Source: Leuctra nigra (Eukaryota; Arthropoda; Insecta; Plecoptera; Leuctridae). Taken from it: a DNA stretch of 64,000 nucleotides. The position numbers and the translations under genes were made by a program. Within the stretch, counting starts at the first letter, position 1; every line of letters starts with the position of its first letter. The notes under the pieces are model-generated. The model was given only the letters and a program-made list of their open reading frames with translations, was not told where the DNA came from and made no database searches. The stretch spans positions 20,226,770 to 20,290,769 of the forward strand of contig OW203768.1 in the NCBI GenBank assembly GCA_934045905.1. Direction: 5' to 3'. This document shows, in pieces, positions 1 to 64,000 of the stretch.

Positions 1-2101
1 TTTACTAATTTTAGTGCACTAAACATCTGGACCCTCATTTAATATCACAAACCACTAGTCCGGTTATTTGAAGTCCCGGTCATAGCTATATCAATAACAT
101 TGCGGGACTAGCCTTGGACTAGGAGAACAATGCTTTTCCACCACTGAAGTCAAAGCCTAAATGGATATTAGGTAAGCCCCCTGTAGGACAAAGTAAATCT
201 AATAAACCATTACAAGCTATGACATTATTTTCATTGAACTGTTCTGAATACGCGTACAAAGCCTTATTTTGTTAACAATTACATTGGTAAAAGATATTGA
301 TAAAATCGATTAAAAAACTCTTCAAGGTTTAACTCACTACCCAGCCGTCTTAAAAATATAAGTTTTTACTCTTGTATGATGAAAAGTGTAATTGACGTAA
401 TTTATGGGTCTTTTGCACTCTGCCACAACGGAACAAAGCCAAAAATAGATAATTTTAGATCATTGCGGCTCATTAGATAACGACTCTTTATCTATAGAAC
501 TTGTAAAATTTAGAAGACAATCGGACAAGCAGATATTACAAATATAGGGGCCTTTAAGTACCTGCAGAAACTTATATATAGCTAAGTAGGTACTTCACTC
601 TTTAACACCACTAAAATAAAAAATAAGGTTCTATATACGTTATAAATGAACTGACTTGATATTTTAATCGCTGTATATCGATCTTAAATCGTTAATAATT
701 CTTATAACAACAATATAACGTTGAATTGCAACAGTCTCTTATGTTGTAATGTTTAGTCAAGAATATAATCGGTACGATCAAGCTAAATGTGCTCCGCCTA
801 AAATAATGTGTTTTATTGTGTTTGTAAGTTTAAAGATTGTTGGTCGATTATTGATGGATCGATTAGGAAACAAAAGAATCATCGTGTTTGTAACGCAGAA
901 GGTCATTTTGCAAATTAAGTCATGATTTTGGCATTTCACTGCGTAATTTAATTTTGCCGTAGATAAATAGAATCTCGCTTGAACTTGACACTTTTTGTAC
1001 TTTTGTAATATTGACAATTTACCTTTCTGGAATTGGGAGGGGTGAGTAAGCCCCCCCTGGGATGGAATCTAGAGTTTAAAATACATTAGTCAGATTTAAA
1101 TTTTTGAATAATTTTCTTATAATTAATTTACATTTTTAGCTGAATACAGTGAAATTAGGTACAGGTTCTTTTTCGCCATAAACTAAAGTTTCCAAATCAC
1201 ATTTCTCTGTCTCAGAGGTAGAAGGTCAGAAGTCCATTTTCTCATTTCTAGTTGCACACTTTGGAATGATGTAATCAAGCTCTATCAATTGTCATTTGAC
1301 TAATTGTCAACAAAATGAACATTGAAGTACATTGAAGTATTTTCATACACAATCTCCATTACAAATATGTCTGGATGAAGGAAGAATCATACTGGTTAGC
1401 TCAGTTCAAGGATCATTGAAATGGACTTCCGTCCTTCTACCTCTGAAGTAATGAATAAGTGATCTGTATACCATGGCCGAAGTAGAAAACATTATTTCAA
1501 ATCAAACTGTATGTGTTGGGCTTAAATTCAAAGGGTAGGGGGCGATTTCTACCTTATCAAGTTCCAACCCTTGATTTCAAGGAATCATGAAAGAGAATTT
1601 AGACGATTAAATGTTTGCGTTGAAATTAACAATTGGTTGAAGTATTTCAAGACTTGAAGGAAAATAGGACATGTTCTAATTAAAAAGGTTGATGGATGTC
1701 CTGAATGCAAGACTGATGTTTTCATTTAGACGATCCAAGTCTTGAATTCAACCCTCTTGAAAGGGTTGAATTCAAGGAAACTTGAATCGTGTAATTCAGC
1801 CTTCTACTTCAACATTGTCTGCAGAATGTTTGACCCCCCCCCCCCCCCCCCCCTCCCCTGGGCAAGATCCTAACGGCTCCCACGTTCAAGCCAGTCTGGT
1901 CATAATGACGGCATAACACTGTGTTTTGCATCTTATGTAATTTATTAAACAAGATCTATGCAGTGAAAGAACAAACTAATTAATATCAAAACAAGTATGT
2001 TTTCAAGCATGATAACGTAATAAATTCGTTTCTTTACACGATATTTTACCGTCTTTCAGCGGGAAAGAATTTCGCTTGGTAATAGTAAATCATTGAAATA
2101 A
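1..2101. other. Gene-free AT-rich stretch
   Basis: I see no gene here. Open frames are short and AT-driven, and none resembles a known protein. The stretch holds one MITE (1211-1446) and a poly-C run at about 1834-1858. The segment from about 1600 to 1800 has repeated CTTGAA/TTCAAG words and looks like decayed repeat DNA. Confidence 0.6.
1211..1446. mobile_element. MITE, CTCAGAGGTAGAAGG family, copy 1
   Basis: Terminal inverted repeats of about 27 bp are visible: CTCAGAGGTAGAAGG then AGAAGTCCATTT on the left, and AAATGGACTTC then CCTTCTACCTCTGA on the right. There is no coding capacity. Other copies of the family lie at 16321-16527, 26574-26768 and 35866-36281. I could not fix a target duplication, so the superfamily is open. 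Confidence 0.75.
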
Positions 2102-3022
2102 CTAGGAAAACGCTCTGAGTAACGCGTTGATGAGCGAGCACGGATACGCGCAACACCTCGAACCAAAATTCTGTCGATCAAAAATGTCAATAAAAGCCAA
2201 TAATTCTAAAATTTCGTCGCAGACTTGTATAAAAATCTAAAAAAAAAATCCTAAAATATTGGTCCAAATAACCACGCAATGCTTTAAGTTGATCGATTGA
2301 ACCTTTATGATTGAACAGCTCCTTGTTAATTTTCAAAAATCACAGGATCTACTTCAAAAAATACACCTGGGACCACTCATATGATATAAGTAAGTCTACA
2401 CAATATCAGATTGACTGTTGAACGGTCATTATCAGTTTCATATGCGTTTGAAAGTTTCTGCTCTAACTACCTTGCCTTGAACTGAAAAGTCGAAGTCGCC
2501 GTGAATTTGACAGCCAACAATTTCCGTAAAATGTCAATAACTTTTGGATTTAAACATAGATTAGTATGTAAATTGTCAAAAATATAGACAATGTTGGTCC
2601 CAACACTCATGCGAAGTTTTAAGTTGGTCAGTCAACCGGTTCGAGTTTAAATTACAAAAATCACCGGAAAAATGGTTTCAAATTTGAACCAATGGGAGGA
2701 TTGGACTGAAATTTATTATGATTGGGTACAATGTTGGTTGCAATGAGTTTGCTAAATTTCAAATTGATTGGACCAACCAATCGAAAGATAATTTTTTTTA
2801 AATTTGAACCAATCAGGGGATTTCAAAAAAATTAGGGTCTGCAAATCTCATATTTGGTCTGGACATGTGTGCAAAATTTCAGCTCGATCAAATAAACGGT
2901 GCGATCTGTATACGAGCAGACGACAGACAAAAAAAACAAAACATTAACAAATAAAAAACAAAACAAAAACAGAGGTCCGTGCTAAAAGAGCCAAAGGGAG
3001 ACGCTCGCTTCGCTCGCTCAAC
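2102..3022 (-). mobile_element. Dispersed repeat family 2 (CTAG-ended, Helitron-like), intact copy
   Basis: A non-coding repeat of about 0.92 kb. Read on the minus strand it starts TTGAGCGAGCGAAGCGAGCG and ends GAGCGTTTTCCTAG followed by host T. The sequence CGCTCATCAACGCG ... GAGCG just before CTAG could form the short 3' hairpin expected of Helitrons. A second copy at 28994-33115 is interrupted by another element; partial copies lie near 19840, 44039, 48525 and 49625. This copy supplies the empty site (between 2505 and 2506) that shows where the element at 29485-32742 inserted. Calling it a Helitron is inference; no Rep/helicase gene is present. Confidence 0.6.
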
Positions 3023-3044
3023 AACATTTTGTCTGACGTTCAGA

Positions 3045-3110
3045 CTGTTGGCTCAGTTGGTAGAGCACTCGCCCGGTAGTGACGCGACTTGCATTTGAGT
3101 CACTTCATCA
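3045..3110 (+). repeat. tRNA-like SINE head fragment
   Basis: GGCTCAGTTGGTAGAGCAC matches a tRNA D-arm/A-box (GCTC-AGTTGGTA-GAGC) and is followed by CTCGCCCGG, as in the sequence at 11670. The 3' half is degenerate (a TTTGAGTC remnant rather than a proper B-box), so this is a retroposed relic and not a working tRNA gene. Confidence 0.45.
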
Positions 3111-3248
3111 CACTTTAACTATGATAGACGTTCCCATAAAGCCAAGTGTACTACAACATATTGAATTTATGTCCACTTCATTTGTCTTTCTGGTCAAAAA
3201 TAAGCTATACCTACTTTCCCGACTCTACAATTTCATAATTTTTACAAT

Positions 3249-3540
3249 GTTAGGGAACAGGTTGGGTGAGTGGTAACGCTCTGGACTTGTATTCCGGGGG
3301 CCCGGGTTCGATTCCCGCGGCCGTCCTTCCTGACTAGGGGTTTTTCGTGGTTTTCCCTCAGTCAACAGGCAAATGCTGGGAAGGTACCCTTCTAATAGGC
3401 CACGCCCGCCTCCTTCCCACCTACCATCCTTGCATACTCTTCACCATCATCTCCCAATCATCATCATCATCATCATTCATCCGTCGCCATTAGCCTCGCT
3501 GCAGAACAGTGCGACGTTAAGCCCCAGACAAAAAAAAATA
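3249..3540 (+). mobile_element. tRNA-derived SINE, near full length
   Basis: It starts with a tRNA-like head: A-box region GTGAGTGGTAACGCTCTGG (3266-3284) and B-box GGTTCGATTCC (3305-3315). The body has CTTCCTGACTAGG and TTCCCTCAGTC, then a CAT-rich stretch (3459-3478), and ends CGTTAAGCCCCAGAC plus an A-tail. About 290 bp. At least seven other pieces of the same SINE occur in this window (4241, 7453/8606, 11283, 28723, 39205, 46414, 48604). The CAT-rich tail seems to seed microsatellites, as at 46563-46790. Confidence 0.85.
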
Positions 3541-3584
3541 TTATAATGTTTGATTTTAATGAATTTATCTTATTTTGTTTTCAA

Positions 3585-4165
3585 TTTGTTTTGATGTCGT
3601 TGAGAGTTGTATGTGCTGAGAGTTGCTGCTGCAAGAGCGAGCGATTTTGCCATTTATTGCAGGATACGATTGGATACGATTTGACATAAAATGGATTGAC
3701 GAAATGATCTGAAATTTTATTCATGATTAAATAAAATACAAAATTAGGGTTATCACTTGGTATATTTTTATGTTTTTGCTTCGTTAATTAGTAACAATTA
3801 GTTGATTATTGGTGAAAAATGGTATAATTTCTTGTCTCCCTGGGTGCCGTATGAAATTTAATTTTAAAAGTGTGCCAAGGGATAACCCTAAGTTTGTCTT
3901 TCATCTAATCATGATTAAAATTTGTGATCAATTGGTTAACGGGTTTAGTCTCCAGTCGTATCGGAAATGTCATAGTTTTTGATCGGTTTTGTTGAATAAC
4001 CAGCGCCTAATTAACAATGCACGAAGCAAAAATTTAAAAGTACTACTAATGTACAATCAGACTGATCATGTGAACATCCTATCAAAGTAACACCCACTTA
4101 TAAAACAATTTTTCTCTCTCAATTTTCTAAAACGGCCGAGCGCAATTGTATCACCTAAATATTGT
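3585..4165 (+). mobile_element. Decayed copy of the TTAA-flanked repeat family
   Basis: The region matches 36307-36784 and, in reverse, 20364-20885. Shared parts include GCGATTTTGCC near the left end, the segment encoding NNARSKN and NQTDHVNILSK, and AAAACGGCCGAGCGC near the right end. Its ends are more diverged than in the other copies and an in-frame TAA breaks the short frame. It is non-coding as far as I can tell. Confidence 0.6.
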
Positions 4166-4240
4166 TCTTAATTTCACCTAGTCTCTAGTGAACAAACATT
4201 TCCCTAAATAAAATCAATCCTCAAAAATCAACCCAGTTCT

Positions 4241-4476
4241 TTTAACGTCGCACTGTTCTGCAACGAGGCTAATGGCGCCGGATGAATTTCACGAGGATGA
4301 CTTAGAGATAATGATGAATAATAAGTATAAGAGGTGGACGGTGAGAAGGAGACTGTCGTGGCCTAATTCTGCAGTTGCCAAGCGAGAAAGTCATGAAAAT
4401 CCTCAGCCAGGAAGATCGACTGTGAGAATCGAACCTAGAATGCAAGTCCAGAGCGTTGCTACCCGAGCCAACTTGC
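4241..4476 (-). mobile_element. SINE copy, minus strand
   Basis: Reverse complement of the SINE at 3249-3540: it begins with the tail-side sequence AACGTCGCACTGTTCTGC and ends in the head region (GAATCGAACC, then GTCCAGAGCGTTG). The open frame over it is accidental. Confidence 0.75.
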
Positions 4477-4520
4477 TCCGTTTGAAAATGGAAAGAGACC
4501 GTATATGTGAAGAGCCATAG

Positions 4521-6168
4521 CGTTTCAATACTCCCGTTTTTACTGCTGTAGGTTCAATAAAATAACAATATACAGATGTTATAAGAGTCTTTCTTTCTCT
4601 AAGGTCAGAAACCAGAGTTTGTTACAACTAAATTTTAATATATAAACTGAATCTGAATGCGATTTAATTGGAATTGACACAAACTCCCACAGAGAACGTC
4701 ATTTTGCTTGCAGACAATCCAGCTTGTCTCGGTTGTCTTGAAGTTCGTGGAGGACAGCGCTCTTTCGCGAAGCGGTAATATCAGGAACTAACTGCTCTGG
4801 AGAAACATTCTCAATCAGACATATTGCGCCATCTGTCAGCTAATTACGGAACTACGTCAATAAAATACTTTTTAGGACAATTCACTCTGCATACGTCAAT
4901 GAATTCACGAGTTGTTTTTCTTCACTACTATTTATAATTTATTTATATTGAATTTTGTATTATTGATTATCTCCATTTTATTACAGTCACAACATTTACC
5001 AATCTTCCATTATTAGTATTAAAAAGCACATTTTGCATTTCACATAATGAGATTTGCAATTTATCAGATTATAATATATTGGTATTCAACATTAATTATT
5101 ATTGTAATAAACATTAGGTCACAACAATTAATCTCTTAAATACCGTTAATACCTTTTAAATAACTCTTAAATCTCGTAAGAATTTGAAATAGGTATTAAA
5201 AAATTATCTAAAAATTGAATTAACATTTTAACATTTATGTTCAATTTGAGTCCTTTCAAAAGTTCCCAAATGAGGAGCGCTCTCCAAAGAACGTGAACTT
5301 CCATCCCTTACACTGGGTCGAAGATGGTTGAAATTTGAAACGAGTTTTCTTACGAGTTTGGCAGGAATAATTTAACATCTGTAATCACATCCATTTTCCA
5401 AATACGCGTCTATGCTTATAGTATTTTACCCTTATTGCCATTATACTACAAGGTTGACGTTATACCTCTATAAGATAGTTATGGCAAGAAAGTGTAAGCA
5501 ATGACAGTATCTTTAGCCAAACATATTGCGACTTGTGCAAATTGCATCCATTATAGAAGTCACGATAGAAACTTGATGACCATCGATAGACCATCTTTCC
5601 ACTTATCTTTTCAGCACTTTACAATATTTTTGAAAGTATCCCTATAAAAAAGTAAATTATCATAAAGTGGTCAGTACTTTACGACCCCATAATGCACCTA
5701 TATTCGTGCATCAAGACATTTGCACTGTCTGATCATAGATACTAACTGATAACCAGAACCAGATAACCAGATAACCTGATAACCTGTTAACCAGATATGC
5801 AAATTACCACCTATCACTTGTCAGTTGATTGTCAAAATACATGGAATAAAGTATGCAATCTTGAATCAAAATCATATAAAATTGTTCGTCAAACATCTTG
5901 GACCGTTAGTTTTCATTTGTTGTATATAATTGGTCTTGAAACAGGTTCTGTGTCCTTGAAGTAAAAAAGCAAATTTGTTTATTACTGCACCATTGTCACT
6001 GTGTCAAATATATAATAGCCCTGCATGAAATATAAGTAGTTAACATTACTGCTGTTGCTGTCCAGAAAATCGTTTGCTTATTAGTACAAATCCAGCTGAC
6101 TAAATGCTGCCTACAAAATAAGCAGGGAGTGATCATTTTATATTTAGCTCTGTTTTCAATGGCAAGGA
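4521..6168. other. Gene-free AT-rich stretch
   Basis: No gene seen. A short imperfect tandem of AACCAGATAACCTGAT-like words sits at about 5745-5800. The rest is unique-looking AT-rich sequence. Confidence 0.55.
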
Positions 6169-6176
6169 AGTATGTT

Positions 6177-7067
6177 CAGTGTTGAATCCAGACATTTTTC
6201 TCGGGAGGGGCACTTGAATAGTTGGGGGTGGCATATTTTTGGGGTACTTTTTGGATGTTGGTGTTTCGGGGGGGGGGGGGTAGAGTTAATTTATGAATAT
6301 GCTTGTAGTTGTACAAAGCACAAAGCAATTATTATACGTAATATATTTTGAAAAGTCACAGTGGAAAACAGGGGGTTCGGGGGCATAGCCCCCGAGAAAA
6401 TTTTTGATCAAGGTCATTCGTTTAGGTACAATTTTGAATCACAGTGTATAGCTATTTTGGGGAATTATAAATTGCAAAATATCAAAAAAAAAATGTTCTA
6501 AGAGATTTAAGAATAGGTAAATTTATTGAACTTATCAGGATATACATGTCCGGGGTGCATAGCCCCGGAAATGTTTTGGAATTTTAACTCATTTCTAACC
6601 GTTTTGGAAGGTTTTAGACATGATCCGTCTATTTTTACGTGTTTTTTTCACATATTATTTTGAAAGTATTTTGAATTCATAGTTTGCTCGAGGTTCTTTT
6701 GTTTTACATCAACAATGTAAAAAAGTATATTTTCGGCCATTTTGGTGTACAGTTGTCAAGTTGATTTAAACTAATTATTATCAATTAGTTAAAGATAGTT
6801 TGTAAATGAGGTGGTTTTATACATATAATAAATTCTTCTGCAGCCTAAAATTGCACAGGTAACCATAAATACTATAAAATAAATACTGAAAAACAGATTG
6901 ACAATCATTCTGACATGTTACACCAAGATGGCCGCGCAACAATGAGATGATGTCACAAGCAAACTATGAATAGGTATTTGTGCCGGGGGTGGGGGGGGGG
7001 GCACATGCATACCTCTGCCCCCCCCCCCCCCCCCCCCCCCCCCGAGGTATGCCTGGTTTCAACACTG
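6177..7067. mobile_element. Non-autonomous hAT-type transposon
   Basis: Terminal inverted repeats CAGTGTTGAATCCAGACAT on the left and GCCTGGTTTCAACACTG on the right are flanked by an exact 8-bp duplication, AGTATGTT (6169-6176 and 7068-7075). An 8-bp duplication with CA-starting termini is the hAT hallmark. There is no transposase frame. Long G or C runs sit close to both ends (about 6270 and 7021-7043), and internal words such as GGGGCATAGCCCC recur in the small hAT at 17151-17450. Confidence 0.85.
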
Positions 7068-7075
7068 AGTATGTT

Positions 7076-7452
7076 GATGATGATAATGATGATATGGAAA
7101 TAACTGATAAAGGAGAATTTCGCCATTAAGAGTAAAGGAAGATTCTATACTAAGTATGCTGCAAAACGTATAAAAAGGATGAAGGAATGTAAAAGTTAGA
7201 ATGGTTTAAAGTGTATGGGGGAGATGATCAAAATTTGAATTTTTCAGGACCTGTTACTCTGAAAGTACTCAATAAATTGACACCCCCAAAAAAATAAGTC
7301 TTTGGGCGGGCTATATTACAAACTGATATGATTTTTGATATCTATTTAATTATGCTTATTATTCAGAAAGTATTAATGAATCAGCTTGAGGCCATTGATA
7401 TTTATATTTCTCACTAAACATTAATTTGCTAATGTATGGATATTATCATGAC
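7076..7452. other. Gene-free stretch
   Basis: AT-rich sequence between the hAT element and a SINE. I see no gene or clear repeat in it. Confidence 0.5.
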
Positions 7453-7498
7453 TCACATGAGGAAGGACGGTGGGAAGTAGACGGTCGTGGCCTATTGG

Positions 7499-8596
7499 CA
7501 GTGTTGTGACTTATCTAGATAAAATTATCTAGATAATTATCTATAGATAATTATTTTTATCTATATCTTATCTAGATAATTAAAAAATTAGTTATCTTTA
7601 TCTTTATCTAGATTAAAATATTGTTATCTATTGGCAATTATCTAAAAAATATTAAATTAAAAATGTATTTGTGTGTGTTTAAACATGCACAAACCTCAAA
7701 TGTCAGATGATATGAAAAAGGAAAATTATCTTCATTTAGTCACATTAGTTGGCTTGTTTTGACGGCCCCATTTTTAAAAAACTTGAGTTCCAAATTTAGG
7801 ATTCGAAAAAAATTGGGGAACAGTAGTATTTAGTAAAAAAATTTATCTATTATCTATAACAATTATCTAGATAATTATTTTTTATATTTAAGAGTACAAC
7901 AGGCTAACACATTTTACCAGTTAGTCAGGAAACTTCTTTGGAATGAGCAGTTCCCCCAGAAATGCAAGATACTCCTTTTCAAAAGCTATTTCCTGCCAAT
8001 ACTCACCTACGGTTCCGTAACGTGGGCGATTGGAGGAAAGGAGGAGAGCCAGGTGCAGGCAGCAGAAATGAAGTTTTTACGAAGCATACAAGGAGTAACT
8101 AAGATGGACAAGATCAGGAGTGAAAAGATTAGAGGAGACTTGAAGGTAGAGAGGTTGGCATTTAAAATGGGGAGAGAGCGGCTACGGTGGTTTGGCCACA
8201 TGAAGAGAATGCAGAGGGAGAGAATACCGCGTCGGGAGTTCGAAGCTGCGAGAAGTGATAAAAGGAGAGTGGGAAGACCGAGGGAAAAGTGGAGAGAGCT
8301 GGTAGCAGAAGATGAACAAGAGAGACTAGAGAAGTGGGAAGAAGTGGAAGAAGGAAGGTGGTGGGAAGACAGGAAGAAGTGGAAAGAACTGGTAGAGAAG
8401 AAAAACGAAGAGGAAGAGCCAAGCCTGGCCAGCTAGCTTAGGAGTCCGGGCCCTAGTAAATGGTGGCCTCGCCACCACCCGACCCAACTCTTGGAACCGG
8501 GAGAAAGATTATTATCTATTATCTAGATGATTTCTTTATCTAGATAAAAATAAAATAATCTAATCACACAAAATCACAATCTAATCACAATCTAAT
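7499..8596 (+). mobile_element. 1.1-kb retroposed insertion with LINE 3' part and TATCTAGATAA clusters
   Basis: It is flanked by a 9-bp direct repeat (GCCTATTGG; possibly 8 bp). It contains three clusters of TATCTAGATAA-like words (7511-7640, 7843-7888, 8511-8560), a LINE reverse-transcriptase C-terminal fragment (7891-8436), and ends in a simple AATCACAATCT-type tail. The tail and target duplication fit target-primed retroposition of a 5'-truncated LINE. The TATCTAGATAA clusters are unexplained and may be an older repeat that the LINE copied or landed in. Confidence 0.6.
7891..8436 (+). pseudogene. LINE reverse transcriptase, C-terminal fragment
   Basis: An open frame of about 180 codons without its own start at the 5' edge. 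It reads through RVQQANTFYQLVRK, then LPILTYGSVTW, then EMKFLRSIQGVTKMDKIRS, LRWFGHMKRM, RIPRR and GRPREKW. The TYGS-TW, EMK-LR and WFGH-RM ... RPR-KW patterns are typical of the region after the reverse-transcriptase catalytic core in insect non-LTR retrotransposons. The catalytic YxDD box and the endonuclease are absent, so this is a 5'-truncated remnant. It ends in an acidic/basic tail rich in E, K and W and a stop at 8434-8436. A related, frameshifted fragment lies at 17540-17825 on the other strand. Confidence 0.8.
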
Positions 8597-8750
8597 GCCT
8601 ATTGGTAGGGATTCTTCCCAGCAGTTGCTATCGTCTGAGGGAAACTGGTCATGAAGACTCCTCAGTCACGAGGACGGACTGAGGGAATCGATCCCGGGAA
8701 CTCGGAGTGTAAGTCCAGAGCAACTTCACATGTCAACTTGCTACGTGGCT

Positions 8751-9110
8751 TTGTTTTTATTTGCATTCAAAAACTGTAACTTTCACCGTAGGTAGTTAAT
8801 AACTTTATTTGCCTCTACACCTGCTAAAAATTTGCACATTAATTTCTAGGCAATAACAATTTTACGTGAGCCACCACACTCAACTCAATTCTTAAATTTT
8901 AACATTTTATACAGTAATTCACCATTCAATCACGTGTTTCCTTTTCCTCTTCCCTATTTTCCAGCAACGCACTCCATTTCTCATCATCTTCCCACCAGCT
9001 TCTCATAGTTTTACACTCTTCTTACCTTCAAATCACCACGTATCTGTTCCACGGTCCACCCAATCTGTCTCTTGCCCCATTAACACGGTAAAATTACCTG
9101 TAAAATCAAT
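8751..9110. other. Gene-free stretch
   Basis: AT-rich sequence between the split SINE and Helitron-like copy A. No gene or clear repeat seen. Confidence 0.5.
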
Positions 9111-10963
9111 CCCCATAAAAAACACTTCGTGTAAAAATACCAGCCAAGTCTCTTCAATTAAAAAAAAATATGAAATCTAAAAATTCTGCACTGAAAAGTA
9201 GTGATATCAAAAAATTAGCCAAGTCAAAACTTTATTTGAAAATCAAAAAATACTTGGCGCATCGTGTACTTAAATAGCTTGGAAGTATAAGCCAATTATA
9301 AATTATACATGAAATATACATATACATAGTATACCTATAATGCCCTAAAAAAAACGATGCGCCAAGTATTTTTTGATTTTCAAATAAAGTTTTGACTTGG
9401 CTAATTTTTTGATATCACTACTTTTCAGTGCAGAATTTTTAGATTTCATATTTTTTTTTAGTTGAAGAGACTTGGCTGGTATTTTTACACGAAGTGTTTT
9501 TTATGGGGATATCACTCCTTTTTTTAGTTTATTCTAACAACTTGTGACACATATGAAATGAACAATTACTAAATTCTTTTAAAAAATCATCACCCTTTAC
9601 AATTTCGTTACCACTAATGAATAGCAGCGTATGGTCCTAAATAATTGCTTTAAATGATCTTTCACGAAGAATAGCAAAGGTTTCATTCCAATCAGTCAAC
9701 CCAGTTCCGAGATATGGAAACACTTCGGTTTTCAAAATGGCTGCTGAACTTTCTGCAATGCCACATAGAATTTATTTCTATAAATGATGTGTATCATTTT
9801 AAGCTTTCTGAATATGTATTTATTGTATAGGAGGGAATTATAATAATTTATACATTTGAATGACGTCATTTCCGGTCTCATAAATAGGAAAATTCTATTT
9901 GTACTGTTCATATTCCATAGAGATGGCCATCCGAATCGTTTGGCGCTAGTTTCATACCGATTTGTCTACCAGTTTTTGAGATATGACGTTACTTCCGGTT
10001 TAAAAATGGCGGCTGAAATCTCTGACCCCTTGAAGTATATTTGAAACATGATTATAATTTTATAAGCTGTCTCAAATAGTATATTTATTGCATCAAAATA
10101 AAAATTTGTAAGATTATTAAAATGTGTGACGTCATTTCCGGTTTAGGTATGAGAAACTGCAAATATTATTGATGATAATACATAAAGTTGACCGTCTAAA
10201 TTGTTTTGCGCTGGTTTCGTTGAAATCTATTTAGCCGTTATTGAGATATGATGTCACTTCCGGTTTCAAAATGGCGGCTTCCGGTTAGTTTTATAACAAG
10301 TCACATGAGAGGTCAAAAGTACATACGTTACATAAATATCAAAATAATCGGATCAATCTTTGTTGCCAAAAAGCCAATCGATGTATTTCAAATTTCATTA
10401 CGTCATTTCCGGTTTCTTTAACATAATGTTTAGTCTTTTGCTACTTATCATGCATATAGATGACCGTCTGGATCGTTTAGCGCAATTTTCGTTCCAATCG
10501 GTCCAGCCGTTGACGAGATATGACGTCACTTCCGGTTTCAAAATGGCGGCATAAAACCAGTTATAGCAAAAGGCACCTCAGACGCCAAAAGTGCATATGT
10601 GGTAAAAATTTTAAATCAATCGGTTCAGCCGTTTATGCTGTGGCCTGTTTACCATATTTTAGCTCCACCCTACTACTACTACTGAGATTATTATGAAAAC
10701 CGCCCTAAAACACTGTTTTCACGGCCCTCTAGCGCGCAAAGGGCGTAACCTATTGTTCCCAAATTTGGTATATGTTGTAGGGTGGGCCATAGCTCGAAAT
10801 TAAGATATATCGCAACAATGTGAGATTTTCCAATTTTAAGATCCAGTAGGCCGAAAATGCCACTTTGATGCTTACAGTAAAAGTGGGTTTGCTCCAGCCT
10901 TTTTAAATGAGTGTGTGCGCGCGCCGTACGACTTGGCTGGCGTGGAGCGACCGCTCCACTAGA
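9111..10963 (+). mobile_element. Helitron-like element, copy A (old)
   Basis: The oldest-looking copy of the family. The 5' end is a foldback (9111-9508) whose arms read CCCCATAAAAAACACTTCG and its complement. The middle holds six spaced ATGACGTCACTTCCGG-type motifs, several followed by AAAATGGCGGC. The 3' end is the hairpin GTGGAGCGACCGCTCCAC directly before TAGA, followed by T. Compared with copies B, C and D it is shorter and lacks the dense ~117-bp tandem array. There is no Rep/helicase gene, so it is non-autonomous. Confidence 0.75.
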
Positions 10964-11282
10964 TTAAAAAATCTTTTATAAAACATTTCATAAAACTTTT
11001 TATAAAATCTTTTACAGAAATAGAACGTGCTTTATAAATGATAAAAGATTTTACACACCCTTTTAAAGAACATTTAACCATCAAATTGTCTTGTTTACAC
11101 GGTAGAATTTCTTTGAAAAAAAGATTTTATAAAAGATTTGATAGGAATTTCGTCTATTTTTGATTTGCCTTGTCTTAAAAAAACGCGTATAGACGAAAAC
11201 AACAAAATGTGTTTTGTCCCAAAACGTATGAATTAAATAGGGTACGTGCAATAATATTCACCGGTAGTCTGACAGTTTTTCA
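10964..11282. other. AT-rich stretch with repeated TTTTATAAAA words
   Basis: Several copies of AAATCTTTTATAAAA and its complement sit next to the 3' end of Helitron-like copy A. No gene seen. Confidence 0.5.
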
Positions 11283-11552
11283 TCTGGGGCTTAACGTCGC
11301 ACTGTTTTGCAGCGAGGCTAATGGCGACGGATGAAAGATTATGATGATGATTGGGAGATGATGATGAATAGTAGGTAAGGATGGAAGGTGGGAAGGAGGC
11401 GGTCGAGGCCTATTAGTAGGGTACCTTCCCAACATTTGCCTGACGACTGAGGGAATACCACGAAAAAACCCCAGTCAGGAAGGACAGCCGCGGGAATCGA
11501 ACCCGGGCTCCGGAATACAAGTTCAGAGCGTAAACACTCAGCCATACTTGTT
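11283..11552 (-). mobile_element. tRNA-derived SINE, minus strand
   Basis: Near full-length reverse copy of the SINE at 3249-3540. It shows GGGGCTTAACGTCGCACTG at the tail side, a GATGATGAT stretch, and the B-box complement GGAATCGAACC at 11494-11504. The short minus-strand frames here are by-products. Confidence 0.85.
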
Positions 11553-11669
11553 CCGTGTGATAATCACCTTCATTCCAATCTCCTCGGAGATCTCTAACCC
11601 TCATCAGTGAGTTGTGTCCAAGTAGGGTTTATAATAATTACAAATCTCCTAGGTTGTGTCTTGTCCGAC

Positions 11670-11745
11670 CGGACGGGCAGCTCAGTTGGTAGAGCGCTCG
11701 CCCGGCATGTGATTGGTCACTGGTTCGAGCCCGGGTTCGACTGGA
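11670..11745 (+). repeat. tRNA-Ala-like SINE head
   Basis: GCAGCTCAGTTGGTAGAGCG gives a perfect D-arm/A-box, followed by CTCGCCCGGCATG, and GGTTCGAGCCC gives a B-box. The two boxes are at roughly tRNA spacing, so polymerase III could recognise it. The anticodon stem does not pair well (CTCGC against GTGA) and the acceptor stem does not close, so I do not call a tRNA gene. The order of arms is closest to tRNA-Ala. It is probably the head of a second SINE family; 3045-3110 is a relative. Confidence 0.5.
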
Positions 11746-12004
11746 TTCACATCGCATCCCTTCCTACCGTGTTCATTTTCTAGTGAGAACAGTACTCATC
11801 AATAACATAAAATAACAGAAGTCACTTTCATAATGTTTTACTTGTGAGTCCAGTTGAGGCGATGTTGCCAGATGTTGAGGTCATCGCTCTTAGAGAGGAT
11901 GTATGCAAATCGGCAGAGATCTCTTAAAGTATACATAATTGTTATTGTTCCTGAATAAAATATATAAACGTTAGAATTCAAATCTCATTGAGTTACCTAG
12001 TGGT

Positions 12005-12955
12005 GATAACAGAATTTTGTTTCTGCTAGCAGACATCAACTCATTGACGTGAACCTAGTTCCGCCCCTCCAGAGTCTGACAGTCTGACAAGGTTCATTCC
12101 TCGATCGTTTCTACTAGCAGGCTTCAGCTCATTGACGTGGACCTAGTTCCGCCCCTCCAGAGTCTGACAAGGTTCATTCCTTGATCGTTTCTAGCAGCAA
12201 TCAACTCATTGACGTCCTCACCTCCAGAGTCTGACAAGGCTCATTCCTTGATCGTTTCTGCTAGCAGCCATGAACTCATTGACGTGGACCTAGTTCCGCT
12301 CCTCCACAGTCTAACAAGGTTCATTCCTCGATCGTTTCTGCTTGCAGACGTCAACTCATTGACGTGGACCTAGTTCCGTCCCTCCACAGTCTGACAAGGT
12401 TCATTCCTTGATCGTTTCTGCTAGCAGGCATCAACTCATTGACGTGGACCTAGTTCCGTCCCTCCACAGTCTGACAAGGTTCATTCCTTGATCGTTTCTG
12501 CTAGCAGCTATCAACTCATTGACGTGGACCTAGCTCCGCCCCTCCACAGTCTGACAATTGGTGCATTCCTTGATCGTTTCTAGCAGCAATTAACTCATTG
12601 ACGTAGATCCTTGTTCCGCCCCTCCAGAGTCTGACAAGGCTCATTCCTCGATCGTTTCTGCTTGCAGACGTCAACTCATTGACGTGGACCTAGTTCCTCC
12701 CCTCCACAGTCTGACAAGGTTAATTCCTTGATTGTTTCTGCTAGCAGGCATCAACTCATTGACGTGGACCTAGCTCCGCCCCTCCACAGTCTGACAATTG
12801 GTGCATTCCTTGATCGTTTCTGCTAGCAGGCATCAACTCATTGACGTGGACCTAGTTCCGCTCCTCCAGAGTCTGACGAGGTTCATTCCTTGATCGGTTC
12901 TGCTAGCAGTCACCTCATTGACGTGGACCTAGTCCCGCCCTTCCAGATTCTGGAT
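12005..12955 (+). repeat. 80-bp tandem array upstream of cuticle gene 1
   Basis: About 12 imperfect copies of a unit near 80 bp. Each has CTCATTGACGTGGACCTAG, then TCCGCCCCTCCA, AGTCTGACAAGG, TTCATTCC and TGATCGTTTCTGCTAGCAG. One copy is about 10 bp longer owing to a doubled AGTCTGAC; another is about 10 bp shorter. It ends only ~550 bp before the TATA box of cuticle gene 1. Confidence 0.9.
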
Positions 12956-12962
12956 ACTGGAC

Positions 12963-13410
12963 GCCGGCGTGGAGCGACCGCTCTGCTCCCTGGGGATAGT
13001 TCCCGCGCCACTCTACACTGAGTCCCGTTACCCTGTAGTGCCGTTACCCTCTCACGGCCGGGTGTAACTGACTTGGCCGGCGTAAAGCGACCGCTCTGCT
13101 CCCTGGGGATCGTTCCCGCGCCACTCTACACTGAGTCCCGTTACCCTGTAGTGCCGTTACCCTCTCACTGCCGGGTGTAACTGACTTGGCCGGCGTAAAG
13201 CGACCGCTCTGCTCCCTGGGGATCGTTCCCGCGCCACTCTACACTGAGTCCCGTTACCCTGTAGTGCCGTTACCCTCTCACTGCCGGGTGTAACTGACTT
13301 GGCCGGCGTAAAGCGACCGCTCTGCTCCCTGGGGATCGTTCCCGCGCCACTCTACACTGAGTCCCGTTACCCTGTAGTGCCGTTACCCTCTCACGGCCGG
13401 GTGTAAGCGC
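12963..13410 (+). repeat. 113-bp tandem array abutting the cuticle gene 1 promoter
   Basis: Four near-identical GC-rich units starting at about 12963, 13077, 13190 and 13303. Each has CCGGCGTAAAGCGACCGCTC, TGCTCCCTGGGGAT, CCCGCGCCACTCTACACTG, CCGTTACCCTGTAGTG and GGGTGTAACTGACTTGG. The words GACTTGGC-GGCGT and AGCGACCGCTC are also found at the 3' hairpin end of the Helitron-like family (10930-10957), so the unit may derive from such an end. The array stops exactly where the shared cuticle promoter motif begins (13411). Confidence 0.9.
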
Positions 13411-13433
13411 TGTCGGCTGCCAAGGCCGTCTGG
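13411..13433 (+). promoter_or_regulatory. Candidate shared cuticle-gene upstream element
   Basis: TGTCGGCTGC, then 3 nt, then GGCCG, 2 nt and TGG. The same bases with the same spacing occur upstream of cuticle gene 2 at 36976-36998. Here it lies about 70 bp upstream of the TATA box. That it is a transcription-factor site is inference. Confidence 0.5.
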
Positions 13434-13500
13434 TACAGGCGGATGCTGCAGATCCACAAGGCTCAGGCAATCACCACGCCCAGAGATCTCAGCCACGCGA

Positions 13501-13509
13501 GTATAAAAC
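13501..13509 (+). promoter_or_regulatory. TATA box of cuticle gene 1
   Basis: GTATAAAAC about 30 bp ahead of an initiator-like ATCACAGTTG (start near 13531) and about 60 bp ahead of the ATG. Strong TATA boxes are usual for insect cuticle genes. Confidence 0.75.
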
Positions 13510-13566
13510 CAGAAGACACGAGTCTACCATCACAGTTGAGATCTTTTTCACAACACAGACCACAAA

Positions 13567-14801
13567 ATGTTCAAGTTGGTGAGTGGATATTATTCATTAT
13601 TCCATAAACTCTACATTGGTTTATTTATAACCCGGTTTTCAATATACTTTAGCCAGTTTCATTTGTAACTAAATCGATCAACCGATAAAAATCCATCACT
13701 CATGAAAGAAATGCAACCAAAGTGTCAACTTAAAAATGCATTTAGAACTAAAATATACTAATTTATTTTATGTATTGCATATTTTTAACGCTATAAAGGA
13801 AGATACCAATAAAAGCTTATGTTTTATGTTTTAGATGTTAATTCAAGAAATGAGTGTTTACCTAAAATCGTTCAATCGTTGATCGTGGATTCAAATATGA
13901 AGTCTTGATTGTAAAACTCAATTGTAATTTCTCTCTCTTCCCCCAGGTGGTGTTGTCCGCTCTCCTCGCCCTCGCGGCCGCCGCTCCCCACGTCGCCATT
14001 AACGTGGCCCCCGCCGCCGTGGCCTACTCGGCGCCGGTCGTCCACCACACCTCCTCCTTCGTCCACCACGCCGCCCCCGCCGCCGTCGCCTACTCGGCGC
14101 CCGTCGTGCACCACGCTCCTGCCGTCCACTCTTACGCCTACGCCGCTGCCGCCCCCGTGGTCGCCGCCCCCGCTCCCATCGCTTACTCCGCCCCCGTAGT
14201 CCACGCCGCCCCCGTCGTGCACCACGTCGCCCCCGTGGCCACCGCCATCACCAAGACCGTCCACTACGAGTCGAAGCCCGTCGTCACCGGATACACCTCC
14301 ACTGTGCACAAGCCCGACCTTGGACACCTCCACACTCCCGCCAACATCGTCACCCAGGAGAGGGTTCTGGCCCCTGCCCGTTCCGTCCAGACCATCACCC
14401 CCCAGATCACCCAGGTCGTTCCCGAGGCTCACATCCAGAAGGTCGCCGTCGATGTCCCCGTTCACACTCCCTACGTCAGCGAGGTTGAGGTCCGTACCCC
14501 CACCGTCGTGGCTCCCACTCGGGTTGAGTACACCGCCCCTGCCGTCGTCCAACACGAGCCAACCGTCGTGCACCACGCGCCCACCGTCCACCACTCCGTC
14601 GAGGTGAAGGCTGCCCCCATTGCGCACGCCGTCGCTTATAGCGCCCCTGCTCTTCACCATCAGGCCTACGCCTACAACGCCCCGGCTGTTCATCAGGCCT
14701 ACGCTTACAACGCCCCGGCTGTTCATCATGGCGTCGCCTACAACGCCCCCATCGGCGTCGGCTACAACCACGCCGCCCCCATCGCGTACAAGCAATGGTA
14801 A
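13567..14801 (+). CDS. Ala/Val/His/Pro-rich cuticle protein, secreted (two exons: 13567-13578 and 13947-14801)
   Basis: A structural protein of the exoskeleton, secreted by epidermal cells. Exon 1 is only ATGTTCAAGTTG (MFKL) followed by GTGAGT; exon 2 begins after CTCTTCCCCCAG at 13946 and keeps phase 0. The joined protein is 288 residues. Residues 1 to about 18 form a signal peptide (MFKLVVLSALLALAAAAP). The body repeats AAPAAVAYSAPVVHH-type units near the N-terminus and YAYNAPAVH units near the C-terminus. Between them is a less repetitive core with TKTVHYESKPVVTGYTS, VTQERVLAPARSVQTITPQI and VPVHTPYVSEVEV. There is no Rebers-Riddiford chitin-binding motif, so it belongs with the low-complexity cuticle proteins with AAP(A/V) repeats. 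Codons are strongly C/G-ending, unlike the surroundings. An ATG at 13905 lies in the intron and is not the start. I am sure of the class, not of the exact family name. Confidence 0.92.
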
Positions 14802-14928
14802 ATCTGTTACGACGACGCCGTGATGACGTCAGAGTCAAAATGTTACCTCTTGACTAGCGTGGCTTCCTACAAGTCGAACCATTGTACACATTCCTGTCAT
14901 TCATTGTGTTGATTGAGTATTTAAGATT

Positions 14929-14934
14929 AATAAA
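14929..14934 (+). terminator. Polyadenylation signal of cuticle gene 1
   Basis: AATAAA 128 nt after the stop codon, followed by a GT-rich stretch (TTTGTTTGGTGTTG) about 25 nt on, the normal arrangement. Confidence 0.75.
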
Positions 14935-14940
14935 ACCAGT

Positions 14941-16320
14941 TATATGAAATTTAAATAATTTGTTTGGTGTTGAATTTTGTACCTACTCTCACCTTCACCT
15001 TTAATTTGAACTCCCTTCACATACATTTCCTTCCTTATTATTTGTAGAAAAAAGCTGACAAAAAGATCAAAATGAAATTTTTACGCAATTGAAACGAAAC
15101 ACTTTTAAACAGCCTAACAGTTCTAAAATATCTTTAAACCCGAGTTTATTTTTTCTATCATCATCACGCTTTTCGGTTGAAATATAGATTTTGCGTCTAC
15201 AATTAAATCTCGTGTAAAGTAGTTTCTTACTTTGCTACTTATTATATAAATTTTTGTTTTAAGAAAATAGAAAAAGTGTGAAAAATCCAAAAGAAGCTTT
15301 GGTGGAAGTGCCAGGTTCAACGGCACCTCTACCAAAATCATGAAAAGTTTATTTTTAATCAAAGTTACCGTTGTTTTACGTCGCAAACATTATCATCCAT
15401 CACAGACGATCTTGACTTTGAAAAGATCAACATGACAGCTATTTCCTAACCACTTTTTCCTACTTCCATTACAAATTGTAAAACAATTAACTGCGTTGCG
15501 TATAAAGTTCCGACAAAAAGCCGCCTCCTTGTAATTCTCACCGTCTGCTGACAAAGATGGAACGACAGTCTGCACTCGAGCAAGACAAAGATGGAACGAC
15601 AGTCCGATAGAGCAAGGTCGCCGGACATTTGCGATGTTTCAAGATGGCCGTTGTGAACCACACCCGATCTACCGGACACACCTAATCAGGTGAGAACAAA
15701 GAGGTAATCGACAAGGCGTGGCTTCGAGATAGCGAACTTTATGGTCCGGGATCCTTCTAGGGATGCTGCCTTCTTGCTTTGAAAGATGTGGATCCGTGTT
15801 TATAAAGGTGTTTGGACGATGTGCATTACACCTACTTTGTTGATTCATGATGTTGGAATGAGAGTATTTATTGTTTGTAGGTTTTGTGAACATGATTTTA
15901 TTGAATATTGTTTGAGGTGATATATAAATAGTGAGAGATAGGATGATAAAGTTCAATCTGTTGGATAACTTGACTTGCCTCAGGCATCTAACAATCTCAC
16001 CACAATTGATTGGACCTAAATCGATCAGTGGTTGCTGAAAACATCTTGCAAACATCACTTTGAAAACATCAAAGTGATGAATTTGAGCTTAAAAAATCCA
16101 GAAACTTTGCCAAAATAATTCAATTAATAGTCAGAAAAAGTAATTTAATTCATTAAAAAAGTTTATATACGAAATAATGATTTTATACATTTTAAAAATT
16201 TGATACGTATTTAACCGTATTATATTGATGCACGCATAAGAAGTGAGGTTATGATTGTAAGATCTGACACAGAATTGTATTTTTTGTTAGTTTTTCGTTA
16301 CATAATGAAATATTTCTGTA
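14941..16320. other. Gene-free stretch downstream of cuticle gene 1
   Basis: No gene supported. It contains a hairpin (15298-15336) and a short duplication of CAAAGATGGAACGACAGTC at about 15553 and 15585. Minus-strand open frames (15446-15679, 15669-16058) match nothing I recognise and lack coding-like composition. Confidence 0.5.
15298..15336. other. Hairpin, form 1 of a conserved pair
   Basis: TTTGGTGGAAGTGCC and GGCACCTCTACCAAA pair over 15 positions with one wobble and one A-C mismatch, around a 9-nt loop. A very similar hairpin occurs at 27221-27257. It may be a small dispersed repeat or a structured RNA; nothing here decides. Confidence 0.4.
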
Positions 16321-16527
16321 CCTCAGAGGTAGAAAGCCTTAACTCGATTCTGCTTTGCACTTTTTTGGAATTATGTAATCTAACTCTATTATTTGCCTTT
16401 CAACTGATGCCAACAAACACAGTTATTAAAGTTTATTTTACGCAATGACTCATGTCACAATTACAAATGTGGTTATGAGCTCCACCTCAACATATTGCAA
16501 TGGACATCGGCCCTTCTACCTATGAGG
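16321..16527. mobile_element. MITE, CTCAGAGGTAGAAGG family, copy 2
   Basis: Left end CCTCAGAGGTAGAAAGCC, right end GGCCCTTCTACCTATGAGG. Internal words such as TTTGCACTTTTTTGGAAT match the copies at 1211 and 35866. Confidence 0.7.
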
Positions 16528-17032
16528 CACAGATTTCTGTCCAAAACAAAAGATAGCAATCAATAGAATTCAACTTGGAGGGTTAGGAATATTTAATAGA
16601 ACGACCTTCAGCTTCTTTATTTATACCTGATAATTGATCAAACCGATATTCTAGTTTCTCACAACATTCTTTTTTACGTCCACTCTCGATTAACGTAGCT
16701 ATTCTGAATGCTGCACGTAGTCACGGGTTAGTCGGTCTCTGGACCAGCCTCCAGCGAGACCAATCGTTAAACTCCCAGGCAAAGTCTGGCGATTACACCG
16801 CCAGCGAGATTCAAGGTTGACACATGACTGAAAAACTGGAAATACAAGAAAAAGTGGTCAAGCTGGACGAAATAGCAACCTCGAAAAGCAAAATGACAAA
16901 AATATGTAAATTGATCGTATTTAAGTTTTTTTGTTTGGTTTTGAGTATAGATGCCACTATAGATAGGTATTGCTATGAGGAGGGAAACTTCTTGGATTAG
17001 TGTCTTATTACATCACAAGTGATCTGTGAAAG
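16528..17032. other. Gene-free stretch
   Basis: No gene seen. Includes the 8-bp target sequence TGTGAAAG (17025-17032) of the following hAT element. Confidence 0.5.
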
Positions 17033-17150
17033 CAGGGACGACGCTAGGATTTTAATACAGGGGGGGCCTAGGTAGGGCAATAAACTTTGTAGGGGGGGCA
17101 AACGTATTTATTTTCACACTATGTTTATTTTCATATTGTGGCGTGGGGAT

Positions 17151-17450
17151 CAGGCGCGTAGGAACTAAATTTGCAAGAGGGGAATAATATGTAAAATAAC
17201 TTGAGCTGGACATACTAGTGTCTACGAAGACAATGGGGGGTCTGGGGAGAGGGCCCCCCAGTAAAATGCGGGTCCGGGGCGCACAGCCCCGGAAAATTTT
17301 TGAATTTCAGACATAAATTTGGTGCATTTCTATGCGATTTCAACACTTTTTAAGCACATTTTTTTCTTGACACATAAATATATAAGTACATAGGGAGGTG
17401 CATTGAATCAGAGGGGGGGATTCTCCCCCCCCCCCCTTCCTACGCGCCTG
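17151..17450. mobile_element. Small hAT-type MITE nested in the outer hAT
   Basis: Exactly 300 bp. Termini CAGGCGCGTAGGAA and TTCCTACGCGCCTG are perfect inverted repeats, flanked by an exact 8-bp duplication GTGGGGAT (17143-17150, 17451-17458). Internal GGGTCCGGGGCGCACAGCCC followed by CGGAAAATTTTTGAATTT resembles the hAT at 6177-7067. Confidence 0.88.
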
Positions 17451-17539
17451 GTGGGGATAATTAAAAAGACTTAAGCCTTCAAAAAGTTATCCCTATGAAC
17501 TGCATATTTTTATGGACTGTCCTCCCACCATTTTTCGTC

Positions 17540-17825
17540 CCTTACCATTTCCCAAGACTCTCCACTTTTTCCACAGCCACCTTCACTCCACTCATCCACT
17601 TCGTTCGCGGTCTCCCTGCCTTTCTTTTCCCTCCCATTGCTGCTCTATCTGCCTTCCTTCTCGGTATCCTCTTTTGTCCCATCCCTTTCAATCGACCAAA
17701 TAATTTCAATATCTCCTTTCCTAATTTGAAACTTAGAGTCTCCATTGCAAGATCTTTCCTTATCTTTGAGCTCCGTATCTTATCCAATTTTTGTCAACCC
17801 TGCTATACTTCTTAGGAACTTCATT
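17540..17825 (-). pseudogene. LINE reverse transcriptase remnant, frameshifted
   Basis: On the minus strand one frame reads MKFLRSIAGLTKIG (17821 down to 17780) and another continues MDKIRSSKIRKDLAMETLSF, LFGRLKGM, KRIPRR and KAGRPRTKW. This matches the LINE fragment at 7891-8436 but with a frame change near 17785 and substitutions (WFGH to LFGR). It lies wholly inside the outer hAT element. Confidence 0.7.
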
Positions 17826-18037
17826 ATGTCTGGCAAACGAACGGCTATTTGCAAAACATTGTCAGCTGATGTTTTATTTGATAATTTGAACAGTGCAAAA
17901 AATTGAAGAAAAGTATAGACTTTCAAGATATTTATTTTCCCACATTTGGTTTGGGGGGGCCAAGGGGGGGCCGCGCGAACGTTTGGGGGGGCCGTGGCCA
18001 CCCCAGGCCCCCCCTTAGCGTCGTCCCTGTGTGAAAG

Positions 18038-19839
18038 ATGCGTGACGAATATTGAAACTAAGTAATCATGATTGGCGTCAGTCTATAAAACTGTCATGAG
18101 ATTTCTGCCTGTCCATCGTTAATTTTCAGAATACACATTTATTTATAGAGTATTAAATTTACGATGATTTTATTAAAGGATAAAACCGCTTTATCCTTGA
18201 TTAGTTCATGCATAAATCTATTCTTATTTATGGGATTTTAACTCAAATGGAATATGATAAAAATTAACTTCAGTATACAAGAAATATTAATGAACGTAAA
18301 CAATGCAAACTTGTAACTTAGAAAGCACATTGTATAAGTACCGACTGAAGATTTATTTATCCCCTCTCTAGTATCCCCAATTCCGTAATATCACCATTAC
18401 AAAGCATCCCATAAAAATCCGTACAAAAAATAACTGCCAGGTTACCATCTCCCAAAATAAGATAAAAAGTCACGTCTGAAAAGTATAGTGAACAAAAATT
18501 GACTATAAGGACAAATAACTACAGCATGATAATACGCAAGTGAAAATAATTTAGTCCTTACTGAGGATGAACCTAATAACTAGATTTAGACTTTTTCGAC
18601 AAAAAATAGCATTCTTGTAACATTCTTAGTCCAAGGATCAAAATCTGTACCATAAGAGAGAATAGGTTCCAATATTAAGCAAATACCATTTTTTAACGAT
18701 TTCATGTTTTGATATGTCCACTTTAAAGTCAGGTATGATTCTTGGTTGAGCTTATATACCTTTTGGTGAAAAAAAGCTGTGAAAACGTATAAAAATCCCA
18801 AGAAATTGATCGGCTATTCCCCTTCTTCTCTTGTTTGTTGTATAGATGTTATGGTATTCTACAAACTCCCCCACTCCCCAAGTTGCATCATCACCATATC
18901 TCCTCCACTACTACACTTTACTAATGATAATTACATTTTAATCATGCCCATATTGTCACACGCCAATCCTTCCTTATCAAGCAAACAGGATTCAGCCAAG
19001 ACAAAAAGCAGTTTATTCTTAGCATATTTCTATCGACCTTGGTATCGTGTATAACCCCATGGGCAATTGTTACACCTTGCATCAACTTAGACAACCGATT
19101 GACAGATGACTTTGCAGGAATGGATGAAAAGAGAGTGATGTTTGGCGGATTAGATTAGTACAATGATTCTGCGCTTTTGTCCGGGCAGTGGCGAAAAAAC
19201 CTGACAAACAAGACACCTTGTTCTAACGACAGGTATTCATAGTTTGCTGACATCACATTTTGTTGGCACGATTGAGAATAGTTGTCATATCTGGGGTTTT
19301 GGTGATGTTGATATTATGCAGGTATTAGTTGTAAAATACATAGAATGACCGTACATTTTAAATCTTAAATCTGACCTATCAAAAGTGCCAACTAAGAAAA
19401 TACAGTTTTATGCTATAAAACAAAAACGTATTACGTGGAAAATATGAAAATCAAACTTTTTAATTGATCTTTTTGAATATATGAAAGTTTCATATGACGT
19501 CACAATATGACTGCAGGGCAAGATGTTTCCAGGCTAAAAATTGATATCTAAATCATTTCCTCGAGCATTTATAACTAAACAAATTACCTTGTAAGTGATA
19601 AAGGATTTGTACAGCCAGTTTCATATCACCTCAAGAATTCTTATGAATTCAGTTGTGCCATATAGAGGCACCGTATACATCTCTATGGTTGTGTCAATGG
19701 TTTACCTTATCAACAATACAAGACACAATACAATATGTTTTCTTATCTTTCTTAAAATACTAATTTTTCATCCAATCAGGATTATTTATTTGATTTATTT
19801 TTATTTTAACAAATGAAAGGATTTCGAAAAAGTTTCAGT
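18038..19839. other. Gene-free AT-rich stretch
   Basis: I see no gene, clear repeat or RNA. Short open frames on both strands have no recognisable similarity. Confidence 0.5.
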
Positions 19840-19935
19840 CTGCAAGCCATTGAGTCAAAATTTCAGTTCAAACGGTGAAAAAAGCAGATGCCCATGTCAA
19901 AAAAGAGAAACGGAGACGCTCGCCCACAACAAATA
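19840..19935 (-). repeat. Fragment of dispersed repeat family 2
   Basis: The AGAAACGGAGACGCTCGCCC end matches the right end of the copy at 2102-3022 (GGGAGACGCTCGCTTCGC). Only about 100 bp is recognisable. It is followed at 19943-19955 by GTTGCCTAGCAAC, a near-perfect RFX X-box-like palindrome, then unrecognised sequence up to 20363. Confidence 0.45.
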
Positions 19936-20363
19936 ATAAATGGTTGCCTAGCAACGGCTCGTCCATGTAACTCTGCCACTGGATGCTGCATGATCTCTGT
20001 GAAGGTGAGATGAAGAGGACACGCTGGATCACAATGTCATGGACCACACGGCTCTAATGTCACGGTTAATGTCTGGCTAAACGCGGAGGCTGTCTCTCTC
20101 GTGAGCACAATACCTTGAGAGAAGCCGAGATGACGCAACACTTTTAGCTCCTGACCAACTCGTATACTATAGATCGCTGGATGTAGGAGCTCCCAGATGT
20201 CTTTTCTTTAGATCGAGGGCTACTTATTACATAATTTCATTTCTAAGGACTTACAAGTACTAAATGTACATACACAAAATGTACAAAAATTAACCGGAGA
20301 AGCAATATTTTGCTACAGAGGATTTAAGATTTTATTAGGATGCACTTTGAATTGAACATCTCT

Positions 20364-20885
20364 TTAAGGTGGTGCAAGCGCTCGGCCGTTTTAGAAAATT
20401 GAGGGAGAAAAATTGTTTCAAAAGTGGGTGTAACTTTGATAGGATGTTCACATGATCAGTCTGATTGTATATTAGTAGCACTTTTTCATTTTCGCTTCTT
20501 GCATTGTTAGTTAGGCGCCGGTTTTTCAACAAAACCGCGCAAAACTATTAAATTCCGGTACGATTGGAGGCCATACCCGTGAACCAATTGATCTCAAACT
20601 TTAATCATGAGTTGATAAAAGAAAAACTTAGGGTTATCATTTAGCACATTTTTAAAATTAAATTTCATACGGCACCTATTGAGACAAGAAAATATACAAT
20701 TTTTCACCAAAATTCAACTAATTATTACTTATTAACAACGCCAAAAATTTAAAATGTACCAAGTGATAACCCTCAGTTTGTCGGTTAAAGTTTCAAATCA
20801 TTTCGTTAACCTATTTTGTCTCCAATCGTATCCAAAATAGTACCTGCAACAAGCGGCAAAATCGCTAGCGCTAGCACCACCTTAA
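20364..20885 (-). mobile_element. DNA transposon relic with TTAA-flanked inverted ends
   Basis: Left end TTAAGGTGGTGCAAGCGCT, right end AGCGCTAGCACCACCTTAA: inverted repeats whose outermost bases are TTAA, either the target (as in piggyBac-like elements) or TA plus element. The copy at 36307-36784 is in the opposite orientation; an older one is at 3585-4165. A 50-codon stretch (NARSENEKVLL, NQTDHVNILSKLHP) is similar in all copies, but so is the DNA around it, so I do not call a gene. Confidence 0.65.
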
Positions 20886-22311
20886 CACACAACAAATACA
20901 TTTAGTCCACTAAGTCCACTCTTCCACTACGTTCCTAAAAGGGACTTATCTGTGGATTAAATACATAATAATGCAGTTGATATTCACACACAAATAAACA
21001 TAAATGAACATAAAAAAATTTGAAGGATACGAAGGATCAAATTTTGATTGTGATAATAAAATAATTAATTATGCAGGAGCAATTTTTTGACAAAGTCCTT
21101 TAATTGTTTCTAATTTTCTAATTGTCTTATAAACAGATGCATGAACATCTATAGTCTTAAATGAATAATCTAGATCTATTTAGAAAATGATTGGTCTTTC
21201 TTTATGATTATAGATTACGCGCTCAGAATTTGCCTGAAGTGCCTAATTGTAATTGGGCGTATCAAAGCTATAAGTGAAGGGATGCGTGTTGTGCACGCAT
21301 CCCTTCATATCATCCTGACTCCATGGAAGTTTTCCAAAGAAACCTACATTCTCAGAGCTATAAGTATTAAATTGGGTATATAAGAGCCGCAACCACAATG
21401 CCGACCACAGGAATTTATTAATTAAATGTAATATAAATATGTTTTATGGTTCTGTGGTTAAACCAGATTTGTTGTGTATTTTATAATACCTGACTTTGAA
21501 TTGATTATAGATGTTTGGTTGATTCTTGTATTGTATTTGACTTTTTATACAAGCTCAGCACGCGGGCGATGTTTTTGCATAGGCCCTGAGGCAATAAAAC
21601 TCTAATTTATTATAATAAATATCGTCTGAACTGAATTTTAATTTTGAAACAAAAAAGGCTGTATTCACAAAAAAATTATAAATTCAGAAATAATAAAGCT
21701 TTTTAATTAAAAAATATAACAAATTAATATCCCAGTAATACAATTACACAAGCTGCAAAGAACAATTTCACAATATAAAAAACATTCTACTTCACTACCA
21801 GTATAACAATGAGAGGTAGTCGGACATTATCAATTCACAAATAAAACAAGTGGCAAAGTTTTTATGTTACAAAAATTGATTAAAAAATGCAAACGTTGAT
21901 TAGTATTATTTCCAAGAGAGGAGATGTTATAGAAGTCTGATTTTGACATGACAATACCCAACATTAAAGGAACATAATCATAAAACCAGGAAGGGTGAAA
22001 GTTGCTTGCATAGAACGAGCAATATTGAACTATCCTGGTTTTACAGCTACATCTCCTAAAACGACGTGACAACGCCGTCTCGCCGGTCTGGTTTGTGACG
22101 TCAGAGCACCCGGGCGTGGCAAGGCCACTGCGACGTCCTTGAACCATGTGCTCACTACTCGGTGGACATCGGGTGTGGCGTGCGCAGCCCGCGGACATTC
22201 GCGCCGGCTCATCGGGAAGCCGGCCCGAATTCAATACGTCAGGCGGGCGATTCTAAAGTTCCTTGTTTCACTTGATACGGGCGGCATTTGATTAGAACAA
22301 TTTTATGACAC
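20886..22311. other. Gene-free stretch with a CpG-rich patch
   Basis: No gene supported. It contains a perfect hairpin (21275-21307) and a GC/CpG-rich patch at 22060-22235 (GACGTGACAACGCCGTCTCG, GCCCGCGGACATTCGCGCC) that stands out from its AT-rich surroundings. Minus-strand open frames over this patch match nothing I recognise. Confidence 0.45.
21275..21307. other. Perfect 14-bp hairpin
   Basis: TGAAGGGATGCGTG and CACGCATCCCTTCA are perfect complements around a 5-nt TTGTG loop. AGCTATAAGT occurs just before it (21266-21275) and again at 21355-21364, about 90 bp apart, which could be a target duplication of a tiny insertion. Confidence 0.6.
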
Positions 22312-22865
22312 AATCGCGCATTTAGTGATAAAAGCACCAAAATTTGGCACACTTGTAAAGAAAAATTAACTATTCGATATGAACCGAGGAGGCCTGAAAT
22401 ATCATCCCCCGTTTGGGGATGGTTGAGGTGCAAAGTTTTGGGGATGATTACGTATAAAAATTAATTCCGATGCATTGTAAAAATATACCTATAATATTCC
22501 ACTTAACATACAAATTGGAAAAAGGTCCAAATAATCTATGCAAAATTTGATATTGCACACAGTTTGTAAGGGATGGAAAAAGTTAATCCTCTGCCTTATA
22601 ATTTTGTGCACAATTATGGATTGATCTCAAGTTATGAGCTCTGAATCGATAGATAAAATTACGTAGATTCATATGTTATGACATTGGTTTTATATTTAAA
22701 ACGCCCTACCTCGGCTTGGGTGGCAAAAGTTAAAAGTTAGGGGGATGATTTTTATGGGGGGGGGGGGGGGGGTGATATTTCAGGCCTCCTCGGGTCATAT
22801 CGAATAGTTTATTTTTTTGTACAAGTGTGAAAATGTTGGAGCTTTTATCACTAAAATGCGCGATT
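22312..22865. mobile_element. Foldback element with ~100-bp inverted repeats
   Basis: Left arm AATCGCGCATTTAGTGATAA ... AACTATTCGATATGAACC ... GAGGAGGCCTGAAATATCA; the right arm is its complement, ending in TTATCACTAAAATGCGCGAT. The arms are about 100 bp and roughly 90% alike. The centre has a long G run (22757-22772) and no coding sequence. No clear target duplication. Confidence 0.75.
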
Positions 22866-23402
22866 TTAAGCCCCCAGCGCCACTAGCGAGAGAAATCGGC
22901 AAAGCTGTACGGGAAAGAATCTTCAATTTTGTAATCTCTCATTGGTCGTGGCCATAGCAACCGATAAAATATCAAAAGATAACTCAAAATAGCTCAGAAT
23001 TGGTTAAAAAGAGGAGCAAACTAATGATTTTGTCAGATGCAGTGGAATTTTTGAAACATTCATTTTTCAAAGCGAAATATCCTGTGGCGTATTTTTGTAA
23101 GAATGCATACAGGGAGTAATCTAGTGGAGCGGTCGCTCCACGCCATCCAAGTCGTACGGCGCGCGCACACACTCATTTAAAAAGGCTGGAGCAAACCCAC
23201 TTTTACTGTAAGCATCAAAGTGGCATTTTCGGCCTACTGGATCTTAAAATTGGAAAATCTCATATTGTTGCGATATATCTTAATTTCGAGCTATGGCCCA
23301 CCCTACAACATATACCAAATTTGGGAACAATAGGTTACGCCCTTTGCGCGCTAGAGGGCCGTGAAAACAGTGTTTTAGGGCGGTTTTCATAATAATAATC
23401 TC

Positions 23403-23439
<37 letters not shown>

Positions 23440-24255
23440 TCCTGGAATTCAAATCCGGTAAACAGGCCACAGCCTGAACGGCTAAACCGATTGATTTGAA
23501 ATTTTTACCACGTGTGCACTTTTGGCGTCTGAGGTGCCTTTTGCTATAACTGGTTTTATGCCGCCATTTTGAAACCGGAAGTAACGTCAAATCTCGAAAA
23601 CAGCTGAACCGATCGGAACGAAATTAGCTCCATTCGATTTAGATGGTCATCTATATGAAGTATCAATAAAAAAAATATTATTTTCTTATTTTCTAAACCG
23701 GAAGTGACGTCATAAATACGCAATATTTATCTAATTTCAACAAATTATACTTAAAATACATACAAAATGAACTTACATTGTAACATAGACAATAAAAATA
23801 AAAATTTCAAGGTTGCAGTGTTCTCGGCCGCCATTCCTAAAACCGGAAGTGACGTCATATATCGAAAACGCCTGTACCGATTACAACTGAAATAGATCCT
23901 GTCTATTCATTCTGCTTTCTATTTGAAAAATCAATTGGGATGAATAAATATACAAATTAACGGTACCGGAAATGGCGGGAGGAACCACTAAATTAAACCG
24001 GAAGTGACGTCATATATTGGAAATGGCATGACCGATTTGACGGAAATTAGCGCTAATAAATTCAGAAGGTCATTCAAGAAGTATCAACTAGATAAAACTA
24101 GATTGTTTTCTTATTACCTATACCGGAAATGACGTCATAAATATGCTAAATTACGTCATTTATATGCAAAATGACACTAAATTCACCACTTTATTTATTT
24201 TAAATAGATATTTAGTAATCGTACACTGTAAATATTTATAAATTCAAGGTTGCTG

Positions 24256-25150
24256 TGTTCTCGGCCGCCATTTTTAAAACCGGAGCTGACGTCATATATC
24301 GAAAACGGCTGTACCGAATGCAACCAAATTTTGGAAATGTGTAGGACTAATAATTATGAATTCAAGTTGACATTACTTTCGGCCACCATTGTTAAAACCG
24401 GAAGTGACGTCATATATCAAAAACGGCTGTACGGATTGCAACTTAATTATGTAATTATGTAGGACTTATAATTATGAATTAAATAAGACATCAATTTCAG
24501 CCGCCATTGTTAAAACCGGAAGTGACATCATATATCGAAAACGGCTGTACCGATTGCAACCAAATTTAAGAAATGTGTTGGACTAATAATTATGAATTCT
24601 GGACGACATTATTTTCGGCCGCCATTGTTAAAACCGGAAGTGACGTCATACATCGAAAACGGCTGTACAGATTGCAACCTAATTATGTAATTATAAGGAC
24701 AAATAATTATGAATTCAGGACGACATTATTTTCGGCCGCCATTGTTAAAACCGGAAGTGACGTCATATATAAAAAACAGCTGTACCGATTGCAATTAAAT
24801 TTTGGAAATGTGTAGGACTAATAATTATGAATAAAGACTACATTATTTTCGGCCGCCATTGTTAAAACCGGAAGTGACGTCATATATCGAAAACGGCTGT
24901 ACCGATTGTAATCAAATTTTGGAAATACTTAGGACTAATAATTATGAATTAAATACAATATTATATTCGGCCGCCATTGTTAAAACCGGAAGTGACGTCA
25001 TATATCGAAAACGGCTGTACCGATTGCAACCAAATTATGCAATTATGTAGGACTTATAATTATGAATTCAAGACGACATTATTTTCGGCCGCTATTTCAA
25101 AACCGGAAGTGACGTCATATATCGAAAACGGTTGGATCGATTGTAACGTA
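24256..25150 (-). repeat. ~117-bp tandem array inside copy B
   Basis: About eight units. On the + strand each has TTTTCGGCCGCCATTGTTAA, AACCGGAAGTGACGTCATAT, ATCGAAAACGGCTGTACCGA and TTGCAACCAAATTTTGGAAA. Equivalent arrays are in copy D (30610-31510) and, inverted, in copy C (42125-42900). The unit combines YY1-like GCCGCCATT, ETS-like CCGGAAGT and CRE TGACGTCA. Confidence 0.9.
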
Positions 25151-25308
25151 ACTTAAGCTATTCTTCTTGGATAATCATTTTAATCTTATACCAAACGCAA
25201 CTTTTCTTAGTAACCAAATCAGTTGAGGCGTATTTTTTTTAAAGAAATTAGTCCTTGCTCCGACATGTGCATCAAGCTGTATGAATAAACTAACAAAAGA
25301 AGTGATAT

Positions 25309-26391
25309 CCCAGAAAAAACACTCCGTGTAAAAAAGGTAGCCAAGTCTCTTTACTTTAAAAAAATTCAACACCGAAAAGGAGTGATATCAAAAAAGGAGC
25401 CAAGTCAATGACATTTTCCAAATATTTAATCGTATTTTTTAAATAAAAGTATAAACACCGAGAAATACTTTACAAAAGGACTTGGCGCATCGTTTTTTAA
25501 AGATATTTTTCTACTCATAATCATATGTCATTTATATACAACCGTCATTTAGAACTTTTAGAATAATAGGGAAACATCTTTCAATTACATATTGTACAAA
25601 CCTATGTAAAATATTTTCTATTTGTATTTGTACACGATGAAACTTGTTGCCTATGTTTGTAATAAATACACAATCTAGTTATCTTTGTAATATTGTTTCG
25701 TGGTCAACATAATTACCTAAGTCTCATGCGTTATACCTTCTCAACATGAAATAAATTTCTATTAATCCACATTTTATAACAATACATTTCACAAAGTACA
25801 CAGTAACGTCACATTGAATTTATATTAAAAAATTTAACTTTATACACTTGACACTTCAAAAATATATAATAGTGTTCCGTAGATAGTTAGTAATTATTTG
25901 ACAACGTTTCATGATTTCCTTCAGTCAAGATCAAATTATGAAAAGTTACCCTTCTAATATCACCATTTTAACAGTGCTATAAGAATATGTATGAGCCCCA
26001 CTTCCAATTGTTATTTAATTCTTCCCACTTTATATTACCTATCTATTACAGCATGAAATCTTTCTTCTATCGCCATTGACAAAACTATAAAATAACCATT
26101 ACTAAAAGTAGCTTGAATCATATATTCTGGCTCCAACAAAAAGAGGAAAATGTACCTACTTGTAAATTTCTTTCCACTTTTAGTATAGAATGATGTCTTT
26201 AAAAAAACGATGCGCCAAGTCCTTTTGTAAAGTATTTCTCGGTGTTTATACTTTTATTTAAAAAATACGATTAAATATTTGGAAAATGTCATTGACTTGG
26301 CTCCTTTTTTGATATCACTCCTTTTCGGTGTTGAATTTTTTTAAAGTAAAGAGACTTGGCTGCCTTTTTTACACGGAGTGTTTTTTCTGGG
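25309..26391. repeat. Terminal foldback of copy B
   Basis: Arms of about 190 bp: CCCAGAAAAAACACTCCGTG ... GCCAAGTCTCTTTAC ... GGACTTGGCGCATCG, with the near-exact complement at 26200-26391. The ~700 bp between the arms is AT-rich with no gene. Equivalent foldbacks: 9111-9508, 31662-32742, 40870-41949, 61490-62612 and 63667 to the window end. Confidence 0.85.
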
Positions 26392-26573
26392 ATATCATGT
26401 TTACTAACTGCTGCAACTAAAGTATATGAGGATCACGTCACGATAGTCCCGTATCCATCGATACGACACGACAAGGAAATTTAGAATATCCATCAAGAGT
26501 AAGAGGTGGTAGAATACAAACCAAAGTCTTCGAAACTTGGGCCGCTTATGCATCATGTTTCTACCTCAGAGGT

Positions 26574-26768
26574 AGAAGGACAAAAGTCCATTTCAATTAT
26601 TCTTGAAATCCAGTATTGACCCAAACTCATAAACCAGTATTTCTGTATTCAGTGAGTTCAATATTTGTTGACTGCAGTCAAATTGCAGTTGTTTGCGCTT
26701 GATTACGTGATTATAAAAGTGTGCAAAGCAAAATCGAGAAATTGGACTTCCGCCCTTCTACCTCTGAG
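26574..26768. mobile_element. MITE, CTCAGAGGTAGAAGG family, copy 3
   Basis: Left CCTCAGAGGTAGAAGGACAA, right GGACTTCCGCCCTTCTACCT followed by CTGAG. About 195 bp, non-coding. Confidence 0.75.
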
Positions 26769-27220
26769 TCACTACATATTTTGAAAGCTATTCATTTCTC
26801 AACAAATTCTTCAATATCAGGTAAATCACTGAATGTAAATCGTTTAAACAAAAAAGGTCGAAAAGCTTATACAAAGCTATAGTTTAATTGGTTTACATTT
26901 TTACAAAAGTGCCATTTAAATTCAGTTAAATCCGAAAGTTAAAACTCTTTTTCTTTTGAAAACTTTAAAGTTGTGAAGAAGGGAATGGATCACCAATGAC
27001 ATTGATACTATTTTGTAAATATTCTTCACTATCTCTCGAGATGTAGACAGAAGACGCACCAAAGTTCATCAGAATCTTCGAGAACCTTGTAATTCTCATG
27101 AATCATCTCATTACGAAAAGGCTGTGCAAAAACTCAAAACCTTAATTTCAAATACAATTATGAGATGACATTCATAGAAGTAGGGCGGTTCTTGCTCAGA
27201 AAGAACAATCTGAACATATA

Positions 27221-27257
27221 GTGGAAGTGCCATGCAAACAACCGGCACCTCCACCAA
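27221..27257. other. Hairpin, form 2 of a conserved pair
   Basis: GTGGAAGTGCC and GGCACCTCCAC pair around a ~12-nt loop and share, with the hairpin at 15298-15336, both the stem sequence and the same A-C mismatch. Confidence 0.4.
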
Positions 27258-27732
27258 AAACCAAACGTTTTCTCCGAAACTCGTATACAGCTACTTGTTT
27301 TGCTTCGCTAGCAAAACTATGATATAATTCGTAGGTGAAGCAGAAGTATGTTTATTTTATGGAATTCTATCAATATTTCATCAAACGTAGAATATACTAT
27401 AAAAGCGCCAGCCTGCTATTCTATTTTCTCTAAAAGTTATTCCCTTGTACCCTCCACGTAGTTTGTTTATACCACATCTTGTTCTGACCTCTGTTGGAAT
27501 ATTATGTGATTTATTGCTCGAGTGCCTGGAATCCTGTCCCATGTCTGCCGGCCTACATTCAGCCGTCAGAAGAACGGATAAGAAAACAATGCAATGCACA
27601 ACAATAGAGTTTACACGCGGAGATGTGTTATGCATTCGTGATGCGATTGTCCCGGCGCATTGCATTCCGTTGCATGAAACATTTGTAAACAATGACGATT
27701 TTATTTCTGGATTTTAGAACAGAAATGTTAAC

Positions 27733-28322
27733 AACTAGCCGACCTGCCCGGCGTTGCTCGTGCCGGTGTGGGGGGGGGGGGGGGGGGGGGGGTACATGGA
27801 GTATAAAATTAGGGAGATTGTTTCGTAAGTTTTATTATACACCTGATAATGTCAAAATGTAAAATTATCTCTCGTACATTCTGCATTAAGCTGATTTTCT
27901 TTAATTAGGAGTGGTTTGGGGGAGGGGGTGAGTAGCCTGAAATGTGGGCAGGTTGACGAAGTACACGTGTGCAAAATTTTATTGAGGTCGCCAATGGTGT
28001 AGGAGCATATTGGCATGGCCGAAAGTGTAATTTTAATTATTTCAATTAGGGGTGTTTTTTTTTTATTTAGGGGTGGTTGGGGAGAGGGGTTAAGTACCCT
28101 ACGATGTGCGCAGGATCAGTTAGAATCTCCGTACCAAATTTAATTGAGATTGGTCAAAGGGTGTAGAAATGTATGAAGAACAGACAGACACACAGACAGA
28201 CACACAGACAGACACACAGACAGACAGACAGGCAGACAGACAGACAGACAGACAGACAGAACGACAGACAGACAGACACACAGACAGACAGACAGACAGA
28301 CATTCTACTTTATAGGTATAGA
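27733..28322 (+). mobile_element. Unclassified dispersed element with CAGA tail
   Basis: Starts GCCGACCTGCCCGGCGTTGC after AACTA, has a G run (27769-27792), two GGTGGTTGGGG-like blocks, a (CAGA)n/(CACA) stretch at 28180-28300 and ends CATTCTACTTTATAGGTATA. Elements with this CCCGGCGTTGC start and CAGA microsatellite end are widespread in arthropod genomes; I cannot assign the class. Open frames across the CAGA run are artefacts. Confidence 0.5.
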
Positions 28323-28722
28323 TTTCAAACGAGCGATGTGCAATTGCGCTTCCATAACTGCTTGTTTCCGACAAATGTGTGCATAATTCAGGGTGTTGTA
28401 CACATTTTGTAGGAAAGAAACTGCAAGCTGCGTTTTGCGTTATTTTCCTTGCTACCTTTCACAAAAAAATAACCTATACATACGCAAAACGCATAAACAG
28501 TCTCTTTTGTCGCAGTTTTAGGGATTGCAACTTTCCCCATCTGTTGGAGGTTAAACAGTGTTATTTAGTAATTCTTGTTGGAAGCTCGCAAATGTAGGTA
28601 TTAATTGTTTCTGTTTCGGTGCGTAATTGCAATATAATTAGAATTTATGAACATTAAACAAATTAATAATGCATTTCAGGTTAATGCGGGGTTGGGGTTT
28701 GGTTGCATTATCACGATTTTTT

Positions 28723-28893
28723 TCTGGGGCGTCGCACTGTTCTGCAGCGAGGCTAATGATGACGGATGAATGATTATGTTGATGATTGAGAGATGATGGT
28801 GAATAGTAGGGATACGGATGGAAGGTGGGAAGGAGGTAGTCGTGGCCTATTAGTAGAATACCTTCCCAGCATTTGCCTGTCGACTGAGGGAAT
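28723..28893 (-). mobile_element. SINE fragment
   Basis: Minus-strand SINE truncated at the head: GTCGCACTGTTCTGCAGCG ... GGAAGGTGGGAAGGAGG ... CTTCCCAGCATTTGCCTG ... GACTGAGGGAATCACG, where it stops short of the B-box. Confidence 0.75.
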
Positions 28894-29484
28894 CACGATT
28901 TTTAATATATAATAAATATTTCATTTACAATATTGCAATATGTTTATTATATCAGAGTTCACATGAGCTAATATCGTAGGCAAGAAAGAGTGATTGAGCG
29001 AGCGAAGCGAGCGTCTCCTTTTGGCTCTTTTGGCACGGACCTTTTTTTTCTTTTTTTTCTGTTACTGACGATATACAAGTCACAGTTTTTCTTCGATCAA
29101 GCTGAAAATTTGCACACATGTACTGACCATTTCCGGGCGTTGCAGACCCTAATTGTTTTGAAATCTCCTGATTGGTTCAAATTTAAAAAAAATTATCTTT
29201 CTATTGGTTGGTTTGATCAATTTGAAATTTAGCAAAGTCATTGCAACCAACATTGTACCCAATCATAATAAATTTCAGCTAAATCCTCCCATTGGTTCAA
29301 ATTTGAAACCATTTTTCCTGTGATTTTTGCAATTTAAACTATAACCGATTGACCGCCAAACTAAAAACTTTGCATGGTCATTGGTACCAACATTTAAGGC
29401 ATTTTTGCCAATTTTCAGTCAAATCTGTCGTTATTTTCAAAAAATTTTGTAATTTTAGGGACATTTTGCGTGTTGGCTGTCAAA

Positions 29485-32400
29485 TCTAGTGGAGCGGTCG
29501 CTCCACCCAGCCAAGTCGTACTATACACTCACACTCACTCAACATACCGTAAATGCCTAATAAACTGAGGAGCAGACGAAACACTTTTACTGTAAGCAAC
29601 AACATGGCATTTTCGGCCTACTGGATCTCAAAATTGGGAAATCTCACATTGTTGCGAAATAACTTAATTTCGAGCTATGGCCCACCTGACAACATATACC
29701 AAATTTGGGAACAATACGTTATGCCGTTTGGGTGCTAGAGGGCCGTGAAAACTGTGAAATTACACCCCTTTTAAAAGCTATCTGATGATGATGATTCAGA
29801 TATCAGGAAACGTTGCTATCACCGCCACAGCCTAAACGGCTGAACCGATCAACCTGAAATTTTTACCACATTTGCACTTTTGGCGTCTGATGATACCTTG
29901 CCTCTTGTGATTTTTTGTGCCGCCATTTTTAAACCGGAAGTGACGTCATATCTCAAAAACGTCTGGACCGATTAGAACGAAATTAGCGCCATTCGATTTA
30001 GACGGTCATCTATATGAAGTATCAATAAAAAAATTATTATTTTCTTATTTTCTGAACCGGAAGTGACGTCATAAATACGCAATATTTAACTTATTTCAAC
30101 AAATTATACTTAAAATACATACATAAGTAACTTACATTGTAACATAGACAATACAAATTATAAATTCAAGGAGGCAGTGTTCTCGGCCGCCATTCCTGAA
30201 ACCGGAAGTGACGTTATATATCTAAAACGCCTGTACCGTTTGCAACTGAACTAGCTCCTGCGTATTCATTCTGCAACTTTTTATGAAACTCAATTGTGAA
30301 AAATGAATAAACAAATTAACGGTACCGGAAATGGCGGCAGGAACCACTAAATGAAACCGGTAGTGACGTCATATATTACATACGGCAAGACCGATTTTAC
30401 GGAAATATAGGGATTATGAATTCAGATGGTCGTTCATAAAGTATCAACTAGATTGTTTTCCTATTACCTATACCGGAAATGACGTCATAAATATGCTAAA
30501 TGACGTCATAAATATGATAATTGACACAAAATTCACCACTTTATACTTTTAAATAGATATTTAGTAAACCTACTTTGTAAATAATTATAAATTCAAGGTT
30601 GCAGTGTTCTCGGCCGCCATTTTTAAAACCGGAAGTGACGTCATATATTGAAAACAGATGTACCGATTGCAACCAAATTTTGGAAATGTGTAGGACTAAT
30701 AATTATGAATTGAAGACGACATTATTTTCGGCCGCCATTGTTAAAACCGGAAGTGACGTCATATATCGAAAACGGCTGTACCGATTGCAACCAAATTTTG
30801 GAAATATGGAGGACTAATAATTATGAATGAAATACGACATTATTTTCGGCCGCCATTGTTAAAACCGGAAGTGACGTCATATATCGAAAACGGCTTTACC
30901 GATTGCAACCAAATTTTGGAAATATGTAGGAATTATAATTATGGATTAAAGGCGACATTATTTTTGGCCGCCATTGTTAAAACCGGAAGTAACGTCATAT
31001 ATCAAAAACGGCTGTACCGATAGCAACCAAATTTTGGAAATGTGTAGGACTTATAATTATGAATTAAAGACGACATTATTTTCGGCCGCCATTGTTAAAA
31101 CCGGAAGTGACGTCATATGTCGAAATCGTCTGTACCGATTGCAACCAAAATTTGGAAATATGGAGGACTTAAAATTATGAATTAAAGACGACATTATTTT
31201 CGGCCGTCATTGTTAAAACCGGAAGGGACGTCATATATCGAAAACGTCTGTACCGATTGCAACCAAATTTTGGAAATATGTAGGACTTATAATTATGGAT
31301 AAAAAGACGACATTATTTTCGGCCGCCATTGGTTAAACCGGAAGTGACGTCATATATCGAAATCGTCTGTACCGATTGCAACCAAACTGTGCAATTATGT
31401 AGGACTTATAATTATGAATTCAAGACGACATTATTTTCGGCCGCTATTTCAAAACCGGAAGTGACGTCATATATCGAAAACGGCTGGATCGATTATAACG
31501 AAACAATTAAGCTATTCTTCTTGGATAATCATTTTCATCTTATACCAAACGCAACTTTTCTTAGTAAGCAAATCGGTTGAGGCGTATTTCTTTAAAGAAA
31601 TTAGTCCCTGCTCGGACATGTGCTACAAGCTGTATGAATAAACTAACAAAAGAAGTGATATCCCAGAAAAAAACACTCCGTGTAAAAAAGGCAGCCAAGT
31701 CTCTTTACTTTAAAAAAATTCAACACCGAAAAGGAGTGATATCAAAAAAGGAGCCAAGTCAATGACATTTCCAAATATTTAATCGTATTTTTGAAATAAA
31801 AGAATAAACACCGAGAAATACTTTACAAAAGGACTTGGCGCATCGTTTTTTAAATTCATTTTTTGATTCATAAGCATATGCCATTGATATACAACCGTAA
31901 TTTAGAATTTTTAGAATAATAGGGAAACATCTTTCAATTACATATTATACATATACCTACTGTAAAATATTATCTATTAGAATATGTACGTACGCGATAA
32001 AACTTGTTGCCTATGTTTTCTATAAATACACAATAGTTAGTTATCTTCGTAATATTGTTTCGTGGTCAACATAATTAAGTCTCATGCGTTAAACCTTCTC
32101 ATCATGAAATACATTTCTATTAATCCACATTTTATAACAAAACATTTCACAAAGTACATAGTCACATTGAATTTCTATTAAAAATTTTAACTTTATACAC
32201 TTGACACTTCAAAAATATATAATAGTGTTCCAAAGACAGTTCGTAATTATTTGACAACGTTTCATGATTTCCTTCAGTCAAGATCAAATTATGAAAAGAT
32301 ACCCTTCTAATATCACCATATTAACAGTGCTATAAGAATATGTATGAGCCCACTTCCAATTGTTATTTAATTCTTCCACCCTTATATTACTTATCTATTA

Positions 32401-32742
32401 CAGCATGAAATCTTTCTACTATCGCCATTGACAAAACTATAAAATAGCCATTACTAAAAGTAGCTTGATTCATAGTTTCTGGCTCTAATAGAAAGAGGAA
32501 AATGTACCTACTTTAAATTTCTTTCCACTTTTAGTATTGAATGAGGTCTTTAAAAAAACGATGCGCCAAGTCCTTTTGTAAAGTATTTCTCGGTGTTTAT
32601 TCTTTTATTTCAAAAATACGATTAAATATTTGGAAATGTCATTGACTTGGCTCCTTTTTTGATATCACTCCTTTTCGGTGTTGAATTTTTTTAAAGTAAA
32701 GAGACTTGGCTGCCTTTTTTACACGGAGTGTTTTTTTCTGGG
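29485..32742 (-). mobile_element. Helitron-like element, copy D
   Basis: 3258 bp; same order as copy B: 3' hairpin end at 29485 (TCTAGTGGAGCGGTCGCTCC), spaced motif copies, a ~117-bp tandem array (30610-31510), and the 5' foldback (31662-32742). About 13 composite ETS/CRE motifs. It is nearly identical, in inverse orientation, to copy C, so the two are recent relatives. Insertion between A and T without target duplication is seen directly against 2498-2512. Confidence 0.88.
30610..31510 (-). repeat. ~117-bp tandem array inside copy D
   Basis: About eight units with the same motif order as in copy B. Scattered substitutions (GGAAGGGACG, GTAACGTC) mark individual units, so the units have been diverging since amplification. 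Confidence 0.88.
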
Positions 32743-33115
32743 TTCACGGCTACTTCGAATCTTCAGTTCAAGGCAAGGTAGTTAGAGCAGAAAGTTTCAA
32801 ACGAAATGATACTAATAATGACCATTCAACAGATTGATCTGATATTGTGTACACACTAATATCATATGATTTGAGTGGTCCCAGGTATATTTTTTTTAAA
32901 GAGATCCTGTGATTTTTGAATATTAACAAGGAACAGTTCAATCATAAAGGTTGATACTAACATTTTAGGAATATTTAGAGATTTTTATTCAAGTCTGACG
33001 AAATTCAAGAATTATTGGCTTTTAATGATATTTTCGATAGACAGAATTTCGGTTCGAGGTGTTCTGCGTATCCGTGCTCGCGCTCATCAACGCGTTACTC
33101 AGAGCGTTTTCCTAG

Positions 33116-34098
33116 TAAAGAAATACACAGTTATAATGAATGCCATGTTAGTGCAATAAAAGAAACCTGCACTTTGGTATCCCCATTACAATTCCACAAA
33201 ACTCAGTGCAACATAAATTAAACAATTACAATTCTAATCTAATTACCCGTTCCGATAATTGGCCAACCTCAAACAATGAAACCACAATTAACTCTCATCA
33301 AACCTCATTACCAGTCTACAAACAAGTCTCCTTCTGGAATGCGCTCCAAATACCTTGTCTCCAGCTATCAATCTCTAGCGACCTTGCCCGTGCATCTAGC
33401 GACCTTGCCGACGCATGCGCTGTGCGTCATTCATTCATTCACGCCGATTCGATCGGATTAATTAGCGATTTGAATGTGGTGACTGAATTGTCAGGCGAGG
33501 GCGTGAATGACGCTGAAGCGGATGGGCGTGTTGGTGTGGCGATTCAGTGGCATTGGAGGGACATCTTGGGTTACTCACGAGATAACTGGGAAGTTATGTT
33601 AATCCGTGATATCAGTGACACGAGTAGGGGATTAGAATCTACATACAAATGATTCATTTATTGGGATTAGCATGACGTATTAATCGAAACAGAGGAATGA
33701 GATTGAGCAGTAAAATATAGGTACCAATTATTGAAACCATGCCACATACGACTGTCAACAAAAATGTGCCCCTTACCGTATGATACAATATAATATTAAT
33801 TTAAGCTCAACTTTTACTCAATTAGATATCACAGGCAAACACAAAATCGCCCTGAATATTGGACTTAAAATGCTCCTTAAATTTTCCAGAGGAATGACAA
33901 AATAATGAAAGTATGGTGTCATTTTAAATGTAACATCCTTAGAATAGATTGGCTTTCGAAGATGTCAACGTTCAAATAAAAAAGAAATGAGTACAACTGA
34001 TGAATTGAAAGTAGATGGCAACAGATAGAGAGGCTAGAGAGGGTTATCTTGTAGGCTAGAGAAGCATACTAATTCTAAGCTTTAGACAGCTTGAAAGC
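33116..34098. other. Gene-free stretch with a CpG-rich patch
   Basis: A patch at 33350-33580 is less AT-rich (ACCTTGCCGACGCATGCGC) and lies in a 148-codon open frame (33206-33652) that I do not recognise and do not call. No other feature. Confidence 0.45.
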
Positions 34099-34263
34099 TA
34101 GTAAAATACAAATTATTGAACAGAAACACTGGTATTGTCAAGTAAAAATAAAAAGAGTCCGCACTCAATGCGGAAGAGTCCGCACTCTTCTAAAAAGAGG
34201 CGGACTCTTTTTATTTTTACTTGACAGTACCAGTGTTTCTGTTCAATAATTTGTATTTTACTA
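34099..34263. mobile_element. Small foldback MITE with ~65-bp arms
   Basis: Left arm 34099-34165 (TAGTAAAATACAAATTATTG ... AGTCCGC) and right arm 34198-34263 (GCGGACTCTTTTTATTTTTA ... CAATAATTTGTATTTTACTA) are almost perfect complements. The 32-nt centre repeats GAGTCCGCACTC. TA at both outer edges would fit a Tc1/mariner-type origin. As RNA it would form one very long hairpin. Confidence 0.85.
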
Positions 34264-34266
34264 TAG

Positions 34267-35865
34267 TTGATTCCTTGTATATTATCTTCTTCTTTGTTTT
34301 ATTAGCTTGAAAGCTGTTAAATGTACATTGACCCCAAGATATAGAGCTTTTTTATTTTGTAAAATGCCAGAAAAGTAATCCAGCCAGAATTTTGATTTAT
34401 AACTTTACCGGATATTATCCCAAAAGAAATGTCTTTTCTTTTCAACAAACAAATCTTTGATGTTAGCGTTTTAATACGGATGGCTCAGTGTGTAATGCAC
34501 TGATATGTAAATCGGGAGACCCGGATATTTGTCCTACCATTGTTTTCCATTCCATCCATCCATCAAGTATTTCTTCAGTGCAATAAAAACAAATTGTTTC
34601 TTGTACTTAGTCCAAAGAAAGTCCACAACAACCTCTATCTTCCCATTATCTTTCCATTTACAATCATTTTGTAATGCAATTGAATTTTATTGATGAAAAC
34701 TGATTACATTGATATGTAATCAATGTAAACATTCATGTTTCATGAAACCTTTGAACTGCATACAACAGTATGTACAATTACAGTGTCATTGCGACCCACT
34801 CTTACTCTGTTGGCAGGATTCCATTCTCGGAAAAAACTAATGTATTTTACGATAATGTGTATCTACTTTGCTACACTTTACATATTTAAATAGCACTGCT
34901 TTTCTGTCACCAACATTCCTTCTGAGTCATATTCTTCTTTTCAACTAGCACTTCCAGACTTTCGAGGCGCCATCAAACTTTTACTTTCCATCAAACTATA
35001 AGTTGGGTTTCCATAACCGCATATTGCGTTGTGATGTTCGCGACATTTGAGTGCTGTGATTGGTCAAGCTGATTCACGTGACCATACGTTTTGTGATGGA
35101 AATACGTCTTTGACGTTCCTGATTGGTTGGCCAGACTAGTTATTTGTAACTTTTTTTATGAAACAAATTAATGAGCCTATCGAATATTGAGTGACGAGTT
35201 GAAAAAAACACTTCCATGGACATATACAAATTGATAATTGTAAACCACTCTGGTGGGAATTATTGCAAGTAGAAGAACTGGTCTGTTACAAACAATCCTC
35301 AAGTACAAAATACTGAAATTGTTCCCGCACTAAATACGTATACTATTGTAACTGCTGGCCATGCATGTGTAGCTATTTTGTGCCCTAAATGTTACTTTGT
35401 CATGAGTACCCTGGACTGGAATAATGAATAACATCGTTTAGTGTTATCTCTCAGTAAAAAGGCAAATGATTGGATATACATACAAGTGGCAGGTCAAGAA
35501 CCGTCTGAATATTTCATCAATCATCATAATGTTCATCCCCATAAGAGCACAATCCGACGGAATGTGCTTTTGCCAGTCAATGTCTTCGTCCTCTGTGACA
35601 AGGGGACAAAACAAGTGATTTCGTGCGTATTTACGCGGTTTTACGTAATTTATGCTTTCGGGAGTTCAATTTGAATGCCGGTAAACCAAAACGATTACGC
35701 ATTTTGTTTCGAAGTGGACTTTTGACTGATTAAAATCTGATTAGAAAATTGAATAATTATTGAAGAAGCTACCCCTTCTCTAGTGGACATTACACTAAAT
35801 TGGTCAATATAACGTATTGATCACATTGAGTAAAATATATGAAAGTGTTACAAAATAGCTATGTA
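34267..35865. other. Gene-free stretch
   Basis: No gene or clear repeat. A degenerate tRNA-like segment (GGATGGCTCAGTGTGTAATG, about 34479) may be a SINE relic. Confidence 0.45.
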
Positions 35866-36281
35866 CCTCAGCGGTAGAAGGGCGGAAGTTTTTTTTTTCT
35901 CGATTTTGCATTTGCACACTTTTGGAATGATTCAATTGCCATTTTACTGATATCAACAAATATAGTTATATTGAAGAATTCTACTACACAATGACTCATA
36001 TCACCATTACAATAATAATTAGAATTACTGGAGCATGGGGCTGGATTCACAAAAGGTTTCCAGCCTTATTCCGGCATAACTTTATGCCAGTATAGCGTTA
36101 TAACTACCAATATCTATATTACCAAGATGCTACCATGTTAAAACTTGGTATTTTATCATTGTAAATGGTCATTTGTACAATTAAATTCATACAGATATGC
36201 CGGTAAAACATGGTAATAGCTAATAGTTTTTTTCGGGCATTAAGAATAATTGAAATGGACTTCCGCCCTTCTACCTCTAAG
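35866..36281. mobile_element. MITE, CTCAGAGGTAGAAGG family, copy 4 (longer)
   Basis: Left CCTCAGCGGTAGAAGGGCGG, right GACTTCCGCCCTTCTACCTC. At 416 bp it is about 200 bp longer than its relatives; the extra part, roughly 36047-36240, has its own GGCATAAC/ATGCCGG words and may be a second insertion. Confidence 0.65.
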
Positions 36282-36306
36282 ACACAGAACTGTTAACTCA
36301 TGGTTA

Positions 36307-36784
36307 TTAAGGTGCTGCAAGCGAAAGCGATTTTGCCGCCTTTTACAGGCTCTTTTTTGGATACGATTGGAGACAAAATGGGTTGACGAAATGATTTGAA
36401 ATTTTACCCATTGATTAGAAAAAAGAGAAAATTAGGGTTATCCCTTAGTAAATTTTTAATTCTTCACTTCGTTAAATAGTATTAATTTATTTATTATTGG
36501 TGAAAAATTGTATATTTTCTTGTCTCAATGGGTGTCGTTTGGTTTTTAATTTTAAAAAATTGGTATCCCGGTGTTTTCTTCAATCGTATCGGAAATTTCA
36601 TAGTTTTTTGCGGTTTTGTTGAATAACCGGCGCCTAATTATCAATGCAAGAAGCAAAAATGAAAAAGTGCTACTAATATTCAATCAGACTGATCATGTGA
36701 ACATCCTATCAAAATTACACCCACTTATGAAACAATTATTCTCTCTCAAATTTCTAAAACGGCCGAGTGCTTGTTTCACCTTAA
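36307..36784 (+). mobile_element. DNA transposon relic with TTAA-flanked ends, + copy
   Basis: Left TTAAGGTGCTGCAAGCGAAA, right GAGTGCTTGTTTCACCTTAA. Homologous to 20364-20885 in reverse and to 3585-4165. It lies less than 200 bp upstream of the conserved promoter motif of cuticle gene 2. Confidence 0.65.
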
Positions 36785-36975
36785 AAGACGCAGAACCAAA
36801 GAAGATAAAATAAACACATTTATTTAATCCCCTCATCACGTCAACGAGAAAGACCCAGTCATCTTGAGTCACCGCACAAGAGCAATCTCGCTGCAATGGT
36901 CCAGGACACTAATGCACTATCCGGGTGCCGATCCCGGAACCCTGTGCGAAGCGGCGAGAAGTGAAGCAAGGCCAA

Positions 36976-36998
36976 TGTCGGCTGCATTGGCCGCTTGG
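36976..36998 (+). promoter_or_regulatory. Candidate shared cuticle-gene upstream element
   Basis: TGTCGGCTGC, 3 nt, GGCCG, 2 nt, TGG: same bases and spacing as 13411-13433. It lies 45 bp upstream of this gene's TATA box. Confidence 0.5.
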
Positions 36999-37042
36999 GT
37001 GGGGCCGAGTGGACTGTATGGACGGGGGGACAGAACTCGAGG

Positions 37043-37050
37043 TATATAAG
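37043..37050 (+). promoter_or_regulatory. TATA box of cuticle gene 2
   Basis: TATATAAG about 60 bp ahead of the ATG, with an initiator-like TCATCACTTG near 37071. Confidence 0.75.
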
Positions 37051-37109
37051 GCAAGGTTATGTCTGACAAATCATCACTTGATACAGCAGCTCAAGCAATC
37101 TCAATCATC

Positions 37110-37993
37110 ATGTTCAAACTCGTAAGTTGAAAAGATATTTTATCTAGTAGAGAATTGGTATGGAAAAATGTGTTTGATTTTAATTAGGGGGTGACAAAAA
37201 TTAATGCAGTGCGGCTTTTAAAAAGAAAATCTACTTTCGAGTCAAAGTTTTAGAATCTATAAAAAAAAGTTGGTTGAAAAGTTCGAAATTTGTGAATGCA
37301 AAGTGTTTTCCGAGAAAATAACAAAGAAAAGTGAAAGTTATTATAGGAAATTGTTTAAAAGTGAAGAGCCGATTACTAGACGATTACTTGCGTCCGATTT
37401 TCATTTTTCAAACGCGTAATCAAAAGAGATTGATTACAAAAAAAATAAAAATTTAAATCTTCCTAAAAATAGAAATATAATTCAAGATTTTACTTAAATT
37501 CAGTAAGAAATTGTGTATAGTGTTTGTCACAACTATAATTACTCACAAGCCCAAATGTTGTATTTTCATTAATTATTTCACTCATTTTGATTTATTTAAC
37601 AATTCTGTAAAAGTGAAAACAAGACAATGGAAAACATTTTGATACTTATAAAACATTCTAACCTCCATCCTTCTCTTCTAGTTCGTTCTTGCCGCCGTCA
37701 TGGCCTGCGTGTACGCCGCCCCCGCCCCCGGCCTTGGCTACGCCGGATACGCCGGATACAACGGATTCGGATACTCGAGCTACGCCTCCCCTCTTGCCTA
37801 CTCCGGCTACGCTTCTCCCCTTGCCTACAACTACAACAGCTACGCCGCCCCCGCCGTCGCCTACTCCGCACCCGCCGTCACCTACGCCGCCGCCCCCGTC
37901 GCCATCCCCGCCCCTCATTCCTACACCAGCGGCTACACCGTCGAGCACCATGTAGAGCCCGTCGAACAACACGGTTACAAGATCGCGTACTAA
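37110..37993 (+). CDS. Gly/Tyr/Ala-rich small cuticle protein, secreted (two exons: 37110-37121 and 37682-37993)
   Basis: Exon 1 is ATGTTCAAACTC (MFKL) followed by GTAAGT; exon 2 follows CCTTCTCTTCTAG and starts TTCGTTCTTGCC, phase 0. The joined protein is 107 residues. Residues 1-15 or so are a signal peptide (MFKLFVLAAVMACVYAAPAP). The body has YAGYAGYNGFGYSSYASPLA, a second YASPLAYNY unit, AAPAVAYSAPAVTYAAAP, and a charged end with SGYTVEHHVEPVEQHGYKIAY-like residues (37934-37990). It has no Rebers-Riddiford motif. Same exon structure, start peptide and AYSAP motif as the gene at 13567, so the two are related cuticle genes about 23 kb apart. An inner ATG at 37700 is inside the signal peptide and is not the likely start. 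GC-rich third positions contrast with the flanks. Confidence 0.9.
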
Positions 37994-38063
37994 ATCATGA
38001 ATCATGAAACTCCTTTGCCCGCTGTAGTATAAGTATTTTATTATTAATATATTATTAATTTTT

Positions 38064-38074
38064 AATAAAATAAA
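38064..38074 (+). terminator. Polyadenylation signals of cuticle gene 2
   Basis: Two overlapping AATAAA hexamers (38064-38069 and 38069-38074) about 70 nt after the stop codon. Confidence 0.7.
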
Positions 38075-38410
38075 TTTCCACACAGCAATATTGTATTCAT
38101 TTGTAACTACCTGTTTCCTTGTATTCAAAAATCCACGTAATTTTACCTGAATGACCTTATAGTTCAAATCCCGATGAATCATAACATGTTCACAAATTTG
38201 ACTTTCACAAGGTTATAAAACCAGGAAGAAAACTCTTGAATTGACAATTTTTATAAATATTTCAAACTGATGTCATTAACACTTTAAGAGATTGCACTAC
38301 TTTATATCCAATTTTATAATATGTCTTACAATTTTGGTCCCCAAGACATGAACTCTGTCCACTAGATGGAAAAAAAATATTTATTTTCACTTTTCAGGAA
38401 ATGAAGCGTA

Positions 38411-38629
38411 CAGGGAAAGAACGCTTTGAGTCCTTTTATTGAAAAATGTCTTGCAGTGATTTTTATGACCTTTCAGAATATATATCATCGATTTTTAGAA
38501 AATATTACCACAAAGTCTTAAAAAACGCAATTAAAATATCGATTTGTATGGAAGATAGATTCAAGTTTCAACATAAAACTTCGTTTTTCTCAGTTTCATC
38601 CGAATGTGACTCATAGCGTTCTTTCCCTG
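38411..38629. mobile_element. MITE with CAGGGAAAGAACGCT ends
   Basis: CAGGGAAAGAACGCTTTGAG on the left, CTCATAGCGTTCTTTCCCTG on the right; one mismatch in the terminal 20. 219 bp. The CAGGG start is hAT-like, but I see no matching 8-bp flank. Confidence 0.7.
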
Positions 38630-39204
38630 CACCCTACAAATGCAATTGAATTAAAAAAAACATTTCTAAAATTGGCGAATATGACAGTGACAAATTTAAG
38701 ATAAATCATATGAGAGGTATGTCATGTACTTCACCAATATAAATAATAAAACCCGGCAGCTATCAATACAAATGCCCAAAAGTGTCAAAACAAGACACTT
38801 GCTCACGCTTGTTAAAAAGATAATTACTTCCTTAATGACTGGGTAAGTTGCCAGCACCCATGATTTTGTCATTTTACAAAGGTATTTATAACGGAATGTC
38901 ATTAATTTAAAACTAGATCAATCCAAGGATATTATCGAACCAATATAATTCGATACGAAAACTGTAGGTATAAGAAACCGGTTTCTGGAATAATCGCCAA
39001 AGGACGGATAGACGTCAAAAGCAATGAAAGATAACTGTACTTTTAAACGACATAATTTTCAAAAAAGCAACTATGTCTGATGCACAATATTTTCAATGAA
39101 TAATGAATACATTATTTATAAGTTACAAACAAGTAGTTGAGCACAGACGAGCTACAAAATCTGTCTAATAAAACCAACTATTTTCAGTGGATTTATTATT
39201 ATTA

Positions 39205-39345
39205 TTAATGTTTGCTCTGAACTAGGCTAATGATAATGATGATGATTAGGTAAGGATAAGGTAAGGATGAATGTTGGGAAGAGGCGGTCGCGGCCTATTA
39301 ATCTAGAAATCCTCCCGCTCATAATTTTTCCGTCGCCATTAAAAT
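39205..39345 (-). mobile_element. Degraded SINE fragment
   Basis: Contains AGGCTAATGATAATGATGAT, GTTGGGAAGAGGCGGTCGCG and GCCTATTAAT in the order of the minus-strand SINE, with several gaps. Confidence 0.6.
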
Positions 39346-40457
39346 GCATAGCAGTTAAGAAGATATTAGCCCTAAGAAACTACTTGTAAGCACTTGTTGG
39401 CGTAATCTATTATATTCAAATATTCCATTATAAAAATGGCATTTGGTTTATATTAGTCAATTATTAACGCATCTATGGTAATATTTTTCTAGAGGAAAGA
39501 AAAAACAATGCTGTTGTTGAGAGCTTTGGCGTTTGATACTCCCGAAGTTACAACGTACTTAAATTTGATTATTTAACAAACTATACAAACTTAAAATTCC
39601 ATTAGTCTTTAGAAATGTGTTTTCAATCCATCGTTTTTGGTTATATTTTTTTGAGAGTACAAACTGAGACTTGTCCAATTATGTAAATATTTTATTGTAT
39701 TAATATAGTATAATATAGGTATTTGTGATCATAAACCATAAGCTGAGTAACATGACATGTAAACCAAAATCAAATTAAATAGTTAACTCCAACATTTTAT
39801 TTTTTCCAAGGGAAGTACTACATCGAAAAAGAAGTTTGTTCAGAAGTTAGTTCAGTTTTTTTTCGTGTACTAAACTCTGAACTGCAGCGCTCTCATGTGT
39901 GCAGTATTCGTTACTACGGCTAGAAAACGTCGCCGGCTCAGTCGACAGCCGATAAAGTAGGTATTTTCTTTACTATTCTAGATATAATATAAAGATGAAT
40001 ATACCTATCAAAGGATTGGGTGATGCAAAGCTAGGACGACAGGCTGGTCACCAGATGTCGCCAGCGCTGCGTTCGATGCATTCGAATGCTGTGGATGAAC
40101 ATAGATGGACTATGTTAGCTGTAAATTTTTTAAAATAGCGGCAAATTCTAAAAAAAATAAAAAAAAAATAAAAAAAAAATCCATTTTTATCACTACAACA
40201 TACTTGACACTTATCCCTAACGCGATGGCAGCGTTGCACCACCCTAGCGGGAGAATTGGCGGGCAGTATTGGTCTGAACTGAAATATACATCTTGTGCAT
40301 CCTATATGCATGGAAAGCGAGGACCAATGTAAGTATGCAATGTCGAAATGATTCGAAACAATTTTTTTTGTACTGTATGCGGTATTTAGCCCCCTCACTA
40401 TGTTGTGAAAACCAGTGTTGCAAGTCATCTCTCTGAATTCAAAATGTAAATCAGTTA

Positions 40458-40810
40458 AGCTGCGTTTACAGTCCGTTCGTGCAACGGTTGCTTGCAGCCG
40501 GCAACGCGTATTGACCAATCAGAAGCCAAGGCCACCTGTGTCGCAGCGACGCGGCGACGCGACACAAAAGATGGGCATGGTTCATCTTTTTCGGTTGCGG
40601 CTAGAGATTATAACTGCTGTGATCGCTGATATTTCTTGTTTTCTTGTATTTTACAAGCAATATACCACAAGAAGAGTATTTATATAAACATTTGTTATAA
40701 TATGTAGTGCTAATGATTTATTTTCTCTTCTTTAAAATTCAACCTTGAATCGATTCTGTGCATGTTGCTTCTAGCAGCAACCGTTGCTCTGGCGGACTGT
40801 AAACGCAGCT
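40458..40810. mobile_element. MITE with 3-bp TTA duplication (PIF/Harbinger-like)
   Basis: Ends AGCTGCGTTTACAGTCCG ... GCAACGGTTGC and GCAACCGTTGC ... CGGACTGTAAACGCAGCT, about 35 bp each, flanked by TTA on both sides (40455-40457, 40811-40813). A 3-bp TWA duplication is characteristic of PIF/Harbinger. Interior CpG-rich at the left (GCAGCGACGCGGCGACGCG). Non-coding. Confidence 0.7.
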
Positions 40811-40869
40811 TTAGGCAACTAATACTACGTCTGTGTACGACTGGTAGTCGCTGTAAGGGGCAAGTTTTA

Positions 40870-43706
40870 CCCAGAAAAAAACACTCCGTGTAAAAAAGGC
40901 AGCCAAGTCTCTTTACTTTAAAAAAATTCAACACCGAAAAGGAGTGATATCAAAAAAGGAGCCAAGTCAATGACATTTCCAAATATTTAATCGTATTTTT
41001 GAAATAAAAGAATAAACACCGAGAAATACTTTACAAAAGGACTTGGCGCATCGTTTTTTTAAAGACCTCATTCAATACTAAAAGTGGAAAGAAATTTAAA
41101 GTAGGTACATTTTCCTCTTTCTATTAGAGCCAGAAACTATGAATCAAGCTACTTTTAGTAATGGCTATTTTATAGTTTTGTCAATGGCGATAGTAGAAAG
41201 ATTTCATGCTGTAATAGAAAAGTAATATAAGGGTGGAAGAATTAAATAACAATTGGAAGTGGGCTCATACATATTCTTATATCACTGTTAATATGGTGAT
41301 ATTAGAAGGGTATCTTTTCATAATTTGATCTTGACTGAAGGAAATCATGAAACGTTGTCAAATAATTACGAACTGTCTTTGGAACACTATTATATATTTT
41401 TGAAGTGTCAAGTGTATAAAGTTAAAATTTTTAATAGAAATTCAATGTGACTATGTACTTTGTGAAATGTTTTGTTATAAAATGTGGATTAATAGAAATG
41501 TATTTCATGATGAGAAGGTTTAACGCATGAGACTTAATTATGTTGACCACGAAACAATATTACGAAGATAACTAACTATTGTGTATTTATAGAAAACATA
41601 GGCAGCAAGTTTTATCGCGTACGTACATATTCTAATAGATAATATTTTAAAGTAGGTATGTATAATATGTAATTGAAAGATGTTTCCCTATTATTCTAAA
41701 AATTCTAAATGACGGTTGTATATCAATGGCATATGCTTATGAATCAAAAAATAAATTTAAAAAAACGATGCGCCAAGTCCTTTTGTAAAGTATTTCTCGG
41801 TGTTTATTCTTTTATTTCAAAAATACGATTAAATATTTGGAAATGTCATTGACTTGGCTCCTTTTTTGATATCACTCCTTTTCGGTGTTGAATTTTTTTA
41901 AAGTAAAGAGACTTGGCTGCCTTTTTTACACGGAGTGTTTTTTTCTGGGATATCACTTCTTTTGTTAGTTTATTCATACAGCTTGTAGCACATGTCCGAG
42001 CAGGGACTAATTTCTTTAAAAAAATACGCCTCAACCGATTTGCTTACTAAGAAAAGTTGCGTTTGGTATAAGATGAAAATGATTATCCAAGAAGAATAGC
42101 TTAATTGTTTCGTTATAATCGATCCAGCCGTTTTCGATATATGACGTCACTTCCGGTTTTGAAATAGCGGCCGAAAATAATGTCGTCTTGAATTCATAAT
42201 TATAAGTCCTACATAATTGCACAATTTGGTTGCAATCGGTACAGACGATTTCGATATATGACGTCACTTCCGGTTTAACCAATGGCGGCCGAAAATAATG
42301 TCGTCTTTTTATCCATAATTATAAGTCCTACATATTTCCAAAATTTGGTTGCAATCGGTACAGCCTTTTTCGATATATGACGTCCCTTCCGGTTTTAACA
42401 ATGGCGGCCGAAAATAATGTCGTCTTTAATTCATAATTATTAGTCCTCCATATTTCCAAAATTTGGTTGCAATCGGTACAGACGATTTCGACATATGACA
42501 TCACTTCCGGTTTTAACAATGGCGGCCGAAAATAATGTCGTCTTTAATTCATAATTATAAGTCCTACACATTTCCAAAATTTGGTTGCTATCGGTACAGC
42601 CGTTTTTGATATATGACGTTACTTTTGGTTTTTACAATGGCGGCCAAAAATAATGTCGTCTTTAATCCATAATTATAATTCCTACATATTTCCAAAATTT
42701 GGTTGCAATCGGTACAGCCGTTTTCGTTACATGACGTCACTTCCGGTTTTAACAATGGCGGCCGAAAATAATGTCGTCTTCAATTCATAATTATTAGTCC
42801 TACACATTTCCAAAATTTGGTTGCAATCGGTACAGCTGTTTTCAATATATGACGTCACTTCCGGTTTTAAAAATGGCGGCCGAGAACACTGCAACCTTGA
42901 ATTTATAATTATTTACAAAGTAGGTTTACTAAATATCTATTGAAAAGTATAAAGTGGTGAATTTAGTGTCAATTATCATATTTATGACGTCATTTAGCAT
43001 ATTTATGACGTCATTTCCGGTATAGGTAATAGGAAAACAATCTAGTTGATACTTTATAACCGACCATCTGAATTCATAATCCCTATATTTCCGTAAAATC
43101 GGTCTTGCCGTTTGTAATGTATGACGTCACTACCGGTTTCATTTAGTGGTTCCTGCCGCCATTTCCGGTACCGTTAATTTGTTTATTCATTTTTCACAAT
43201 TGAGTTTCAAAACAAATTGCAGAATGAATACGCAGGAGCTAGTTCAGTTGCAAACGGTACAGGCGTTTTAGATATATTACGTCACTTCCGGTTTCAGGAA
43301 TGGCGGCCGAGAACACTGCAACCTTGAATTTATAATTTGTATTGTCTATGTTACAATGTAAGTTACTTATGTATGTATTTTAAGTATAATTTGTTGAATT
43401 AAGTTAAATATTGCGTATTTATGACGTCACTTCCGGTTCAGAAAATAAGAAAATAATTATTTTTTTATTGATACCTCATATAGATGACCGTCTCAATCGA
43501 ATGGCGCTAATTTCGTTCTAATCGGTCCAGACGTTTTTGAGATATGACGTCACTTCCGGTTTAAAAATGGCGGCACAAAAAATCACAAGAGGCAAGGTAT
43601 CATCAGACGCCAAAAGTGCATATGTGGTAAAAATTTCAGGTTGATCGGTTCAGCCGTTTAGGCTGTGGCGGTGATAGCAACTTTTTCGGGAATCATCAGA
43701 ATCATC

Positions 43707-43742
<36 letters not shown>

Positions 43743-44038
43743 TGAAGAAGAAAGCGGTGTAATTTCACGATTTTCACTGTCCTCTAGGTCGTAAACGGCA
43801 TGACTGGTTGTTGTCGCGTGATGTATATGTTGTCAGGTGGGCCATAGCTCAAAATTAAGACATTTCACAACAATGAGAGATTTTCCATTGTTGAGATCCA
43901 GTAGGCCGAAAATGCCATGTTGTTGCTTACAGTAAAAGTAGTTGGTCTGCTCCTCAGTTTATATAGGCATTTACGGTATGTTGAGTGACTGTGAGTGTAC
44001 GGTACGACTTGGCTGAGTGGAGCGACCGCTCCACTAGA
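40870..44038 (+). mobile_element. Helitron-like element, copy C
   Basis: 3169 bp in forward orientation: 5' foldback 40870-41949 starting CCCAGAAAAAAACACTCCG; tandem array 42125-42900 of ~117-bp units reading ATATGACGTCACTTCCGG and AACAATGGCGGCCG; spaced motif copies to 43570; a CAT run (43700-43740); and the 3' hairpin GTGGAGCGACCGCTCCAC then TAGA|T at 44038. It matches copy D almost base for base in reverse, including unit-specific variants. Confidence 0.88.
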
Positions 44039-44488
44039 TCATGACATTCCAGTGGAGTCTTTTCTCCGATCGAGATGAAATTTGCACACGAACCAACTCA
44101 GTGGTTTACAGACTACAATGTTTTCGAAATCCGTTGGTTGGTTAAAATTAAAATAAATAATTAATTGTCCGAAAAATTTCAATTGTTAGATCATTTAATT
44201 CTCATTAAAACTACCAATTTATCTTATTTTAAAAAAATTCAGCGCAATCGTTCAAGAAGGTAATTGTTTACTTTTTGACATGTTAATTTTTGTGATAGGA
44301 AGTGATGGTATCGAAATGGGAATCCACTGCAACTTGATCTGATTTAATTTATGGCTAATCTCATTTCAATGAAAAGCAGTTTTTTTATGTCGATAGTGGA
44401 TCATAATTCAATTACAAAATTAATGGCGTTTTACGTACGCAGGGCCGTATTAAGACCATTGTAGGCCCTAGACAGTATTTTTTTCGTA

Positions 44489-44520
<32 letters not shown>

Positions 44521-45035
44521 CCTGACCGAAATATTTTAATTCTTCCAGTATTTAATTTGTAAAATAATAAGCGGGGAGACGATCAATGATCTTTAGTGTT
44601 GTGCTGAAGAAAACAATGGGCATGGGCGTCCGCAGGATTTCTGCCAAGTGGGGGCAAGGCAAGGGAAACAATATTTGACGGGTTAAGGGGAACGTGGGGG
44701 GCCCCGCAGGGCGTTTTTTGGTTTTTATGCAATTTGAAATCAATTTTGAGACGTTTTGAGGTGTATTTTGTTGAAATATTGAATATTTTTTTAATTTGGC
44801 ACTTTGGGGCGGTGGGACACATGTTCAAACCTGCCCCGCAGGGTATTTTTTGGTTATTTGACACTTTGAAATCAATTTTCTGGCACTTTCGTAGGCCCCA
44901 AAAGCTTCGTAGGCCCTAGGCAGACTGCATATTATGCTGCCTTATGGATAATACGGCCCTGTACGTACGTACGGAATTTCGTTTCGAGGTTTGGCACGTA
45001 TCCATGCTACCTCATCAACACGTTACCTGAGCATT
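44039..45035 (+). mobile_element. Diverged family-2 repeat, split by a hAT
   Basis: 44039-44439 has the CCGATCGAGATGAAATTTGC and GAAATCCGTTGGTTGG words of the family-2 copy at 49625, and 44962-45035 has GGAATTTCGTTTCGAGG and CTCATCAACACGTTACC, the end sequence of that family. The 522 bp between is a hAT element. Confidence 0.5.
44440..44961. mobile_element. hAT-type transposon
   Basis: Ends CAGGGCCGTATTAAGAC and GGATAATACGGCCCTG (13-bp perfect terminal repeat), flanked by the exact 8-bp duplication TACGTACG (44432-44439, 44962-44969). A C-run sits at 44490-44519. No transposase. Confidence 0.88.
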
Positions 45036-45183
45036 TAAGAATGCACCAAAACACATCACCTGCCTTACATAAACCACTAGTTTCATTCACTGTCACGGTA
45101 AATATTTTACGAAGTCCTTCACCGCGTTTGCATTTCCCTGTAAGTGAGATAGGAAATGACTCTCTGACAATTATGTTATGTGC

Positions 45184-45324
45184 ATGACGATTGTAAACAT
45201 GGAACGGCGTTGTTTTGCTTGTTATTCCATCTGGCCTTGGATCCAATGCGACACTGATGTGTGGTCAGTCTCGGACGATGAGCCGTCAATCATGTGTGCC
45301 AACAACATCGCCATCCTCAAGCAG
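45184..45324 (+). CDS. Likely alternative first coding exon (1a) of the sugar-transporter gene
   Basis: The frame is open from an in-frame stop at 45154 to a donor CAG|GTAAAT at 45325. Possible starts are 45178, 45184, 45199 and 45292. The coding end reads SVSDDEPSIMCANNIAILKQ and then splices in phase 0. Exon 1b (50964-51146) also ends in -LKQ with the identical donor CAG|GTAAAT and phase, and the TM1 exon starts in phase 0 with LWLAVAASLGY, so either first exon would join to give LKQ-LWLAV. A short cytosolic N-terminus before TM1 is normal for Tret1-like proteins, and alternative first exons are known in that family. Start choice is uncertain; the shortest form from 45292 has 11 residues. 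The exon call rests on splice site, phase and peptide-end agreement, not homology. Confidence 0.5.
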
Positions 45325-45343
45325 GTAAATCAGACTTAGTGTA

Positions 45344-45562
45344 CACTCCTGGACACTGAAATTGGTCCGCGGTCAATGTTCAAGTGACACGACGGCTAGT
45401 ATTTAACATTTATTTTAATGTAATTTTTTGGCACGAGACCGGATGGCTAGCGTGAGTTTAGGCTTAGACTAAATAACTGTGTTTAGGGCCGAAAAATTTA
45501 CATACTAGCCTAGGAGTCGAGTGAATATATTGACTGCGGACCATTTTCCGTGTCCAGGAGTG
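45344..45562. mobile_element. MITE with TA flanks, just inside the intron after exon 1a
   Basis: CACTCCTGGACACTGAAAT ... and ... ATTTTCCGTGTCCAGGAGTG are inverted repeats of about 35-40 bp, flanked by TA on each side. Tc1/mariner-type MITE of 219 bp, starting only 19 nt after the exon 1a donor. Confidence 0.75.
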
Positions 45563-46413
45563 TACTGCTCAAAGATTAGATTAGAATATTTATTAATATT
45601 TTATAAAGAAATATCGTTATATCTGTTGAACCATTAAATATGTAAAGAGAAAACAAAACTGTTGCTAATTTCTAGACTCTATAAACACGCTTTTTGTGTG
45701 TCAAAGATGTTAATTACATTTCAGATTTGACACTATTTTAGTTAACAATACATTTTGTATTTATAGTTCAGGATCTGATAGTTTTGAATCATCATTTAAA
45801 GATTAGCAATACTAATTAATTGTCAAAGTTTTCATTATTTGAATGGTTCTAATAACGTTATAGGCCGTCAAGCCGATCGGTCGGTCGTTTACCGTCAAGT
45901 GAAGCCGAATTCTTGTTCGTTAGTTTGCTTCTTTCACCAAAATAATTAGTATTGCTTTTGAGTATCAACCTAATATCTTCAGTGTCAAAGCTGTGTGTCA
46001 AATAGTGTCAAACCAGTGTCATTACTCGCGTCAAAGCTGATAAAATAGGAACATTTCAAGACAACATACCTAATAATTCACTTTGAGCAAATTCATCTGA
46101 TTGGTTCAAAAGTAAACATGCACCGTGTATCCGATCAAGTTCAAATTTTGTGTGGTCTTTGGGACAGAAATTTTGTTAAATTTTACTTTTTTGTATTATT
46201 AAATATAGCTTTAGGAGTTATTGTCAATTTAAGCTTAGTTTAAAAATATTCTGAGATTTTGGAAATATTTGCGAAAATTTGTTATACCTCATATATTTTC
46301 ACCTTTCACAGTGTGGAAGGAGAGTTTTCCTTGTATGCCATTGTATACACGAATATCATTATAAAATGTCGTCTGAACGTAGCAACTTTTCCAAGGCAGT
46401 GATGTTTTGGATT

Positions 46414-46559
46414 TAACTTTGGAGGTCCCGTTTTCGATTCCCGCGACCGCTTTTCCTGACAGGTATTTCATACTTCTCAGTCCAGAGGCAAATGATGGGA
46501 AAGTTCCCTATTAATAGGCCACGATCGATACCATCCCACCGTCCCATCATCATTCCTTA
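46414..46559 (+). mobile_element. SINE remnant
   Basis: B-box-like TTTTCGATTCCCGCGACCG, then TTTTCCTGACAGG, CAGTCCAGAGGCAAATGATG, AATAGGCCACG and CATCCCACCGTCCC, in SINE order; it runs into the CAT microsatellite that starts at the SINE's CAT-rich tail. Confidence 0.7.
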
Positions 46560-46562
46560 ATT

Positions 46563-46790
<228 letters not shown>

Positions 46791-48364
46791 CCATGCAACA
46801 GTCGCATCTGCAGAATATAGTGAAATATACCACTAAAACACAACTTTCGATGATTTTGAGAGGAAAAAACGTAACTTGCTGGATTGATGTTCACAAAGAC
46901 AAGATGAATGTCAACGGGAAAACCATTACTTTGAGGAAAACATCCGTATAGAATACCTAGTGTATAATTGGAATAAACTTGTTTGCGTGTGAATGATATA
47001 CATAATTACCTCGTTGCTGCTATCGTAGAATATACTGCACTTACAAACTGTCACAAGTCATTGTTCTGTCTGTAATCTTTCCAATGAGGCGCCACTAGGT
47101 GACAGCACCTACCAGGTGTTTTAAATACATTTAGCAAGTTTGTGTAATAATATTTGTATCACTACACATTACCATTACTATGTAGATACCTATAATAGTT
47201 TTTGATTTTGAACTTATTTTTTCCATGAGTCTCGTACTATGTGATGCAATAAGTACACCATACTTAAAAATAAAACATAACTGGTTTAAAACTAGGAGTT
47301 GGAGTTTTTGTTTTGTCAATTATTTGACTGGAAATGGGCACTAAAACTTATGAAAATATATTATTATAGAAATTACTAAATATTTTGCCTAATGCCAAGC
47401 TAGGTCATCAATACATATTTTGATGTAATTGATAATTGTATGTATAATTGTGTATTATTGCAGAAGACTTACATTTCTGTATGATTCATGTAAATGAATC
47501 TAGAAATAAATACAAAATAAAAACTGCTCCAAGAAAACTATTCTTCAAAGAAAACTTCAACTAGGTGCAAATAACGCCAAACATATTAAGGAAGACAGTG
47601 AACCTTCTTAATTGCAGATATTCATTCTCGTTTAAAAGTTACGAATTTAATTTGAAAAAGTTTAGACAGACGGATTCTGGCAATACAGTTGAACATTGCG
47701 AAATGCTTTCAAAAGCAGAATGAAGATCGTACAAGAACCGAGGAACTATAGAAAGTGGAAACAAATTAAAAAACTCCTCTGAGATGCAGCAAACGTTTTA
47801 GTGAAAAGTATTTTTGTATGGATAATGTATCGGCGCTGTGAATCGGTAATATTTTGCGGCCAGAAAGTGAAGTTTGATGACCTGTTTAAGCCCGAGGCAA
47901 GGAGACAAGTATTGATCGATAATATCTACCCTAAATCAAAACAAAGCATAATCACTAGCAAATACAGTAACAAAGTAAACTCGTCGGGACCTTGCATTAG
48001 GAGGTGGATTCCAGGTCACTGTAAATTAATATTACTTTTTTATTTTAATAATTTTAGTAACGCATGTAAATTATTTATCAAATAAATCATACGTTAGTGT
48101 TATGAGTAATATAAAAAATAATTAACGGCAGGCAAATTAATATAAAATTAAAATAATATCGTAAAAAATTGTATAATATAAAATTAATTCAAAATTTGAC
48201 TTTGACATCAGAAAGAGAAATTTAGTTTTTGGCAAGAGGACTACTTACTACATTGTGTGTACATTGTGTTTGTACATTGGTGTACTGCAACGTTTGAGTG
48301 CTAATACATCAGTCATCACAATAATTCACCAATCACCAGCGTCTAATCTAACCTTTTCATGTAG

Positions 48365-48442
48365 AAAAATATACCTTTTCTGTCTGTGATCCTGGGAGTG
48401 ATTTCCGTTCAAGTCTTTGCTTATCTTGGATTCACAGTGAAT
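48365..48442 (+). CDS. Candidate 78-nt cassette exon encoding a membrane helix
   Basis: The 3' splice site is strong: branch-point-like CTAAC (48347-48351), then CTTTTCATGTAG. The donor is GTAAGG right after 48442. The 78 nt between are exactly 26 codons in phase 0 on both sides and encode KNIPFLSVILGVISVQVFAY and then LGFTVN, a plausible transmembrane helix. It aligns over 22 residues, without gaps, with the TM1 helix of the exon at 58099 (F/W, L, S/A, V ... G, F/Y, T/S), so it may be an old duplicate of the TM1 exon. The downstream part of the open frame runs into a family-2 repeat. Chance is not excluded for so short an exon. Confidence 0.3.
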
Positions 48443-48524
48443 GTAAGGTTTTGTGGCAATCTTCCCAGTTCTGATGAAAATGTTAACCTCTCTGTGATAC
48501 AGCAAGTGATTATCCCGGGATTAT

Positions 48525-48603
48525 TTACGGAATTTCGTTAAGAAATGCTGCACATACCCGGTGCTCGCTTATCAACACGTTACACCGAGCGTTTTCCTAG
48601 TGG
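48525..48603 (+). repeat. Family-2 repeat 3' end fragment
   Basis: ACGGAATTTCGTTAAG ... CCCGGTGCTCGCTTATCAAC ... GAGCGTTTTCCTAGT: the CTAG|T end of family 2. Confidence 0.6.
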
Positions 48604-48790
48604 TAGATTATGCTTGTGAGATTATGCTTGTGAGATTATGCTTGTGAGATTATGCTTGTGGGATTATGATTGTGGGACGATGATGAAGGATAGGTAAGGG
48701 TGGAAGGTGGAAGGAGGCAGTCATGGTCAATTATAAGAAACCTACCAAGCACTTGCCTCGCGACTGGACTGAAGGGAAAGCACAAAACGA
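48604..48790 (-). repeat. SINE fragment with a 15-bp local tandem
   Basis: GATTATGCTTGTGA repeats four to five times (48606-48670), then the SINE body GGTGGAAGGTGGAAGGAGG ... CACTTGCCTCGCGACTGG. The tandem sits in the SINE's variable tail. Confidence 0.6.
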
Positions 48791-49624
48791 CTTAGGACAG
48801 CTTTTAGAAAAGTTCAGTAGCGTACAGAATTTCATTTTAAATTGCACAATTCAAGCAACACGTAGATATACACGTGAACGAGATAAAATTCAGGAAATCC
48901 AAGTTTTTACGTTTCAATCCGTTGCTTGAAACATTTACAACGTTGTCAATAAAAAATTGTTGTTGGTTTGATTTCAACTGTTCTAAAAGTGTAATACAAT
49001 AAGAAACTTATACTTCAATCTTGCTTTCCAATGGCATGTATTTCGCAAGGTTAGGTTTGTCTTGTCAAATCCATAATGGTAGGTCATCACAACTTTACTT
49101 GATTTGATTTTAACAAGAATAGCACTATAGTTTTCATGATTCTGTCACATTTGAACCTCGTTTATATTAAAAACATGACACAAAACACTTTTTATGACGT
49201 TTTTAGTTCGTAAATTAAGTAAAAATCTCATTAAATTTCACTGAAAACACTTATGATAGTCTGTTTTTGTTTACATCGGCGCCATTTTGGACATCGGCCT
49301 GGTGGATGTCAGTCAGCATGAACATTCAGTCAGCGACCATCATGTAGGAGGCAGTGACATTCGAACTCCGCGCGGCAATGAGTGGATGGGACGGTCGTCA
49401 TACCCGCGGACACCCGCGCGAAGTTGTCTTATGGAGAATTTAGCATTGACGATCGTACATGGAAATACTACTCTTCCAGATAACATCAGACTTTGAGCGG
49501 CAATTATGAAATTTCGAATAATATTAATAATCTCATAAATTTAAGCTATGAAAACTCAGCGTGAACGCATTGATATTGAAAAGCGATCATTAGAATAACA
49601 AGGAATGTACCCTCTTCTTTTTAG
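48791..49624. other. Probable intron sequence with a CpG-rich patch
   Basis: 49270-49440 is richer in CpG (CCGCGCGGCAATGAGTGG, CCGCGGACACCCGCGCG) and starts with CGGCGCCATTTTGG. A 69-codon frame here (49287-49496) has no donor and matches nothing I know. It could be a non-coding first exon or promoter region; I do not call it. Confidence 0.35.
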
Positions 49625-50218
49625 GCTCTTTTCGTCTCTTTTGGTACGAAAAGACATTGGTTTTTGTTTGTTAGTTTATTTGTTTGTTTGTTTGTTTGTT
49701 TGTTTGTTTTCCTTTTGATGCCGGTATTCAAGTCGCACTGTTTCCCCGATCGAGGTTAAATTTTGCACACATGTTAAGACCAACTCAGCGTCTTGCAGAA
49801 TGAAAATATTTTGAAATCCGTTGATTGGTACACGTTAAAAAATATATATTTCCTGTATGGTTGATCCAATCAAGTTAAATATTTCAAGGTCATTAAGACC
49901 AACATTTTATCAAATTTTACAAGGTTTCAGATAAATCCTCTCATTGGTTAAATTTAAAAAATCTTACGATTGGTCGAAAATCATAATGTTCTGATGAAGT
50001 CTAAATTTTGCTTGTGATCAAGATCAACGTTATCCCATTTTACACATTTTCAATAAGATTTATCGAAAAGTTTACGTAATTCAGGGCACATGGATCTGTT
50101 AATCAAATTATTCCAGAGTGTAGCATGGGAACGCTGATTAAATTATAATTTTCTTTGAGGGGTTGGATCGTGTTTGGTAGATGTTTGACGTGTAAGTGCT
50201 CGCTCATCAACGCGTTTC
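49625..50218 (+). repeat. Family-2 repeat, diverged
   Basis: Starts GGCTCTTTTCGTCTCTTTTG, has a (GTTT)n run (49675-49708), CCGATCGAGGTTAAATTTTG and ends GTGCTCGCTCATCAACGCG, the order seen in the family-2 copy at 28994. Confidence 0.55.
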
Positions 50219-50963
50219 TATTTTAAATAATATGATAAATATTATCATAAATAATAAAAAAAATATGGAATTTAATATTTTAAATGAATATATTTCATAA
50301 TATGGAAAATAATATGAAATGTTTGTTGCAAGTTTAACAATTTATAAAATTTCCATCCACCATTTGGGTGGCAGTCAATAATTGACACTTGATACATTGA
50401 CACATTTATACAATAATTTTAAGTTAATTGTAAAATCCAGGTCCAACTCTTAATTCGATAAATGGAATAATATGTTGACGATAATTATCCATACCATTAA
50501 ATTTCATTGGTCCTTTTTCGGTATGTTGTGGTCCTTTTTTAAATGGTTAAGGTACTATTTGCCTGCCTTTTTGGAGTTTCATAGGTCCTAAAGATCCTAG
50601 CCCTAATTATGACACTAATCTTGTCTAGTCTTGTACTAGTTTAAAACCGCGCCAAAACCATTGACACTGACGCAAATCGCCAAGTGGCGAGGTCACGATA
50701 TCTGCTCACGTCGCTATCTTCACACCATGTCTTTTCAAGTGACAACAGAAACTAATCACACAGCTGACTATGTTTACTCAGCTTAAACCACAGAACCAAG
50801 ACACTAAACAATAACTAACTAGGTATATGAACACCGTCACAAATGAATAGCTATCACCTCGCTTTCATTTATACCGATAACAAAAACGACATTATTACTC
50901 ATATAGGTTAGTTTGCTTCAGTCCGAGTTGAGTTTTACTAGCGATGGCAAGTAATATTGCAGC
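50219..50963. other. Upstream region of exon 1b
   Basis: AT-rich. Just before the exon, TTCAGTCCGAGTTGAG (50918-50933) contains the arthropod initiator TCAGT and could be the start site of the exon 1b transcript; there is no TATA box at the right distance. Nothing else seen. Confidence 0.35.
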
Positions 50964-51146
50964 ATGAAGTGGAGGAATGAGACATTGATGAGATGGTACA
51001 GATACGGTAGAGATAGAGTGTGGAATAAGGAGCCTTGTGAGAAGGATGCAATTATATCAGATGAGTGTGTGAGTGGAAATTATAACACAGCTGTTGTGCA
51101 GTGTGGTGGACAGAATGCGAGGTATAGCAAATGGGAGTTGAAGCAG
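50964..51146 (+). CDS. First coding exon (1b) of the sugar-transporter gene
   Basis: 61 codons from ATG to a donor CAG|GTAAAT at 51147, phase 0. The peptide begins MKWRNETLMRWYRYGRD and ends NARYSKWELKQ; it is charged, with no membrane helix, as expected for the cytosolic N-terminal tail of a Tret1-like facilitated sugar transporter. The next exon in phase 0 is LWLAVAASLGYMIIG at one of the acceptors in the 120-bp array. Exon 1a at 45184 has the same -LKQ end and donor, so the two are likely alternative starts from separate promoters. The gene call depends on the TM1 exon; this exon alone has no recognisable homology. Confidence 0.6.
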
Positions 51147-51712
51147 GTAAATGATAACAAAAACTAGGGAAATGTTGATAATTGGGTGTTGTTTGATGTG
51201 TTGCTGTTAGTTATTATATGACTTGTGGGATTGACAGACCTTGAACAACCGAAGAGACTAATATTTCCTTGTGCGGAAATAACTTATCGATAGATCATGT
51301 TTTATTAGTTGTTCTAAAGAGCATAATCTGTCAAGAAGTATTAAATACTTCCCAATAAAAGAAATCTGTGAAAAATATCAGCCAAGTCTCCAACTAGGAA
51401 AAAGGGAAATCTAAAAATTCCGCATTGAAAAGTGCAAAAAATGTCCATGCCAACATCGTTCATTAATAATAATAATCTTTAATAAAAAAAAAAATTAAAA
51501 TCAATATATTCTTGACGCATAACTATTACTAATTCAATTATTTAGTCTTTTAAAGAGCTATTTTCTATTGTACAGAAGCGCATATTGTCCAGAAATGAAA
51601 TATCACTACGTAAAAATGCACACAAAAATCGATGTGCCAGTATTTATTGATTTTTCTGTTGGCTTGTAATGACTCATTCATTTGACAGAACTGTCATGCG
51701 TAAGCACGTGTA
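51147..51712. other. Intron before the 120-bp array
   Basis: From donor 51147 to the array. It contains a decayed piece resembling the Helitron-like foldback (AAAAATATCAGCCAAGTCTC, about 51371-51390). The last bases, GTATATGACAG, resemble the unit junction CTATGTGACAG, which suggests where the array's first breakpoint lay. Confidence 0.5.
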
Positions 51713-54700
51713 TATGACAGTGTTGCCATGTGTTACAGCTATGGCTGGCAGTGGCGGCATCTCTCGGCTACATGATTATCGGCCTGGTGCGAGGCTACTC
51801 GTCTTCTGCCGTGCTGTCCATGCAGGAGGCTATGTGACAGTGTTGCCATGTGTTACAGCTATGGCTGGCAGTGGCGGCATCTCTCGGCTACATGATTATC
51901 GGCCTGGTGCGAGGCTACTCGTCTTCTGCCGTGCTGTCCATGCAGGAGGCTATGTGACAGTGTTGCCATGTGTTACAGCTATGGCTGGCAGTGGCGGCAT
52001 CTCTCGGCTACATGATTATCGGCCTGGTGCGAGGCTACTCGTCTTCTGCCGTGCTGTCCATGCAGGAGGCTATGTGACAGTGTTGCCATGTGTTACAGCT
52101 ATGGCTGGCAGTGGCGGCATCTCTCGGCTACATGATTATCGGCCTGGTGCGAGGCTACTCGTCTTCTGCCGTGCTGTCCATGCAGGAGGCTATGTGACAG
52201 TGTTGCCATGTGTTACAGCTATGGCTGGCAGTGGCGGCATCTCTCGGCTACATGATTATCGGCCTGGTGCGAGGCTACTCGTCTTCTGCCGTGCTGTCCA
52301 TGCAGGAGGCTATGTGACAGTGTTGCCATGTGTTACAGCTATGGCTGGCAGTGGCGGCATCTCTCGGCTACATGATTATCGGCCTGGTGCGAGGCTACTC
52401 GTCTTCTGCCGTGCTGTCCATGCAGGAGGCTATGTCACAGTGTTGCTATGTGTTACAGCTATGGCTGGCAGTGGCGGCATCTCTCGGCTACATGATTATC
52501 GGCCTGGTGCGAGGCTACTCGTCTTCTGCCGTGCTGTCCATGCAGGAGGCTATGTGACAGTGTTGCCATGTGTTACAGCTATAGCTGGCAGTGGCGGCAT
52601 CTCTCGGCTACATGATTATCGGCCTGGTGCGAGGCTACTCGTCTTCTGCCGTGCTGTCCATGCAGGAGGCTATGTCACAGTGTTGCCATGTGTTACAGCT
52701 ATGGCTGGCAGTGGCGGCATCTCTCGGCTACATGATTATCGGCCTGGTGCGAGGCTACTCGTCTTCTGCCGTGCTGTCCATGCAGGAGGCTATGTCACAG
52801 TGTTGCCATGTGTTACAGCTATGGCTGGCAGTGGCGGCATCTCTCGGCTACATGATTATCGGCCTGGTGCGAGGCTACTCGTCTTCTGCCGTGCTGTCCA
52901 TGCAGGAGGCTATGTCACAGTGTTGCCATGTGTTACAGCTATGGCTGGCAGTGGCGGCATCTCTCGGCTACATGATTATCGGCCTGGTGCGAGGCTACTC
53001 GTCTTCTGCCGTGCTGTCCATGCAGGAGGCTATGTGACAGTGTTGCCATGTGTTACAGCTATGGCTGGCAGTGGCGGCATCTCTCGGCTACATGATTATC
53101 GGCCTGGTGCGAGGCTACTCGTCTTCTGCCGTGCTGTCCATGCAGGAGGCTATGTGACAGTGTTGCCATGTGTTACAGCTATGGCTGGCAGTGGCGGCAT
53201 CTCTCGGCTACATGATTATCGGCCTGGTGCGAGGCTACTCGTCTTCTGCCGTGCTGTCCATGCAGGAGGCTATGTGACAGTGTTGCCATGTGTTACAGCT
53301 ATGGCTGGCAGTGGCGGCATCTCTCGGCTACATGATTATCGGCCTGGTGCGAGGCTACTCGTCTTCTGCCGTGCTGTCAATGCAGGAGGCTATGTCACAG
53401 TGTTGCCATGTGTTACAGCTATGGCTGGCAGTGGCGGCATCTCTCGGCTACATGATTATCGGCCTGGTGCGAGGCTACTCGTCTTCTGCCGTGCTGTCCA
53501 TGCAGGAGGCTATGTGACAGTGTTGCCATGTGTTACAGCTATGGCTGGCAGTGGCGGCATCTCTCGGCTACATGATTATCGGCCTGGTGCGAGGCTACTC
53601 GTCTTCTGCCGTGCTGTCAATGCAGGAGGCTATGTCACAGTGTTGCCATGTGTTACAGCTATGGCTGGCAGTGGCGGCATCTCTCGGCTACATGATTATC
53701 GGCCTGGTGCGAGGCTACTCGTCTTCTGCCGTGCTGTCCATGCAGGAGGCTATGTGACAGTGTTGCCATGTGTTACAGCTATGGCTGGCAGTGGCGGCAT
53801 CTCTCGGCTACATGATTATCGGCCTGGTGCGAGGCTACTCGTCTTCTGCCGTGCTGTCAATGCAGGAGGCTATGTCACAGTGTTGCCATGTGTTACAGCT
53901 ATGGCTGGCAGTGGCGGCATCTCTCGGCTACATGATTATCGGCCTGGTGCGAGGCTACTCGTCTTCTGCCGTGCTGTCCATGCTGGAGGCTATGTGACAG
54001 TGTTGCCATGTGTTACAGCTATGGCTGGCAGTGGCGGCATCTCTCGGCTACATGATTATCGGCCTGGTGCGAGGCTACTCGTCTTCTGCCGTGCTGTCCA
54101 TGCAGGAGGCTATGTGACAGTGTTGCCATGTGTTACAGCTATGGCTGGCAGTGGCGGCATCTCTCGGCTACATGATTATCGGCCTGGTGCGAGGCTACTC
54201 GTCTTCTGCCGTGCTGTCAATGCAGGAGGCTATGTCACAGTGTTGCCATGTGTTACAGCTATGGCTGGCAGTGGCGGCATCTCTCGGCTACATGATTATC
54301 GGCCTGGTGCGAGGCTACTCGTCTTCTGCCGTGCTGTCCATGCAGGAGGCTATGTGACAGTGTTGCCATGTGTTACAGCTATGGCTGGCAGTGGCGGCAT
54401 CTCTCGGCTACATGATTATCGGCCTGGTGCGAGGCTACTCGTCTTCTGCCGTGCTGTCCATGCAGGAGGCTATGTGACAGTGTTGCCATGTGTTACAGCT
54501 ATGGCTGGCAGTGGCGGCATCTCTCGGCTACATGATTATCGGCCTGGTGCGAGGCTACTCGTCTTCTGCCGTGCTGTCCATGCAGGAGGCTATGTCACAG
54601 TGTTGCCATGTGTTACAGCTATGGCTGGCAGTGGCGGCATCTCTCGGCTACATGATTATCGGCCTGGTGCGAGGCTACTCGTCTTCTGCCGTGCTGTCCA

Positions 54701-57700
54701 TGCAGGAGGCTATGTCACAGTGTTGCCATGTGTTACAGCTATGGCTGGCAGTGGCGGCATCTCTCGGCTACATGATTATCGGCCTGGTGCGAGGCTACTC
54801 GTCTTCTGCCGTGCTGTCCATGCAGGAGGCTATGTGACAGTGTTGCGATGTGTTACAGCTATGGCTGGCAGTGGCGGCATCTCTCGGCTACATGATTATC
54901 GGCCTGGTGCGAGGCTACTCGTCTTCTGCCGTGCTGTCCATGCAGGAGGCTATGTGACAGTGTTGCGATGTGTTACAGCTATGGCTGGCAGTGGCGGCAT
55001 CTCTCGGCTACATGATTATCGGCCTGGTGCGAGGCTACTCGTCTTCTGCCGTGCTGTCCATGCAGGAGGCTATGTCACAGTGTTGCCATGTGTTACAGCT
55101 ATGGCTGGCAGTGGCGGCATCTCTCGGCTACATGATTATCGGCCTGGTGCGAGGCTACTCGTCTTCTGCCGTGCTGTCCATGCAGGAGGCTATGTGACAG
55201 TGTTGCGATGTGTTACAGCTATGGCTGGCAGTGGCGGCATCTCTCGGCTACATGATTATCGGCCTGGTGCGAGGCTACTCGTCTTCTGCCGTGCTGTCCA
55301 TGCAGGAGGCTATGTGACAGTGTTGCCATGTGTTACAGCTATGGCTGGCAGTGGCGGCATCTCTCGGCTACATGATTATCGGCCTGGTGCGAGGCTACTC
55401 GTCTTCTGCCGTGCTGTCCATGCAGGAGGCTATGTGACAGTGTTGCCATGTGTTACAGCTATGGCTGGCAGTGGCGGCATCTCTCGGCTACATGATTATC
55501 GGCCTGGTGCGAGGCTACTCGTCTTCTGCCGTGCTGTCCATGCAGGAGGCTATGTGACAGTGTTGCCATGTGTTACAGCTATGGCTGGCAGTGGCGGCAT
55601 CTCTCGGCTACATGATTATCGGCCTGGTGCGAGGCTACTCGTCTTCTGCCGTGCTGTCCATGCAGGAGGCTATGTGACAGTGTTGCCATGTGTTACAGCT
55701 ATGGCTGGCAGTGGCGGCATCTCTCGGCTACATGATTATCGGCCTGGTGCGAGGCTACTCGTCTTCTGCCGTGCTGTCCATGCAGGAGGCTATGTGACAG
55801 TGTTGCCATGTGTTACAGCTATGGCTGGCAGTGGCGGCATCTCTCGGCTACATGATTATCGGCCTGGTGCGAGGCTACTCGTCTTCTGCCGTGCTGTCCA
55901 TGCAGGAGGCTATGTGACAGTGTTGCGATGTGTTACAGCTATGGCTGGCAGTGGCGGCATCTCTCGGCTACATGATTATCGGCCTGGTGCGAGGCTACTC
56001 GTCTTCTGCCGTGCTGTCCATGCAGGAGGCTATGTGACAGTGTTGCCATGTGTTACAGCTATGGCTGGCAGTGGCGGCATCTCTCGGCTACATGATTATC
56101 GGCCTGGTGCGAGGCTACTCGTCTTCTGCCGTGCTGTCCTTGCAGGAGGCTATGTGACAGTGTTGCCATGTGTTACAGCTATGGCTGGCAGTGGCGGCAT
56201 CTCTCGGCTACATGATTATCGGCCTGGTGCGAGGCTACTCGTCTTCTGCCGTGCTGTCCATGCAGGAGGCTATGTGACAGTGTTGCCATGTGTTACAGCT
56301 ATGGCTGGCAGTGGCGGCATCTCTCGGCTACATGATTATCGGCCTGGTGCGAGGCTACTCGTCTTCTGCCGTGCTGTCAATGCAGGAGGCTATGTCACAG
56401 TGTTGCCATGTGTTACAGCTATGGCTGGCAGTGGCGGCATCTCTCGGCTACATGATTATCGGCCTGGTGCGAGGCTACTCGTCTTCTGCCGTGCTGTCCA
56501 TGCAGGAGACTATGTCACAGTGTTGCCATGTGTTACAGCTATGGCTGGCAGTGGCGGCATCTCTCGGCTACATGATTATCGGCCTGGTGCGAGGCTACTC
56601 GTCTTCTGCCGTGCTGTCCATGCAGGAGGCTATGTCACAGTGTTGCCATGTGTTACAGCTATGGCTGGCAGTGGCGGCATCTCTCGGCTACATGATTATC
56701 GGCCTGGTGCGAGGCTACTCGTCTTCTGCCGTGCTGTCCATGCAGGAGGCTATGTGACAGTGTTGCCATGTGTTACAGCTATGGCTGGCAGTGGCGGCAT
56801 CTCTCGGCTACATGATTATCGGCCTGGTGCGAGGCTACTCGTCTTCTGCCGTGCTGTCCATGCAGGAGGCTATGTGACAGTGTTGCCATGTGTTACAGCT
56901 ATGGCTGGCAGTGGCGGCATCTCTCGGCTACATGATTATCGGCCTGGTGCGAGGCTACTCGTCTTCTGCCGTGCTGTCCATGCAGGAGGCTATGTGACAG
57001 TGTTGCCATGTGTTACAGCTATGGCTGGCAGTGGCGGCATCTCTCGGCTACATGATTATCGGCCTGGTGCGAGGCTACTCGTCTTCTGCCGTGCTGTCCA
57101 TGCAGGAGGCTATGTCACAGTGTTGCCATGTGTTACAGCTATGGCTGGCAGTGGCGGCATCTCTCGGCTACATGATTATCGGCCTGGTGCGAGGCTACTC
57201 GTCTTCTGCCGTGCTGTCCATGCAGGAGGCTATGTGACAGTGTTGCCATGTGTTACAGCTATGGCTGGCAGTGGCGGCATCTCTCGGCTACATGATTATC
57301 GGCCTGGTGCGAGGCTACTCGTCTTCTGCCGTGCTGTCCATGCAGGAGGCTATGTGACAGTGTTGCCATGTGTTACAGCTATGGCTGGCAGTGGCGGCAT
57401 CTCTCGGCTACATGATTATCGGCCTGGTGCGAGGCTACTCGTCTTCTGCCGTGCTGTCCATGCAGGAGGCTATGTGACAGTGTTGCCATGTGTTACAGCT
57501 ATGGCTGGCAGTGGCGGCATCTCTCGGCTACATGATTATCGGCCTGGTGCGAGGCTACTCGTCTTCTGCCGTGCTGTCCATGCAGGAGGCTATGTGACAG
57601 TGTTGCCATGTGTTACAGCTATGGCTGGCAGTGGCGGCATCTCTCGGCTACATGATTATCGGCCTGGTGCGAGGCTACTCGTCTTCTGCCGTGCTGTCCA

Positions 57701-58188
57701 TGCAGGAGGCTATGTGACAGTGTTGCCATGTGTTACAGCTATGGCTGGCAGTGGCGGCATCTCTCGGCTACATGATTATCGGCCTGGTGCGAGGCTACTC
57801 GTCTTCTGCCGTGCTGTCCATGCAGGAGGCTATGTCACAGTGTTGCCATGTGTTACAGCTATGGCTGGCAGTGGCGGCATCTCTCGGCTACATGATTATC
57901 GGCCTGGTGCGAGGCTACTCGTCTTCTGCCGTGCTGTCCATGCAGGAGGCTATGTCAGAGTGTTGCCATGTGTTACAGCTATGGCTGGCAGTGGCGGCAT
58001 CTCTCGGCTACATGATTATCGGCCTGGTGCGAGGCTACTCGTCTACTGCCGTGCTGTCCATGCAGGAGGCTATGTCACAGTGTTGCCATGTGTTACAGCT
58101 ATGGCTGGCAGTGGCGGCATCTCTCGGCTACATGATTATCGGCCTGGTGCGAGGCTACTCGTCTTCTGCCGTGCTGTCCATGCAGGAG
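51713..58188 (+). repeat. 54-copy, 120-bp tandem array of splice acceptor plus TM1 exon
   Basis: Fifty-four units in register (unit starts 51721 + 120k, k = 0-53), differing by only a handful of substitutions. Each unit is intron end (GTGACAGTGTTGCCATGTGT then TACAG) followed by exon start (CTATGGCTGGCAGTGGCGGC ... TCCATGCAGGAG). Acceptor AGs lie at 51738 + 120k; only the last unit continues into the rest of the exon (ACAAGTCCCAAC) and its donor. The transporter frame at each of the 53 junctions is either AM-stop-Q (TGA, 35 times) or AMSQ/AMSE (TCA, 18 times). Other variants are CAATGCAG for CCATGCAG (5 units, always with the TCA type), GCGATG for GCCATG, and single unique changes. A different frame is open through all units because 120 is divisible by 3; it has no support as protein. 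Confidence 0.97.
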
Positions 58189-58234
58189 ACAAGTCCCAAC
58201 CTCGTGCCCTCGCAAGATGCAGAGTCCTGGATCA
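58099..58234 (+). CDS. TM1 exon of a Tret1-like facilitated sugar/trehalose transporter
   Basis: 136 nt, phase 0 in, phase 1 out, from acceptor TGTTACAG (58098) to donor ATCA|GTGAGT. It encodes LWLAVAASLGYMIIGLVRGY (first transmembrane helix), SSSAVLSMQ, then ETSPNLVPSQDAESWI. The order helix - G-Y-S-S-A - L-S-M - short loop - QDA-SW is that of insect Tret1-type transporters, where the loop after TM1 ends in QDAGSW before TM2. Such proteins carry trehalose or glucose across the plasma membrane. Downstream exons (TM2-TM12) are not in the window up to 64000, so the following intron exceeds 5.7 kb. The 5' 90 nt of this exon and the acceptor before it are the unit of the 54-copy array. Exact substrate cannot be told from one exon; other sugar-porter members share this region. 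Confidence 0.75.
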
Positions 58235-58250
58235 GTGAGTAACCAAAGAC

Positions 58251-58348
58251 TACGGTCGGTGACAGGCAAATATGAACCAGCGCTAGCATGGGCCGGCCTA
58301 TACCTGGCAATGCTAAACAGGGTTCATCTTTGCCTGTCACCGACCATA
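58251..58348. mobile_element. Small palindromic insertion in the intron
   Basis: CGGTCGGTGACAGGCAAA and TTTGCCTGTCACCGACC, extended by ATATGAACC / GGTTCATC, form arms of ~26 bp with a ~45-nt centre. It lies 20 nt after the TM1-exon donor and abuts the element at 58349. Confidence 0.65.
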
Positions 58349-58985
58349 GAGTCAGGATTTTCAGGCAGTTGCCTATTTCTGAATATGCTCCTGAGAACCG
58401 GCAAAATCAGGGATAAATCCGTTTCATGACATGCTGGTTTTAAATATACCCACTTGATGTTGCCTTTTTTCCTTTTCTGTGATTTTTTCGGTTGATAGTG
58501 CCTTTTTTGGCATTTTGAGAAATAATTCTGCCTTTTTGATCATTTCATGCTGCCTTTTTTGACATTTTTGCCTAAATTGCTATTTGTATACTGTTTTCAC
58601 TATTCAAACTCACATTTCGTTGGTACTCGGTGCAGCAATTTGACCGTTGGATCCCTGACTGACAATGGTCCAGGAACTCCACCACATCTCCTATGTTCGA
58701 TTCATTGCATAATACCAAAGAAAATGTTGTCGGCAGTGAATATTTGTATGAAAAAATACTCATTTCATGAAACTCACGTGGACATGACATGAGATTTCCA
58801 CTTATCCCAAATTCACATAATTTTCACATTTTTCATGGCGTAGTTGCGTATTTTACCTATATGATACTTCATTTATTTTGACGCTGATACTGCCTATTTT
58901 GAGTGTTTTGATACTGCCCTTTTGTGCCTTTTTTTGACATTTCATTTCGCCTTTTTGGGGGTTCACTGCCTGAAAATCTTGACTC
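58349..58985. mobile_element. TIR element with TGCCTTTTT-rich interior
   Basis: Ends GAGTCAGGATTTTCAGGCAG and CTGCCTGAAAATCTTGACTC are inverted repeats (one mismatch), flanked by TA. The interior repeats CTGCCTTTTTTG-like words near both ends. About 640 bp, no recognisable protein. Confidence 0.65.
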
Positions 58986-58987
58986 TA

Positions 58988-60083
58988 CCAATGACTTCTC
59001 ATGTCACATGACATTGTTGTCGGTTGACTGGCCCGAGCCATGGTATTGACGTCACATGATCTCTATCGGTCTGATTGAAGTTGTCAACCTGTGACAGGCG
59101 TTGCGTTCCGCATTGTCTGGGGCACACTATTTAGTGACGTGAAGGCCATTATTTCACTAGAAGGTGAACATTGAAGATAATATTTCATAAAATTAATGTG
59201 GTCATTTTATTCAAAAACAAAATAAAGTAATTAATATATCGACCTTAGCAATATCAATTTCAAATTATAAATTCAACTGGTGTGCTCAAACTCGACGTAA
59301 AGCTAAATCGGCTATATTTTTTTTTAGCTTTGTGTCTTGTTTGTGCAAAGATATTGTAATAAGTTGGTTTTCTTACTGGAAGGTCGACGTAATGATATGA
59401 TACCCATGTTAATTTTTTCAAATGTTCATACTATGAATGACTCTACACTTACGACAATATTTATGTAGTATTCTTCAATAATTACCATCGAGTCAACTCT
59501 TAACAGTCTACTTGCAAGTCCCTTGGGTGACGATATGGTGACTCAGCACAATGTGCAAGCGATAATTGCACAGCTCAATGTTGATCGAAATGTAAGTTTG
59601 TCATAGAAGTCACACTTGCCGTAGAATCACACATTAATTGAAGATAGAAATTGCATCATCCGTAAAATATTTCTGCCATGTGATCGTCCAATATCAATGC
59701 TTACAGTTTTAAATCTCAATCCGAAGAAGACGGTATCTAACGTGGCTATTATTGTATTACCATTCTAAATTTATTTTCTTTATTGCTAGGTTGTGAGCAA
59801 CTATTGTTTGCTAATTTCATTTATGTCATTTTCTAATTAATTTCATTTATTCTCACTCTCTTGTTTGATGATTTATTTATTTTATTGTGTTATTTAGACA
59901 GCCCGCACACAAGAATTTACTTCTCATACGGGCTTCTCGCCTACGCATTACTTGTTTATAATAGTATGTACATCTTAGACCAAATATTAGCTTTAAGACG
60001 TCGTTGATGTACATACATACCTATGTAAAAGAGAAAATAAAATGATTTTCAAATAAAAAAGCAATGTTCTGCAAAGAGTCAGA
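58988..60083. other. Probable intron sequence
   Basis: No further transporter exon found here. A possible donor follows GTTGATCGAAAT at about 59593 (GTAAGT) but no transporter-like peptide precedes it. Confidence 0.45.
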
Positions 60084-60260
60084 TCTAGTGGAGCGGTCGC
60101 TCCACCCAGCCAAGTCGTACTATACACTCACAGTCACTCAACATACCGTAAATGCCTAATAAACTGAGGAGCAGACCAAACACTTTTACTGTAAGCAACA
60201 ACATGGCATTTTCGGCCTACTGGATCTCAAAATTGGTAAATCTCACATTGTTGCGAAATA
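60084..60260 (-). mobile_element. Helitron-like copy X, 3'-end part
   Basis: The 177-bp 3' end of copy X (hairpin GTGGAGCGGTCGCTCCAC next to TCTA) up to GCGAAATA, where copy Y interrupts it. X resumes at 62614. Confidence 0.85.
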
Positions 60261-62613
60261 TCTAGTGGAGCGGTCGCTCCACCCAGCCAAGTCGTACTAT
60301 ACACTCACAGTCACTCAACATACCGTAAATGCCTAATAAACTGAGGAGCAGACCAAACACTTTTACTGTAAGCAACAACATGGCATTTTCGGCCTACTGG
60401 ATCTCAAAATTGGTAAATCTCACATTGTTGCGAAATATCTTAATTTCGAGCTATTGCCCACCCCACTACATATACCAAATTTGGGAACAATAGGTTATGC
60501 CATTTGCGCGCTAGAGGACCGAGAAAACAGTGAAATTACACCACTTTCTGATTCTGAAGATGATGATGATTCTGATGATATCACGAAACGTCGCTATCAC
60601 CGCCACAGCATAAACGGCTGAACCGATCGACCTGAAATTTTTACCACATGTGCACTTTTGGCGTCTGAGGTGCCTTTTTATAAAACCAACCGGAAGCCGC
60701 CATTTTGAAACCGGAAGTGACGTCATAACTCAAAAACGTCTGGACCGATTAGAACGAAATTAGCGCTATTCGATTTAGATGGTCATCTATATGAAGTATC
60801 AATAAAAAAATATTATTTTCTTATTTTCTAAACCGGAAGTGACGTCATAAATACGCAATATTTAACTTATTTCAACAAATTATACTTAAAATACGTACAT
60901 AATTAACTTACATTGTAACATAGACAATACAATTTATATATTCAAGGTAGCAGTGTTCTCGGCCGCCATTCCTGAAACCGGAAGTGACGTCATATATCTA
61001 AAACGCCTGTACCGATTGCAACTGAACTAGCTCCTGCGTATTCATTCTGCTATTTATTTGAAAAATCAATTGTGAAAAATGAATAAATAAATTAATGGTA
61101 CCGGAAATGGCGGCAGGAACCACTAAATGAAACCGGAAGTGACGTCATATATTACAAACGGCATGACCGATTTTACGGAAATATAGGGATTAGGAATTCA
61201 GATGGTCGTTCATGAAGGTATCAACTAGATAAAACTAGATTGTTTTCTTATTACCTATACCGGAATTCGGCCGCTATTTCAAAACCGGAAGTGACGTCAT
61301 GTATCGAAAACGGCTGGATCGATTATAACGAAACTTAAGCTATTCTTCTTGGATAATCATTTTCATCTTATACCAAACGCAACTTTTCATAGTAACCAAA
61401 ACGGTTGAGGCGTATTTTTTTAAAGAAATTAGTCCCTGCTCGGACATGTGCTACAAGCTGTATGAATAAACTAACAAAAGAAGTGATATCCCAGAAAAAA
61501 CACTCCGTGTAAAAATACCAGCCAAGTCTCTTTAACTATAAAAAAAATAGAAGAAATCTAAAAATTCAGCACTGAAAAGGAGTGATATCAAAAAAGGAGC
61601 CAAGTCAACGAATTTTCCAAATTTTAATCGTACCATTGAAATAAAAATATCAACCCCCGAGAAATACTTAAAAAAAGGACTTGGCGCATCGTTTTTTTAA
61701 AGACATTTTTCTATTCTTAAGCTTATGCCACTCACATACTACGTAGTTCAGAAATGCCTAGAAAAATTGGGACAAAACTTTCAAATTAAATATTGAACAT
61801 TCTGTAAAATATTTTAAATTTAAATATAAGTACGCAAAGAAACATAGCATTGTCTTACAAGCAATAAATACAGAACAGTTGTGTTTGTGATTGGTAGGTA
61901 CATATAGTTTTGTGGGTACATCAACATACCTACTACAGCATTATACTTTGAACCTTCTCGCCGTGTAATTAATTGCTATTAATTAACATTTTATACCAAA
62001 AAAATTCATAAATTACATAACGTATTACTTTAGATAAAAATCTAGTCAGTAATTATTTGAGCAGCATGGCTCAGTGCACTAGTCACTTATACAAATCTCA
62101 TTGACGGCCTTCTTGTAATGAGCGCTTTCGCTATTTCCCTCAGTCACGATATTGAGAAGTATGATTGATTAATATGACCCTAGAAATAGTGGCAATAACG
62201 AATAGACTAAGCCGCTTCCGTTTATTCGTTATTCGTTTATCCGTTTATTTCCTCTGAATATTGACAAAATACCAAAACTGCCAGTAGGTAAGAGTACTAG
62301 TTATATTAAAACGTAGTATGATTCGTCGATAATGAATGTGATATACTCAGGAAAATATACTTGTAGAGTTCTTCCTATACTTTTAGGATAGAAAAGTGTC
62401 TTTAAAAAAACGATGCGCCAAGTCCTTTTTTTAAGTATTTCTCGGGGGATGATATTTTTATTTCAATGGTACGATTAAAATTTGGAAAATTCGTTGACTT
62501 GGCTCCTTTTTTGATATCACTCCTTTTCAGTGCTGAATTTTTAGATTTCTTCTATTTTTTTTATAGTTAAAGAGACTTGGCTGGTATTTTTACACGGAGT
62601 GTTTTTTCTGGGA
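60261..62613 (-). mobile_element. Helitron-like copy Y, inserted in copy X
   Basis: A complete, shorter copy (2353 bp): 3' hairpin end, about five spaced ETS/CRE motifs, then a join at CCGGAATTCGGCCGC where the ~117-bp array of B, C and D is missing, then the 5' foldback (61490-62612). Arms end TTTTTTCTGGGA, i.e. the 5' end reads TCCCAG with the canonical TC. It sits exactly between A and T of X (GCGAAATA^TCTTAAT). Confidence 0.88.
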
Positions 62614-64000
62614 TCTTAATTTCGAGCTATGGCCCACCCCACTACATATACCAAATTTGGGAACAATAGGTTATGCCATTTGCGCGCTAGAGGACCGAGA
62701 AAACAGTGAAATTACACCACTTTCTGATTCTGAAGATGATGATGATTCTGATGATATCACGAAACGTCGCTATCACCGCCACAGCCTAAACGGCTGAACC
62801 GATCGACCTGAAATTTTTACCACATGTGCACTTTTGGCGTCTGAGGTGCCTTTTTATAAAACCAACCGGAAGCCGCCATTTTGAAACCGGAAGTGACGTC
62901 ATAACTCAAAAACGTCTGGACCGATTAGAACGAAATTAGCGCCATTCGATTTAGATGGTCATCTATATGAAGTATCAATAAAAAAAATATTATTTTCTTA
63001 TTTTCTAAACCGGAAGTGACGTCATAAATACGCAATATTTAACTTATTTCAACAAATTATACTTAAAATACGTACATAATTAACTTACATTGTAACATAG
63101 ACAATACAATTTATATATTCAAGGTAGCAGTGTTCTCGGCCGCCATTCCTGAAACCGGAAGTGACGTCATATATCTAAAACGCCTGTACCGATTGCAACT
63201 GAACTAGCTCCTGCGTATTCATTCTGCTATTTATTTGAAAAATCAATTGTGAAAAATGAATAAATAAATTAATGGTACCGGAAATGGCGGCAGGAACCAC
63301 TAAATGAAACCGGAAGTGACGTCATATATTACAAACGGCATGACCGATTTTACGGAAATATAGGGATTAGGAATTCAGATGGTCGTTCATGAAGGTATCA
63401 ACTAGATAAAACTAGATTGTTTTCTTATTACCTATACCGGAATTCGGCCGCTATTTCAAAACCGGAAGTGACGTCATGTATCGAAAACGGCTGGATCGAT
63501 TATAACGAAACTTAAGCTATTCTTCTTGGATAATCATTGTCATCTTATACCAAACGCAACTTTTCATAGTAACCAAATCGGTTGAGGCGTATTTTTTTAA
63601 AGAAATTAGTCCCTGCTCGGACATGTGCTACAAGCTGTATGAATAAACTAACAAAAGAAGTGATATCCCAGAAAAAACACTCCGTGTAAAAATACCAGCC
63701 AAGTCTCTTTAACTATAAAAAAAAATAGAAGAAATCTAAAAATTCAGCACTGAAAAGGAGTGATATCAAAGGAGCCAAGTCAACGAATTTTCCAAATTTT
63801 AATCGTACTATTGAAATAAAAATATCAACCCCCGAGAAATACTTAAAAAAAGGACTTGGCGCATCGTTTTTTTAAAGACATTTTCTATTCTTAAGCTTAT
63901 GCCACTCACATACTACGTAGTTCAGAAATGCCTAGAAAAATTGGGACAAAACTTTCAAATTAAATATTGAACATTCTGTAAAATATTTTAAATTTAAATA
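62614..64000 (-). mobile_element. Helitron-like copy X, continuation, cut by the window end
   Basis: Continues copy X from TCTTAATTTCGAGCTATGG through five ETS/CRE motifs to the foldback beginning at 63667. It has the same array deletion as Y and differs from Y by only a few bases, so X and Y are very recent sister copies. Confidence 0.85.

Follow-up and report, generated by a model that had tools for sequence, protein, structure and literature searches.

A 120-bp minisatellite repeats a putative splice acceptor 54 times before a Tret1-like transmembrane exon in Leuctra nigra

How does the spliceosome choose among dozens of identical, evenly spaced 3' splice sites that stand before one 5' splice site? 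A locus of Leuctra nigra raises this question as a natural experiment, in which the rules of choice at stake are proximity, transcription order or exon definition, rules that are usually studied with two-site minigenes. The locus lies in a stretch of 64,000 nucleotides of contig OW203768.1 (assembly GCA_934045905.1, positions 20,226,770 to 20,290,769), hereafter called the window, whose own coordinates are used throughout. From the letters alone, the original prediction saw there 54 tandem acceptors at the start of an exon of a sugar-transporter gene, and proposed that either splicing has to choose among 54 equal sites or the array silences or tunes the gene.

Fifty-four copies of an intron-exon border

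By using Tandem Repeats Finder, we found that 51711-58188 is a repeat of period 120 with 54.0 copies, 99% matches and 0% indels. Read in register, the array consists of 54 whole head-to-tail units (51711-58190, plus strand) with no indels and 0-3 substitutions per unit: 24 of the 54 are identical to the consensus, and 30 depart from it by one to three substitutions. On average two units differ at 1.1 of their 120 positions, and 371 of the 1431 pairs are identical. A 35-mer spanning the acceptor, searched with up to 3 mismatches, gave 54 matches in the window, all of them inside the array, and none in 100 shuffles. Together, these three counts confirm the 54 units of 120 bp that had been claimed. 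With head-to-tail units between ten and a few hundred bp long and of high identity (54 x 120 bp, 99%), the array has the form of a minisatellite, and it is a real, unusual structure. Its GC content is 56.5% vs 36.7% elsewhere in the window. The RNA structure of two units is unremarkable (z = -0.42), and one 24-mer from the unit had no match in viral contigs.

The copy number comes from one assembly, and the real genome could hold far fewer units. We consider such an assembly artefact very unlikely, given that the array holds 11 locally clustered unit haplotypes, which an assembler that simply repeated a consensus would not produce, and that its 6.5 kb fall within the length that long sequencing reads can span. 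Adjacent pairs of identical haplotype number 21, which is above chance (P = 0.006 by shuffling), as in local copying.

Each unit is made of an intron end (unit positions 1-28, ..GTTACAG) followed by the start of an exon (positions 29-120), that is, the first 92 nt of this exon, reading LWLAVAASLGYMIIGLVRGYSSSAVLSMQE. The acceptor TTACAG/CTAT (slashes mark splice borders) is present in 54 of 54 units, the first exon base being at 51739 on the plus strand (TTACAG/CTATG) and then every 120 bp (51739+120k). The unit had thus been rightly described as a TACAG acceptor with an exon start, the length of the latter being 92 nt rather than 90. Every unit therefore contains a splice site of its host gene, at the place expected from homology to Tret1 transporters, and we infer that these acceptors could be used as splice sites. 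The native donor is found only after the last unit, so that the units do not each have an acceptor and a donor of their own, as the members of an exon cluster do. Variation among units falls on both parts. First, in the intron part, 36 of the 54 units have G at unit position 6 and 18 have C, and five units differ at position 17, just 5' of the acceptor. Second, the exon part has 6 variable sites, which comprise one stop, three residue changes, one silent change and one change in the codon split by the unit border; unit 7 (the first being unit 0) holds a TAG stop within its own exon part. The exon parts of the array copies show no sign of constraint or selection.

The ends of the units bear on how the array arose. 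Unit 0 begins with TATATGACAG, following the native intron, while unit 39 and the last unit end in GGAGAC, as in the native exon. Judging from these ends, the duplicated segment is taken as the 120 bp from TATATGACAG to CAGGAGAC, and the presence of GGAGAC in both units points to a clean 120-bp duplication. The flanking bases (5' ..CACGTG, 3' AAGTCC..) are unlike those at the ends of the unit; no junction homology would therefore have accompanied the first duplication. A 120-bp segment across the intron-exon border would hence have been duplicated in tandem and have grown recently to 54 copies, presumably by unequal exchange or replication slippage, as in minisatellites. The locus would in this way show the seeding of a minisatellite across a splice site and its subsequent growth inside a gene.

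The transmembrane exon and its candidate partners upstream

Only the last unit has the 3' part of the exon. The exon proper, encoding a first transmembrane helix (TM1), occupies 58099-58234 on the plus strand (LWLAVAASLGYMIIGLVRGYSSSAVLSMQETSPNLVPSQDAESWI + 1 nt) and continues beyond the repeated part as TSPNLVPSQDAESWI to the donor GGATCA/GTGAGT at 58234, which is indeed the single donor expected after the last unit. A database search with a Drosophila Tret1 as query gave 1746 matches among 7994 candidates scored, and the best 120 of the 1746, all Tret1-family proteins, were kept as the homologue set. We then compared these 120 proteins with the window by tblastn (E up to 1, other array copies masked). 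Among the best 60 matches, 38 from 38 proteins fell on 58072-58236, with a best E-value of 3.2e-6 and 39-46% identity for the four best matches to the TM1 exon; those elsewhere in the window, among the same best 60, had E-values of at least 0.16. The Drosophila Tret1 query itself matched the exon at E 5e-4 with 36% identity over 47 residues. In Pfam, this short exon piece had no Sugar_tr match, and the PDB gave one match at E 1.4, which is not meaningful. The homology nevertheless bears out that the exon encodes TM1 of a Tret1-like (SLC2) transporter, and by sequence the gene looks like a trehalose transporter.

Upstream of the array, we found two candidate first coding exons on the plus strand, each open from an ATG to an AAGCAG/GTAAAT donor in phase 0. 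These are exon 1a at 50964-51146 (MKWRNETLM...SKWELKQ, 61 codons) and the alternative exon 1b at 45199-45324 (MERRCFACY...AILKQ), with further ATGs of its frame at 45178 and 45184. Their donors, at 51146 and 45324, had been predicted to splice in matching phase, and they do lie in that phase. According to approximate tables, both are at the 99.58th percentile of the 6265 GTs on both strands outside the array. Twelve plus-strand GTs in 1-51700 score at least equal to them. Nine of the twelve close no ATG-started phase-0 frame; such frames do end at 20004 (39 codons), at 45324 (49 codons if counted from its most 5' ATG) and at 51146 (61 codons). Exons 1a and 1b thus stand out by frame, donor and phase, as candidates rather than as proven exons. 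Exon 1a has no Pfam family match, and a 107-residue query made of exon 1a and the TM1 exon gave 38 candidates, none of them a homologue with an E-value of 10 or less. A long (ATC)n microsatellite of about 75 copies (46563-46788) lies between exons 1b and 1a.

We also compared the homologues with one another. Among the 120, there are 12 pairs that are common over at least 300 C-terminal residues and diverge N-terminally. Wholly different N-termini meet at Q (three pairs) or at TQ (one pair) before VLAA/ILAA in four of the 12, which come from Cephus, Nylanderia, Bombus and Cardiocondyla, all Hymenoptera; of the other eight, three have alternative starts further upstream and five end at a substitution. 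Both window exons, 1a and 1b, encode this junction Q as their last residue. The homologues agree with the junction proposed here: their switch point lies 1-2 residues before the place of the acceptor found here, and proteins cannot fix an intron to the base.

No further Tret1 exon was found at 58235-64000 or elsewhere in the window by the Tret1 homology searches. Because none lies between 58235 and the window end, the transporter gene may be truncated or dead; TM1 and the upstream exons would then be the remains of a transporter, and the array an ordinary minisatellite no longer relevant to splicing. The drift of the unit exon parts, with no sign of constraint, and the several interspersed repeats around the locus are consistent with this reading. 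Against it, the frames of exon 1a, exon 1b and the last unit are open up to their three donors and agree in phase. Moreover, before the array expanded, the introns would have measured 0.6 kb (from exon 1a) and 6.4 kb (from exon 1b), so that a gap of at least 5.8 kb to the next exon is possible. Taking these observations together, we hold a dead gene fragment to be conceivable but rather unlikely.

Acceptor choice and its predicted consequences

When joined to exon 1a, 50 of the 54 acceptors (0-49, with first exon bases from 51739 to 57619) give frames that an in-frame stop closes after 62 to 213 codons. In unit 7 this stop is its own TAG; the other 49 frames meet a TGA within the intron part of a later unit. 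From the last four acceptors (57739, 57859, 57979 and 58099), the stretch is open to the donor (57739-58234, plus strand; ORF 57718-58242), and their use would add 0-3 copies of a 40-residue segment that contains TM1. To speak of 54 equal sites was hence too strong, since 50 of the 54 meet a stop and the acceptor is weak. Silencing or tuning of the gene by the array, which had been proposed as the other outcome, may be possible.

Several apparent coding signals in the array were set aside. An open frame of 2195 aa crosses it, for which a unit length divisible by three is explanation enough; when 120-bp units were shuffled base by base, 4112 of 5000 had at least one open frame in six. When four units were translated and compared with Pfam, 14 families matched with E-values of 1 or less. 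DUF2650 scored above its cut-off (28.6 vs 22.9 bits, E 1.1e-6) by way of a 15-residue stretch, found three times, that crosses the intron part of the unit, and we take this match as a product of the repeated unit, as we do AcaB and DUF3704, which were below their own cut-offs. With the exon alone, AcaB was the sole remaining Pfam match (E 0.22).

The splice-site scores come from rounded tables and are rough. On this rough scale, the unit acceptor is weak (86.7th percentile of the 5597 AGs in the window), and, among seven units whose acceptors were scored, C>T at position 17 brings one to the 89th percentile and C>G another to the 79th. A better AG stands inside the exon part, ending at unit position 115 (97.0 percentile), and five AGs of the intron before the array (51147-51710, plus strand) outscore the unit acceptor, the best of them just before 51576. 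The native donor at 58234 reaches the 95.1st percentile, and the best GT inside the unit, CTG/GTGCGA with its GT at position 77, the 96.2nd (1.54 vs 1.26 for the native donor in the same rough tables). The scores, then, do not single out the native splice sites; homology does. Recursive splicing was rejected, as the junction CAG/CTATGG regenerates no GT.

The internal GT could turn each unit into a 48-nt cassette exon, TTACAG/CTATGG...GGCCTG/GTGCGA (positions 29-76, 16 codons, phase 0), separated by 72-nt introns and yielding proteins with repeated helix starts. A length of 48 nt in phase and a donor scoring slightly above the native one would suit such exons, but this favourable score comes from the rough tables, and GTGCGA is without A at +4 and T at +6. 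Furthermore, the matching Tret1 proteins continue unbroken through the site, where splicing would break the homologous exon, and a second TM1 copy was found in 0 of the 118 homologues with detectable TM1 (120 examined). We therefore judge the cassette exons extremely improbable.

The reading that we favour, and regard as probable, is that of a recently expanded minisatellite astride the intron-exon border, in which the donor-adjacent unit functions as the exon, all others being intronic decoys with a possible lowering effect on output. In the pre-mRNA, the same weak 3' splice site would be present 54 times ahead of a single 5' splice site. The working exon would most likely be 58099-58234, the unit adjoining the donor, because no other unit yields an exon of usual length (136 nt for this one) that a 5' splice site can define. 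Under exon definition, a weak acceptor should need the help of a donor close by, and the weakness of the unit acceptor would fit such a dependence, only the last units having a native one. The other units would be intron with decoy acceptors, the first 50 placing a stop in the mRNA and the last four keeping the frame, and the net effect would likely be some loss of productive mRNA, or none. Several points count against this reading, besides the absence of a Tret1 exon from 58235-64000 and of a match for exon 1a in the searches above. First, the native acceptor is outscored by the five intron AGs and by the one in the exon part. Second, the unit-internal GT scores as high as the native donor. 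Third, Reed and Maniatis reportedly found in 1986, with duplicated splice sites, that the proximal of two equal 3' sites is favoured, a preference by which the first unit would win.

The array might also act as an attenuator, its 54 acceptors capturing exon 1 early in transcription, so that most transcripts would bear a stop and be degraded and the copy number would set the amount of transporter. This would agree with the stops met from 50 of the 54 acceptors and with the first acceptor being transcribed 6.4 kb ahead of the last. However, the acceptor is weak and all units but the last ones lie far from the native donor, and we find an attenuator quite unlikely. Equally unlikely is a splicing rheostat, in which dozens of identical acceptors would compete for the alternative first exons, most choices leading to a stop and decay and the last four to one to four TM1 copies, with a presumably fast-changing repeat number setting the output.

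Precedents and neighbouring repeats

Searching the literature with narrow terms and with incomplete coverage of subscription papers, we found no description of a repeated-acceptor array, judged by titles and abstract starts. The original statement that no gene with such repeated acceptors was known agrees with that survey; a mirror case with donors is in print. The human gene IFI6 (6-16, G1P3) has a minisatellite with multiple splice donors (Turri, Cuin and Porter 1995, Nucleic Acids Res 23:1854; cited in PMC2572611, PMC4526556, PMC3618361 and PMC2915984). According to one of these papers, two downstream repeat units act as splice donors, resulting in three mRNAs (PMC4526556). By this account, IFI6 resembles the Leuctra locus in having a gene minisatellite whose units bring splice sites, some of which are used alternatively in IFI6; it differs in that the sites are donors in IFI6 and acceptors here, where 120-bp units come in 54 copies with 92 exon nt each. 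The Leuctra array is the acceptor-side counterpart of IFI6, the closest precedent found. The IFI6 unit is reportedly 12 bp long and present in about 26 copies, and by this length the unit here is about ten times longer.

Other known systems share single traits with the array. Facilitated trehalose transporters (Tret1/SLC2) with alternative first exons have in common with it the TM1 sequence and the place where the N-termini join, but not the repetition, the homologues having a single TM1 wherever it is detectable. In NAGNAG and other tandem 3' splice sites, several acceptors likewise precede one exon. Sites of the NAGNAG type lie a few bases apart and are two or three in number, whereas here there are 54 acceptors at 120-bp spacing. 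Exon clusters of the Dscam type also arise by tandem duplication that includes splice sites, but their units are complete exons with an acceptor and a donor and are diverged in sequence, whereas the units here are nearly identical and have no native donor, which rules out an exon cluster of this kind.

Further repeats occur in the window. Arrays of 118-bp units at 24261-25151, 30610-31494 and 42117-42883 (6.5-7.5 copies, 85-91% matches) are part of interspersed elements that are related to one another. Over 3.3 kb, 23118-26391 and 29483-32742 share 88% identity, and an opposite-strand copy lies at 40.9-44.0 kb. These elements look like mobile elements carrying tandem repeats. Within 60602-63442, the segments 60602-61265 and 62778-63442 are each about 89% identical to 23466-24128, and a 177-bp unit occurs twice at 60083-60440 with 100% identity. 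Two adjoining arrays at 12019-13406, one of 80/240-bp and one of 113-bp units (98% matches for the latter), lie directly 5' of a gene for a cuticle protein (about 13.9-14.8 kb). The open frames 13866-14801 and 37682-37993 encode alanine-rich cuticle-like proteins with AYSAPVVHHA and YSSYASPLAYS repeats, and for the protein in 13866-14801 the closest named matches, among 15, are from Thrips palmi, Schistocerca americana and Laodelphax striatellus. Finally, the open frame 7837-8436 is presumably similar to the final part of a non-LTR reverse transcriptase.
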